Below are positions 1 to 64,000 of a DNA stretch of 64,000 nt, in pieces. The DNA lies in the NCBI GenBank assembly GCA_020746835.1, contig JAGPNK010000031.1:124001-188000 (forward strand), given 5' to 3'. Numbering within the stretch: the first letter of the stretch is position 1; the number at the start of each line of letters is the position of its first letter. The position numbers and the translations under genes were made by a program. The notes under the pieces were generated by a model. That model saw only the letters and a list, made by a program, of their open reading frames with translations. It was not told the DNA's origin and searched no databases. The stretch comes from Stachybotrys elegans (taxonomy: Eukaryota; Ascomycota; Sordariomycetes; Hypocreales; Stachybotryaceae).

Positions 1-2225
1 TGGAGAAGCCTTCTCTCAAACGAAGGCTCTTTCTTGCACGGCGAGGTGACGATGCAAGACTGGATCTTGCAGGAGGGAGAGCGCGTGGTCTGGCTTGGCT
101 TGGCTTGGCTTAGGCGGGAAGAAGGCCTGTCGCGAAGTGTCGACGGGATGGTGACACACGGGTCCAGGCACGCGCACCCAGAGAAGAACAGATGCCGATT
201 TGATCGCCCAGCAGTTAGGGAGTGCCTTGCTTGGATGGCACTGTCGGTTGCCGCCTATATCAAAGGGGCTGTGCTGTCTTAGCGCCAACAAAAAAGGAAA
301 GGAAACCGCTGAAGGCCATTCACCACCGCAAGCCCCCCAGACTTTCTGGCAAGCTGTTTCCTGTACTCATCTCAGCGGTGTGAAGTCTCTGAGCCACCCT
401 GCGCTGTTGAAGTGGTTGGATCCCCAATCTCGTCCCCGGAGGAACGAAACAACTTGTATCCTTCTGGATATAGAGGGATGTGGATGTGGGTCTCCCACCC
501 TCCTTGCTCAAGCGCGTGATGCCAAGTTCCGTTAGAGCTCAGACGCGGTGCCATGGATTTCTTTTTCTGAAAAAGAGAGACGAGGAAGCCCTTGGCAGAT
601 ATGGCCTCAACTTCAGTCCAAACAACGCGCAAACGACTATTGGGAGGGTGATCATGTTCAGTTGGACAAGACGGTCTTGATGAAAAAGACGGCGAACCCA
701 AAGCACCCCCAAGCCATGCTTGACACAAAATATATCCAGAAGCTTCGGCCGAGGGGCAAAATCCACTGGAGAGCCATTCGACAAGGGCTCAGGTATTTGG
801 GACCGTGCCAGTTGCGATTAGCAACCTATGTAGTCCGAGATAGATCTCTTATGCCTTGCGAACGATAGTGGCAACGAGGACATGCATGGTCTTTCTTTGC
901 CGTCTCGTCTCACTGTAGCTTCCGGAGTTGGCCGGGCCAGCTTCTCGACTATTGCCCGGATTGGCCTTCGGTTTTGTTCTCGTTTCCGGATTCGATATCG
1001 CCGTCGTCGTCTCGCAAAATAATTCCGCGTTGTTCGAGTATCTCTTCATCCTCAGGCTGAGCCTACACGCGAGCGCCAGCTATCCACGGCTTCTCCGAGG
1101 CGTCCATATGCTCGACATTCACGGTACAATGGACCGATATTGTATGTCGCGGTTTCGGGGCTTATGTTAAACGGATGTAGAGTACTAGGTATTCGCCAGC
1201 ATTAGAGTTTCTGTTGGAAACCAAGTCCAGGATTTTGTATATAGAAACTTACAATTCGAGAGCACAGCCTTGCCTTCCTGATTTTTCGCCGCGGTCCTAT
1301 CTATTCGTCGGAGCCATTCTAGATTGGACTGGTGATACTGAAACAGTTGTAACTTCAGCCTGGGCAGAGACGTACCGCTCTGTTGATGGTGCTCCCGTTC
1401 AATGCAAGCGTGGCCACATTCCATCGGTCCACGGAACCTTGGACAACCTGGAAGCTTCTTTCGTGTACTGGGTCGCACGGGCACTGCTGCCTCCGCTGTT
1501 GCTTTTCTTCACTTGCCCTGTTGTTTTCCAGTCGTCGATTCTCCGGCATTTCGGGAATTCGGTCGCGATATGGTTCTTGTTGTTATACAGCAAGTAGGTA
1601 AAGAATCGATTCCATCGCGAGATTCCATCGCGAGACTGGGAACCAGGAATACAGTCCAACTACCCAAGGCCACCCCCCACCAACGCGACACATTACTCGA
1701 GCAATTAGGATTGACCTGTAGCCGTGCCGCCTGAACTAACCCGAATAGGATCACTCCCTTGATAACCAAGCCATGTCGACCTGCGGCCTTGAGCGTGGTT
1801 CCACCTGCAAGCAACCCCCTTGTGCAGGATGCATGAATTGTTGGTGCTGACTTTCGATCTAATAACTTCTGGTTCACTTGTCACTGTAGCCTGGTGTTGT
1901 CCAGGCGGCTCCCTGCAAGGAGGTGAGGGTCCTGCGTTGTGACAAGGGATGAGGGATATTACAGTACATAACATCTTCTTCGTGTCAACTTCATCGGCGA
2001 TCAATGCTTCGCTTCATCAGGTGGCTTGGCTGCCTAGTTAGACTGCTTATTAGCTACCTACCTTCTTCGCACTGGGGGTTGATACTACCACTCATGATTA
2101 TGGTGGACATACCTGGTGCATTCCTCATCTTGCGGCATGTACAGGACTGGACTCTAGTTCCACCAGGATTGTAGGTAATGCTGTCATCCGCTTGACTCCC
2201 TGTTTATCCCCATGCCTACACCTGC
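1..2225. other. Stretch without a supported gene
   Basis: Both strands hold only short overlapping open frames (under about 130 codons). None has a recognisable domain, codon pattern or convincing splice signals. The last part is the upstream region of the STE23-like gene. I see no RNA gene or mobile-element end here. Confidence 0.6.
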
Positions 2226-2305
2226 GGCTGCCTTACCTGCCTTACCTGCCTTACCTGCCTTGCCTTGCCCTGCCCTGCCCTACCTTTCCCTGCCCTGCCT
2301 TGTTG
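2226..2305 (+). repeat. CT-rich simple repeat upstream of the protease gene
   Basis: A 9-bp unit (CTTACCTGC) is repeated about three times and decays into TGCC/CCTGCC runs. Pyrimidine-rich tracts just before the start codon are common in fungal promoters and 5' UTRs, so this may be part of the promoter of the gene starting at 2432. Confidence 0.6.
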
Positions 2306-2431
2306 CCTTTCCTCCCCTAGCTACCACGGATCCGTTGCCATTACATTGGATTGTACATCTGCTATTAACGAACGCACTCACTCATGCTGCATATCTCACC
2401 ATATATTCTATCACTCACAGCACCTCCTCCA

Positions 2432-5400
2432 ATGTCTATCTCTCAGCCCAACGACCCGGGCTTGGCCCATAGGCCGTCACCTGCTGTGCTTTCGACGAAT
2501 CACCTTGAGAAGTCGTCTCTTGACAATCGTGATTATCGTGTCATGCGACTGGAGAATGAGCTCGAGATTCTACTCGTTCACGACCCAGAAACCGACAAGG
2601 CCAGCGCTGCCCTCACTGTCGGCACGGGATACTTCAGTGATGAAAATGGTATGCCTGGCATAGCACATGCCGTCGAACATGTAAGAATCCAATCTGTCCA
2701 CCAGGGTATCTTGATTAATATCCCCGCAGACTTCCTTCATGGGCACCAAAAAATATCCGATTGAGAATGAGTACAGCCAATATGTGTCGTCGAACTCAGG
2801 AGACCACAACGCATGCACCACGGACACTTTTACCAGCTATTTTTTCGATGTAGCCGCCAGACCAGCCAACGATGAGGAGCCGTCCGATACCAACCCCTCT
2901 CCTTTACGCGGTGCGCTGGACCGATTTGCACAATTCTTCATCGAGCCGCTCTTTCTCTCGAGCACCCTTGATCGAGAGCTGCGGGCAGTCGATTCCGAGA
3001 ACAAGAAGAATTCACAGAATGACTACTGGCGCCTTGGCCAGCTTGAGAGGTCGCTCTCTAATCCTAAGCACCCGTACGGCCACTTCCCCACGGGTAATAT
3101 GGAGGTTCTCAAGACTAAGCCCGAGGCCGAGGGTATTAACGTTCGCGATAAGTTCATCGAATTCCATGATAAGAAATACTCCGCGAATCTCATGAAGCTC
3201 GTCGTTCTTGGACGGGAATCCCTCGATGTGCTTGAGAAATGGGTCGTGGAATTCTTTGCCACAATTGTGAATAAGAACCTCCCCAGAAATATATGGGATA
3301 ACGAGGTTCCCTTCCGAGAGGACGACTTGGGCATGCAGTGTTTCGCAAAGCCTGTGAAGAACTTACAGAAGCTCAATCTCTTCTTCCCCTTCATTGATGA
3401 GGAGAGCCTATACGACTCGCAACCAGGTCGATACATCAGTCATTTGATCGGTCACAAAGAGCCTGGAAGCATCATGTGCTGTATAAAGGCTAAGGGCTGG
3501 GCCAATGATCTTTCTGTTGTGTCTTGCCCTGTCTGTCCTGGTACGGCCAATATATTTGAGGTTGAGATCAAACTGACAGAAGAGGTAAAACTCGCAAAAG
3601 CTGGAATCTGGACCGACGCTAACTATACACAGGGCTTGAAGAACTATCCAGAGATTCTCAAGATCTTCTTCCAGTATGTCTCTCTCTTGAAGGAAACGCT
3701 TCCTCAGGAGTGGATTTTCACGGAGCAACAGACAATGGCAGACATCGGTTTCAGGTTCCAGGAGAATGAACCCGCCAGCGAATTCACTAGCAAAATTAGT
3801 GCAGTAATGCACGAACCTCTACCCCGGGAATGGCTACTGAGCGGCCGGAGCCGACTGCGAAAGTTTGATCCCAAGCTCATCGAAACTGCCTTAGCTCAAA
3901 TCCGCCCAGACAACTTCTGTATGACAGTTGTATCCCGAAACTTCCCCGGCAATTGGGACAAGAAGGAAAAATGGTACGGAACTGAATATCGATATGAGAA
4001 AATCCCCGACGACCTCATGAATGCTTACAAGGAAGCGGCCGCTATATCGCGTGAGGGGCGCTTCTCGGAACTCCACCTACCACACAAGAACAAGTTCATC
4101 CCCAGCAAACTCGAGGTCGAAAAGAAGGAAGTGGCTGAACCAGCACTTGCTCCTTGTGTTTTGCGGAATGACACAGTTATACGGACATGGTGGAAGAAGG
4201 ACGATACTTTCTGGGTCCCTCGCGCCAACGTCATTGTACGCCTCAAGAGCCCAATCATCTTCGCATCTTCGGGAAATGCACTCAAAGCGAGGCTGTTCAC
4301 GGAACTTGTGGGGGATGCCCTGGAAGAGGACTCGCATTATGCCGAGCTTGCAGGCCTTCGGCACACTGTTATGGTGGATTCCCGCGGCTTGTCCTTGGAG
4401 ATCTCTGGTTACAATGACAAGCTTCACGTCCTCCTGGAACAGGTTGCGGCTACCGTGCGAGACATCGAAATCAAGGAGGAGCGATTCCTCATTGCCAAAG
4501 AGCGCCTAACTCGGGACTATGACAACTGGCTTCTGCTGTCGGCTTACCAACAAGTTGAAGACTACATGTCCTGGTTGAATGCAGAGCAGGATTACATCAT
4601 CGAGGAGCTGGCCACAGAGCTTCCCTCTATTACAGTCGATGATATCCGACTTTTCCATAAGCAAGCTCTCTCCCAGCTACATATCGAGGTCTATGCTCAT
4701 GGAAACATGTACAAGAGCGACGCCTTGAAGGTCACAGACATGGTCGAGTCGATTCTGAAACCCCGTGCTCTGCCTGGAGAGCAAGTGCCTATCATCCGAT
4801 CGCTTGTTCTGCCACCTGGATCGAATCTGGTTTACCACAAGACGCTGAAGGACCCAGACAATGTTAATCACTGTATCGAAACCTGGTACTACGTTGGTGA
4901 TAAGGGCGATAGGCAAGTCCGTGCAAAGACGCTCCTCTTTGACCAGATGGTCCACGAGCCAGCCTATGATCAGCTGAGAACTAAGGAGCAGCTTGGATAC
5001 ATTGTCTTCACCGGCATGAGAACCTTCTCAACAACGTGTGGGTTCAGGGTCCTGATACAAAGTGAAAGGACACCAGCCTATTTGGACTCGCGCATTGAAG
5101 CCTTTTTGGAGAAGGTTGGCGCCCTGCTGGAGAACATGAGCGAGGCAGACTTTGAGGGTCACAAGCGAAGCTTGATCATCAAGCGTCTCGAGAAGTTGAC
5201 AAACCTCGATCAAGAATCATCACGCCACTGCACTCAAATATCTAGCGAATATTACGACTTCGAGCAAAGTATGTCCCTGTTTCCCCTTCCCTGCCGCCTA
5301 CAAGCCCCAGGATAAGATGGGTGTATAGCAGGACCATGTGCTGACAGCTCCCAGCTCCACTAGACGCGGCTCATATCAAGCCGCTCACCAAGGCTGACAT

Positions 5401-5842
5401 GCAGGAGTTTTACAATCGCTACCTGAGCCCAGCCTCCAAGACCAGGGCACGTATTTCAGTCCATCTACACGCCCGCGGTACCAGCGAGTTGGGCAAGAAG
5501 GTGACGAGCCTGTTGATGAACTCAGACTTGCCAGATGTCCCCACGGAGAAGCGCCAGACTTTGGAGCTTCTCGAGAAGCACTTAAGACAAGTTGGAAAGA
5601 TTTCCGAGGACAAGATATCCTCCATCATGACTCAAGCCGAGGGGCTTGGTCTGAAGCAAACTTCCGATGAGGCCAACGCAGCAGACACGGCAGTAAACGG
5701 ATCCAGCGCCGCAGAAACTGCTGTGGAAATAACCGACGTTCGTCGCTACAAGGCGAGCCTCCAGGCGACCGCAGGGGCTCGTCCGTGGAAGCCTATAAGT
5801 GATTTTGAAGACGGCCCAGACACGTCACCAATTGCAGGGTAG
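2432..5842 (+). CDS. STE23/insulysin-like M16 zinc metalloprotease
   Basis: Model: join(2432..2680, 2730..5268, 5355..5842), 1091 aa. The introns are 49 and 86 nt with GTAAGA/GTATGT starts and CAG ends, and phases match. The family (insulin-degrading enzyme, yeast Ste23) cuts small peptides inside a closed chamber; yeast Ste23 helps process a-factor pheromone. The inverted zinc motif HAVEH (HxxEH) lies at residues 79-83 and is created across intron 1. The third ligand is Glu173 in AVDSE. The conserved C-terminal motif DQLRTKEQLGYIV is near residues 830-842. Length is near the family norm (about 1000-1030 aa). Oddities are A-V inside HxxEH where family members usually read F-C, and a roughly 15-residue acidic/Pro insertion after FFDVAA (about residues 127-141). 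These suggest a paralog rather than the housekeeping copy. I chose the Met at 2432 over an in-frame Met at 2384 because the extra N-terminus shows no conserved feature. Confidence 0.93.
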
Positions 5843-6286
5843 GTGGCACAGAAGGGATCATCAACGAGGAGCCAATCAAGGCAGATGCAAAGGGCAATAA
5901 AGGGGTAGAGTATAGGCATTGGCGGGGTGATTTGCATTGCCCAGGACAGAAAGCCGACATGGCGACCGAATTACTACCAATACTATAGTAGTCCAGATAA
6001 CAGAATGACAGAATAAGAATGACAGAATAAGAATGACAGAGATGGGCCCCTAGCTGCTGGCCATAGTTCCAAGTGGCCTGGTATACCGATTCATAGACCG
6101 CTGCTTCCCCCTTTTGACGCTGTGGATGTTCTAGTGCGTACCATCTATAACCACTGGTCAGCAAGGTGACGACCAAGTACAGGCAGTATAGGGAGATTGC
6201 TTACCGACTCGTGTACTTTACTTGCGAGGTGGTTTGGGTGCACTGGGCTTCACCACGCCAGTTGTGTCATAAGGGCCTCGAGGCAT
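5793..6286 (-). CDS. Candidate small spliced gene, unknown
   Basis: An ATG at 6286 (reading MPRGPYDTTGVVKPSAPKPP) opens after a CT-rich leader. The frame stops at 6218, but a GTAAAG donor at 6221 and a TATAG acceptor at 6145, with a CTGAC branch site, define a 77-nt intron. Splicing joins it in frame to a second exon (KWYALEHPQRQKGE...), giving about 138 aa ending at 5793. The end of exon 2 runs through short TTATTCTGTCA repeats and overlaps the 3' end of the protease gene, so the true stop may differ or a further intron may exist. I do not recognise the family. The first 45 or so residues look more convincing than the rest. Confidence 0.35.
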
Positions 6287-7039
6287 GATGCTTTCGAGCT
6301 GGGGGACTGGCGAGGATAGGGCAGCGAGAGAAGGAGGATGCCAGATGCCAGATGGCTGATGGCTGATGCAAGATGAGAGATGAGATGTTAGAGATAGGTA
6401 TAGGACCTGCAATAAGAAGGCGAGAATGAACGGTGAGTGATACGGTATAAGAGGCAAAAGACTGATGCAATGCAGCACTGCTTCCTTTAAATACCTTGCT
6501 AGACTGTCAAAAACTTCAAGGTAAAAGGGGCTGGATGTTCGTCTACTCGTTCCGGTTCCGGCCGCAGACGTGGCGGTCGCCCGGACCACCGAAAGGGAGA
6601 CTGTACACGTCAACCAGCAAGGGAAACGACAATGCGTGTACCTGGGATACGACCCGGCAGTCCTCGGTGTGGCGGGAGTGCCGAGTAGGCCATGCTCGAG
6701 TACTGGGATAAAGTTATCTCCGGGAACTCGGAACTTGATGGAAGGGAGGGCATTCAGCCAAACCATTGGGCCTCGACCAGGGTTTATCCTGACAAACCAC
6801 GCTTGTAATTTTACCTCTTCGGGGACGTTTCTGCCCCTAGATTCTAGACAACCCTGCAACATCGTAAATACAGCAGGGGAACCCACGGGATGAGAGGAGA
6901 GAAGCCGGAGAACTCTACACATCACCCACCTCGACAAGCCAGCACCGGGACATACTTCCGTAGCCGGGGGATGGAACTGGGTCTGAATATGAAAGGCGAC
7001 CATGCCGTATCTGGTCAACAAAGGCCGGGCCCTTGGCAT
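6287..7039. other. Stretch without a supported gene
   Basis: A 273-codon open frame on the minus strand crosses this stretch, but it has no domain, a composition unlike the real genes, and runs into the leader of the small candidate gene at 6286. I treat it as chance. CT-rich sequence near 6300-6480 (minus strand) could be that gene's promoter. Confidence 0.5.
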
Positions 7040-7600
7040 GGCCGACCAGTGAAGTGTGGCTTGCGCTTAATAATTGAATCACCGTAATCCTCCCTTCCAT
7101 GGCGGATGTCTCCTCTGCATCTCTTCATTGGAGTAGACGAGGCTTAGCGTATGCGTCTAGAGAGCGTCTAGAGAGCATGTTAGTGATCGGGACTCGGTCC
7201 CGGGGCGGAGGCAGACAAGACCGCCATGATTCCGCATCGGGCGCCACGACAAGGGTAACGCCGCCCTGGCCGCCAAGCCGTGGACGCATGGCTTGGCGCG
7301 ACGGAAATGTCCCGCGACGGCCAAGGCTTCGCGTCCCTTGCCGTTTGTGGATTGCATGGGGTGTGCTGGTGCGCACCCCGGAAAGCTTGAACAGGCCATC
7401 CATCCATCAAAGTCGACCTTTGCCGCGGGCTCAGCTGCGTTCTGTGTGCCATCATGGAATAGACCAGGCGTGCAAGAGTGGGCTGAAGGGACGTGGCGAT
7501 CCAGGATAACCCTCGGATGATCAGCGTTCATGCCGTCACCGGAGATGAGATAGCGAACGATAAATTACAACCCAGGAAGATGAACGGTGGCTGCCGTGGC
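7040..7600 (+). repeat. Dispersed repeat family 2, degenerate copy
   Basis: This shares ordered blocks with 9300-9970: TGGCTTGCGCTT near 7058, CTCATTGGA-like near 7125, GTGCTGGTGCGCACCCCGG near 7360, and CACCGGAGATGAGATAGCGAACG near 7540. The copies are diverged but collinear. No transposase frame is visible. Confidence 0.5.
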
Positions 7601-7878
7601 GTCTTCAGCCATAGCAGGGAGCACGAGTTGGGCTTTCGGCCGTCTTCATCAAACGTAGCATACCAACGGCCTCTCCATTCTCACACCTTGGATGCCATCG
7701 GAGTGCGACTGAGCTCTTCCGTCTTACCATAGGCCAGTATATGGTGTAAGTCCTACCCGTGAGCTTCCCTCTGCATATGTAGCCCTTTCTGACAATACGA
7801 CACCATGACCAGAGTTGATGCTAGATTGGATGCCGGATCCGACCAGAGCAGAAGTGCTTCTCTACCATCGATGCTACT

Positions 7879-9049
7879 ATGCAGCTACACATTGCTCCGG
7901 TTATCAGCGCCCTGGTTGGTGGCACCGTAGCGGGATGCCACATATACCATCACGTCTGCATGCGAGAGCTTCGCCTGTCGCCATACAGCTGCATGCTTGT
8001 TTGCGCTGTGGTGAGAGCTCTTGGCTCCCTCCCCGACGTTGTGAAATTACTCATGCTCCCCTTTAGATTCTGACGGCTGTAATGGACACGCTTCTCATCA
8101 CGGGCAAGTATAGTACACATACCACAGCAGCCCGTGCTAACAAAGGGTGCAGCCTACATCTCCCACTACCCTCTGAGCAGAAATGTGGCCACCCCGAAGC
8201 CCAACGACGCCTATATACCCTACGATGTCTGTATCCTACACGCTCCTGGCTTTGGATCGCGAGGCCGACTGACCAGTTACCTGTCACAGCTGCCATATGA
8301 CGCAATGGTCATCTACACGTTGGCCCAGATGTTTGCCCAACTCGCCCAGCTCGTGCTCTACTGGAACATTCTCTCCCTCATCTCTAGCACAGTGCGCATT
8401 GGGTCCTGGATTCTGGCCATATCCGTCATCGTGTTGGGTATCGCGACAATTGTGTTCGCCTCCTTATGTGCCCTCACGCCGACAGACGCGCCTGTGGGAA
8501 TCTGCTTCAACCCCAACCTCTCTTTGTGGGTATATCCCGGCATCGAGCTTCTCCTGAACTTGCTCATCGCAGTCCTCCCTCTCCACCATCTATACCCTTC
8601 ACAGACGAAAGACTGGAAATGGCTCAAGATCATCGTCTTGGCCTGTCCCCATTCAATGTATGTGTGCCGGACGGCGGAGAAGCTGTCGCAGCGAGACTGA
8701 CAGCTGCAGGGCCGCCATTTTGAGCACCCTGAGAATGGGGTTTCTATTCTACTGCTGGGCATCGGGCATCTCTCCGTGTACGTCTCGCATGGCTTGGATA
8801 TACATTTCGCTGCACTGCTAACAACAAGTAGCCAAGAATATGGCGGTCGTTTATTGCATATTCGTTGAGCGCAACCTCTTTATCATCTGCGCCTGTAGTC
8901 GCTCGGTTTACTTGGTGCTGGCGCTTCTATCCCGGTTCTTGATAAAAAAACTCTTCCTTCCAGCCTTGCCTGCCGAAAGCAACCGCAAGCCATCCAGCCG
9001 CAGCACTTATAGAATAACCGGAGGCTGTCTTGCAGTAGTCGAGGCCTAG
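7879..9049 (+). CDS. Pth11/fungal-rhodopsin-like 7-TM membrane protein, copy 1
   Basis: Model: join(7879..8010, 8067..8103, 8153..8657, 8710..8777, 8832..9049), 960 nt, 319 aa, phases consistent. Intron 2 (8104..8152) is a GC-AG intron (GCAAGT donor, GCTAAC branch site); the nearby GT alternative breaks the frame. Seven hydrophobic segments can be drawn, roughly at residues 7-28, 36-62, 90-115, 120-147, 160-185, 195-228 and 250-275. The last contains FVERNLFIICAC, which resembles the IIxACLPTLRP-type signature of the Pth11/SAT4-like rhodopsin-domain family of fungal receptors. Function unknown; likely a plasma membrane sensor by analogy. The gene at 18301 is a paralog with the same first-exon length (132 nt) and equivalent intron sites. 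The family call is moderate, the 7-TM architecture is firm. Confidence 0.83.
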
Positions 9050-9299
9050 CCAGCGATGTGGAGAGGAACCAGACTGCTCTTGTCCCCGTTCTTGTACCAC
9101 TTTATTACGTAGAAATAAACCGCGGCTATGCTGCGCTGCCTCCCCGACCTGCTACGAACACACTGCTAAAGGAGATCGCTTGTCGGGTTTGCCCACTATA
9201 CACCGGGAATGATGTTGTGACGGAAGGCAGAGGGTTTCCATGCACTGCCATGTCGTTTTTACTTGACCTGTCAATATGGACTCCCCTTTGTGTTATCGT

Positions 9300-9970
9300 T
9301 TACTTTCCCCTTTCCTTTTCCCTTTCCCTTTCTGTCTCTCAGGTGGCGGAAGTGGAAAGGACTCATCCATCACCTAAGCCGTCATCTTTTGCCCAACCAG
9401 GGTGTCCCCGTGAGACCCATCAGCCGAGCAGGTGAGATAGCTAGCCTATAACCATCGAGGCACACCCAGACACGTCTTCGGCTGAAAAGAACGGACCGTG
9501 TGCGCTGTCTGCCGACCAAAGGTGGCTTGCGCTTCCCATCCTGAGGCCACCATGATGTCGCGCATGTCTCGCTCTACATCTGCTCATTGGACCAGCCCCA
9601 AGGACTGGCGCTGACCGTGGGCGTCCGAGCAGCACCTGGGTGCTCTCTGGGGCCCAAGCAGGATCGCCAAGGTGCTTCCACATCGGGATACCAGTGCTGC
9701 ACGATATGCGGGAATCCCCCTTGGTCGCCAAGCTGCTCACATGCGCCTTGACGTGTCGGGAACGTACCGAGTCTCGATGCTAGCCCAAGAATACCTCGAG
9801 TGATTTTCCCTTTACGGGCATGTTGGTGCACATCCCGGCAAGCATGGACAAGGGGCCAACTTCGATGCCGTGTTCTTGGAACGGCGGCACGGAGCAGCTG
9901 CAGCTGCATGAGCGATGGTGTGGGGAGGGAGGGAAGGATGATTCAGGATGAGATAACGAACGGCAAAGCA
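9300..9970 (+). repeat. Dispersed repeat family 2, most complete copy
   Basis: It begins in a CCCTTTCC pyrimidine tract followed by AGGTGGCGGAAGTGGAAAGG and ends with GGCATGTTGGTGCACATCCC (about 9818) and GATAACGAACGGCAAAG (about 9952). Similar ordered blocks occur at 7040-7600, 20850-21200, 27320-27620 and, inverted, at 16740-16870 and 28030-28260. No open frame of note, no clear terminal repeats. Confidence 0.55.
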
Positions 9971-10110
9971 GGAAAGAAGCAAGCTCAACCGCGATTGCGT
10001 TGCGCCTTTAGCCGTCCCAGAATTCCAGCCCTTCTCCCCTCCATGCACATCCCGCTCGACTCGACTCGAGAGATAAGGATAAAGATGGGATAGAATGGCG
10101 ACTCCGCCAA

Positions 10111-10123
10111 CCCCCCCCCCCCC
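10111..10123 (+). repeat. Poly-C tract (13 C)
   Basis: An uninterrupted run of 13 C about 200 bp upstream of the DUF1752/DUF3295 gene. Length in such runs is unreliable in assemblies. Confidence 0.9.
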
Positions 10124-10325
10124 AGATTGGTTACCCTGGCCTCCCTTTAATTGCTCTCCGCATCTCCACGTCGTTCGTTGTCTTTCTTGTCCCTTCGGTT
10201 CTCTTGTTCTCCTTCCCTTACATCTTGAGGGTATCGCTACCGTTTCTCTGCCTGGCCTACGAGCGATTCTTCTTGCTTTCCTACTTTAACCTGTCCCAGG
10301 GACCTCCCATTGACACATTGCCAAT

Positions 10326-12068
10326 ATGCCGTACCGCCTAGATACGCACGTTTTGACGGTGGACGCCAATGTCATACATAAGGTTGACACGGCTAATCCT
10401 GCCAATCTATACAGCATGTGGACTGGTAAAGCTCTGCAATTCCATTACTCCCCAAGAAAGCTCATTGACGCCTGTTCTAGTATTTTCCCGCTGCGCAGAC
10501 TCTGTCGAACAAGGCCGCCGCTTGGAGAATCTAAGCTGGCGCCTGTGGCAGAGAGAACAGCTTGTTGAGACCGAGGACAAGCCTGCTCCCGTCTCTACTC
10601 TCAATACCGCTTCCCGAACCCTCCCCCTCGTCCCCGAATGCAGTTCTACAAATCCTCCACCACTGTCGGGGAGCGTAGATACACTGGTTGATGACGACCT
10701 TGCCGAGTCGGCATCCCAGGAGATTGCCCCCCCAGAATCCTCCGCCAGGACTCCTCTATAAGTCCAAGTAGGCGCGACCGCCACATCAGCTCCGACGACT
10801 TCGAGAAGATGATTGTCTCTATCGTCAAGGACAGGGTACCCCTCTCCCCATCTATCACCCAGACATCTCTTCCCATGGCTCGCAAGGAAGCCTCTCGACC
10901 CCTCCCGACCCTGGAGCGATCCGGATCGACCACCACCACCGACTCCCAATCGCCATCCAAGACCTCGGAGCAGGCTTCTGAGCTCTCTCAGTCGCCTCTC
11001 CAGGAAGCTCCTCGCACCACCGTCGTTCGCGGCTTCTCTCCCTCCCAGGCCTCCTTCACCCGAGACTCCCCCCTCAAGTCTCACGATATCCCAGAGCCTA
11101 CGTCGACACCTGCACCCAAGCCCGTCCAGTCCAAGAACAAGTCCTCCATGTGGACTCTTGGCGGCTCCTGCTCCTCCAGTGAGCTTGGCCACAGCGTGGA
11201 GACTCGCACCGTCGCAGCCCCAGTCAGCAAGAAGCCTGTCTTCCAGATTGGCGGCTCCGCCGAGGAGGGTGGCTCTCTCAAGAGCGCCATGCACTCGGCT
11301 CGCTCTCCTCTGCGGCAGGAGAAGCAGGCGTCGTTTGCCAACGTCGTCACCACCCGCACCATTGCCTCTGGGGCCGCCGTCGACTCCGACTCGGAGCCCG
11401 AGTACGTCGACGAGAGCGCCATCGACGACGACTCCTCGGACTGGGAGGACTCCCTTGAGGATAGTGGCAAGTCGAGCATGGACGATGAGTTCTTCCAGCG
11501 TATTGAATGTAAGGCCAACCTGACCTCGCGCCCCTCCCTCATCACCCTCATGCTGGCCCAGAGCAAGCGCGCCAAGAACCTCGGAAACCACGCCTCGCAA
11601 TCCACCTCTGCCATTCCCCGTGCTCGCATGGCCCCTTCGCTGGCCGCATCCCCCAACGATTCGGACGAGGCGCCCCTCATGATGAAGCGCATGCGTCAGT
11701 CCACCCTCAAGCCCATCATCGAGGCCCCCCGCGCCCCCATCCCTCGCTCAGCTGCCCGACCCATCGCTCTCACCTCCAACCATACCTACGCTCAGGTGGC
11801 CGTCTCCCCACGCACCACCCGCCGCAACATGCTGGCCACGGAGTTTACCGAGTCTCTCCGTCGCCACCTCCTCTGGGAGCGCCAGCAAAAGTCCTCCACT
11901 GCCAATGCTGTCCTCAAGCGTCGTCACACTTCCCATGACGTCGCCAACCTCAAGCAGTACCCTGAGCGTCACTGCCTCAAGCCCAGCGAGGACGTCAACG
12001 CCAGCAGCCGGAACCAATACTTTTCTATGGAGCACGCTTTTAATGGTTACCACTCCAGGGGGTGGTAG
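10326..12068 (+). CDS. AreA-like GATA-type N-terminus (DUF1752) / DUF3295 regulator, frame broken once
   Basis: Exon 1 is 10326..10425, intron 10426..10480 (GTAAAG...CTAG), exon 2 from 10481. The first 60 or so residues carry the DUF1752 signature (VDTANPANLYSMWT joined to VFSRCADSVEQGRRLENLSWRLW), found at the N-terminus of AreA-type nitrogen regulators and related fungal proteins. The rest is DUF3295, with the conserved MWTLGGS block and the C-terminal block NMLATEFTESLRRHLLWERQ ... GYHSRGW. Likely a nuclear regulatory or signalling protein; no DNA-binding zinc finger is present. The frame changes at the seven-C run near 10728-10734: exon 2 reads SASQEIAPP in one frame and continues PRILRQDSS in another. 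One missing C explains the shift and would give about 562 aa. The large minus-strand frame opposite (10407-11600) is a shadow. Confidence 0.9.
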
Positions 12069-12348
12069 ATTTCTTCTCAATGGCCTGACAATCGCCACAC
12101 CTCAAGGTCTACGGATCGTTACTTGTTACCTTGGCTGACACTCTTTACCTATACTACCCCTATTCCTTTTCCCTCCTTTGTCTTTGAGCTCTCTCTTATC
12201 TTTTCTTCTCCCTCTTTCCTGTGATATACTGACAATGATCTAAGTAGATGATCGCCCTACATAGCTTATACTTTTTAACTTGTGGTTGATCTTGTTCCAG
12301 CCTTTTCGTTGGTTGTGTATCTTAGCGGTGGATAAGGCAGTCTGGCTG

Positions 12349-12479
12349 GAGTACTGGGTAGTTTACGGCTGGGAATGTCCAAAATGCATAAAAGGTACAC
12401 AGCAAAGTTGTGAGTACTGGATAGTTTACGACTGGGAATGTCTAAATTGCATAAAAGTTAACTACACAGCCAAGTTGTG
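12349..12479 (+). repeat. Two-copy tandem repeat, units of 63 and 68 bp
   Basis: Unit 1 (12349-12411) and unit 2 (12412-12479) share GAGTACTGG, TAGTTTACG, CTGGGAATGTC, TGCATAAAAG and AAGTTGTGA in the same order. Several of the differences are G/A or C/T changes. Confidence 0.85.
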
Positions 12480-13540
12480 ACTGATGTGGAGTGACATGCA
12501 GAAATTCCGCTTAGGTGGTAGTTGCGATGGTAAGAATTGGGTTGCGCTCAGTCCAAACCCTCGCCGTCTGAGAGTGTGTGCGACAAGCTGCAGCCACCAG
12601 GGAAACTACCGATCGACTGTTTAACCCCTCTCCCAGGGGCAGCATTGTCTTGGGTGGGTGGTGCTGTTCCACGCGACAGTTACCATGCTCGCCAAAATGG
12701 CAGGCGACGCGAGCCTCTCTGATCATTCTCAGGCGTCGTCCCGATGTGGAATGCATGTGATCCTGCTTCAACTCTGGCGCTGAGTCGCTAGACACCCACA
12801 CTCAACTCCGGCCTAGTGGGACTGGCCCAATGGAAAGAGGTAAAGAGAGACAGGTCTGCCCTGCTCGCCAATTAGTGCGGATAATTGAGCAGGGTGCCAA
12901 ACGGCCCCACTGGACCAATATCAATGTGAAGCCTATTGTTTCCGGCGGCAGAAAAGCTGCAAGGTGGAAGGGACACGCTAGTGGAAGCAGCTTTACGTCT
13001 GATGCAGCGCCGTCAAACATTTAGGTGGCCAAACCGGAAACCGACCTGAGGCCAGCGCGTAACTTCATGACCATGCCTGCAGACAGTGGCCATGGTTCAT
13101 TTATGCCATTCATTGTGGATGCTACGATCTGGTAGAAATAATGGTGGCTGGACAGACTTTGGTGCCGTCCAGCGCTGTAGTTGATGAACTCTGGCCCCTG
13201 TGCAATAGAATTCGCCCTTTTTAGCATTCGTATTCACCAAAACTCTGCATGGTGTATGTGTCAATGTTGCTGGAAACCGATCTGCGGCTCTGGGTGTATG
13301 GTAGAGAAGGGGGCAGTTCTTCATCAGAAACGATGGACACCCTGCTTCTACGCTATCCACGTCTTGCTAGACATGTATACATGTAGGGAAAGTGCTGCCT
13401 CCAATCATTCCACCCTACCTTGGTGATAGACAATGTGTCTCCGACCCTGGCTTTGACGCGAGCCGCTTTCCAATGCATGTTTAGAAACAAGGCTGGCAGC
13501 CCCCAATCAACATGGTCAAAGAATAATTCAGGGGTTGGAG

Positions 13541-13550
13541 TAATATATAT
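13541..13550 (+). promoter_or_regulatory. Possible TATA box of the GNAT gene
   Basis: TAATATATAT lies about 145 bp before the ATG at 13694, followed by a CT-rich leader and a good start context (CACCATG). Confidence 0.35.
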
Positions 13551-13693
13551 GTGCCATGGCACAGGGTCATAATTTTGCCTTTTTCTTTCGCTTAAAACTC
13601 CCGTCCTATCAGCATCTCTATGCCTCTGACTGCTCCTGCCCTCTACTTTCTTCTCTTATTTTGAGCTGGCCAGCCATTTGACATCAAGTCACC

Positions 13694-15419
13694 ATGTCAT
13701 TGGCCCCGCATTCGACATATGCCGCTGGCATAGACGTGTCCCGGGTTCTCTGGGACCGCATGGAGTATCTGCCTCTCGACAAGATGTTGTTTGGGGATGA
13801 TATCCTGCTTCTTTTAACACCGGCTGTCGTTCCACTAGACCACAGTTCGTCTGAGCCCAGTGACCCCTTTGAGCCCTTGGGCGTGGCTATATCTCGACGG
13901 TATCCTCTCGTCCGGCACGTGCCTTATACCAAGCGCCATGGCATTACCGGGGCTCACGTTGCTTTCATCAAGAGGGCAAAGGTGGTCATCTTTGTTATCA
14001 CCGATTTACATGAAGGTGGCGGTACTAATCAGTCATATCTGGCTGAAATCGTGAGAGAGGCTTGCGAGGAGCGGCCGCTAGTCCTTGTCGCGTGCTGCGA
14101 GGTTCGAGGGAGCGATGCGGACGCGCTCGACTTTCCGACTCTGGTCCAAGTACCGGGGTTCTCTCCGCAGGACCTCCGAGCCATAACTCCGCTGCTCGTT
14201 CACGGGAGGTCGTCTCCATCGTCTCCAACTCATGGAAACTCGGACCCTCTGCAAGGACGCATCTCGTGGACGACGGAGGAGTACGTCCCCGGGCGCGATG
14301 CGGCAGAGGCATATATGCTATGGCAATCGAGTGTCTCTGAGCAGTTCTACCTGAAGCGATCCACTTGGGCAGCATTGCTTGGGCGACAGGAGCACCGGTG
14401 TCGAGTCGTTCGACACCCACGCACCGGAGAAGTGGTCGGGTTATGTATGACCTACACTAATTACGCATTCAAAGATGGTCCTCTCGTCAAGTCGATTGCA
14501 ATCCTTGTGGTGCGAGAAAACTACCGTGGCTGGGGTATTGGCCAACTACTCTGCGATGAGGCGGTAAACAGGCAAGAGCCTCACGGCTCGCGTGTGGATC
14601 GCATTCAAGTGGGCAGCACATTTCCCCGGCTCCTATATGGCATCCCTACCAACAACAGGTACACGGATTGGTTCAAGCGGCGAGGATGGCAGGTGGATGA
14701 GAATGAGCCGGGACGAGGCCGACTGGTCAGCGATTGGGTCCTTCGATTCTCGGACATGCCGACCTCGAATCTGGCATCTGCAGGGCTAGTGTTTAGGCCG
14801 TGCGACATACGTGACGTGGAAAAGGTACGCGGCATGGTGGCCAAGGAGTCAGAGCGGAAGCTGGGGTTTGGCTGGTACGAGCTGTACTCCAAGGTACTGG
14901 AGAGCATGTACATGGAGGATGTTCTGGTGGGCTTCGAGGGATCTCCCCAGGCTGGCGAGGCGGATCCGGTTGCCATCGCAATCACCTATATCCCCAACAG
15001 CGACAGCCCCATCGCTACTGAGATGCCTCTAACTGAGAACCTGGGGTCGGACATTGGGGGCGTCAGTTGCATCTGCATCAAAGGTGCGTGAATGGCGGAG
15101 CGGGAATGGGCTGATGTCAGGATCGTCACTGGGGTTGCTAACGAGCGGCGGCTTTTACTCTTTTTCGCAGATGACGACCCATTGATGGTCAACAGGCGAG
15201 ACACGGTCATGGTACGACTTCTGCATAGCTGCAGCAAGTTGCTGAGCGAAAAGGGCATGGTGGGCATGTTCATCGACGGAGTCAAGCAAGGGAATACAGG
15301 CTTCGAATCACTGGGTAAGGTATTAATGCCAGGAGAAAAGTACAGTTGGCTAACAACTTGGCTTGGCATCAGGGTTTAGGAAGTGGGCCGAGTACAGAGA
15401 AGTCTGGCGGGATGTGTGA
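13694..15419 (+). CDS. Tandem GNAT protein related to the C-terminal half of GH3-GNAT glucosaminidases
   Basis: Model: join(13694..15083, 15171..15314, 15373..15419), 526 aa. The introns are 87 and 58 nt, both with GCTAAC branch sites. Residues about 1-175 resemble the non-catalytic C-terminal segment of GH3 beta-N-acetylglucosaminidase-like proteins (ISRRYPLVRHVPYTKRHGI ... AKVVIFVI ... LVLVACCEV). The first GNAT domain (about 190-350) has an acetyl-CoA loop, RENYRGWGIGQLL near residue 274. A second GNAT-like domain (about 365-526) ends GMFIDGV ... LGFRKWAEYREVWRDV, but its loop reads NRRDTVMVRLL and lacks the RxxGxG glycines. In relatives I recall, a GH3 catalytic domain precedes this region; here the ORF starts after it, with promoter-like sequence upstream. 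Role: probably an N-acetyltransferase of unknown substrate. Confidence 0.87.
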
Positions 15420-15571
15420 AGAGATCGAGGCGCGGCATGAAGCCTGCCAAAGAAGTGCTTCCGGTAGAGAATAGGAAAGGGCAATTGCAACGCCGATGCT
15501 GTAGGCAAGTCCGATGGATACGATAAGTTCTGCACCTTCGGGCAGGCCCTCTGCCACGATGACACGAGGGA

Positions 15572-15878
15572 GCGGCCGGCCGGAGCACTGTCCAATCAGA
15601 ATTTGTATGTTCCGGAACGCCCAGGAAAGATCAGTACCAGGAGCGGCTAGACCGCCTCTGAACCCTCCACCACTCTCAACTTCCGGCTTGCACTGCGACG
15701 CTTGCCAAGAAAACTGAACAGGGTAACTGGTGCACAGGGGAGCGAGACTGGGTGGCTCGCAGCGGGCATGTGCTAGTTCCTGGTGGCGCATGCGACGCAA
15801 CTGCAGGTACAGGAAGGGACAATCCCTGCAGAGATCCGGAATATACAGAGGTTGATTGGACGGTGCTCCGGCCGGCCC
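15572..15878. mobile_element. MITE-like element with inverted family-1 ends
   Basis: The left end (15572-15620) reads GCGGCCGGCCGGAGCACTG then TCCAATCAG then TTCCGGAACG. The right end (15835-15878) is the reverse complement of the same unit. The ends are about 45 bp and the whole about 307 bp, with no coding capacity. This is the size and form of a MITE, though no clear target-site duplication is visible. Confidence 0.55.
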
Positions 15879-16439
15879 CATCCTTACCCCATGGCTACAT
15901 GGTTGGTCATGGAAGAGTGCAGGGCGACTAGATATACACTTGATATCCGTAGCCAGACGAAAATAGGGTCAAATGCTCGAGTCTGGGCTGACAAGGAGAG
16001 CCCCATCTGCTAATGGGTAATTGTAGCGCATTGACCCGTTGAATTTATTCGACTTTCCACAAGACGCAGTTCCGAGACGCTGTCAGGCTCGCCTAGGTCA
16101 AGTGACTAGGTGGGGAATCCGCTAGGATAGGCTTGATTCATTACCCGGAATTCAAGAGACTCGTGTTCAGCGGCTTCGAAAAGCCCCTGCCTAGAGGCAG
16201 CTAACCCAGTATCCCTTGCCAGCTTCGGCCGGCACCAAAGTAGGTAGGCAGTTCGGCCAGCAGTCTCCCTGTAGTCCGGTCCACCTGACAGCACCCGCCC
16301 GTAGCGATCGACATCGCCCATACCCCTGCTGCTGCCATCGCAAATCAGGGCTATGGGTCAGGGGACTAGACGCCCGGAACCGACGCCCTTCCCGGCTTCA
16401 GACTCGGCATGGCCCGGCTTGTTCGCGCTGCCATGGCCG

Positions 16440-16650
16440 TCGGCCTGCTTCTGACTTCCGCAGCGAGAGAATAGAATATGTTTGCCGGCCTGCCAGTCAC
16501 TGCACTAGGAGGCTCGGGCCGTTTGCTCGGGAGCTTCGCTAGCGGCGAGGTCGGGCATGTCGGGGTTCTGTATACAAGCGCGCGGCTCGACTTGGGGTCA
16601 CAACGTGGCTTGCGCTTCCGGGTTTTCGTACATGGCTTGGCAAGACAAAG
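16440..16650 (-). pseudogene. Decayed fragment of a Zn2Cys6 transcription factor
   Basis: Read on the minus strand this aligns with the zinc-cluster region of the factor at 23815. The blocks AAGCC(A/G)TGTAC, CGCAAGCCACGTTGTGA, the segment leading to CCCGACCTC and GCTAGCGAAGCTCCCGAG appear in the same order as at 23960-24110. The stretch coding the last cysteines is deleted and the frame is broken soon after. The similarity continues into the FYS block about 100 bp further on. Confidence 0.55.
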
Positions 16651-17660
16651 AGTCCTACGTGCTGCAATTGGCAAGGATACATGAAACCAAGTTGGAAGTT
16701 CCCTTATGCTCCCCTGCAGTCAACACACCGTAGCCGCCATGTTGCTTATCCCCATCATTTTGTGTCGTTCGTTATCTCATTGGCATCTCATCCGAGGGTA
16801 TGCCGCTCGCTCCGCTTGATTGACGCCCCATTCTTTCCAGAAATGGTAAACGACGCGGAGCCTTCATGGCAAGTATCGGCCAGCGCCCAGTCTGCGTGAC
16901 ATTCCCGGCACACACGCCAACGCGCATGCGGGTAGCTTGCCCACTAAGCGTGCCGTTACAAATATGCTTCATCGTAATTGCCACCCCGATGCGGAAGCAA
17001 ATCCATGGACTGGTTTGGATGCTGGTGCTCAGCTGAAAGCGCTGAAGCCAGGCCAGCAGGGTCTGACACAAACTGGCAGCCCCACTGGTAATGAATCTTT
17101 TGGAGATGGCAACAGGCCGAGGATCAGTCCCGGCGATATTCTCCAACCGATATAAACATGCTGCATGCTGAGCAGGCACAGGCCGCAAGCGTATGAGGTC
17201 GGGAAGTCCGCCTTCCTTCCATACAAACTTGCCCATGGCCATCAATGCCAATGTGCGATGATATGATGGACACTGTAGCAGGCTCCGGACACACTGTTGA
17301 GTAGAGACCCTGGAACACCGATGAGGCCACCCCTCTTTGCCTATCCCTGACCACTGACCATCGTTCGTTCCGTTCCATTTCCTTCCCTTCTTCGTAGTAG
17401 TCTCCCAGGCGGCGGGAAATGGAAAGGACTGGCCCATCATGCTCAAGCCTGAATCAATACCTTTCCACAAGACCCATTGACAGAGCAGGTGTGAGCGCTA
17501 GTCTCGAATTGTTATCCGCCTTGACAGCTTGATATCCGGCCCACGAAGAAACCTCGCGGCATGGTTCCTCCCTCGGATCAAAGATGGCTTGATCCCCTTA
17601 TTGGGTCGGCCCCGTCCACGTCGGCAAAGTTGTCCACACGAGTGGCTCAGCACATGGGGA

Positions 17661-17680
17661 CCCCCCCCCCCCCCCCCCCC
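17661..17680 (+). repeat. Poly-C tract (20 C)
   Basis: Twenty consecutive C, followed by TT and five more C. The length is likely uncertain. Confidence 0.9.
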
Positions 17681-18300
17681 TTCCCCCGAGGATGGGTGCC
17701 GGCCAGCATAACTTCGCACCGCCTACCGTTTGTGGGTTGGTACGCGACCTGGCCCTTAGTCCCGAACTTCACATCCCGAACAAGCGATCGACCAACCTGC
17801 AAGCTAATCTGGAATATCCATTTCACTTCCTCGTACTCCGTAGTGCGCATCTTCCACTTCCCGGTTCTTGTCGTTCATTATTTCCGGTGGGGGCATGAAC
17901 ACCGTCCAAGGGTCAACGTAGATCATCCTTGCATCGCACACCCACCCCTACGGCTGCTGTTCCGTACAATTGTGGCCAAGCTTTTGGCGCCTTGGCAAAC
18001 ACCACATCAACGTCCTTGAAAGGGAGACCTCGGTGCTGTTCTCTTCGCCTCGGGGTTGCTCCGTCCTCAAGTTCTTCGAATCTCAACATCAGTCTGCAGG
18101 CCGATGGTCACTACAAACAGTTTAACTAGCTCTACAGAGCGCATCAATGCCCGATATTCCAGCGACTTCGAACTTACACCTTCTCAAGCCTCGCCTGCCT
18201 GTGGAGCCTATCCGGCGCGGCTGGCGAAGCACAGCAACTCCTCCCCTGAGCCGAGCATATCCAATAGCCTGACGCAAACCCGGCTATTGCTGCCTCTATC

Positions 18301-19459
18301 ATGCTAGCACGTTACGTTACAGTATGCTTTAGCCCTTTGGCTCCGATCATGCTTGGATGCAGGTTGGTTGATATACTCTGGATTCGGAAAATCAGCCTGG
18401 CAGTGAATGACATTGTACTCGCTGTCGCTGTTGTGAGGATGCCAACCCTGATCAACCATCTCAACCACTAATTTTCCTTCATAGCTTTTCGTGTTCGCAA
18501 TGAATGGGGTTTTCGCCGCGGCCAGTGAGTATACTACAATCATCAGACGTACTTCATGCTGATACAGAATTCAGTAGCGATCTATAACCCGGATTCAGAT
18601 ATATCCACACTCGAGCCCGTCAACGCTTCTATGCTATTCACTGTATGCACCATTCACGCTCCTCCATCCACCACGTCAAGCTGACTTACAGGTTACAGCT
18701 TCTACTTGTCGCAAATATATTGTACATGCTGGCCGAAACGCTTGCCCATCTCGCCCTCCTCGCCCTCCTGGGTTCTATATTCTGCGACATGCGAATTGCT
18801 TATCACCTCTTGATGACTGTGGTTGGCATATGGGGCCTCACAAGCAGCATAATAGTTGGCATATGTTGGAAATTTCGGACTGGCGAGACGGGGGGTGGCG
18901 TTAACATCTATCACTTCTTGTTGGCGCATGCCTGCATTGAACTTTTCTTTAGCATACTTCCTACAGCCCTGTATCTCCCTGCTATATACAAGCTGAATAT
19001 GAAAAGGTGGAAGCGGTGGAAGCTTTTCGGCTTATGGTCGTTACCTACCCTCTTGTAAGTGAGCTCCATCACGAAGCTATCGTCGCTAACGTACCGGCGA
19101 CTATAGAATCATCATGGTTTTCATCTGGCGCCTGGTAACTCTTGCTAGGCTGTCAACCCCAGGCACCTATCTGTGTATGTCTCGCCAATCTTTTATATAC
19201 CTGACGCCGCTAATGACAAGCAGTTGATGATTCGGAGATTGTGAGCAGCAGTGTCGTAGAATGCAGCATCCTTACGGTCTACACCTGTGCCCATTCGGTT
19301 TACAGCGTATTCAAGGTGGCCTTTAAGTCTCTCAAGGAAGCATTCCTCAATGGTTCTCAGCAGGGCGACATCGAGCAGGGGAACTGCTACTCTGTCTCCT
19401 TTGGGAAAGATGCCCCTGAGAATAGTTGTGGCACTCCATCTATGCGATCAACAGTGTAG
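18301..19459 (+). CDS. Pth11/fungal-rhodopsin-like 7-TM membrane protein, copy 2
   Basis: Model: join(18301..18432, 18485..18524, 18575..18642, 18699..19054, 19107..19174, 19224..19459), 900 nt, 299 aa, phases consistent. It is a paralog of the gene at 7879: exon 1 is again 132 nt in phase 0, the second exon ends in phase 1, and the penultimate exon is again 68 nt. It has one extra intron (18643..18698). Hydrophobic segments follow the same plan: LAPIMLGCRLVDILWI, ISLAVNDIVLAVAVLFVFAM, LLLVANILYMLAETLAHLAL, a GIWGLTSSIIVGI segment, ACIELFFSILPTALYLPA, LLIIMVFIWRLVTLA, and a final CSILTVYTCAHSVYSVF matching the FIICACSRSVY block of copy 1. Function unknown; by family, a possible surface sensor. 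Confidence 0.83.
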
Positions 19460-20079
19460 GATAGTTGATTGCCATGATTTCGACTCTGTCGGAGTGGCGT
19501 TTCTCCTAAAATAACTTCTATGTTGATGATACCTACCCTGATAAAGGGGTTGCTTTACAAGCAATTATTGCCGTTCCGATTCGGTTTCTTTTCTTACCTC
19601 GCTGTCGGATACACCGCGACCTTGAAATTTTATTGTTGTAGTTTATTCCACCTCTACACTTTAACCTCTTTTAATAACTATATATGCGATTGGTGTTTTT
19701 AGGAACCCGGCCCAGTGCCATCGTGATTCTTATCAGCTCCTCTACCCAAGTCTAGATGCAACTGTACAGGGCTTGCTGGCTTTTCCCGAGAGACTTATTC
19801 CACCACCATGGGTCCGGGAGCTTGTACCCTGATGTGATGTGAGGTAATTGGCATCTTCGAGGCGCCATGTCAATCATCACAAGGCTCACAGGCGGTCCAA
19901 CACGGGGCGAGTAATAGCCTCTTCGGTCTATGTACGTGTAACCACCATTGTCGTCCCGGCTTCAATTGCACTTGTCCTTCCAGACAATTATGTCCCTTGG
20001 ATTGCTGTACTCTAGTTGTTCTGTAGCAAATGACGTTAACTTGAGGTAATGCTGCCGATGGCTGGGCAAGGGCAATGAA

Positions 20080-20124
20080 GCGGCCGGCCGGAGCACCGTC
20101 CAATCAGCTCTCGTCTGTTCCGGG
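20080..20124 (+). repeat. Family-1 CCAAT unit (copy C)
   Basis: GCGGCCGGCCGGAGCACCG, then TCCAATCAG, then CTGTTCCGGG. Same order as the other family-1 units. Confidence 0.8.
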
Positions 20125-20849
20125 CAACGAGGACAAAGGCTCAAGACCAGGGTTCGACGAAGCCCCTGTTTCTGAACGAGGTGAACAACCAATAGGAGCG
20201 AGTCCGATTTGTGGGTGGGAACCCCATTGCCACATCTGGATATCTGGATTTGCCTTTGGCTTCCATACCCCAACACACAAGACTAGGCCCGATGCAGTAA
20301 GCGCCGAGCAAGGTCCTTCGTTCTGCTCGTTCCTGTATGTGGACGCACACCCTCCCATGCTCAGAGAGCCCGGTGGCATCCCAGATCGCGGGCAAGGCAG
20401 AGCCGAGGGAGGCCGACCCAGACAATGGGGCGTGGTTTACCTTTTTCTCGCAACTGCCGGGCTTCCAGCCGATTCACATTTCGAGTGGACCTTCACCATA
20501 ATGATGAGGTGATGGGCGGCCGGCCGGAGCAAAGGCTGTACGGAGTACTCCGTGGATCGCATCCTTCGCTGGCCCTGACGCGCGCAGGCGGCCCAATCCA
20601 AGTTCCACTGAGAGGGCAAGGACCAGTCGCTGTAAAGATCGGTGCATGAGTGGTTCAGCCGAAGTCTCCTGCTTCCGGCAGGCACCCAGATCCACCGCGA
20701 TGACCTGCGGTGATGGAACGCTCCGGTGGGGCACTATCTGGTCGACTGAGGCCGGGAAAACAGAGGTCAAGGCCACCATCAGCCAGCACGGTGAGCCAGA
20801 TAATTGTATGCTTATTCAGCGCTGGCGCTTCCTTTCTTTAATCAAACTT

Positions 20850-21200
20850 TATGTATCCTTTCTCTTTCGCCTGCCTCTTTGTCTCTAGGTGGCAGAAGCA
20901 ACAATGCCTGACCCCCTTTCCTGGATTGTGACTCTCGCGCATGTGTCGCCCGATTCACCGGAGCTGAGTGTGAGCGTCTAGGGAGTATCTGAGTGCCCTC
21001 CCCGCCCCGAATCCCAAACGGGGTCGCTACAATGCCTCCACATTGGGGCGCCAACGTGAAGACGACTTGGCGTGCCGAGGTCATGCCACGGAGGGAGGAG
21101 GGGGGCAGGCCACAGAATGCTCGCGTCGTTCTCCATCTTGGGGTATGTTGGTGCACATCCGGGCAGGAACGAATAAGGGATTGAAGTCATGCGCGTAACA
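20850..21200 (+). repeat. Dispersed repeat family 2 copy
   Basis: It starts with a TTTCTCTTTCGCCTG pyrimidine tract and AGGTGGCAGAAGC. It carries the block CGCTACAATGCCTCCACATTG, collinear with CGCCAAGGTGCTTCCACATCG at about 9670 and CGCCAAAACGCCTCCACGTTG at about 27564, and then GGGTATGTTGGTGCACATCC. Confidence 0.6.
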
Positions 21201-21615
21201 GGGCCGAGACAACAGACGAAATGTGCGAAAGAGGAAAACTCCATCGTCCCATGGAACTCCAGCGCTCATCCATGGTTGCATATCCCACTCTCCCATCGAC
21301 AAGTACTCTCTTATACGCCACCCGAGCATAATTCAGACACTGTTGATCAAGGGCTTTACGCGCTGGCCCAGGGTCGGTTTCTAATTCTAGCTAGTACCAA
21401 AGTGATTGGATAGCACCTTCTCAGACATGAGGCAGCTACCATACCATTTGGATTCCTGCACACCAACCCCGCCCCCCTAGTCGCGCGCGTAGCCTCCTTT
21501 CACGCCCTTTTAACTCCGCATCCGTCTTGCACCAGCATCATTTCGTCACTTCGCCTTGTTCTTTTGCAGTCACCGACTTCCATCCGCCCCTCCACCTCTT
21601 ACACGTGTATCGGAT

Positions 21616-22008
21616 ATGGCGTCTCTTCCTCTCCGCCCACGGCGCACAGAACAGCTCAACAACAAGCGTGCATCAGTCGGAAGCTGTGTCAATAAGAGCC
21701 CAAGTGGAACGACCCATCGCTCGCCCAATAATTGGTCTCGACAACGGAATAGCCACAATAGGCAAATCGGGAACAGTACATGCAAGCTATCTAAGAGGCC
21801 TCGGCCTGCCGGCGCGGAACGCTTCAGGATCTATGAAGACGCAATAGCCAGCAACCCTCAAAGTAATAGAAGCCATGCTTCTAATGCATGTTATAAAACA
21901 AATCTAGAAAATGTTCAACCTGGAAACGCTTCCACCCCCCGACGTCCCTGTAGGGGTGAAGGGAGCACTCGAACGGTTCTGGGCAAAATATCACCCAACA
22001 TACTCTGA
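21616..22008 (+). CDS. Hypothetical basic, Ser/Asn/Arg-rich protein
   Basis: A 130-codon frame (MASLPLRPRRTEQLNNKRAS ... RTVLGKISPNIL) after a CT-rich leader. It is basic and low-complexity with no fold I recognise. The middle block KRPRPAGAERFRIYED and the tail RTVLGKISPN look like the unstructured N-terminus of a larger nuclear or cell-cycle protein, but no downstream continuation is found. It may be a truncated paralog or a chance ORF. Confidence 0.4.
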   Translation: MASLPLRPRRTEQLNNKRASVGSCVNKSPSGTTHRSPNNWSRQRNSHNRQIGNSTCKLSKRPRPAGAERFRIYEDAIASNPQSNRSHASNACYKTNLENVQPGNASTPRRPCRGEGSTRTVLGKISPNIL

Positions 22009-23814
22009 GGGAAATATAAGAGACAAGGTAGCAACCAAGTGTACTGGCTACAATGCGGCGTCAACTGGCCATTGCGCTGCTGTTGTCTCTCCCCTTGTTA
22101 TAGACGATTGTCCAGCAGACAGAGGTAAAAACATCACCCTATCCACCTTATTTGCCTTGTGGTCATTCAGTCTCTAACTACAAGCTTAGTTTGCGATATA
22201 AACTGCAATCGAGTTGGGATGATGACCCAAGGCATATCCCAGAGTCTCCTCCGCTTTCTCAGGTGTAAGCAGATTGCGGCGGCTTACTTGCTCGAGAAGT
22301 AGCCTGAACCCCTCAAGGCTGTCCTTACTGCTATGGGAAACTGACCTCGGAACCGGAGCTGGCAGCGAGGCTAAGAAGACCAGGAGAGAAATAGCTGCGG
22401 CGGGGAGATGGGGCGGCGGGGAGCTGGAGCAAGTTTCCAGCGGACATACTACACAAGTGGAAGCCTGTCAATAGCCACTCCGTCAAGCTACGCCCTCTGC
22501 ATAGAGCGTCCAGACATGAAAGCCCTCTCCTCTGCAATCACCTGGTAGACATCTACCCATCACATTTATTCTGCTTCAGCAGCTTGAAGCGACAGAGCGA
22601 TCAGCTTGGCGCTGCAACGGGAAGCGAGCGGGCATCAGGGCGAGGGTACACAGATCAGTGGAATGGCTGGTGGGGAAGGAGGAAAGTGCCGGTCATTACT
22701 TGTGACAACCAACAAGATTATGTGATGGAGACGAGGCGAGTCGCGGCGCTGCCGGGTCGCCTCAGTGCAGGCACTAATATATGGCCTCGAATGATGGAGG
22801 GTGAGGGGCACACTGGACCCCTGAAGGGTGCAATGGCCCAGTGGTGCTGGCGCTATTGGTCGATGGATGTGCGATCTAGCCGGGCCTGGCTGAAATATGA
22901 GGGCTGCGCGTTCTTACAATATCAACAGGCTGGATACAACTTTACAAGCTCATGTCATCAGTCAAATTGTCATTGCAAACCAGTGCCTCATGATGCCGCC
23001 CGGCCATTGTATGGAGGAGAGGCAGAGCCCGGCCTGGGCAGATCCCGGCCTGGGCAGATCAGCGACAGTCCATTGTGCTACGCGACGCCGTACGAACCCC
23101 TGGCCATCAAAGATGTCAACTCTTGCTTTGTCCTGTTTTGGCGTTGGTGGCCGATGACTGGCTTGGCATATCTCGCAGCGCTTGGCGGATCCGAGGCCCA
23201 TCTCGGAACCTTGAAGTAGCAGAGTCCTGATCCCTGTTTCGAGATCTTGGTGCCGTGCGCGTCGCCAACATCACGTGGTCGATGCATGGATTGTCTCGTG
23301 CCAATCGCCTTGACTTTGCTGCTCATCCCCACTACCTACATTCTCTCATTTCTTAATTGCTTTTATCATCCTCTTCTTTCTGCTTACTCTTTGGACCAGC
23401 CTGCCCTGACTTGTTTCCTCTAGCCCATGGCTAACGCAATTCTCCTTTGGAGGCATCTTCCAATTGTCTCTGCCAGGCCAGTCGATACCCAGACAACGAG
23501 GGACCAGCGACGTACAAATAAATGCTATAGTAATTCCGAGCGAAAACAACACGAAAAACCAGGCTGGGAAGACCAATCCTTAAGGCTCAACAGACGGGAA
23601 AGCCTTGGAGGAAGATAACGCACTGGAAGCCGCGCCTGGTCGTTTCGACATCCCGCTCGAAATCATTGATAGCCTGCGCTTCTCTATTGCTCGATCGCCC
23701 ACGCCATGGTGTGCATCTGTCCCCGAAGCCGCTTCTGTCCTGTCAAATAGGACGACTTCCTATAGCCCTCACGACGTATCAATACCACCAGGCTAACCTC
23801 CAGTTGAATTTCAG
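22009..23814. other. Stretch without a supported gene; 5' region of the Zn2Cys6 factor
   Basis: A 211-codon plus-strand frame (22584-23219) has no domain and includes a 16-bp direct duplication (23028-23059, CCCGGCCTGGGCAGAT twice), so I reject it. The first exon of the transcription factor at 23815 must lie here. One option is the open stretch ending at a GTATCA donor at 23776, but it has no in-frame ATG. Confidence 0.5.
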
Positions 23815-26215
23815 GCTCAGGTTCAGCAGCATCGTCAAAGCCACCCTCTGATAGCAATTCATACGCCGCCGCAACCACAGTCACGACAACCACTGCCATC
23901 ACCACAAGAACCGCCACCGCAGCCACTACGGCGTGGCATCAAACGACCTCGGCCTGTCAAGTCGTGTACAGAATGTCGGAATCGTAAGCTACGTTGCGAT
24001 CGCCTCTGCCCCTGCTCCCAATGTCAGAAGTCGAGTCGCGTCTGCAAATATGCTGCCGAACACGAATCCAACTTGTCCGACCTCTCTAATAACGAAGCTC
24101 CCGAGCCGATACGTCCCCTCAAACGCCCTTGTCCCCCTGGCGCGGTATCAGGATTTGTAGCAACAGGCAATGATGTCTTTTATTCGCCTCCGAGACCCGA
24201 GCAGGCCGGCATACAGATTCTCGAGGATCTCTTGTTGCGCATGGGCAGATTAGAGAAACACTTTCTTCGCAGCCCGGCAGGGACCGATCTCTATGGCCCT
24301 AGGATATTCATTGCGCCGGCTAACACTATCCGTGGTTTGTCCATCAAGAAGGGCATGCTGGTGACGAGATTCGTCGGACAGAATAGCCCCCGTGTCCTGG
24401 TAAACTTGGTAAGCTCCTTTGCTCTGATCTCCATGCACTGCTTCTTTGGACCGGGCTAAAACAAGGCTTTAGTTTAGGGAGGCCAAGGAATATTTGAGGA
24501 ACCATCACAACATAAACGGGGCGCGGGAGGTACTCTCCGGCTTTCACCAGCTTCACACGGCGCTGCACGATAGCTACAAGAAGTCGTTCATGCCCATCAC
24601 TGTGTTTGTTGACTCCATAATGCCAGTGCAGAAGCGCATGAGCGATATTCTCCCCAAGAAGCCTGTGTGCGACCGACTATTTAACGCCTACTTGACCACC
24701 TCGGAGGGTCCATACCGCGTTCTTCATCTACCGTCTTTCTCGGAGCAGTACGGCCTCTATTGGGAGGGCAAGATTCAGTACGAATCCTTTGTTCCACAGC
24801 TCCTTTGTGTATTGGCAATGGCCTCGCGGTTCGAGACGAAATCGAAGGGCTTGAACCATGAGCGCTCTGATGGCGTACATATACCAACAGCATGCGCTTT
24901 GGTCCGGTCGTGGCTGGACAGTCTGAAGGGGAAGCAGCTGGTGGATGTGACGACGATCCAGGTCGAGATTTTGCTCTTGCAGACTCAGCGCTTGGTTACG
25001 TCACGTATTGAGGATGGCTGGACCCAGCTCGGATATGTCGTTCGCGCCGCCATGGCCGTCGGGCTGCACAGAGACCCGACTGAATTCCAGCCCCGCATCA
25101 CCATATTTGTTGCCGAGTTGAGAAGACGTCTTTGGTATACCCTTGTCGAACTCGATATGCAAATATCTCTTGTTGCCAACCTGCCCTCTCTTGTCCGTGA
25201 GGGCGACTTCACGTGCCGGCCGCCCCGGAACCTGGATGACAGCGAGCTCTTCCCGGACATGAAGGAGCTGCCCCCCGGGAAGCCTATAGATCAGGAGACA
25301 GATTGTCAGCAGCAAGTCCTCGCCTCTCTCAGCCTTGGTATGCGCATGAAAGCTGCGACGTTGATCACCACAATCGACTCGCTCCGAGATTACACAGATG
25401 TACTGGACATTGGTTCCAAGCTGGAACGCTTCCTCGACGAAATCAACGATGTATTTCCCCGGCACGGTATGCTCAACGATACGCATAAGAGCAGGGTGTG
25501 GCGGGCAAGGGTCCTCATGGACATGCACGTCAGACGACCCCTGACGGCTCTCTACCGGCCACTAGCCATTGGAGCACCCGATCCGCCACCTCAAATCTTC
25601 CGCTCATACCTGCGGTCGTCGGTGTTTATCCTGAAGTATCTCGATGAGCTGGATCCCCTGCTTTCTGACTACCAGGATATCAAGGACATGTATCATGCAG
25701 CGATGAAGCGTGACATAGTGCAGGCGGCGTTTAGCGTCTGCTTTTACATCCGGAGTGCGGCTCAAGGACATCCCAACACAATGTCGCGTCGCCAACCACC
25801 GGGAAACTCGTCGGACTCTCATGAGGACCTCTACCCTTCCCCAGCCATAGACGTGCTGTGGCCACCAAGTCGTTTGATCAATGAGGTCGAAAAAACGTTG
25901 GACCTCTTGATACGGCACGCCAACGGCACCGACATGAAAGATATTGTTAGTCTTGCAACAGTGTTGGAAACCGCCAGGGTGGCCGAGATCAGGGAAGGTA
26001 ATATAACGAACGGCTTGTGCGTAGTCCTGGATCGTTGCCTGAACATGTCGCGCTCGAACCTAGAAATGGCGCTGCCTTCCAGTTCGTGGTCTGTGCCAGT
26101 AGACCACTTTCAAGGGGAACGTTACGGACGCATGCCCTTGATGTACGATGACAATAACACAAGGATGGGCTGCAGTGGTCATGGCGGGTGGGTGTTATGG
26201 GATGGATCGGACTAG
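23815..26215 (+). CDS. Zn2Cys6 transcription factor with fungal_trans domain (5' end unresolved)
   Basis: Visible exons are 23815..24408 and 24473..26215 (intron 64 nt, GTAAGC ... TTTAG), 778 residues. Exon 23815 follows a GGCTAACC branch site and a TTTCAG acceptor. A Gln/Pro-rich leader is followed by a basic patch and the zinc cluster CTECRNRKLRC with C51, C54, C61, C67, C70, C77 (spacing 2-6-5-2-6). The middle homology domain follows: a WTQLGYVVRAAMAVGLHRDP block, then RRRLWYTLVELDMQISL. Such proteins are nuclear regulators that usually bind CGG half-sites; the target pathway cannot be read from sequence. No in-frame ATG is found before the cluster, so the start codon lies in an upstream exon. 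A decayed relative of its 5' part lies at 16440-16650. Confidence 0.85.
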
Positions 26216-26763
26216 AGGGGCCACCCTTTGAGACTCGATGTCCATCCTGATTCTTGAAGACAAGCCGGCCACATTCGGCTGTGTTGCATGCCCTAGTGTT
26301 ACTTCGATGCCGGCCAAGAATTGTCGATGTGATCCGGTACTGCGGACGCATTGAGGGCATGGGTCACCGCAACCTTCCGCTTGCCATCATGTTGGCCGTC
26401 ATCCTTGTCGGCGAACGCGAATGGGAAATGAGGGCAATCGCCGAGCAAGTACTCCGTTGCGGCCCTGGTGTATGTCGGACTGACGCAAGCGAGCACAGAG
26501 ATGTCCGATTGGCTAGCTCTGCCTCCAGTGGGTCAATGTGCCATGCCCAACAGAAGAAGGAAGAAGGGGGGTGGGGGAAGGGGGGGTGAGAATTTGGCCC
26601 ATAGCTAGATCCCGGAACGTCAGCACCACAATTTCTTTTTGCAGCTGCCGGGCTTCGCGCATTAAAGGCGGGATCTTGTACTACGTCGATGCCGACCCAC
26701 AGCTAGACACCCCCTGCTTCCAGCAGTTCCATGCTTTCGGACACGACCATGGTCCATTCCTGG

Positions 26764-26812
26764 AGCGGCCGGCCGGAGCACGGTCCAATCAGATGCTGCA
26801 TATTCCGGAACC
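26764..26812 (+). repeat. Family-1 CCAAT unit (copy E)
   Basis: GCGGCCGGCCGGAGCACGG, TCCAATCAG, TATTCCGGAAC in the standard order. Confidence 0.8.
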
Positions 26813-27319
26813 TCAAGCTCGAGAGGAAAGTTTGGACAAGCACCTCTGTATCCTTCACTGCGATGACGTTTCAGTGTGTACCATAGCTTCTAGCGATTGG
26901 GTTGCAAAGAGCTCCCGCTAAGTTTGTCGGTCAGTATCATAAAACACCCGGACCAAGGTCTGCCTGTCACGAAATCCATGTGCCATATGAGACAACGGGC
27001 CAAGTCTAGTAATATCCATGTGGTACAGTTTGAGTAGGAACAAACGTAGGTCCGGAGATTGCTAATGCCAGCAGGAACCGCAAACTGGCCAATTCACTTC
27101 GTTTCCTGCAAACAAAACGGGTCAAGGATTGAGCCGGAATCTCTCCGGTGCAACTGCTTGGGATGCTAAGGTAGGCCGGTAGCTAGAGGATGTGCAGCGA
27201 TAAATGGTGCAACCTACCACGATGCGCCACTGCAGCACCATCTCGGCCCTGGCGGTAGTATGGCTTACTCCAATGATATATAGATCCTCTCCTCATTGTA
27301 TGCTTCTCTGATATTGACG

Positions 27320-28260
27320 CTTCCTTTCCTTATAACTAGCCCTCTCTTTCCTTCTCCCTTTGCTTCCCTTTTCGTCTTTTCGGCGACAGAAGCGGAAAGG
27401 CCTGATCCATCTCCTGGGTCGTCCCTTCGCGTGGGTCACAGAGGGTGCCCCCACGATACATAAGCAGAGCACATATGTAAGGGCACCAGTCTTGGACGGT
27501 CATGATACTTCGGCTGCGTCACTCGCCCGGGTGCTCTCGGTCCAACCCTAGGATCCAAGCAGAATCGCCAAAACGCCTCCACGTTGGGATATTAATATTC
27601 AATGTTCCTTGACGTGCCATCCGGAGTCGTCTAGGGAGCCTCCCGTCGATGCTCCGGCGCGCTAACCGCCAATACATCACTACTCTGCCAGCCGATTGGG
27701 TACACTGCCTTTGATAGTTCCCCAATTATCGGATATTGCCCGGCCAGATCTTCGCCGGGAATCCTCCACGAGTCGAAGCAGGGGCCAATACTATGATGGC
27801 TTCCATTATCAAGGACAGGACAGCCATCTCCGATCCCGCCACAGTTTTCTGAATATGAGGAGACTCTGGTCGCAGATGGGGAGCGCCACAGGGTAAAAAT
27901 GCGACTGGCGTGTAGTGACAGGACCGGGGAGGGGTGCCGCCAACACCGATTGGGGGTAGATTACTCTGTACGGACACGATTCCGGAATTGCATTACAGTG
28001 AGCTCACGTCTCGGCTGCCATATAACAAGACTAGGAACTCTAATTAGTACGTCTTTCATCTCCGGTGACAGCATGCAGACGTATCGCCCGAACGGTGTCC
28101 CGCATAACCTGCTGTTCCACGCGATAGCGATAATGCTCTGCTTCTCGATTGCTGGCATGTCCCGGCCTGCCGGGGTTGTGCACCAACATACCCATTCCAT
28201 CCAAAAACGGTAAGCGACGCGACGCTTCTCGGCATCCAGTTTTCGGACGTGCATCTGCTA
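27320..28260. repeat. Family-2 repeats, forward and inverted copies close together
   Basis: The forward copy runs from CGGCGACAGAAGCGGAAAGG (about 27381) through CGCCAAAACGCCTCCACG (about 27564). An inverted copy is recognised by TTGTGCACCAACATACCCAT (about 28177) and the reverse of CACCGGAGATGA (about 28057). The arrangement could be one element with long degenerate inverted arms or two insertions. Confidence 0.45.
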
Positions 28261-29197
28261 CCCAGGGGGGTTCGTGACAGTGGTGATTTGGGGCCCAGCA
28301 GCGCAAGTCTGTCTCGTCGGCGATGCGGCCATGTTCTTCATTTCCTGGTTTGTCGTTTGTCGTGTTCCTCCCGGGGATAACCGCGGATCATCATCCAAGT
28401 GCCATGTATCCTTGCGACACGAGCTCCACACGGTCAGTACCCGAATATTTCCAAAACAGCAAGCGACGTCCAACCTTTTTAGCAACTGTCTAGCGCCGAG
28501 CCTGCGGGGCATTTCCGACATGCGCCAGGCTCCATATGGATCAGTTGTCAACCAAAGGTGCGGATAGAGCGAAAGCAAGCGATGTGGGGGGGAATGTTCC
28601 TCGGGCAGGCATAGAACAACAGCTTTCTGCCAACCCCGGTACGATGACCCAGGTGCTGGGATGTTGTATGCCAAGTGATCCGGTGCTGGGATGCGTGGGA
28701 GAGCTGATGTTGCCGCATTAGAAACGTAATGCCATCTCACAACCAGGAATTGCGGTCCCTGACCATTTGCCTTTCGGCTGTTTCTGTCTGTGCTCTCGTC
28801 TCTCCTCTTAGCTCCTCGGGCAGCGGAAGAGGAAAGGTCTGCCATGTTCAGGCCTGGACCAGGGTGCTACCATGTTTCAAGTCATAGGCAGGTGTCCGCA
28901 GCCCCTGACAGTGACGCCGGCCAGGTCAGGACCTGGCAGAGCTGCACAGAGGCAACGAACGCCTCGTTTCTCCGTCTAGCTCACAAGTTTGCAGGTAGGA
29001 TCGCGTCCATGACTTGGCAGTCCTTCCCTTACACCTTTACACGCCTTTGCGGTATTTCCTTGATATCCAAGCCTGCTCCCTCGGAGAAGAGGGTAAAGTA
29101 AATATCCCTTCCACACAGAGGGTTCAGTCTAAGTTCTGTCTATGACACCCTCACTTCTTATTATCTTTTCCGTCCAATAGAACCTCTCCTATACAGC

Positions 29198-29863
29198 ATG
29201 TCCCCTCATCTTCTACTCAATACGTCCGCCGCCTCGGTGGTAGCGTCCCGACCCTCCATAATAGAACGCCTGCCCGACGAAGTGCAAAGAATGGTGTATT
29301 CGCTTCTCGACTACCAGTCTTTGATATACCTATCAACAATGAATCGCCATTTCCACAGAGCCATCGACCCTCAGGCCATGGCCGATCCTGTCGACAAGAC
29401 CTACTTCGTCATGAAGGCTGTGAAGGACTTCCCGCAACACAGACCCAACGAGAAGGGCCATGAGTTCAGACCGGGGAATTTCGAATGCTACATTTGCTTC
29501 CGTGTTCGCTCGCCCGATCATTTCGACATGTACCAGCCCCTCTCTGTTCATGTTGACTTGCAAGGGCAGATTGTACGAGCAAGGGCACCACACCACACCG
29601 ATCGAGAAGTCATGCTTCGACGGTTTTGCATAGACTGTGGTGTCAAAGAAGGTCTTCATGCGCCGTTCCACTGCTTGGTTACAAGAACAGGGAGGGATCT
29701 TTGGGTCTGCAGGTGTCGGAAGATCTGATCAAAGCCAGGCTGTCTGAGATGTCCAGACTGTGGAGGCGACTGTCCCTTCGACCTCGAAGAAAGGCTTGAG
29801 CCAGACTTCCTGCAGGGAAAGAGGGCAAGGGGTCAACTGCATACAGGGGCAAGCGCTGCCTAA
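29198..29863 (+). CDS. F-box protein with Cys-rich C-terminus, interrupted by TGA
   Basis: From ATG 29198 the frame runs 176 aa to a TGA at 29726. Residues about 22-60 (IERLPDEVQRMVYSLLDYQ ... RHFHRAI) are an F-box, the Skp1-binding module of SCF ubiquitin ligases. A Cys-rich module follows (CYIC, CIDC, HC, CRC), probably zinc-binding. Directly after the TGA the same frame stays open for 44 codons and continues the cysteine pattern (CLRCPDCGGDCPF) to a TAA at 29861. The annotated span includes this extension. Either the stop is a recent nonsense change (for example CGA to TGA), a sequencing error, or it is read through. No intron removing it is apparent. Confidence 0.75.
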
Positions 29864-30897
29864 ACTTTGGGCGTAGAACGATCGCAATGTATTATAACTG
29901 CTTTTCATAACTCCTATCTTCTGGATGTGGTGACCGCCAAGGACAGAGCACTTCTCACCTGCATATGCATCGGTGTCAAAGACAGGGATCTACCATGGCG
30001 TGCCATAATTGAGAGCAGTCCCAGCACAATGGAACGGTCACGATGTGCAGATGTTCAACATCCAGTGATAGCCCAGCGCCAAGCCGGCTTCTGATGGTAA
30101 GCTGGGGATGATCCCTGGCCTGGCCAGTCGCATGATGACTTATATGAACGGCTGCATCGGCATTGAACAGGCCAACCGATATAAACATTGCCTAGAGGCG
30201 TAGCATCTGTTGCTGGGTAAGGGGCCCCGTGGTCGATGTGGAGAGCTCGGCAGTGGCGACGACAGTCTCTTCGACACTTCGAGCCGTGATGACAAGGCAA
30301 GAAGACACGGAAAGCGCCGAACACTGTTACACGAGGGCCGGGGCGATATATCGTACGGCTGGATGTGGTTCCAAGCTGACACCCTTCTCGCTGTCACACC
30401 CTTCCCGTCATCAGCGCAGCTCAATCGAAGTATCAGCCGCACCTACGAATAAGATCGAGGAAGCGGTCAGGGCCACTGCTATACCGGAGAGAAGACAAAG
30501 GGTTGCGATGGCCTGCTTATCGCGTCAGTCCCGTCACTTTGGCCGTTGTCGCCAAAGGAAGCATGCCCGGGAAGGGATTGGAGATCAAGAACAAGGCTGC
30601 ACCAAGGCATACAACGACCAATAGTCGGAGGGGGTGGAAGATTAGGATGAATTCATTCCATTTTTTATCTAACTTGCTACCACTATGGGCGTCTAAGTGA
30701 GCCGAAGCCGCACCCTAGTCATTGGACTAGGAGAGTAGCGATGATGTTCCGGCTGCCACCATGCGGGTGGCGCTGTACCGGAGAGTTGGTGCCTTTCGCA
30801 CTAATTGGACATATCCCTTCTTTGACACGACGATACAGCATGATTACCACTCTCGCTACTATTAGGATAGCTGCCCCCGAGAACCTCTTGACTTGGA
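29864..30897. other. Stretch without a supported gene
   Basis: Short ORFs only, mostly antisense pairs. No repeat family stands out. Confidence 0.5.
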
Positions 30898-31047
30898 CTA
30901 CGTGCATGCTCTGCAAAGTTGAAGCTTGCAGTACATACACTCCCAAATCATGTAGTGCGGTCCGGAGCGGCAAAGCTGACAGATCCAGTAAATAATGGTG
31001 TTGTCCGTCTTGATCATGCGGAATGTATGGGGACACGCATTGGCCAT
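30898..31047 (-). CDS. Small Cys-rich conserved-type protein
   Basis: A 49-aa frame from ATG 31047 (context AGCCATGG) to TAG 30898. Its cysteines are ordered CPHTFRMIKTDN, ICQLC, WECMYC, LQLCRAC, that is C-x2-C pairs with a His near the start, suggesting a small zinc-binding fold. It resembles a C-terminal motif I have seen in fungal hypothetical proteins (HTFR.YKTDN.I.YW.C..C), but I cannot name a function. Upstream on the same strand a TTTATATCC element (about 31196-31204) could be a TATA box. It may be complete or the last exon of a longer gene. Confidence 0.55.
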   Translation of the reverse strand: MANACPHTFRMIKTDNTIIYWICQLCRSGPHYMIWECMYCKLQLCRACT

Positions 31048-32592
31048 GGCTGAAAGTCGGGTGCTGCGCGGGGAGCGCAAGAGGCCGTTTGACTCCTATT
31101 TTCGCGTGCTTTTGCTGGGCGACGTAGTCACCGAGGGCAGAGTTTGGATGACGGACTGCCTCTGGTTTCGGGGGCGAATGCCAGCCAAGTGTATAAGGAT
31201 ATAAATGATGAAGTGTGCGTGTGGAAGTGCGTGTGTGCGTGTTGGTTCCTCCGTAGCCGACTTGCCGTCTAGTAACTACTGTGGAAAGATGGTAGGTTGT
31301 CTGGAGCGACTGGTGGTGAGCGGTGGGTGAGGACCCATGGATTCTTTATAGTTGGATGAGGTGTGGATGGCCCTCACGCGGCCGAGATAAGGATCCCGAC
31401 TTCGCATACGGCATATACATGGCTCTCCTGGCCACACGGTTGTGTGCCATACTAGATCTACTCCGGGGCGAGAGGGTGTCAAGCAGAGTCGGGTAGATAA
31501 GCATCCGATCCTGGGTGAGGGCGGTCGCCTGTTATCCCGGCTCTTTGTCCCTTACATTGGCCCGCCTTAAGCGACACCCGTTCCACAGGGTTTTGTCCGA
31601 TTCGTTCGGCAGAATGAGGCCTTGCCGTAACAATATGCTGGAGACGTCACCATGAACATAAACGCTCATACTCTCACTGCATTGGAGAGGTGCATCAGCA
31701 GCAACGACAGTCAAGGGGCTCCAGCCGCCTCCAGTACCAGTGCAGTCCTTCTCCGTGATATTTCTCCGCGAGCCACATCACTGCTGGAAGGAAGCCCCAT
31801 GTCAAATGTCTTGCCCTCCCGGATGTACTCGCAAGCTCTGCGCATACCGGTGTTCATGTCTTTATTCTCCCATTGTGGTCATTGCCGAACCATCATATGG
31901 ATCGAATCAAGCGCGTCCGAGATGTCCCTATTCACCCCGGGCCCTCGCTTTAGGTATAGTGAGCCGCTGGAGGCCAGTCGCCGGAGTACTGACTAGGGTT
32001 TAAGAATACGACCCCCAATTTGCCTCTGTGAATAGCAAGAAGACGGAATTCTCCGCGCCTGCCGCTAAGGCTTCCCTTCTTATCATCCTCTAGGAAGCCT
32101 CTTGGCTCATCCTGATCCTAGAGCGATCCAGCTTTACCGTCACTAGCGCCAGCTCTAATGGCTCTCTAGCGCTTCTGGGTAGGTTCTAGGCCCTCTTAAT
32201 CCCCGTCTAACAAGGCTCCCTGTGCTACTGTTGCGGCTTCTCTTCCACTCGCAACTCGACCTCTCAGAGTCGAGACAGCATCTCAGCACCCTGCCTCTGA
32301 TCTTCAACATGGGTCTCTTCAGCTACTTGCAGATCGTCGCGGATCAAGTCGTCAGCTACTAATTACCTTTACCACGGGTTGTTTGCCGATGCTCACTAGG
32401 GCGGATATTTGAACAAGGCGTCTGAAGCGTATTTATATGTCTGACATGTTCAATTTAAGATCTCTTCTATCCACCACATGTCTCCCTCTCACCACTCACT
32501 CTACCACACTCACTGTCCACCATCCCCTCATTATATGTGGTTCCAAATGACTCCACACAGCCAGACATCGCAGCGCTGTTTGAAGGGAAACA
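31048..32592. other. Stretch without a supported gene
   Basis: Short ORFs only. The last 150 bp (TTTATATG at 32431, CT/CA-rich leader 32461-32530) look like the promoter of the ORF at 32593. Two TCTAG-rich segments around 32090-32200 have no recognisable origin. Confidence 0.45.
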
Positions 32593-33159
32593 ATGGATGT
32601 ATCTCTAAGACCACCTCAACCCGCCTCAACCCGCCCTAGCACTAGCACTACACAAACCACCCATATCGGAACGATGCCCAACAACCAAAAGATTATCGGT
32701 TTCAGTACTAGTCTTCCTACGGGGTGCGTAATGAGAGAGGAATTGGTTGTTCACGCCAGCGATAAGGGCCGGGCGTGGCTTGCAGGCTTCAGCCAAGGCC
32801 AGGAGACCTTTTTTGTTACACTTTCGAACAGCGGAACGCCGAAGAGCTGGCACAGAATTACACTGAAGGACACAAAAGACGAGGCATCCAAGTATATTTG
32901 CATCTTTGGAGCCGGAGAATCCCTGGATCACGAAACACGAGTGCAGCCCTTTGGAGCCGGAGAATCCCTAGATCACGAAACACGAGTGCAGCCCTTATTA
33001 GTGCTGCAGGTGGATGAAGATAATAAAAATGAAGCCAGTACTGGCGGGCGCAGTAACTTGACAAGGGAAGAGGCTTTTATACAAATACTTCATGTGTTAC
33101 TGGGATATGGTTGGTGGAAATACAATGCTGATAGTTTGTCTGGGGAGAATGGCCATTGA
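32593..33159 (+). CDS. Hypothetical protein with internal 15-residue duplication
   Basis: A 188-aa frame with a promoter-like leader. The Thr/Ser/Pro-rich start precedes a plausible folded part (IIGFSTSLPTG ... KGRAWLAGFSQGQETFFVTL) and an acidic region. Residues 105-119 and 120-134 are identical copies (FGAGESLDHETRVQP) from a 45-bp duplication. A second in-frame Met at codon 28 (32674) is an alternative start. No family recognised. Low-confidence continuation downstream of 33159 was looked for and not found. Confidence 0.5.
   Translation: MDVSLRPPQPASTRPSTSTTQTTHIGTMPNNQKIIGFSTSLPTGCVMREELVVHASDKGRAWLAGFSQGQETFFVTLSNSGTPKSWHRITLKDTKDEASKYICIFGAGESLDHETRVQPFGAGESLDHETRVQPLLVLQVDEDNKNEASTGGRSNLTREEAFIQILHVLLGYGWWKYNADSLSGENGH
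32905..32994 (+). repeat. 45-bp tandem duplication, two copies
   Basis: Units 32905-32949 and 32950-32994 differ at a single base (CCCTGGATC versus CCCTAGATC, a silent G/A change). The unit is a multiple of three so the frame is kept. Confidence 0.95.
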
Positions 33160-33887
33160 GATGGCGTAAAAGTAATATTGCTTGGCTACCACACTTAATC
33201 AAGCACCCCTTTGCCGGCGACTTAGATCTTACCAGACAAGGCCACAGGTTAAAGGGGACAAAGACTTCTATTGCATGGCCTATAACATTGTACCAGAACA
33301 GCATACCGTGCACCGGGAACCGCTCGCGAACGAGTTGCACAGGTTGTATATAACACCAGCGGCTAACTTGATTCCCTACACCGAGGAGGGGATAATATGA
33401 AGTCCGAAAAGGTCCAAGAGACATAGATACATAGACCAATGATCGTAGCATCGTTAGGTGAGACGGAGTTTAGCAGGAAAGACGCAGGTAGCGGCAGCGC
33501 TCTCGGCAAGGCAACCGTCAGTGCAGGGTTACAATAAGAAGCCCTACGGCCCCTTGACAGAGAGGGAGGGAGTGGGCATATCATATGTGCCGTTGAATCG
33601 GGCTGTTCTTTAACAGTGTAGCACGGATGTACAGATTGCATCCGAGGTCGCGTGCAAAAGTGCAACGATGATAGGGAAACGACGGAAAGTAGAAAAGCAC
33701 GCGATTGCTGAATGGGATATAGTGCCTTCACCCGGGTACGCCTTGGTATCTTGGTATCGCTATCGCCGCAGTCGTGAGCCATATACCCTATAGCGTATTC
33801 GCTATACGGCATAGCAGAGCTGAACGCGAGGGATGTAGTGACCTATCGCTCGGTAGGCTGGAAGACGTCATCTCTGACCGCTATCAG

Positions 33888-34180
33888 TGTCAAGCTCGGA
33901 ATGGCAGACTGTGGATGAAGAGGAGCCCTCGCAATTCCCGGCTGCGCAACATCCTGGCAACTATAGCAGTCCCTGTAGTCTCGGCTGGGTCAAATGGTAT
34001 AGACACAATAGCTTCGAGCTTGCCGTCGCGGAGCGAACAATAGTGGCCTTGCTACCCGCAGGACCAAAGAACAAAGTCAAACAACGAAGGGATCGTCAGA
34101 TGGCATCACTCGTTGGCCGGAACCAGAGAACAATGAGGGGGCTGCGGCAGCGGCAGAGGCAGCAAAAGTGTAATATGTAG
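33888..34180 (+). CDS. Candidate terminal exon, unknown protein
   Basis: An open frame without an ATG follows a CTGAC-like branch site and CTATCAG acceptor. It reads SSSEWQTVDEEEPSQFP ... and ends in a very basic tail (KVKQRRDRQMASLVGRNQR ... QKCNM, TAG at 34178). The composition looks coding, but I could not place an upstream exon, so it may be a remnant. Confidence 0.28.
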
Positions 34181-36199
34181 TCGGGGGCTGCGGTTAGCAG
34201 ACTGGTCTCTCGATGTGTGTACCTACCGTTCGTCGGCGTGTGTTCTGACGAGGCTGGCCGAAGGTGACGTACCGAAAATGATACGCTGAGATCGGGATAC
34301 CGTCGCGATGCCGGCGGAAGTCCTCAGGTGACGAAGAAGCTGACCCATCACGGAGTATATCGGCCCTCTCATCCAAAACCTAGCAAGTGCTCGCGAGAGG
34401 TCCTTGGAGGCCCAAGACGTCCTGAAATCGACTATGAATGGCGTCTTTATTGCTTGCGGGCGCATCCGACGGTCGGAAATATGCGGCATTGTCTCCTTCA
34501 GGGCCGGCGAGCTCAACACTGCGGCTTACACATGACGAGGAGTCGCCAGTACATGCGGCAGCGGGCTTGAAGGCATCCGTCAGTAGCGGCCTTATATTGG
34601 AACGGAGGCGGGTCTCAGACCACTTCGAGAAAGCAGCGGCTGGACGGATGACAGAAATGGACGAGAGTATTGTTGCAGGTACGCGTGGTTCCAACAGACC
34701 CGTTACCACTTAAATGCAGTTCTTTCGGGTCGTACGTTTCGCGGTGCGTCTCGCTGTTCTAGCCCGCTAGGTTGCAATCCGGTGCGCCATCTCCCAGGGC
34801 ACTGTCAGATGGCAGATCGAGAACTTTCAGCTCCTTCCGGTAGCATGCATGCTGAAGTTGGGAGCCGATGGAATCCGCTCCTCGGGGTTCTCGTAGGCGA
34901 ACATATGACCAGATCTCTAGCCCTGGTGTAAGTTAAAGGTGCTCCAACAGTCGTCAATCGTCCCACCCGGTGATACTCCTCCAAGAGGCCGATTCCGGGA
35001 GAACCTCTGCCGATGAATGGTGCCCTGGTTGAGAGTGCATATCGCTGTAGAAAGAGTCCCATCTGTTCTTCCGGGTCAATCGTGACGGAACTAGAGATTG
35101 CATAGGAGTAGTCATCGAAAACCTCGAAGTTGACGTCGGCCGCTACTTCCCTGCCAATAAGCTGATCCAAGACGATCCGCCCAGTATCACATTATGTATG
35201 TATAGGAAGGATAATATCCCACAGGTGTAGTGCAGCGGACGGTAGTTGAAGGAACCGCCCTCTCGCGGCGTCGGATACGGGGTCACGGATGGTTGTTTCT
35301 GACTCGGCAATGATAGTTGATCCAATAACAGAATACGCATGCGGTGGCAGCGAGTGGATCAGAAGAGGGCTCCATTGGCGTAGATGAAGCTGTGGCATAC
35401 CTCCAGAACAGCTACCTGGAAGGCTTGGGCTGTCTTGACGGCGTGCCACTTCGTCTCAGGGCTCTGGCGAACTGCCTCGTGCGAGCCGCCTCTTGGTACT
35501 CTGGAGAAAATCTCGCCTTGCTAGATTGAGTAAGCTGGGTGTTCCAACCGGCTGGCTGGTGTGATTTGGCTCCCGCCTCTGACTTACCTATATCCGGGCC
35601 TGGCCAATGGCTCCGTCTCGAGGCACATATTTGAGGCCGCGGTAGGCTAGGTCGAACTTGAACCTGCCGGCGATTAACCAACGATCTCGACAGCTCCGGG
35701 ACGTTCATGATGAACGGGACCAGAATCGTATTAAAATGGAAAAGCATCAGGCTAGAAGGTCGCAGAGCCGCATCGACCGGGTGTTTACGCTAGCCGGGCG
35801 TCAAACGGCAGGGTAATCACCCTTTCCAGCCTTGGCGTTCATGCTGTTTTTGGAAGGCCACCAACCCCAGACCAGTTCCCTGCTGAAAGACTTCGCGTAG
35901 CGAGCCCATTCGCCGGAAGCAAGTGCTGGGCTTCACGCCCATGTAGCCCGGAGGTCGTTCACTTAAGCGTCCCCTAGCAGACCCACAGCGAACCGGTCAG
36001 GATCGGCACCGGACCTCTTTGCCCCAATTTCGAGTGACCCTAACCGTTACCAGGGTGGTCATGCAAGCCAAGGGATCATAATGGTGGAGTGCTATGATGA
36101 ACCTTTCCTCTTACAGCTAGTCAGAGGTTTCGGACACCAAAAACGTCGACTTTGGGTGCAGGTCAGTGCGATCCCTGTACATTTTCCAGCTTGCGGAAG

Positions 36200-36243
36200 T
36201 TCCGGAATAGACAGAAGTTGATTGGACAGTGCTCCGGCCGGCC
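36200..36243 (-). repeat. Family-1 CCAAT unit (copy F, inverted)
   Basis: On the minus strand: GGCCGGCCGGAGCACTG, TCCAATCAA, TATTCCGGAAC. About 80 bp further on the same strand is the satellite motif GCTGTAAGAGGAAAGG (36102-36120), also found beside other copies. Confidence 0.8.
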
Positions 36244-36385
36244 CCTCACTCATGGTTATCACGGTAGAGGGTTCACTCACCAGTGCGGATACTCCATACG
36301 GAACTGTTAGTTGGAGCCTGGGAGACTTGCTTGTCTCGGTTCTTTCCACACAAAAAGAGCAATTTTCGTCTCGGTGCAACTCTTT

Positions 36386-36813
36386 TCAGGAGACACATCT
36401 ATCTGCTATGTACTCTGTGAGTTGCAAGGCTTCGTCTGTACCAGGAATGCATCTGTACAATTGCTCTTCCGGGTCATCCGGGTCTTTACATGTCAGAGGT
36501 TCTGCCGGAGACCCGAAACTATGATGACAACCGATGCCTAGATGCTTATCGGGAAAAAAGCTTCTCCGTGCATGCCAGAAGGGATCGTTGAGTAGGTGCC
36601 TGGCTACTGCTGCCACAAGATCGAAGTGTTCGGTGAGTATTTTTATCTCATCTCGCCCATCAGCCTAGTAATGCAAGGTTAACGCTGCGGGACGCATTAG
36701 GTTCACATACATACAAGACAGCTTGCGCAAGGCGAATTGTTTACCCAGACCCAGTTGGGGCAGTTATGGGAGTAAAAGTACTTGCATCGGTACTTGTAAA
36801 AACCACCGCTCAT
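36386..36813 (-). CDS. Small spliced conserved-type protein with Cys-rich N-terminus
   Basis: Model: complement(join(36386..36664, 36715..36813)), 125 aa. The intron is 50 nt with GTATGT donor and TTACTAG acceptor, phase 0. Exon 1 reads MSGGFYKYRCKYFYSHNCPN then WVWVNNSPCASCL; C10, C18, C28 and C31 plus a His suggest metal binding. Exon 2 is a soluble region with scattered Cys (LTCKDPDDPEEQLYRC). The clean in-phase splice joining two coding-like frames supports a real gene. The family seems familiar as a fungal hypothetical protein, but no function is known to me. The chosen start is the first Met before the conserved block; the frame stays open further upstream. Confidence 0.68.
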
Positions 36814-38743
36814 GATTTCTGTGATAAGGACTAAGGCCGCGAAGCAAGTGCATGTTGATGGGAAGGTGCAGAACTCGGGACCCAAGCGAGAGGGTATTTA
36901 TAGTACGATGCCTCTATGCGGCCCTGGTGAGGAGCACTGGTTCATCTGCAGCTCCCCAAGCCAATCACTTTCTACCAAATGTAGCTGCAGCTTCGGGCTT
37001 ACCACCTTTGACTGAGGCATTTATTCCGTCTCTCAGACTGGTAGATGCGACCTGAGACCTGAGGTAGCACCCAACACTAAGAGGGGTAGATAAAGACGAG
37101 GAAACAGACGTCGAGGGCTTCGCGGGGTCGACCCGAGCAACTCATCGCCAGCATGGTAGCCAACGATAATTTGGCAGGGGCTTGCGGGCAAAGAGCATGA
37201 CCATGATTACTGCAGGGCAGAGCCACGGTATGTTGAGGGCAGAAATCCAGCGCAAACCCTCGGCTTGCATTTATGTTGGCCGCCATCCTTGTTGGATAGT
37301 GGCAGTTGAGGGGAGGGAAGGGTACTTGTCCCTGGCTCCCTGACCCCTCTCCCCCGCTCTATGCCCGTTCCTATTGGCCGTTTGCTTTACGATGATGCCA
37401 TGCTCCCTTCCCTCGCCGGCCTGTCAGTCAACTTCCGGCTGTGGAAAAACGGTTGGTGTAGCCCTTGCTTCGCTGTGCCGTCAGACAGGGAAGGGGCAGT
37501 AATATAAACAGGTCTTGAATGTAGAACAGCGACCGCAACAATGCAGTGGGGCAATGCACTACCAACAATGCCAGATGAGGAAGTGGATCTGTCGGTCGGT
37601 CCTATGGACCATCCCGTTGCGGTGGCACAGTTGCTCTCTGGGCACGTAATTAACGCCAAGGCGGGGGCAAGGGTAAGTGCGAGAGCGAGGACAGGCCGGC
37701 CGTCATCCGTAGTTCAAGTGCGAAGATCCTCCACCAGATCAATGTCAGCCTGAAGCCCTTGCTTCCGGCGGCAGTTGCAATACATGACATGTACAACCAG
37801 CCAATAACAGGATTCTCCCATTGCATGGACCGGTGTTCCTAGCTGTAAGAGGAAAGGTCAGAGGCTTGACCTCAAGACAGCACGCTCCATCGTCATCCTT
37901 CGGGTTGCCTCTCGGCTGCCTTCCGGGCATTCACTTTCAAATTGGCTAGGGGTGAACCGATGGGCAATTCTCTTCCGGTTTGGAAACTGCTGAGAAGTTA
38001 GACCCCCCGGCGGTCGTTGGCATGCGACGTGGACTGGCAGCCGTGCCGCCTGAATCACCTCATTGATGCCTCTCGCCACCTTGGCCACTTTAACTGGCTC
38101 GTGGGTTACGCATCCTCAGTCGCTCGCTCGTCTACCGGCCTTCTAGCTTCCACTGTCGGGTTCGAACGGGAGGAGTAGCTGGATAACGGACTGGGTCATA
38201 TTCTGCTCAGCGCCGTCTAAACAGCTGTTGTTATCAAGGGGTGTATCCAGCATGGCGTCAAGTTGGGGGTTGCATATCAAGTAGAGAGCTTGCAGTAATC
38301 TGTATTCCCAAGGCGTCTTTTGTATCCATGCTACAGCAACGATGCTGGTGTCACTAAACAAGCAAGGCATAGTGATAATAGAAATCTCCAAGAATATCAT
38401 TACGGTTATGCCCCGCGAGCACGTAGATTACATTATTACCAGTCAGCTTGCCGTCGTTACGATCCCAAATGCACCTTCACCGGGTCGACATACTGGGCCC
38501 TTAGTCACCCAGTTGAACTAGACTCTCATGTTCCCACTAAAGTCACCTCCTTCGCTTTTCCATCCATTGTATTTGCCGACGGAGTTTGGGGTTTGGCAGT
38601 TAGCAGTTGGATTGCGAGATTACAGATGTCAAGCTCCATCATCGTGCGCAAATGTTCCATATGGACGTGTAGAGGTTGAAGTCTGATTGCCGTCATACGG
38701 CGGGGCCGTTAGACTCCAAGAATATAACCTCCATCGACGAATA
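36814..38743. other. Intergenic stretch with repeat pieces
   Basis: It includes a family-3 copy (37666-37774) and a GCTGTAAGAGGAAAGG motif (37841-37859). A minus-strand 85-codon frame at 38143-38400 next to the MSH2-like gene is unassigned. Confidence 0.45.
37666..37774 (+). repeat. Repeat family 3 copy
   Basis: GGCAAGGGTAAGTGCGAGAGC-type head (about 37666), GGCCGTCAT (about 37697), and the tail CTGAAGCCCTTGCTTCCGGC ending GGCAG at 37774. The copy at 43701-43790 is collinear. Confidence 0.75.
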
Positions 38744-40213
38744 CTAGAGGGCGTTGGCTACATCCAGTCTCTCATCTCTGGCGAAGATGATATTGAAGAT
38801 TGGCATCTCGGCTTCTGAGCAGGGCACAAAGCAGCCGATCTGCGCCATCAAGGCAACAGCGCCAACCGCAAAAGGACAATCGACTCCTGTCCCGTCAAGT
38901 AAAATAAGCTTCCCTCTTTCCCATTTGGTATGTCCCGCGTCGCACCGTCCCGTTACGACTTTGCAGAGGCAATTTACGCCTTTCAGATGTAGTCCGCCGC
39001 CATTGCCTTCAGGATGGATTGTCGGAAAGCTGTAGCAACCACTAGGGGCGGTAGCAAAGCAGTGTGCCAGCGAGGTAACAACGTCAAGGTGTGCCAAAAG
39101 GAGTGATATCCTTTCGAGCACAGGGTAGTAAGATGAGGCGACACGGCAAAATTCAGGTAAATATGCCACGACCCAAAAGCCTTTCTTCTCCATCTCTCCA
39201 CTCAGATGCCACAATTCACTAAGACTGTCGAAAAGGCCCGAAAGATGTTTTCTGTATGCCTTGTCCAAAATCTCACGGTCTTCCTGTGTCGTTAGCCCCT
39301 CCAATGCTTCAGTCAATTTCTTCAGCTGAGACAGCAGCTTGAATATGTGCGAGACATATATCTTGTTCAACTCCTTTCCCTGGAGGCACCCGCTCAATGA
39401 ATACGGGTCAGGAGTATATGGAAGGAGGTTGCGTATCGTTTCCCTGAGATTTTCGTTGTAACAAAATATGGCGATAAGCTTCTGGCGCATTTTGATGTCT
39501 GCTCTGATCTTCAGAGGCTGCTTGAGCCATCTGGCCAACAATTGTCTGCCCATTTTCGTTTCACAACGGTCCAGCGTTTTATGTATGCTCATGGAGTCGC
39601 TGGTGTGTTCCGGAAAGACTCTCAAGGCTTTTAGTGTCTCGAAGTCAATGCTTGCAAGTGTATTCGGATCGTGTCGGTAGAAATTGTAGCCCCCTTCCGT
39701 GGAGGTATCGATCGGAATACCCAGGTGTTTGATGAGAGCTGCAGTAGGGCCCATAGCCAGCGGCTGGTTTGCTTGAGACGAACGCGCTGCTAGTTTATTG
39801 CGTCCGACGACGAGCCTGTCTAGAGTATCCTTGATGCCACTGGTTCCGAAATTATCGGCAGATCGCTTAGTTATGGTGACGCCGCATCTCTCAAGTACCC
39901 ACTGGAGCTGAACCAGCTCAGGATTGTCGATACCATCTACCTGATTGTCTTTTATCAGGCACTCTCGCACGTTGAGTTGGCTTAACAAGACCTGGAGAGC
40001 AGAGTAATGGTCATTGTCTAAAAATTCGCTGACTGCTAGCTCACGAATTTTGGGGTCAGCGAGGCACACGCCCACCCTCCTGGCACTGGTAGCTTCGATG
40101 ATTATATCGACGGCGAGAACCATGTAAGTCGGATCAGCCCAGCTACCCTGAATGTCCCCTACTTCTTGCAGATTTCCTAGGAAAGTTTGCTCAATGTAAT
40201 CTCTGCAGATCAT
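38744..40213 (-). CDS. Truncated MSH2-like MutS homolog, copy 1 (no Walker A)
   Basis: A 489-aa open frame. The N-terminus GNLQEVGDIQG ... LAVDIIIEATSARRVGVCL ... ELAVSEFLDNDHY matches the MSH2 connector domain. QPLAMGPTAALI and LLARWLKQPL match the core/lever region. SSYYPVLERISLLLAHLDVV and VALMAQIGCFVPCSEAEMP match the ATPase domain on each side of the nucleotide site. MSH2 pairs with MSH3 or MSH6 in mismatch recognition. Here the mismatch-binding N-terminal domain is absent or not found, the clamp region is shortened, GPNMGGKST is replaced by a segment with no GxxxxGKS/T, and the ATPase part ends before Walker B. It therefore cannot be a normal MutS ATPase. A short conserved frame at 40265-40456 may be an upstream exon: it ends at an AAG/GTACAC donor, and a splice to 40213 is in phase. 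The partner copy is at 48777. Confidence 0.82.
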   Translation of the reverse strand: MICRDYIEQTFLGNLQEVGDIQGSWADPTYMVLAVDIIIEATSARRVGVCLADPKIRELAVSEFLDNDHYSALQVLLSQLNVRECLIKDNQVDGIDNPELVQLQWVLERCGVTITKRSADNFGTSGIKDTLDRLVVGRNKLAARSSQANQPLAMGPTAALIKHLGIPIDTSTEGGYNFYRHDPNTLASIDFETLKALRVFPEHTSDSMSIHKTLDRCETKMGRQLLARWLKQPLKIRADIKMRQKLIAIFCYNENLRETIRNLLPYTPDPYSLSGCLQGKELNKIYVSHIFKLLSQLKKLTEALEGLTTQEDREILDKAYRKHLSGLFDSLSELWHLSGEMEKKGFWVVAYLPEFCRVASSYYPVLERISLLLAHLDVVTSLAHCFATAPSGCYSFPTIHPEGNGGGLHLKGVNCLCKVVTGRCDAGHTKWERGKLILLDGTGVDCPFAVGAVALMAQIGCFVPCSEAEMPIFNIIFARDERLDVANAL

Positions 40214-40264
40214 CTTACTTGAATCAGTTTAGGTGCTTTGCAGAGGGATGGACGGTGTGTGTAC

Positions 40265-40456
40265 CTTGCGTGTTTGACGCTTATTGGCATGCGAGCTCAG
40301 GACGAAGAGGCTCCGATCACACGATGCCTGGCCGTGTCGCTTTGGAAAGTCGCAGCTAGGAGGGCTCAGCGCCTCATCGATATTAGTATGGCCAAGGCAG
40401 CTGGCTATATAAGCGCACGCAAGAGCCGCATGCCCCCTATTCCTATTTCTCCCCAC
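40265..40456 (-). other. Possible 5' exon of MSH2-like copy 1
   Basis: The frame GHTNIDEALSPPSCDFPKRH ... SCDRSLFVLSSHANK ends at a GTACAC donor at 40264. The equivalent region of copy 2 (48549-48714) differs mainly by in-frame indels and third-base changes, which favours coding. No in-frame ATG is visible, so another exon or a non-AUG start would be needed. Confidence 0.4.
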
Positions 40457-42342
40457 TTGGATTCACGGTGGGGGCTAAGACTCTCCTACTCTCTTCTGAC
40501 AGTGTAACCCAAATGGTGTCCTCCCCATCCATATACATACTCAGCCTAGACCGGGTCTGACTGGCTCTTGGGTATGCTGGCAGGAATGGTTTCGAACATC
40601 ACGCTGCATGATCTAGGGCAATGGCAGGGTTTTGCCCCCTGCACATGACCATGGGGCATTGCCAGCTCACGGACAGCGGACAAGATGAAGCAAGGCCTAC
40701 CAAAGAAGTTGTCTATTTCTGCTCTCGGCCAGCCTCTGGCATGAATCAATCATATCCTCTTCATAGGTACACTGTACCTATAGAAATCTTGTGAGGGACG
40801 GCAAGGAAAGTATCCCATGCCTCTGCAGTCATTTCAGCAAACCCATTTGGCTGCTTCGTCGCGTCGGTGCCGCTACGTGCCCGCCAAAATGGCACAGACT
40901 AATTGCTATACCTCTGGAGTAATGTATCGAATCGGAGTAAGGCACCAAAGGAAGCACGAGCTTGGTGGAATATCGCGAGGCTGTTGTCAAGCGAGGAGAG
41001 CAAGTTGCTTCGGGAGGAACAGGATAATCAAGGGAGCGAGTGAGACCAATGTTGGAAGTGATCAAGATCGAATTCAAGTCATTTTTCTGCAATTGCCGCC
41101 GGAATCATGGGGTTTCGCGTTGATGTATCATCCCGGTTGAGCCTCCGTCCCTCGTCCCCTCGCCTCCCAGATAGCCGTCTACCTGCCTCGATGGCATCCA
41201 GACGGCCTGACTCATTCCCTGCATAGAGTATTGTTGGCCGCCGCAAATAATCGCCAGACCCTTGCTCTGTAATCACCCCCGCTAACCTCTGAACCAGAAA
41301 CAGCAAGTAGCCTTGGAGGCGGTCAAAGCGATTACCTGGGCGGAAGTGCTGCTCACAGACAGTAGAAGATAGCAGGTCCATTTCCTATGGAACTTGGATT
41401 GGGTCACCTGTACGGCTCAAGGATAGACCATGCACATTGCCACGACCCTCTTCCTCTTCCTGAAGCGAATCATCAGCATCCGATTAATGGATAGAGCCGA
41501 CCCCCCCCGGTCCGTCCACACCAGCACCTGCATATCTTTCCAGTTACAAGCCATGAACCAACTCAGCGTCCAGCGCCAATCATTTCAGTAACCCTTGCAC
41601 ATGCCAAGGCAACTTGTGCACACTGCTGATGGGGACCGGTAAGAAGGGGGTGGGCAGTGGCGTGGGAGTAGAGAGCTCGGGACGACTGTCCCTTGCTGCG
41701 CACCGACAAGGATGGCGTCAGCCATGGGAGACATATCACCAGTCAAAGGCATCTGGATGCATTGGGTATTTGTTTGAACAGAAGGAAAGAAGTGGTTCGG
41801 ACGGAAGGAGTAACTTTCAGGCCATTCAAGCACCGAGCCGAGCCATCTCGGAGCAGTTTTTTTCCTCCGGTTGACTCACCGCAGCATTCATCGGCTACTG
41901 GACTCTTACAACCAGATGACATTGCCAATATGTTGTTTGCGATGGGCCGCTGGTCGTGGTTGTCTTGCCCCTCCTACGTACGGTAGACTCATGGGCATAT
42001 GAGAGAGCTCACAAGGCCCGCCGTTTGCCTATGCGAAAGTCTTGCTGAGTCCATCCGTCAGATCGGCTCTAATAGATTTGAATTTGGGGGTGCCAGAAAA
42101 ATGGAGAGTGTCTGATATGAAGCTTGCTGCGCGCCGAAAATGTCCCGCGGGCTTAGCGCCGGACAGAAGTTGGCCAAAAAGGCTTCACGTCGCTTACTCT
42201 TTCTAGAAATAAGGGGGCATGTTGTTGCGCGCCCAGCTACTACGCCGAGCCGTGCTTCCCTGGCATCTCGCCATCGATTTCGGCTGCAGGCCAATGCAAC
42301 CCCTGGCCTCGACACTGGTCCGTGCCCTTCGCAGTTCAGGAC

Positions 42343-43161
42343 ATTCCGGAATATGCAACAGCTGATTGGACAGTGCTCCGGCCGGCTGCTCAGCGATTGG
42401 ACAGTGCTCCGGCTGGCTGATCATTGCATTCTCGAGGTTTGGCACTGAGCTTTGGCCATACTCAGTGTGGGTCGTCGGCGTCCTCAGCACGATGAAATGC
42501 AGTGCCAGACGACAGGCTGAGCCGTTATTCGGGGGTTCCGGGGCGCTTCCATTGGCTGTTCATGGTCATTCTTGCAATACCGGAAGCAGGGGACTTTGCC
42601 ACCCCTGACATTAACCATTCACTTTTCAAGCTGTCAGAGATCCCAGAATGCCAGCTTGCACCATCGGAGGATGTCCTATTGGGCATCCATGCAGTCTCTC
42701 GCGGCTGCAGGATGTAAAGGGTCGGAGCGATTGCTAATAATAGGGAGAGACAGTCTGTCATATCCGCTGTTACGTTCATGGACACTGAGGCATCATCAGA
42801 CATGCGCACCATAACTGGCCAGTGGGATATGTGTGACAAGCAAGGCTCTACTCCATCGCCTTAGCCTCTGGTGGACGTCGTGGCTGCTGTACGAGTGATG
42901 AGGCTGAGCTAGTAAATCAGCGTCAAGCCACGCGGTTCCCTACTGCTGAGCAGCTGGCCGGAGCACCGTCCAATCGGTGAGCAGCCGGCCGGAGCACTGT
43001 CCAATCAGCTGTTACATATTCCGGGAACGCCATTTCATCGTGCTGACGCCGACGACCCACACTGAGTGTGGTCAAAGCTCAGTGCCAAACCTCTAGAATG
43101 CAATGATCAGCCAGCCGGGGCACTGTCCAATCGCTGAGCAGCCGGCCGGAGCACTGTCCAA
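42343..43161. mobile_element. Foldback element: about 131-134-bp inverted arms flanked by family-1 units
   Basis: The arm at 42366-42499 and the reverse complement of 43031-43161 match almost base for base through TTGGACAGTGCTCCGGCCGG, GCTGATCATTGCATTCT, GGTTTGGCACTGAGCTTTG, CTCAGTGTGGGTCGTCGGCG and CAGCACGATGAAATG. They differ by a 3-bp indel and a few substitutions. The spacer is about 531 bp without a supported ORF. Each arm contains two family-1 heads, and the left arm is preceded by a unit end (TTCCGGAATATG). A third pair of heads lies at 42951-43025. Confidence 0.75.
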
Positions 43162-43700
43162 CCTGCCTCTGTAAAGGGAAAGGTCCGGCTTCAAAACGCA
43201 ACCTGCAGCTAAATCAACGCCTAGCTGCAAGAGGAAAGGTCATTACCAGGGGTAGACTTGATTGTAAGACAACAACTCGGCGATCTCGACCATTATCGCC
43301 GTTCGGTTGGTTCTTTGCCTTGCCCTTTAGGGCAATTGGTATTTGGTCCTCAGTGTGGCACTATTCGAGCAACCCGACACCCTCCCCCGACGTTATGCGC
43401 GGCCACCAGCCTGCTATGTTGCCATAAAACTACACCGCCTGAACCAACAACATTACCACCTTGATATCTATGCAGTATCAAGAATATTTCCTCTACATCT
43501 AATCATCCACATTACGTCAGCCATTCCTGTCAAGGCAGCAACCAGCCAGATTAAAGATAGATCTGCTATCCCGCAATCTAATGCTGATCTTTACTCTAAA
43601 ACTTGCTTGTACTCGTGGTGCCCTTTGTGATCCTGGAGTGCAGGCAGATGGAGGAGGGGGTGGTTATAATACGCCTAGTCCAGTTTATGGCTGTATCGCC

Positions 43701-43790
43701 AGGGCAAGGGTAAGTGCAAGAGCAGGGGCCAGCCGTCATATGTGTCCCACCACACCAATATCAACCCGAAGCCCTTGCTTCCGGCGGCAG
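43701..43790 (+). repeat. Repeat family 3 copy
   Basis: GGGCAAGGGTAAGTGCAAGAG head, GCCGTCAT, ACCAATATCAACC, tail GAAGCCCTTGCTTCCGGC plus GGCAG. Collinear with 37666-37774. Confidence 0.75.
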
Positions 43791-44302
43791 GTCGATGGCA
43801 GGGGTAGCCTTGATTATCACCTTTCTGCTTGAACAGCGGCTTGCCTACCGGCCTAGGAAGTACCCTTGCCCTTACACCGATCCTAGGAATTTGGTTGGCT
43901 GCCTTGTCACCTCGAAGCTGCTACACGCGCCCACACACACCTCTCTGCAAGCATTGACGACTCAAGACCACAGGCATGGCGAGGGCACCGTGTTGAAGCC
44001 GGGGGCGGGCCGTAGCTACGAGCACGAGCATGGCACTCTCGTACCAGAATGCACTGGCTAATCTTCGTCTTGCTCGCCGAACTTATCTCTTACTTGCTGC
44101 CGACTGACCTGAGCTCTCTGTGGGGAATCTACAAAGGGTACTTCTTCTAACATGGCCAGGATCAGCGATTAGTGACGACTTATTCAACTGCTGCCTTTGA
44201 AATCGATACGTCATTCCTCTTCCCTTCGTTTCACGTCTCTACTGATATACTAGCTACCTTTTAACCTTGTTCACCCAGGCCACTCAACGCCGGCCTTCAA
44301 GC

Positions 44303-44504
44303 ATGCGCCGTCTTGCTCCATCGACGTACAGCTTGATCTCATCTTTGATTCAACCGATACTGCTCGACTACTTTTCTCCTCTTAGGGTATGTCGCCCTTA
44401 TTATCCCGTTGCTTGACCAAGCATGCTCTCTCCATTGCTCTTATGTTCCAATGCTAACATACGCCTATCATACTTTATGTAGGAGTGCTGTCGCTGCCAG
44501 TAAA
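44303..44504 (+). other. Possible spliced transcript of unknown content
   Basis: After a CT-rich leader an ATG at 44303 opens 28 codons to a GTATGT donor at 44387. The 96-nt intron has a TGCTAACAT branch site and a TTTATGTAG acceptor (44482). The spliced frame ends after six codons (ECCRCQ, stop at 44501-44503). The splice signals are strong but the product is tiny; it could be the 5' UTR or a lost first exon of the BAH-PHD gene. Confidence 0.25.
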
Positions 44505-45223
44505 CTTGGCTCAAGAGCATCCAGGAAACCACGCCTGCTTGGCCCTTCTGTCGAGGAGAGAGCAAAGGTTCGCCCGAATCGAATCGTTTGATATACATCC
44601 ATTGGCTACGAATTACGTGCAGCCCTCCGTTCGACCCATGGGCACCTGAGGCACTTGACGCCATAGCGAAGCCCGGGTGGCGGTAAAGAAGTACAATGAC
44701 TAGGTAGGTGCAGACGCCTACTGGCGCATTTGCATCACGGGCTCGGCGATGTATACTCGGCGGCGGCTGTCCGAGCCTTACTTCCTATGCCAACCTACCT
44801 TGGCTTTTCATCCTTATCGCTATGATAGCGCTGAATTAATATCATGATCACTAACAAAGGCGCAACACCAGGCCTACTCGTCTGATCCGGCATGGAGCGC
44901 GTAGGCGATATCGAAGGCCACGTCTACTATATGACAAGAAAGCCAGAAAAGCAACCAAGTACGGCCAGAATAGGTGCAAAGGGAAAGTCACCCGCCTGCA
45001 TAAAGCAAATACATATATCGGCAAAGGGCACCACGGAAAAAAGAAGCAGTTTCCCAGCCCTGAGAGAGCCACCATCGGCTGCTTCGAATATCTGCCCATT
45101 CCAGGTAACATTGGCAAGAATACTACTGCATTGTTCAATTCTTTCAAGGCCTGGCTTCGGACTTACTATGCTGGACAGCCCCTTAGCCAGAATCGCTTCG
45201 AAAATCAATGTCACGATATCCGA

Positions 45224-46355
45224 ATGAATAAGGAAGCTGAAGGGACTCTCCACTTGACTGGTAACCAAGGCCCTAGGCGAGCCACTACGCATAGCACGAA
45301 GCTTACCAATCACCTGGCTCCATCTATTCACTGTTCTTCTGCCAAGCCAGTCAATGATACGCCCATATATTTGGTTCCAGAACGGCTAGATCGTGACGAA
45401 GCTCCCGAGGTGGAAGCCGTCAGGCTTGCTTCATGGTGGGAGAGCATGATCAAGTGTGACCATGCCGCTACTGAAGATTTCGTTATGGTCTACAATGCCC
45501 ATAACAATCGTATCAGGATAGCCCAGATACTGGAGATACGTGCTGCCGATGGACGTGAGCTCTATGCTCTAGTCGCCTGGATGCTCAGCCCCGACAATCT
45601 TCCCGAAAACACTATTTGCGGCAAGTCATTCATCGAGGGTCGCCAGTCGTATCACGGCAATCAAGAGCTGATCTGCTCTAACCAAGGTATACCATTCCGC
45701 ACCCTGTCGGACCCATTACATAACAACTCACTTCTTCATCTTTCAGGGGGTATTGTCCATCTCGCTAGGCTTCGCAGCCAAATATGTGTCAAGCATCTGG
45801 ATGAGTTAGGTGGCTTCCGACCTGAGCCCCATCAATGGTACTGGCGACAGAAGTTCGATTGCTTTACCCGGGAGCTTTCTGTAAGAGTTGGCGAGACATT
45901 GATACAGACTTGAGGCTAATGTCTGTGACCAGCACATAAAGACAGTGTGTACTTGCAATACCCCGGCGAACCCGGAAAAGATACTCATTGGATGCTCAAA
46001 CGTGGAGTGCGGGGAATGGATGCATTACCGGTGCCTGTTCGACGACATGTTGACTCGACTTGGGGGGGAGGAGATAAATGGCAAACATCTGCAAGATAGA
46101 ATTGTCAACGGAGATATCAGGATCTCTGGCAACGTCGAGCAAGCCAGCATGCCGCTGTCGGACGGCAGCACTCTCTACGGGACCAATTTCTCGATATTGG
46201 ATGACATGGGTAGCCCCGCCGAAAACTATTTTGTGGCAACACTTAACCTCGTATCCAGCCCTGCTCATTGGAGGATTACCTATTGGAATGGTATCCGGAT
46301 CCAGACAGACACAGTTCCATGCTTGTGCTTGTTGTGCGGACAGGCTATTCCATAG
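45224..46355 (+). CDS. BAH-PHD domain protein
   Basis: Model: join(45224..45686, 45747..45880, 45933..46355), 339 aa. The first intron (60 nt, GTATAC ... TTTCAG) keeps the frame either way, but removing it restores the BAH block ELICSNQGGIVHLARL. The second is 52 nt (GTAAGA ... ACCAG). The BAH domain spans about residues 65-170 (FVMVYNAHNNRIRIAQILEI, LYALVAWMLSPDNLP, SFIEGRQSYHGNQELICSN). A PHD-type zinc finger follows (VCTCNTPANPEKILIGC, CGEWMHYRC), with the last Cys pair displaced to the C-terminus (CLCLLC). BAH-PHD proteins read chromatin marks; Neurospora EPR-1 of this class acts in H3K27me3-linked silencing. The displaced final pair and short length suggest a diverged paralog. The start Met at 45224 is the first in frame. 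Confidence 0.83.
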
Positions 46356-48548
46356 TGCCATTAGTATATCTAACGATCAGACAATTCTGCAGTACGATGA
46401 GCTCTAGTAAGAACAATGTGAGTTGTCAAATGGTCAATCGACAGTCTGGCAGCAAGATTCCTCATGGGCCGAGGGCTTGCTGGTCAGTTGAGCCACCACT
46501 ATCTTATTCGGATTAAACTGGACGTTATGGTTCTCTGTGTAAATAAAGAGAACGCAGACAGCCCAGCCAGTATCCTCCTGTGGCAGAGCAGAGAGACTGG
46601 ACGAACCAGGCGAGCGAAACGAAGCAAGAAGCGGCCCAGAAGTCGCAGGCGATGTCGCGCCGGGGTTGTCGGTGGAATCCTGCTTGATCGGCTCGACGTG
46701 GGGAGCGAAATCAAGTTGGCTGTATTCATGGTGATGCAGCCACTCTAGGTAGCAAAGCAATGCATTTGGCATCCAAGCCCCTCGACCGCGGGGTTAGTCG
46801 GCGTGGCTAGTATCAAACCAGTCACATCTAGAGTCCCTGTACAGTTACTTCCGTGGTATCATCAAAGAGGTGAGTGACGGAGGCTGAATGATGGACCCCA
46901 TTGCTGTTCGAGTGGGTCATCTAGGATCCATATGCCATGAGATGATGATGGAGCGGCCGACCGGAGCACTGTCCAATCAGCTTTTGTGTGCTCCGGAACC
47001 ACATTGACCTGTAGCCAAAATCGAAGTGTAAGAGGAAAGTACGGCTCGGCGCTAGCATCCGGCACTAATATTTCCGGATCAGACACTCGCCATTTCGCAG
47101 GCGTGTCAGAGCAAGTCTTCCGCATGGCGAATGTGAGCTGTCTCGCGGAATCGACCGTGCGTATGAGGGCGAGACAGCCACGACCAGTGGTTCACCGATG
47201 CAAACAGCAGATTAACAAGCCCATCCGATTGTACCCCGGTGAATCAGCTGGAGGAAGAACCTTTGGCAACACAAGCTGCCTTGGCAAGGAATACCGGGCT
47301 GGGTGACGTCGCACGCTCGTTGGCTCGCGGCTTGCAACTGGAAGCCCATGTGCAGGTGCCGATGCGGACGGACCAGGGGGGTACCCAATTGAGAAAGAGA
47401 CGAGAGCAAGCGAACCATAAAATAGAGTGGGCCAATGTCCCATGCCATGGTGGTCGGACCAGAAGGGTCAACACGCATGCTAATAATCCGCACTTGGAAG
47501 AGGCAGAGGGGTGTGGCAATCCCATCGTCTTGACCCGCACAGGGGTCCCAATCCAAGTTTATGGGAAGTGGACCCGTCTGCCACACTATTATCTACGACG
47601 ACAATGTCTGTGAGCAGCACTTCCGCCCGGATAATCACCTTGACCGCCCAAGGCTGCTTGCCATTTCTTGTTCAAACGTGTAGGAGCAAGGGCCAGCGAT
47701 TAATTACATGTAGCGGTCAACAATACTGTATGCAGGGATGAAGCGGGCCGTCGGGATCTCAGCAAGACTGGCGAGCGGGCGAAGAATGGAGGCTGAATGA
47801 CCGCACCGGATCACACATCAGGCGAAGCCCCTTGCTTCCGGCAGTAATCGCAGAAAATGGCGTTAATTCGAGCTTCATTACCTCTAGTGTTGTTCTTATT
47901 CCCTCCCTTGGTTATTCTGTTCCTCCTCGAGCAACTCGCGGCATTCCAAGCTTGTGCCCCCTTTGGTAGCGGATATCGTTACTGTTTCCCTTGTAACCCC
48001 AGAGCCTCTGTACAGCGCTTGCCTGTAGTTCCAACCCTTACTCCGACTTGGTATATGGCCTCAGAGAGGTGGGTCGATTGGTCCACGCAATTTTGCATGT
48101 CGAGAAATGCGGGCGCGGACCAGCGTTGAGGTGACGAGGCAGCCAAACGGGGTCGATGAAGTGATTGCAGGGATATGAGATGCTTCCCTGTCTGCCACAA
48201 AGTTCCTGCAGGCGTAGGGCGCCTATGGAGCGAGTATGACTGGCTCCCGCCAAAGACTGGCCAAGAACAGAGACCTGAAGCTTCATTGGCTGGCCTTACT
48301 TCATCCTGTCCGTGATTTGGCAATGCCCCTTGCTTATACGCATAGGGAATTGCCCTAGATCACGGAGCGTGTCGAAATCACCTGCGCCGGCATATTCAAG
48401 GGTCAGTCAAAAACCCGGTCTAGGTCGAGTCTATGGACAGGGAGAAGATCGCTCAGGTTACACGGTCAGAATAGAGTTGGAGAGTCCTGGCCCCCACCAT
48501 GAATCCGAATGGGGATAAATAGGAATAGGGGGGGCATGCGGCTCTTGC
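46356..48548. other. Repeat-bearing stretch without a gene
   Basis: A family-1 unit (46952-46999) with its GTGTAAGAGGAAAG satellite (47025-47039) and family-3 fragments (47684-47848, GGAGCAAGGGCCAGCG and GAAGCCCCTTGCTTCCGGCAG) lie here. ORFs are antisense pairs. Confidence 0.5.
46952..46999 (+). repeat. Family-1 CCAAT unit (copy I)
   Basis: GCGGCCGACCGGAGCACTG, TCCAATCAG, GTGCTCCGGAAC. It is followed 5 bp later by TGACCTGTAGCCAAAATCG and TAAGAGGAAAG, a tail shared with copy F at 36102-36243. Confidence 0.8.
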
Positions 48549-48714
48549 TTGCGCTTGTACGGTCGTCTGTTCCGTGGCCACATCAGTATCGCTGAGGCGT
48601 TGAGCACTCTTCACGACCGCTTTCCAACGAAGCGAGACGACCAAACATCGTGTGGGCGGAACCTCTCCGCCCTACGTTTACATGCCATTGAAGGCTCCAA
48701 CATCGAAGCACAAG
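48549..48714 (+). other. Possible 5' exon of MSH2-like copy 2
   Basis: The frame GHISIAEALSTLHDRFPTKRD ... SCGRNLSALRLHAIEG ends at an AAG/GTACAC donor at 48715, aligned with 40265-40456 (-). Here the donor phase does not match the ATG at 48777, so copy 2 may use another acceptor or have lost the splice. Confidence 0.35.
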
Positions 48715-48776
48715 GTACACACTCCGCCCATCTCTACACGGTTCTTCTAAAAGGCGCACGAACTAAGTCAAGTTAG

Positions 48777-50471
48777 ATGGTTTGCATAGTGCACGAGGGC
48801 ATCTCACCTACCGGACACCATAGGAATTCGGAAGGTATAGAAGAGCCACCCGCCAACTCTTCAATTGATCCCATATGGCATTTCGAATGCACCAATCCTT
48901 TGGAAGTTCTCCTCGATTACAAGCAACTCGTCCTGCTACAGAAGAGAATAGTCGAATCCAGAGGGCGGGATTGCACTGAGCGAGATTCAACTTCTAGAAT
49001 TCTCGCCGTTGATATAACTGTCGAAGCTACTGGTGCCAGGAAAGTGGGCGTCTGCTTTGTCGATGTTCTCGAGCTGGTGGTCGACGAATTTCCAGACAGC
49101 GACTGCTACTTGGCCCTGCAGGCCTTGATGATCCAACTCAACGTGCGGGAGTGTCTCATAAGAGCTGGTCAGGGAGATGGTGTTAACAATCATGAGCTGG
49201 CTAGCCTCCATCGGGCAGTTAGGAGTTGCAACATCACCATAACCGAGCGACCTGCCGATGATTTTAGAAGCCAAGGTATCGAGGAAAAGCTGGACCAACT
49301 CGTCGTCAGGCGCAATATAGTCACAGCGGAGTCATGTCAAGCAAACCAGCCGCTAGCGATGGGCACGATTGCGGCTCTCATCAACTACCCGGGTATTGCG
49401 ACGGAGACCTCCAAGAGAGGGTGGTACCGCTTCTGCCGCTACGATCCGAATATGTTTGCAAGCATTGATTCTGCGGCACTCAAGGCGTTGAGAGTCTTTC
49501 CGGAACATAGCAGCGACACGGAAAGCGTATACCAACTTCTGAACCACTGTCAAACGGGAATAGGCAGCTGCTTATTGGCCAAATGGCTCAGGCAACCTTT
49601 GAAGAGCAAGCCACAGATCGAAGGGCGCCAGAAGCTTATCACCATATTTTGTTCCAACATAATGCTTAGGGAAGCAGTACAAGCTTTCCTCCGATCGGAC
49701 CTCGACTTACATCCCTTATGCTGGCACTGCCATGGAGAGGGATGGCCGAACTCGAGAAACGCCATTGGCATATACATATTGGCATTTCGGCTATTGGAAC
49801 TGATAAGAATATTGGAGGGGCCAACAGCAGAGACAGATCGAGAGCCTTTACGCACGGCATATAAAGCTCCTCTTATGGATGTGTCCAAGAGTCTTGGCAC
49901 ATTACTGAGGCTGCCTCGGGAGATGAAAGAATACGAATGCCATACTTACAAACGGTTAGATCAGTCCGAAATTTGCCGCGTTGCATCATCTTATTGCCCT
50001 GTGCTCGAGAGGCTATCATACCTATTGGCGCACATCGACGTTATTACCTCACTGGCACAGCGCTTTACTGAAGCCAACTCTGGTTGTTATACTTTCCCTA
50101 CAATCGATGCTGGTGAAAATGCTGGAGTGCGTCTGAAAGGCGTGCGCCGTCTCGGCAAAGATGGAGAGGGGTCGATCGATGTCGACTGTACCAAACGCCG
50201 GTGCAACAAACTTGGTACCCATATCATTGCGAGACCCAATGACTTTCCCAAGATTGGCGTTGTTGCTTTGTTGGCGCAGATCGGCTGCTTTGTGCCCTGT
50301 TCGGAGGCTAAGCTACCAATCTTCACCTCTATCGTCGCCGGGCAGGGAATGCTTAATGCAGCCAATGCTTGCCCTTCAGGCTTTCTTGGGACTCTTATTC
50401 TTGTTGATAAAGGTCCAAGAAACCCCTTGCCCAGTAGCCGTCAGGATACAACGAATAAGGGTCCAGCTTAA
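48777..50471 (+). CDS. Truncated MSH2-like MutS homolog, copy 2 (no Walker A)
   Basis: A 564-aa open frame, collinear with copy 1 over almost its whole length (by eye about half the residues match). MSH2-type blocks are LAVDITVEATGARKVGVCF, QLNVRECLI, QPLAMGTIAALI, LLAKWLRQPL, ASSYCPVLERLSYLLAHIDV and VALLAQIGCFVPCSEAKLP. As in copy 1 the clamp is shortened and the Walker A site is gone (IIARPNDFPKIG in its place), so both lesions predate the duplication. Copy 2 has a longer N-terminal stretch (about 45 extra residues, ending ERDSTSR) and a C-terminal tail without similarity (GFLGTLILVDKG ...). Both frames remain open despite strong divergence, which argues for some selection on the proteins. 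Function unknown; a regulatory or structural role is speculation. Confidence 0.8.
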   Translation: MVCIVHEGISPTGHHRNSEGIEEPPANSSIDPIWHFECTNPLEVLLDYKQLVLLQKRIVESRGRDCTERDSTSRILAVDITVEATGARKVGVCFVDVLELVVDEFPDSDCYLALQALMIQLNVRECLIRAGQGDGVNNHELASLHRAVRSCNITITERPADDFRSQGIEEKLDQLVVRRNIVTAESCQANQPLAMGTIAALINYPGIATETSKRGWYRFCRYDPNMFASIDSAALKALRVFPEHSSDTESVYQLLNHCQTGIGSCLLAKWLRQPLKSKPQIEGRQKLITIFCSNIMLREAVQAFLRSDLDLHPLCWHCHGEGWPNSRNAIGIYILAFRLLELIRILEGPTAETDREPLRTAYKAPLMDVSKSLGTLLRLPREMKEYECHTYKRLDQSEICRVASSYCPVLERLSYLLAHIDVITSLAQRFTEANSGCYTFPTIDAGENAGVRLKGVRRLGKDGEGSIDVDCTKRRCNKLGTHIIARPNDFPKIGVVALLAQIGCFVPCSEAKLPIFTSIVAGQGMLNAANACPSGFLGTLILVDKGPRNPLPSSRQDTTNKGPA

Positions 50472-52149
50472 CAGGGTGGCCAAGGACCTAAAGTATCGAT
50501 CGGAAGAAAGCCATTTCGGAGCAGCACAACAGCGGGTCGCCTGGCAATAACATAATATTCCTGAGCATTCATGGAGTATGGCGGTGAAGATTGGCTTAGA
50601 GACTTCTATTATCAACACACTTGATGCTTCGTCCCTTTTTTTTTTTTTTTGCTCACGCTCTATTGGAAATGAAGAGGAAGGCAGAGGATATAGAGGATAG
50701 AGAGGAGGCCACTTATTTGGCTAGCATGGCATTGGCCAATGAGGAGGAGGACCTGACCAGAAAGAGTAATGGCGGGGTAGCCTTGGCGGGGTAAATCTTG
50801 ATCGTGAGCCACCGAAGGTAGGACGAGGTTCATCGTCTTATCAATTACTTGTTCATTGCTATATCGGTCGGTATCATTTCCGGCATAGTAGGGACGGGCC
50901 TAGTAGCTGTCTTGGTCCTCGATTCCCTCGCTATCAAGCCTCTCGCCGCCGTGCTGTCAGTTGTGACGAAAGACATGTTCTTGAGATGCAATGCACCCGT
51001 CCCAGTAAATCTTACCCAAATATCCCGCTTGGCAATCAGCGCCGTGCAGGAGCTTCCAATTGGTGTAGCTCACATTGATGTGCTAATTTGGCTGACCAGT
51101 CCCCGTGTATCGCTGCGGCCGCGAGATATGCAGTGCTCCATGGCTTCAGGGCACAAGAGGGCAAAGACAGAGTTCTTAGGTCGGGGTATGGCAGCAAATA
51201 CTTAGATGGTGTCCTCTGGGGGTCGGCGGCTATCCCGGGCTTGCCGACTCCAACCACAGCATCAGTGGCTATGTTGCTCGGATGTTTGCTGTTCCATTTG
51301 CCCTCCGCAGCTACGGAACGGGGTGCGCCAGCGTTGGTGGGCATGGTCGGTGTGATTGTTGAGTGTCGTGGAAAGACAATGGTACAGGTTGAAGAGGGAC
51401 AGAATGCTGGAATGCCGCACGGCCTCACTGACCTGGTTTGCCTGTGATAGGTCGAACTGGGCGCTCGTAGATGCGACGGCACGGTGCAGGTTGACCACGC
51501 AGTTGCCGATTATTCTGGTCACTTCCTAGAGAACTATATGTCGACACGCGCTCTTCTATCCACTGAACCGCCCAAGTCCACTACCAGAGAGTTGTCTAAT
51601 ACACCCCGGGAGCCGCTTCCGCAGCCACCTGTGCCTTTAAATACGTTAGACTCTGGAGTCATCTCTCCCAATCAAGATATATGATGATCCAGCCTACAAC
51701 AATACTAACATGGGCTCCAAGACTTCGCTCAGGCAGATTCGGGGTATCGTCCGTTTGGACATGTACGGGATTGCAAACGCTTCTAAGTCAGAGGATAAGA
51801 TACCGTACGGGTTCAAAGACATTGCGGCAGCTTGATGAAAGGAGCCGACGGAGACACGATGTGATTGACGAGTTGATCACAAGAGGAGAGCTGGGCCCGA
51901 TATTGTGCGGCTAACTTTACACTGTTACGCCGCATGAGCAGAGGCCGTGTGCAAGAGTCTTGGATGCAGCCAGGATGGCTCTGGACAGGATGGTAATTGC
52001 CGCTCTATGGCCATGTCGATCAAAAGGGGGCGGGCCCCTCCCGAGCCTCGATCAGAGGGCTGGCAGGAAGGTAAGAGGCAACATGATGATGATGGACGTA
52101 TAGAGCAGAATCTCGGGTAAAACTTTGCAAGACGTTAGCATATTTTGCC
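50472..52149. other. Stretch without a supported gene
   Basis: A T15 run (50636-50650) is followed by a 41-codon ORF from ATG 50670 (MKRKAEDIEDREEATYLASM), not convincing alone. Overlapping ORFs at 50849-51522 on both strands have no domain. The end may hold unrecognised remnants of the calpain-like gene's 5' half. Confidence 0.45.
50636..50650 (+). repeat. Poly-T tract (15 T)
   Basis: A run of 15 T between the MSH2-like copy 2 and the calpain pseudogene. On the minus strand it reads as a poly-A run, but no retrocopy joined to it was recognised. Confidence 0.85.
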
Positions 52150-52152
52150 GGC

Positions 52153-53957
52153 TTGTTCAATCAGGGCACAAGACAGGATGGCGTCCTCGAGCAGAGGCCC
52201 GGAGAGGCCTACATTGTCATGGAGGCTCTCAAGATCAAGTCAGGCCAGAGGCTTGTCAAACCGAGAAATCCTTGGAATATGAAAGGTAAGGGTATCTATA
52301 ACGGCCCTTGGAGCGATGGTTCCAAATGGACCGCCGAGGTGCAGGAGGGGCTTGCTCACAAGTTTGGTAGCGACTCTGTCTTCTGGATCTCTTGATCGCA
52401 CCCACCTCTTCCAAGAGAGAGACTGGCGAAGCTGCCAGCGCTGGATTGGCGTCGACGTGCCCTGGAAGGCCGAGTGCCATGAGGAAGTTCCGCATCAAGT
52501 TGACCAAGGACTCGCCTCTCGTCCTCGTACTGGCTCAGCTCGACAGAACGTATTGGAAGGGTCTTCATGGCCAGTACAAATTCATGCTTCATTTCCGCCT
52601 CCACGATCAAGACAGGCCCGATGCTGAGGATTGCATTGTTCGGTCTCGCGATAATTACCTCATGGGACGTTCCGTGTCCGTTGAACTGCCCGACATGCCC
52701 CCTGGAAACTACGCCGTATACCTCAAGGTTACGGCTGAGCGTGATTCGAACGCCAGCTCGGTGGAGGATGCGATCAAGCAGCAGTGCTAGGACCGCACCG
52801 AAAACGAGAAGCTCGCTCAGGTTGGCAACGCATATGACCTGGCTCACAGCAAGGCTTGGGGCCACATGGACAAGGTAGCCAAGCTTCGCAAGCAGCGAGA
52901 CCAGAACAAGGCATCCAACTGCCGCAAGAAGGAGCGTCGCCGACAGTGGGAGAAGCGGCACATCAACCGTGAAATTGGCAAGGCGCAACTTCAGAAGAAC
53001 AAGGACAAGAAGGAGCGCAAGCGCCGCGAGTGGGACGAGGAGCAGCGCAAGAAGGAGGAAGCCGAATATGGCGATGAGGAGACGGAGAGTGACGACGAGG
53101 CAGAGAAGACTGAGGATAAGACTGAGCAGACTGAGAAGACCGAAGAGAAGACCGAGGAGAAGACTGAGAAGACTGAGGAGAAGGTTGATATGGTCGAGGA
53201 GAAGTCTGGTGAGCAGCCTACTGTTGCCCAGACTGAGCCTACCGAGACCAAGTCCGATGAAGTTAAGCCTGAGGAGGTGGCTCCCGTCGTCGACGACAAG
53301 GCTGACGACAAGGCCGACACCCCTGCGGCTGCTGCTGCCTCTGACGATAAGGTGACTGTGGCTGATGACCTGGAAAAGCCGGTCGATGCTACCGCCCAAG
53401 AGGCCAAGCAGGAAGACGAGCTTGAAGAGAAGGTTATCGACAGCTCCAACACCTCGGATACTACTGGGTCACCTCAGTTCACTCCCAAGACGGAGGATTC
53501 TCTTCCTATTCCTTCAGAGGAGAAGCAAGAGATTCCACCAGTCAGCGGTGGCCCGCCTCCTCCACGATCAAGTGAGGTGTCAACCGAGGCGTCACATGAG
53601 AAGCCCAAGAAGACCAAGAAGTGCAAGGAGCGCCCGCCGCGTCCCCAGTATGCGTCGGGTGCAGAGTCTTCAGATTCTCCCGTTTCGGACTATGAGGAGC
53701 TGTACAGCAGCGATGATATGACACGCAAGCCGCATACTGGATCACGGCAGCTACCCCAGCCTCGTGACAATTACGACACAGAGGAGGAGAAGATGCCTGC
53801 TCCATGGAACGCCGTCTGCATAGTGGGCATCCGCGTGTACTCTAAGGATGAGAACCTCGAGCTCCGAACGGTCATGGAGGGAGGGGAGCTTCTCGAGGGC
53901 GGCATGGGCGAGAAGGGCCAGGCTCATCTGGACAACGGAGTCATGTCTCTGCCATAG
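52153..53957 (+). pseudogene. Broken calpain-like cysteine protease
   Basis: 52153-52395 encodes the second half of a calpain catalytic domain: AYIVMEALKIKSGQRLVKPR, then NPW (the catalytic Asn motif), then GPWSDGSKWT. The catalytic His expected just before AYIVMEA is missing (GEAY), and the Cys-containing half is not found. The frame then stops at WIS. Homology resumes in another frame as DRTHLFQERDWRSCQRW, shifts again to FRIKLTKDSPLVLVLAQLD, and meets a TAG at 52788 after AIKQQC, beyond which DRTENEKLAQ continues. The C-terminal part (52866-53957, 363 codons) is still open: a Lys/Arg/Glu coiled-coil-like stretch, EKTEEK repeats and a conserved-looking tail. So the protease is dead by several independent lesions, while the tail could still be translated. 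Confidence 0.82.
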
Positions 53958-54435
53958 GCTAGGACACCTCATTCAACCCCTACCGTGGTTCCTCCTCCAC
54001 CGCTAACCACCGACAGCCTCCAAATACGACTTTCACTGGGCAGCTATCACAAATAATGTAAACACAAAGGCCCTGTGTAATGGGTCTAAGTCCATCTATT
54101 TATCACATGCGCTTCTTTCTTATTATATCTAATTTAGAGCTACCCATTCGGTCCTTAAACGACTTGCTCTTGTCCCGTTCCTATCCGTCTCTTTCTTTAT
54201 TGATCTTAGGCCCAAGTTGTAAAAAATTCAATTTCTGGCGCTCTGCCGATCTTGGAAGTCATGGTGCACATGGGCGTCTGCGCTGTCTGCATGTGGATGT
54301 CGGTTGGCTCTCCTAGGATATGGGTTGAGCGTAGGGGTTACTGTATGTGTATTCTCTAAGCTACCCTTCTAGCTAGCTAGCTGTGTGGAACGCCTTGAAA
54401 TAGGGGTCTAGGCCGGCCACGTGACTGGGGCCGGT
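53958..54435. other. Intergenic region between convergent transcription units
   Basis: AT-richer sequence with TCTTTATTG-like motifs, probably 3' regions of the calpain pseudogene (+) and the Zn2Cys6 gene (-). No gene. Confidence 0.5.
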
Positions 54436-56532
54436 CTATTCCCCCTTTTCCCTGCGTTCCAGGTACTGACAATGGAAGCTGTCCCGGCGGGGCTGCGGCT
54501 GGCGCAGGTTGATGATGTTATTTATTGCGGGGTGCGTGTTGGAAATTTCTGATGGGATGGCTTGCTCGTCTATCGTCTGCGGGCCACTGAGGCCGTCCAT
54601 GTGTTGTTGCTGTTGCTGCTGCTGCTGGTTCATGCCATCATGACCGTGGTGGTCCTGCGAGGACGGCAGGTTCATGTCGCCGGAGTCTCCTGGGTTGCCG
54701 GGCGGACTCATGACCATTTCAGGTGTGAGAGTGTAGCAGATATTGTTCGTGCCGTGGGGATAGTCCATGCCACCTGGAGGCACGATGCCTCAGGGGCTGG
54801 TAAAGGTCGTGTTCACCTCCTGGGGTTGCTGTAGTAATTGGTATTGGGGGACGAGGAGGGGGGTGCCGCTGTCCATCTCCATGAAGTACTCTTCAACGGA
54901 GGACTTGGGGTCGTATTCGCTCTCCATGGTGGCGACGAGAGGAGCTGGCGGGTGGGCCGTGCTGGCAGTGCCTTCGCCGTCAAACATATCCATGCTGGCC
55001 ATATTGGTCATGTTAGCCATGGTGCAGCTCACTGGAGCGCCGAGGAGCATGGGGTTGACGAGGTGGTGGAGGATCTCGGTCACGCAGTTGACCAGGAGAG
55101 GGACGAAACGGCAGTCTCTACGGGAGATACCAATTATTTTGAGCATCTGGGTGAGATGCTCACGCGGGCCGATGGTGAGGGGGCTGCGAGAAGCGGGCTG
55201 CATCGACAAGTATTCTGTCATGATAGCTGACGTTTCGATCAGCTTCTTAATCTGTTTGAGAGTCAGTGGTGCAGTTATCGACGTGAAATGATCGTCTTAA
55301 CGTACCAAGCCCGAATTCATGAGCTCCATTCCGATTCCGAGGAATGGAGGATAGGGTTTCATGAGATCACGGGCCAAGTTGGCCGGGTACTGGAAAGATG
55401 GATCCTCGCTGTTGTTGGCATTGGAGGTGGTGCTGCTGAGCTGCCGGGCCATACTATTGAGCCACTGCTGGTTGGTATGCAGATCGTTGAAATTGGAATC
55501 CTGGCAGAGATATGATTGCGCCAGGTCTGGGACCTGCTTGTGCAGGCTAGAAATGTCCTGGGGCGAGAAATTGCTTCTAGTCTTGTTCCAGGTAGCGATG
55601 AATTCGTCGTCAAAAGGGCGGAAAAGGCTGATGAGCATGTGGTAACCGGAGAGTTGGTGAGCTTGAGGATCGGCTGGGTCGTCTCCGATAGAAGGCGCAT
55701 TGACGGTGGCCTGGAGAGTCAGAGGACGATTGCGGTGCAGGCCGTATGCTCGCTCGGTTGCATAATACAGCCAGTAGAGACGGCGTTTGCGGGTAGACTC
55801 GGACACTTCGTACTTCATATAATGCTCCTCGTCGTTCATGCCGCTCATGTGAATCATGGTGGAAGCCTCACGGAGGTAGTACCATGCCTTGTCGTGCATC
55901 TCCTGACCGTAGGAGCAGGCAAAGAGGAAGTAGTTGGTGGCGAGAACATTGAGGGAGATGGAGTCGAGGTATTCGTATCCCTTTCGTACCCTGATGGCCT
56001 CTTCCATAAGGAGCTGACTGGAGATGATGTTGGCACCGGGAACCATGTCGAGGTTGAACGGGTCGTTGGCAGGCATCGACATGCCAGGCTGGAGCATGAC
56101 AAAGGCGCAGAGGGAAGTCATCAGGCAGTAGGCGTCTCGCTTCTGCTCCATGTACAGTATCTGCTGCTCCACAAGTCGTCGGTCGAGAATCGGCATCTGG
56201 GGATATAGGTGGTTGAAAAAGAAGTTGACGCAGTCCTTGACGAGCTCGGCGGAGAGCAGGCCAGGCGTGGGGGCCAGGCTCTGGTTCGTTGTCGGGCACG
56301 GGATTCCATTCATTCGGTTCTGCACCTTGGCGGAGAGGCTGGTCTGTCGCTGTGTCTCCATCAATCCGCTGAGGACCTGGGCTTGATAACCCTTGGGGCC
56401 CCTTTTTCGAGGGATGACATAATAAGTACAGGGTAGTTGTGCCGATGAACAATTGCGGCACGGGTTGGCGCCGTCGCACTTGACCTTGCGGCGATGGCAA
56501 GCATCACAGGCTCGCTTAACAACCTGCCTCAT
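54436..56532 (-). CDS. Zn2Cys6 transcriptional activator, with an in-frame TGA before a long C-terminal extension
   Basis: Model: complement(join(54790..55251, 55306..56532)), 562 aa. The intron is 54 nt (GTACGT ... AACAG). The start MRQVVKRACDAC places the zinc cluster at once: C9, C12, C19, C25, C28, C35. A basic linker (RKRGPKGYQAQV) follows, then a middle homology region (CLMTSLCAFVMLQPGMSMP, RRLYWLYYATERAYGLHRNR, PLTLQATVN) of the type found in carbohydrate-responsive fungal activators. The exact target is not known. After TTFTSP the frame meets TGA (54792-54790) and then stays open for 117 codons in the same frame, Pro/Asp/His-rich with an eight-Gln run, to 54436. The annotated span includes this extension. 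It may be read through, or the TGA may be an error or recent mutation. Long ORFs on the plus strand here are shadows. Confidence 0.9.
54601..54630 (-). repeat. CAG/CAA run coding eight Gln
   Basis: A trinucleotide run within the C-terminal extension of the Zn2Cys6 gene; typical length-variable polyQ of fungal regulators. Confidence 0.85.
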
Positions 56533-57726
56533 GGTGAAGGCCGCGATGGTGGTGAGCTGGGGACAACGCGATTCCACTAGCGTACAAGCGACGATGACGC
56601 TGCAATTCAATAATAGCGGTGTTGACAATGATGTGGTATCAGTCGCACTCGTCAAACCGATAAAGTCTGGGGTAATTGCGGAGACCTGGAAGTCTGTTTG
56701 GGACGAGCGAGAGGGGCTCGCAGATGATATTCGGCCTTTTCCTAGGAGGAAACGTGTAACCAGCAGGACAGGCATAAACTCACTGTGATATGGAAAGATT
56801 CGACCAAACCGCGCAGGGGAAGTAAATGGATGAAGGCGCTCGAGAGGAGTACCGTCTCGTCTCCATCTCGTTGGATGAGAAAAGGGAAAAAGAGCGAAAA
56901 AGAGTACATGGACGGAGTAACCGCCCCAAAGAGGGAATGCAGTGTTGCTGAGCTTCATGCCTTCCGCTGCGGGAGATATTAAGCAGGGCTCACCATGCGG
57001 ATGGGCGAGTGGCCGGGGGGTGAGACAATGACGGGCTGGGGGGTGCGGCCGAGCAGTCAGATCGAGCCAAGCAAGCCCAGCCTCAGCACTCGTCCAGAGC
57101 GGCAGGGGAGGGGTGGCCTTGGGTGGGTATGGGACGAGCAAGACAGTTGGCCAGGCTAGCGCTGCCACCAAAGTGCGCCAGCCCGGGCGCGCGCCAGTGG
57201 GCGAGAGGACAGAGAGAGCTGAGTCCCTTACCTACTCAACGACAAGTGCTATGCCTCTCATTAGAGCCACCCTTTCAGCAGCCACATCGCGTCTATTGCT
57301 GACATGCTGGGCATGACCCTCGCAGGCTGCAACCCGGTGCGCATTTGAAATGTGAGTTATCGGCGTAGAGAGCTAAGAGAATGACGGAATTGCTGGGGGA
57401 TAGAGAGATGGCGGTCGTCTTCTTTTCCCGTCGTTTTTGTCCGTGCTATGGTCAATGACGGCATAGAGCTCCAATTAATTAGCCAGGTTCGCTGCAGGGA
57501 GTTTCATCAAGTGCCACCAGCGCCAGGGAGTGCCAGAAAGGCAGAGGCGCAGGTCGTTATATAGCGTGCAGTCTAGGCCATAGCCGTTTGTGGTCATGGG
57601 TGATGCGATGGGCGAAACAAGGAGCACATGTCCATGACAAGAAGCAGCTTTAACGAGGCGGTCAAGTCCAAGTCACGTTTGAGTTAATGCTTCCCCCCTC
57701 CATCCAGCTACAGGATCAAGATTGGC
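56533..57726. other. Promoter region of the Zn2Cys6 gene and 3' region of blm10
   Basis: The open frame of the activator continues upstream of its ATG to 57171, but this part has no conserved sequence and is taken as leader. No separate gene seen. Confidence 0.55.
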
Positions 57727-60700
57727 CTAAGCAAAGTAGCTCTTCCACCAGATTCCCTCCAGGTCCTCCAACTGCTCCGGTGTGAAGTACTGTCGCAGTT
57801 AGCATTCCAACTTCCATCCGGGGTAGTGGGGTGCTTACCTTTTGATCCACAGACCAGCTATCCTGCCGCGTCTTTTTGAACTCACTCAAGATGCCCTTTG
57901 CCGCATTGCCCACCACGCCTGGATCACCTGCAGCCCGCCGCGCCAATGTTGCCAGCACTTCAGGCATCCACTCTGGAGGAGGCGTAGCATATGGGAAGGC
58001 TTCAATGAGAGCTCCCAAGCCGAGCACTGCGGCATGCCTTCTCGTAATCTGCTTGTTGTTGTCCACCGGCGTGTCTGTTGCGTTCATCTTGCGCGCCCGC
58101 TTTGGCATGGGGTTGTTCTTGAGCTCATCCTCGAATCGCTGCTTGAGCTGCGAAATGATTGGTTCGCGTATTCGGCGAGGCGAGCAGCGAATCATACCAG
58201 CCAGAGTCGTCGAAGCATAGGATTGAACCTCCAGCTGAACATCGCGAAGCATGTCTGACACAGCATTGAGCAAAAGGTTCCGCTGGGGTGCCTTGGTGAG
58301 GAAAATGCGTCGGAAATACACCACCTGCATGTTGACGAGTGCTCGGAGCCGCTGGTGCCAGCTTGCCGCCGTCTGTCCAATACGGGTAAGAGCCTCAATG
58401 AAATCGGCGTCTTCTCCATCTCTGAATGGGATGTTGGGGAGATTGCGGTAAACACCATATGCCTTGCGCATCAGTTCGGGGTCTTCTTTGACATCCATCA
58501 TGTGAAGAAGCTGCTCCATGAGGGGTGTTGGGAAAAACTGCACAAGCTGGATGCACTCATGCGAGGAGAGCATGCAGTCCAGCCACATGAGCACCGTCTT
58601 GGAGCCGGATGTATATGAGGAGGGAGTCTGCTGGCCGGGTGCCCTCTCATAACGCCAGTTCTCAAGCCTGTCAAAGACTTCTTTAATGGTGGCAGCAAAC
58701 TCCTGGTCGGTTGATAGGGCCGGATACCGATAGAAGAGTCAGCCTTGTTCTGCTCCAGGAGCTTGGAGACATTCTCAAACGACTCATGGTACCGTGTCTT
58801 GTATATGGTGGATAGAACACGACCAATCTCCTCGCGCACTGCCTCATACGGATGGTCGATGTGTGCCAAGAAATTCTCCAGGATGGGCTGCTCGTTGCGG
58901 AAGTGCCACCCTTCATAATAAATGGCAAACTCGAGCAGCTGCACCTTGGCAGACTCCTTGAAGGCAGCGTTGGAGGACATGTCGAGGCGGAATGACCGCA
59001 AAGCATCCAGGATCTCATGTGAACGCCTGGGGTCTTTCGAGTCGAGCACAAGGTGCAGGCACGTAAGCCAATATTGCAGGTTTTCGGGCGTCAGGTTGTC
59101 CGCAAATATCTTGAGCATCATGGGAGCCGCGAAAGCCCAGACCTTGTTCCGTATCTCGGGCGGGTCATCGCTCGAACCTCCGAGCAGAGCGCCCAGGATT
59201 TCCGACGTGGCGCGATGCTGATGTTCGTTAACACCGTCTTCATAAACATCTTTGACCAAGTCCTGGATATCTTCCAGAGTGGCTGTTGTTTTGCCGTAGT
59301 ACATCAGGTCAAAGGCATGCATCAGCAGAGAAACATTGCTCGTGCGGAGCGTGTAGGTGGTATCTCCAGGCTCTTGCTTGAGATAATCAAAGCACTGCTT
59401 AAACCACTCCTTGGTGAGAATCTTGCCAATCCTCTCCCGTACAGCTGTCTCAGCCTCGTCGTAAGCCGTAAACGGATGAGGCTTTGCCCGGAAGGCTGTG
59501 AACTTCTTTCCCCATACTAACCAACCAGGATGATCCGAGTCAACCATGTACTCGGCATTGTCTGGCTCCTTGAATGCGTCGAGGAATTTCCGCGTAAAGT
59601 CGGCGTCTCCATTCTCCACAACCACCTGGAGTCGGTTCCGATCTCCCACCTCCTTTTCGAGAAGATAGTTCCGATAGTTGTGCCCGTACTTGGCGCGCAT
59701 AGAAATAGCATCGAACAAAGTAATGAAGGTATTCAAGCAGCATCCTCTCAGCTTAGGGTGTGCGTCATTGGTCCCCTCTGCCACAAGGTCGATGAACTCC
59801 GTCGGGGCAATGCTGTCAAAGCGAAGGCACAGATTTGTTGCGAAAATAGTGCAGCGCACAGCAATATTCCAGTGAGCTCCCGTGGCCCTCTTGGTCAACT
59901 CGAGTCCAAGATCCGCTTTAGATTTCTCGACCTTCCCTCGACGTTGGAGAATGAACTGGTGCCTGCTAGAAATAGCGGCTGACACATCTTCTGCAGGCTT
60001 GATTAAGTCAACTATATCGGCGTTCACGATGATGGTTGGCTCGACGGGCTTGCCGAACTCGGTCATGCTGTCGAAAGCAGAGGATCCCGTATTCTGGATC
60101 GACGGCTTGTCGATCCCTGCCGTCTCTATATAAAGACGCATCGCTTCCGGGGCAAACCTCCAGTCCCGCATAAGTGTTCGCAGCAGGGAGGTGAAGAACA
60201 GGGTGTACATTCCTCCTTTGATCTTGTCATGCTCGTTTGCATCAAGCGCGCTCCGTAAAGCTTGAAGTACTGAAGCAATGACCATGGGCTTTCCGCCGAC
60301 GAGAGCCTGGAGAGACGAATCCAGGGAGCTTTGGGCAGCTCTGCGCACATTGGCATATAGAGACACAGATGATTGGGCTAGATCAAGCAATAGTCGCTTG
60401 TCCAGATCGCTCATTTGTCGCGCAGATGCGTTGTGCTTCATGCGCAGCATGTGGTACGCCTCGGCGCGTTTGATCAACAATGGGCGTGGATACACTTTGC
60501 GGAGACCAATGATCTTGAAAGCGGCAATATCAGACCTGTAGAGGCTCAGATGCCTCTCGAGTGGACGAGCTGAGCGGTCAATACCAACATCTGTGATCCA
60601 AGTCCTGTAGGCGGAGTAGAGCGTTGTAAAGGAGTTGACGTCGTCCTCCTGGTTCGCGCACAGGAATGCGTGCGTGCTGGTCAGCAAATGGCCAAGTTCT

Positions 60701-63691
60701 TCTCGAAGGCTATGAATCCGCTTGTAGGCCGGGTCGTCCGTCTCGAGCGAGTATCCTGCCTTATAACGGAACGGCGGACGTAGTTTCTCATCTTCTGCCA
60801 CATCGGCGAGAGGATCTTTGTCCTCCATCATGGTGTCTTCATCCTCGTCTGCCGCAGTCTGCTCACTGGCTGCACTGCGAGATGCACATTTGGGATCGAA
60901 CATGGTGGCCATTCCCGACATCACAAGCCTGATTTGCTGAATGAGCCTGGAAACCTCGTCCGACCACTCTTTGTTCTTCCCTGTTCGGCTCACTGGAGGA
61001 TTCTCGCTCATCAAGCGTTCCAGCTGTTCCGTAGCCGACTTCGTCTGTGCAGCGAACAATTCGACGGCGAAGTCAATTTCAGGAGGCGACGGCTGATGCC
61101 ATCGGATGGTGAGGTCAGCTGGAGACGTTGTCTTGCCCCAGTCGTCTACAGTAAGACCCCTCTTGATGACCTCCGGTTCGTAGAGCGAATGGTCAATGGG
61201 GTACGTGTGCGTGAGGTTGAGAAGCAGATGATGGATGTAGTTGGACACCAGTATAGTCGGGAGACCTCGGCACTTCTCCTGCATGTACTTGGCAATACCC
61301 AGCAGCTCCTTTTTGTAACCGAGGACCTCCTTGCCGACCTGCACTACTGCCACAGCCAACATGCTAATATGCCAGACGAGTGCTCGATCTCGAGGCAGGT
61401 AGTCGGTGCCGCTGGTACGGTCAGACGCAGCGTTGTTGAAGTCGATCTCGTTGCGGATGTTCATCACCAGCATTGGCACAAAGACTTTGAGTGTCTTTTC
61501 GGGGTTGACCTTGCAAATCGCATTGACAATCCATGCCATGGCATCTCGAGCCTGATGCACAACGTGAGAGGATACAAAGGTTGCAATCTTGTCCAGAGCC
61601 ATGTCAAAGAGTTCGGGGGATAAGGAGGCAAAGAGAGGCGACAGCGCGGCCGGCAATGCATTCATTACATTATTTTCCGGGGTGTCGTCTCGCAGCTGGT
61701 CGGCATCAGGCAAGTTCTCCAGCAGGGTAAAGACCTTTCCAAGCAACGTGAGGATAAAGTCACGGAAGCCGGCAGTGGAGGAGCGCAGAATGTTAATCTC
61801 GTCTTCATCAGAGAGTTCTGTAGCATAGTCGAACTTCACATTCTGACCTTCACGCTCCATGCGATCCATCTCTCCCTGGGCCCACCGCATGGCCAGCGTG
61901 GTGTCATGGATATGACTTTTAGGTGTAGTCAGAGGGACCATAGGAATGCTATACGCCACACTTCGGATGAAGTTTAGAGTATCCTGGGTCTTAGCCAGAT
62001 CATTGGCGTCAATTCCAGGGATAGAAAGGGCTAGCAGGGCTGTCATATGGCAGCGGTAACCCTTGAGCTTGGACATGACATTGGCGATCATTTGCAGGCC
62101 ATTCAAGCTGGACGTAGTCCTGTGAACCTCGACGAGGCCTTGGAGACTAGGGTAGAAGCGCTGCAGTGCCCCAGGCAGCACCAGGTCAGGCTCGAGGTAG
62201 GCAAGACTTTGTAGCGCATTGTAGTAGCAGTGCGAGACTCTGCTGCTCTTGGAGAAGAGACCCATAAAGGTCGCGTCCAAGAGGGATCGGACAAATCGCT
62301 TCTTGAGAGCGCCATTGATCTTGCGCTCTGCGGGCACAACCAACTCACCACTCTGCTCGCGATTCCTTCTCAAGACAAAGGCACCTGTCAAGAACATAAC
62401 AAGCTGGCCAAGCATGGAGGTCCAGTCACCTTGATTGGATGGGTGGAAGAAGGTGCCGGTGGAGTCCATCAGACCTTCCAAGCTCGCCAGGACAGAATTC
62501 TTATGCTCCATGCAGATGGGAGACAGGGAGTTCACTATGAGCAGGGCAATAGTTTCCGGCACTGGGTATTTCTCCTTGTCCTTTTTCAGATTGTCGTAAG
62601 TCTCAGGAATATTATCGAGGGCAATATAAGGCGAGTCTGCTTGGCCAACGGGGATCCGTGTCAGACGCAGAATGGCGGTAAAGATGAGGTCAGATTGGGC
62701 TTTGGTAAAGATGCCGTGTTCGAAAAAGGGTATAAAGGAACAGTTCAAGTGATCCTTTGACATGCGGGAGAGCAGATCAATAAAGAAGACGTCAAACTCT
62801 TCGTAACAACTAACGAGGGACCAGAGGTGAAAAAGCGTAGGAAAGATGTCCCCTGGCTGAGACTGAGGACAGTCTTCAGGCGCAGGATTGCTGGGTAGGA
62901 GAGCATTCATGATGCAAACGACGATGAATGCATTTGGCAAATAGTTGATGCTGAAGAAGGGCAGGAACTCTTCCAGCATGGCCAGGCGATCTCTGGGATC
63001 GAAATAGACGTGGGCGTGCGTGGCTAGCTTCATAAGCTGCTTGGCGGGGCGCTTGCGGTTTTTCTGATGAGCAGCAACGTCCGAGGGTAGAACCCAGGCC
63101 TTGATCTCATTCCAGAGAGGTCTCCAATCCAGAAGCAGGTCCTCGCCAGGCTTGAGATAATGATTCTTTCTACAAGTGAACGGTCTGGATTAGTCGCTGC
63201 AACGAAACTGGTCTGAGGATAACGAACCTTGTCAGCGTCACCACCATGCGGAGGAAACGTTCAGATGCTGTAGAATCGAGGCCCGGCGCGAGGCACAGAG
63301 AGTAGTAGAGCTTGGTCAGTTTGACCCTGAGCTCTCTGGTCATCTCAAACTTGAGGTTGAGCCAGCTCTGGAGTTCCCTGGTCCAATGCAGCGCGCCGGG
63401 AGAGAAATCCTCGGCCTTGACGGCAATATAGAGCTGCTTGAGGATCTCTTGGAGAGCGGCATCTCTCTCTGATTCTTCCTCGACCTGGAATGGGAGCTGC
63501 TGGAAGTACGCAAACGTGCGAGGACGGTAGCGCTTCTTATCATCCTCATCCGACTTGGCATACGGAATGCCCGGAGGCGTCGCTCGCGAGATGGGTTCGT
63601 ACGGGGTTGGGCTGGGAAAGAGGTGGCTCGCCGCGGAGGATGATAAGGCGAGGGGGGCGCCAGTCTGGCGATGTCCAATATTGTCATCCAT
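57727..63691 (-). CDS. Proteasome activator BLM10/PA200, one frame break
   Basis: Model: complement(join(57727..57789, 57839..63169, 63228..63691)), with a one-base discontinuity near 58715-58719; about 1952 aa, the usual size. Blm10 is a HEAT-repeat solenoid that caps the 20S proteasome and helps its assembly and peptide or histone turnover, in nucleus and cytosol. Diagnostic blocks include FYFDPRD-like YFDPRDRLAMLEEFLPFFSIN, the HEAT body, GQQTPSSYTSGSKTVLMWLD and HAAVLGLGALIEAFPYATPP near the end. The last residues are WWKSYFA, with Phe where yeast Blm10 has the Tyr of its HbYX-type tail. The introns are 58 and 49 nt (CTAATC and GCTAACT branch sites). At 58717-58719 a run of three C (minus strand) joins SIGIRP in one frame to STDQEFAATIKEVF in another; one missing C accounts for it. 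No intron fits. Confidence 0.95.
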
Positions 63692-64000
63692 GGTGAATCA
63701 AACGGGCGAGGTATATAATCGCAGGGTCGGGAGGCGTGGAAAGTGGCGGGCGCTGGGCCACGGTCAACTCGGGCGGCGTTGAACTGCTAGGTCGATAATC
63801 GGGGGTTCTTGGAGGCAGGTCGCGCCGCGGCGGGAGGTGGCAAGCGCTCAACAGCCCTCGTCAGGATGAGAGAGTGAGGGGATTTCGGTACTGGTAACGA
63901 GCGGCATAATACAGTGGCCTTCAAGCAAGTTAGCTGATGCGCGTTCATCAATGATCGGGGGTGTGTCCGCCAATCGGTTTGTCGGCTGCTCGGTCGAGCC
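63692..64000. other. Promoter region of blm10, window edge
   Basis: The sequence upstream of the minus-strand blm10 start holds GTATATAATC (63710-63719; TATATA on the coding strand) close to the ATG. No other gene is visible before the window ends. Confidence 0.45.

What the first reader, a model, noticed from the sequence alone, without database searches (positions are those of the whole stretch)
38744..50471. Head-to-head pair of MSH2-derived proteins without a Walker A motif
Two long open frames (489 and 564 codons), in opposite orientation about 8.5 kb apart, both keep MSH2 connector, core/lever and flanking ATPase blocks. Both have a shortened clamp, no GxxxxGKS/T, and end before Walker B. 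The shared lesions mean one truncated ancestor was duplicated. The copies have diverged to about half identity by eye, yet neither has a stop or frameshift, unlike nearby pseudogenes. This could be a new, non-catalytic MutS-like family (for example a partner or inhibitor of MSH3/MSH6, or a chromatin protein) in an accessory region.
Basis: partly seen in the sequence, partly recalled or inferred. Interest (0 to 1): 0.85.

Follow-up and report, generated by a model that had tools for sequence, protein, structure and literature searches.

The report
Twin MSH2 offshoots without an ATPase
A fungus carries two old, mirror-image copies of a cut-down mismatch-repair gene that lost its motor and DNA-gripping parts, yet both have stayed readable as proteins for so long that they are probably working genes of an unknown, possibly regulatory, kind rather than dead remains.

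Summary
Two open frames (489 and 564 codons) derive from MSH2. They keep the connector and core domains and lack the mismatch domain, the clamp, Walker A and a working Walker B. The host is the fungus Stachybotrys elegans, whose genome also holds a full-length MSH2 and genes recognisable as the other five MSH genes. The frames sit on the arms of an old inverted duplication that includes flanking DNA. They share several deletions, so one truncated ancestor was duplicated. Divergence is high (50% amino-acid identity, dS about 0.56), but neither frame has a stop where 6.5-9.1 per copy are expected under neutrality. In the MSH2-derived part 4 of 5 indels are in frame (the fifth marks the end of copy 1), against 10 of 32 in the upstream flank. 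Selection on amino acids is weak (omega 0.76), and absent where MSH2 itself varies (1.10 against 0.66-0.72). No similarly truncated relative was found in another species among the candidates scored. Most likely the copies are fast-evolving, ATPase-less MSH2 paralogues. A role as connector-domain binding modules for MutL proteins is inferred, not shown. No expression data were available; everything rests on one genome. New variant of a known kind, not an established family.

The parts
38744..40213 (-). Copy 1, 489-codon MSH2-derived open frame: connector, core, ATPase remnant
   Evidence: the first 331 aa equal the annotated Stachybotrys elegans protein P0002
48777..50471 (+). Copy 2, 564-codon MSH2-derived open frame: first ~68 residues without detectable MSH2 similarity, then connector, core, ATPase remnant, degenerate Walker-B-like strand
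39722..40099 (-). Copy 1 connector domain (MutS_II)
   Evidence: residues 44-169 of the stop-to-stop frame
39065..39637 (-). Copy 1 core domain (MutS_III) with the clamp excised
38777..38866 (-). Copy 1 MutS_V remnant without Walker A
49029..49388 (+). Copy 2 connector domain (MutS_II)
49473..50057 (+). Copy 2 core domain (MutS_III) with the clamp excised
50250..50378 (+). Copy 2 MutS_V remnant without Walker A
40214..41621 (.). Left arm, duplicated upstream flank (stops in every sense frame)
47252..48776 (.). Right arm, duplicated upstream flank (inverted copy of 40214-41621)
38373..38529 (.). Left arm, duplicated downstream flank
50455..50614 (.). Right arm, duplicated downstream flank
41622..47251 (.). 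Spacer between the arms: a short local repeat family and a 352-aa open frame without Pfam match
34353..35176 (-). Broken copy of part of a 612-aa open frame at C25:190601-192436 (+, no Pfam match); possibly part of the same inverted duplication; used as a control

Best explanation
These are two living, lineage-specific MSH2 paralogues. An MSH2 duplicate lost its mismatch-binding domain, clamp, P-loop and C-terminus, and survived as a connector-plus-core protein. It was later doubled by an inverted segmental duplication, and both daughters have since evolved fast while keeping their reading frames. They cannot work as an MSH2: they have no ATP site, no clamp and no mismatch domain. The most likely mode of action is as a non-catalytic binding module. 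The retained connector, which in yeast Msh2 recruits Mlh1-Pms1 and Mlh1-Mlh2, would let them compete with or tether MutL-type partners away from DNA, damping or redirecting mismatch repair. Shown here: origin, lesions, duplication, frame retention, weak fold-directed constraint. Inferred: expression, partner binding, and the effect on repair.
For: A full-length MSH2 and five further MSH genes are present apart from these copies, so they are extra. A genome search with copy 2 finds only copy 1 and MSH2 (counts are lower bounds). Zero stops in 489 and 564 codons; simulated neutral evolution gives means of 6.5-9.1 stops per copy at the observed divergence. In the MSH2-derived part (copy 2 48984-50380) 4 of 5 indels are multiples of three, the fifth being the 3' end where copy 1 stops; in the upstream flank 10 of 32 are. 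Codon ML between the copies: omega 0.757, 2dlnL 4.16 against 1. Omega is 0.72, 0.66 and 1.10 at MSH2 positions of falling conservation, 2dlnL 10.8 with 2 df, so constraint follows the MSH2 fold. Omega is 0.52 over the 131 codons after the clamp (2dlnL 7.18); split further, the lever-return and ATPase remnants give 0.50 and 0.58, neither significant alone (2dlnL 3.58 and 2.15). Start codons align. AlphaFold models give pLDDT 73 and 65 with confident core helices; the best PDB matches are chains A or E of MutS-alpha and MutS-beta entries, which I recall to be MSH2. A duplicate in the same locus at like divergence did lose its frame on one side. Connector recruitment of MutL complexes: PMC6254361, passages seen.
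Against: Omega is close to 1, and in connector plus N-terminal core (0.88) it does not differ from 1. Amino-acid sites changed as fast as the flanking DNA (dN 0.43, flank K 0.36). The connector is not clearly more constrained than neutral (0.72, 2dlnL 1.33), which gives no special support to a MutL-binding role. At the 5' ends, between the aligned start codons and the connector, the arms differ by two gaps of 2 and 131 bases, together in frame but singly not; this part was left out of the indel and omega counts. No orthologue was found. No transcript data. The public annotation gives copy 1 as a spliced 350-aa protein, and no entry matching copy 2 was seen. The models were built on alignments that include 25 MSH2-type rows, which pulls them to the MSH2 fold.
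Confidence: 0.5

Rival explanations
1. Decaying pseudogene pair: an MSH2 fragment that was duplicated and drifts, with frames still open by luck or by recent loss of function.
For: Omega 0.76 overall and 0.88 in connector plus N-terminal core; no orthologues found; gene-poor, repeat-bearing neighbourhood: of frames of 200 aa or more, only these two and one other lie between 31346 and 52355; catalytic motifs gone; non-triplet gaps at the 5' ends.
Against: Expected 6.5-9.1 stops per copy, none seen in either. Frame-preserving indels in the MSH2-derived part, while the upstream flank carries 32 indels of mixed length. Constraint follows MSH2 conservation classes. An average omega of 0.76 produced by late loss of function would need most of the time to have passed neutrally, which should have left stops (inference).
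Confidence: 0.15
2. Neofunctionalised scaffold outside mismatch repair: the MSH2 core is kept only as a fold, and the proteins serve another function, perhaps in chromatin or recombination, with changed partners.
For: MSH2-conserved residues are lost widely (51 of 142 aligned positions conserved in at least 95% of 25 MSH2-type rows are kept by neither copy); sites variable in MSH2 evolve at omega 1.10; copy 2 has an N-terminus unlike MSH2.
Against: Nothing points to a particular other function; no fused domain was found in either protein.
Confidence: 0.25
3. Diverging pair under positive selection, for example in a conflict with mobile elements or in self-recognition, so that fast change is itself the function.
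For: Coding DNA has diverged more than the upstream flank (K 0.452 against 0.361) while the frame is kept; omega 1.10 at MSH2-variable sites.
Against: Omega 1.10 is not shown to exceed 1; two sequences give no site-level power; slow flanks may be constrained promoters.
Confidence: 0.08
4. Missed exons supply the ATPase, so these are ordinary MSH2 genes.
For: None found; the annotated 350-aa model shows that splicing has been proposed for copy 1.
Against: No P-loop in any sense frame around either gene; tblastn with MSH2 over the whole contig finds nothing beyond residue 688 of 870 at E up to 0.01. At the splice sites proposed for copy 1, copy 2 has GC for GT at the donor and no AG at the acceptor.
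Confidence: 0.02

Closest known systems
Eukaryotic MSH2 (S. elegans orthologue on contig C23, L004)
   Same: Connector and core domains, 40-41% identity; MSH2 is the only other protein of the genome found with copy 2; placement inside ascomycete MSH2 not rejected
   Different: No domain I, no clamp, no Walker A, no intact Walker B, no C-terminal part
Plant MSH7 (MSH6 duplicate)
   Same: A fast-evolving duplicate of an MSH gene with a highly reduced clamp (PMC12292046, passages seen)
   Different: Derived from MSH6, an ancient plant gene; the same review states that domain V is found in all MutS subfamilies
MSH4-MSH5
   Same: Lacks the N-terminal mismatch domain (PMC3828297, passages seen)
   Different: MSH4/5 keep domains II to V and act in meiosis; S. 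elegans has genes that I recognise as its own MSH4 and MSH5
Plasmodium MSH2 paralogues (MSH2-1, MSH2-2)
   Same: A second MSH2-type gene in one genome (PMC10210953, search listing and start of abstract only; MSH2-2 recalled)
   Different: Not known to have lost the ATPase (recalled)

Membership tests
MSH2 (functional orthologue) | Walker A P-loop GPNMGGKS/T | tested here: not met
   Absent in both proteins and in the three sense frames around them
MSH2 (functional orthologue) | Walker B DELG | tested here: not met
   Absent in copy 1; degenerate LILVDKGPRN in copy 2
MSH2 (functional orthologue) | Clamp and full levers (domain IV) | tested here: not met
   23-25 residues where MSH2 has 134; no PF05190 match at 0.001
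MSH2 (functional orthologue) | N-terminal domain I (PF01624) | tested here: not met
   No Pfam match; tblastn finds nothing before residue 59 of the MSH2 fragment used, which lacks about the first 52 residues of MSH2
MSH2-derived protein | Connector and core homology, nearest to MSH2 among MSH proteins | tested here: met
   PF05188 and PF05192 above cut-off; genome search with copy 2 finds copy 1 and MSH2 only
MSH2-derived protein | Placement inside Hypocreales or Stachybotrys MSH2 | tested here: inconclusive
   Free tree of 34 chosen rows leaves them at an open fork in Sordariomycetes on a very long branch; AU test does not reject Hypocreales (p 0.81) or Stachybotrys (p 0.61)
MutS superfamily as defined by domain V | ATPase domain PF00488 | tested here: not met
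   24.9 and 28.1 bits, cut-off 30.2, a fragment only
Pseudogene | Stops or frameshifts in the inherited frame | tested here: not met
   No stop in either copy, 6.5-9.1 per copy expected; non-triplet gaps only at the 5' ends, in frame together, and at the 3' end
Pseudogene | Omega equal to 1 | tested here: inconclusive
   0.757, 2dlnL 4.16
Pseudogene | No expression | not testable with these tools
   No transcript data held

The most novel reading that the evidence does not exclude
A MutS-family lineage that has shed mismatch-binding, clamp and ATPase domains and survives as a dedicated protein-binding regulator of mismatch repair: a natural, gene-encoded MutL decoy in two diverged copies that may tune mutation rate in this fungus.
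Probability: 0.2. Interest if true: 0.8.

Novelty: new variant of a known kind. Interest (0 to 1): 0.5.

Why it matters
A review of the family states that the ATPase domain is found in all MutS subfamilies (PMC12292046, passages seen). A maintained MSH2 derivative without it would show that the connector and core can be useful alone, as a pseudo-enzyme. If the proteins bind MutL complexes, they would be a natural handle on mutation rate and testable in yeast at once. If they do not, they still mark a case where a protein's frame is kept while its sequence drifts almost freely.

Tried and rejected
RIP as the source of divergence: dinucleotide indices of both copies and flanks resemble those of the rest of the window, and C/T differences are not concentrated at CpA; rejected for these copies, although the contig's first 40 kb is AT-rich at 24-31% GC. 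Hidden coding exons in the duplicated upstream flank: stops in every sense frame of both arms and mixed-length indels; rejected. Other truncated MSH2 proteins as orthologues: 2 of 67 hits lack PF00488, P0002 (copy 1 itself) and P0038 (644 aa on a 2,407-base contig, probably a fragment). In one search (5 hits), P0003 and P0004 looked ATPase-less but end just after GPNMG and look like gene models cut at an intron. Starship cargo: 41 DUF3435 matches in the genome, none listed on C25. MSH2-diagnostic residues: 11 columns, of which copy 1 and copy 2 carry the Hypocreales letter in 2 and 3 and the other in 0 and 1, the rest gaps or other letters. Separate omegas for the two copies (0.55 and 1.13) do not improve the fit. 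A third inverted pair on the contig (C25:192891-193420 and 205611-206105, 79.5%) was examined with the control; it has stops in every frame on both sides and tells nothing. I first took the 612-aa control frame for an F-box protein by eye; Pfam gives no match up to E 1, so the name is dropped. Limits: the protein searches scored only the 7,994-7,999 candidates sharing most words; no other fungal genome was searchable as DNA; tree rows (34) and alignment rows (27) were chosen by me from the hits. Papers: searches were search listings; passages were seen in PMC12292046, PMC6254361, PMC3828297 and PMC10711559. No listed title or abstract start, and no passage seen, described a truncated, ATPase-less MSH2 paralogue in fungi.
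Full report
WHAT IS THERE. Copy 1 lies at 38744-40213 (minus, 489 aa from its ATG) and copy 2 at 48777-50471 (plus, 564 aa). Each matches MutS domain II and domain III in Pfam above the curated cut-off, and domain V only as a fragment below it. The copies are 50% identical over 470 columns. The window lies on contig C25 of a 43.4 Mb genome. A protein named DNA mismatch repair protein MutS of Stachybotrys elegans, on a contig of exactly the length of C25 (227,918 bases), equals copy 1 for its first 331 residues, so the organism is very probably S. elegans. A domain-III search of the genome gives eight places: the two copies and six others, which I recognise by eye as MSH1 to MSH6; MSH2 has an open exon of about 870 codons with P-loop and DELG. 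A genome search with copy 2 finds copy 1 and MSH2 only (lower bound).

LESIONS. Against the own MSH2, both copies lack domain I, have 23 and 25 residues in place of 134 across lever and clamp, lack 15 residues after the ILAR strand, and have a shortened P-loop region without GxxxxGK[ST]. The sense frames around either gene hold no P-loop. tblastn with MSH2 finds nothing beyond residue 688 of 870 in the whole contig. Copy 1 ends where MSH2 reads LETANIL; copy 2 goes on through a degenerate Walker B strand.

ONE INVERTED DUPLICATION. The similarity covers about 1.4 kb upstream and about 160 bp downstream of the genes, in inverted orientation. A second pair, C25:158353-159176 and 191201-192060, lies outside the first, is also inverted, and is about equally diverged (71% identity). 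Its right side lies in a 612-aa open frame without Pfam match; its left side has at least 5 stops in every frame, and 5 of the 6 indels between the two are not multiples of three. One larger inverted duplication with later insertions would explain both pairs; this is inference.

ARE THEY GENES? Evolving each copy's frame neutrally at the observed divergence gives 6.5 to 9.1 in-frame stops on average; none is seen in either copy. Between the copies, 4 of 5 indels in the MSH2-derived part are multiples of three and the fifth is the 3' end where copy 1 stops; in the upstream flank 10 of 32 are, about the chance share. At the 5' ends, between the aligned start codons and the connector, there are gaps of 2 and 131 bases that keep frame only together. 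So the frame of the MSH2-derived part has been guarded on both sides since the duplication. Amino acids have been guarded much less: omega 0.757 (2dlnL 4.16 against 1), 0.88 in connector plus N-terminal core, 0.52 in the rest. Split by conservation of the MSH2 position among 25 rows, omega is 0.72, 0.66 and 1.10 (2dlnL 10.8, 2 df), so the remaining constraint follows the MSH2 fold. The path to the true MSH2 has omega about 0.18 against 0.75 for the two copies, but synonymous sites there are near saturation. Coding DNA has diverged more than the upstream flank (K 0.452 against 0.361); either proteins change fast by selection or the flanks are constrained promoters. No RIP signature.

ORIGIN AND SPREAD. 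The copies are each other's sisters (100/100) on a very long branch; the free tree leaves them at an unresolved fork in Sordariomycetes, and the AU test does not reject Hypocreales (p 0.81) or Stachybotrys (p 0.61) placement. Of 67 proteins found with the two-copy profile among 7,999 scored candidates, the only close one is copy 1 itself; the next are MSH2-type proteins with the ATPase domain at about 40%. MSH2 of S. chartarum and S. chlorohalonatus was found, but no truncated copy from them; their genomes could not be searched as DNA.

STRUCTURE. AlphaFold gives pLDDT 73 (copy 1) and 65 (copy 2), best in the core helices; the first 72 residues of copy 2 are under 50. Foldseek's top PDB matches are chains A or E of human MutS-alpha and MutS-beta entries, MSH2 as I recall. 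The alignments contained true MSH2, so this shows compatibility with the fold, not proof of it.

ANNOTATION. The public 350-aa model splices copy 1 after 39220 into another frame, discarding the lever return and ATPase remnant. At the aligned places copy 2 has GC for GT at the donor and no AG at the acceptor, and the discarded part is where omega is lowest, so the unspliced frame is more likely real. I saw no annotated protein matching copy 2.

HOW IT MAY WORK. Without ATP site, clamp and mismatch domain these proteins cannot do MSH2's work. The Msh2 connector recruits Mlh1-Pms1 and Mlh1-Mlh2 (PMC6254361, passages seen). A free connector-core protein could compete for those partners or hold them off DNA. 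This is inference: the connector is not the most constrained part, and according to the same paper plasmid-borne Walker A mutants of yeast MSH2 were not dominant at low copy, only when overexpressed or, very slightly, in a heterozygous diploid. A role outside repair is nearly as likely.

VERDICT. A real, unusual feature: two ATPase-less MSH2 derivatives whose frames are kept, apparently by selection, while their sequences drift. New variant of a known kind, in a single genome, function untested.

Noticed in passing
window 34353-35176 and C25:191201-192060 (window 67201-68060, outside the window): A second inverted pair at 71% identity, outside the MSH2-like pair: one side in a 612-aa open frame without Pfam match, the other broken. 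Suggests one larger inverted duplication.
   Followed up: partly
window 15547-15618, 15832-15906, 26752-26810, 36198-36258, 42344-43166, 46947-46999; C25:204297-204363, 206031-206105: A repeat of about 50 bases, in both orientations, whose 15 scored matches all lie on C25 (the search gives lower bounds). A locus-confined repeat family of unknown kind.
   Followed up: partly
window 44855-46355 (+), between the copies: Two overlapping open frames that by eye look like a BAH-PHD type protein (recalled; no Pfam match at 0.001). A genome search with the first finds five partial relatives, two of them with a stop.
   Followed up: partly
C25:1-40000: AT-rich block (24-31% GC) full of diverged repeats, next to ordinary sequence of 48-56% GC; looks like a repeat-silenced region.
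   Followed up: no
genome-wide (G000): 41 matches to DUF3435, the family of Starship captain recombinases (name recalled), several with stops; none listed on C25.
   Followed up: no
window 2715-5315, 10695-12068, 57716-63189: Conserved genes flank the region: M16 peptidase, DUF3295, PSME4 proteasome activator. The MSH2-like pair sits in the gene-poor stretch between them.
   Followed up: partly
window 38744-40213: The public annotation of copy 1 is a 350-aa spliced model that cuts off its more constrained C-terminal part.
   Followed up: yes
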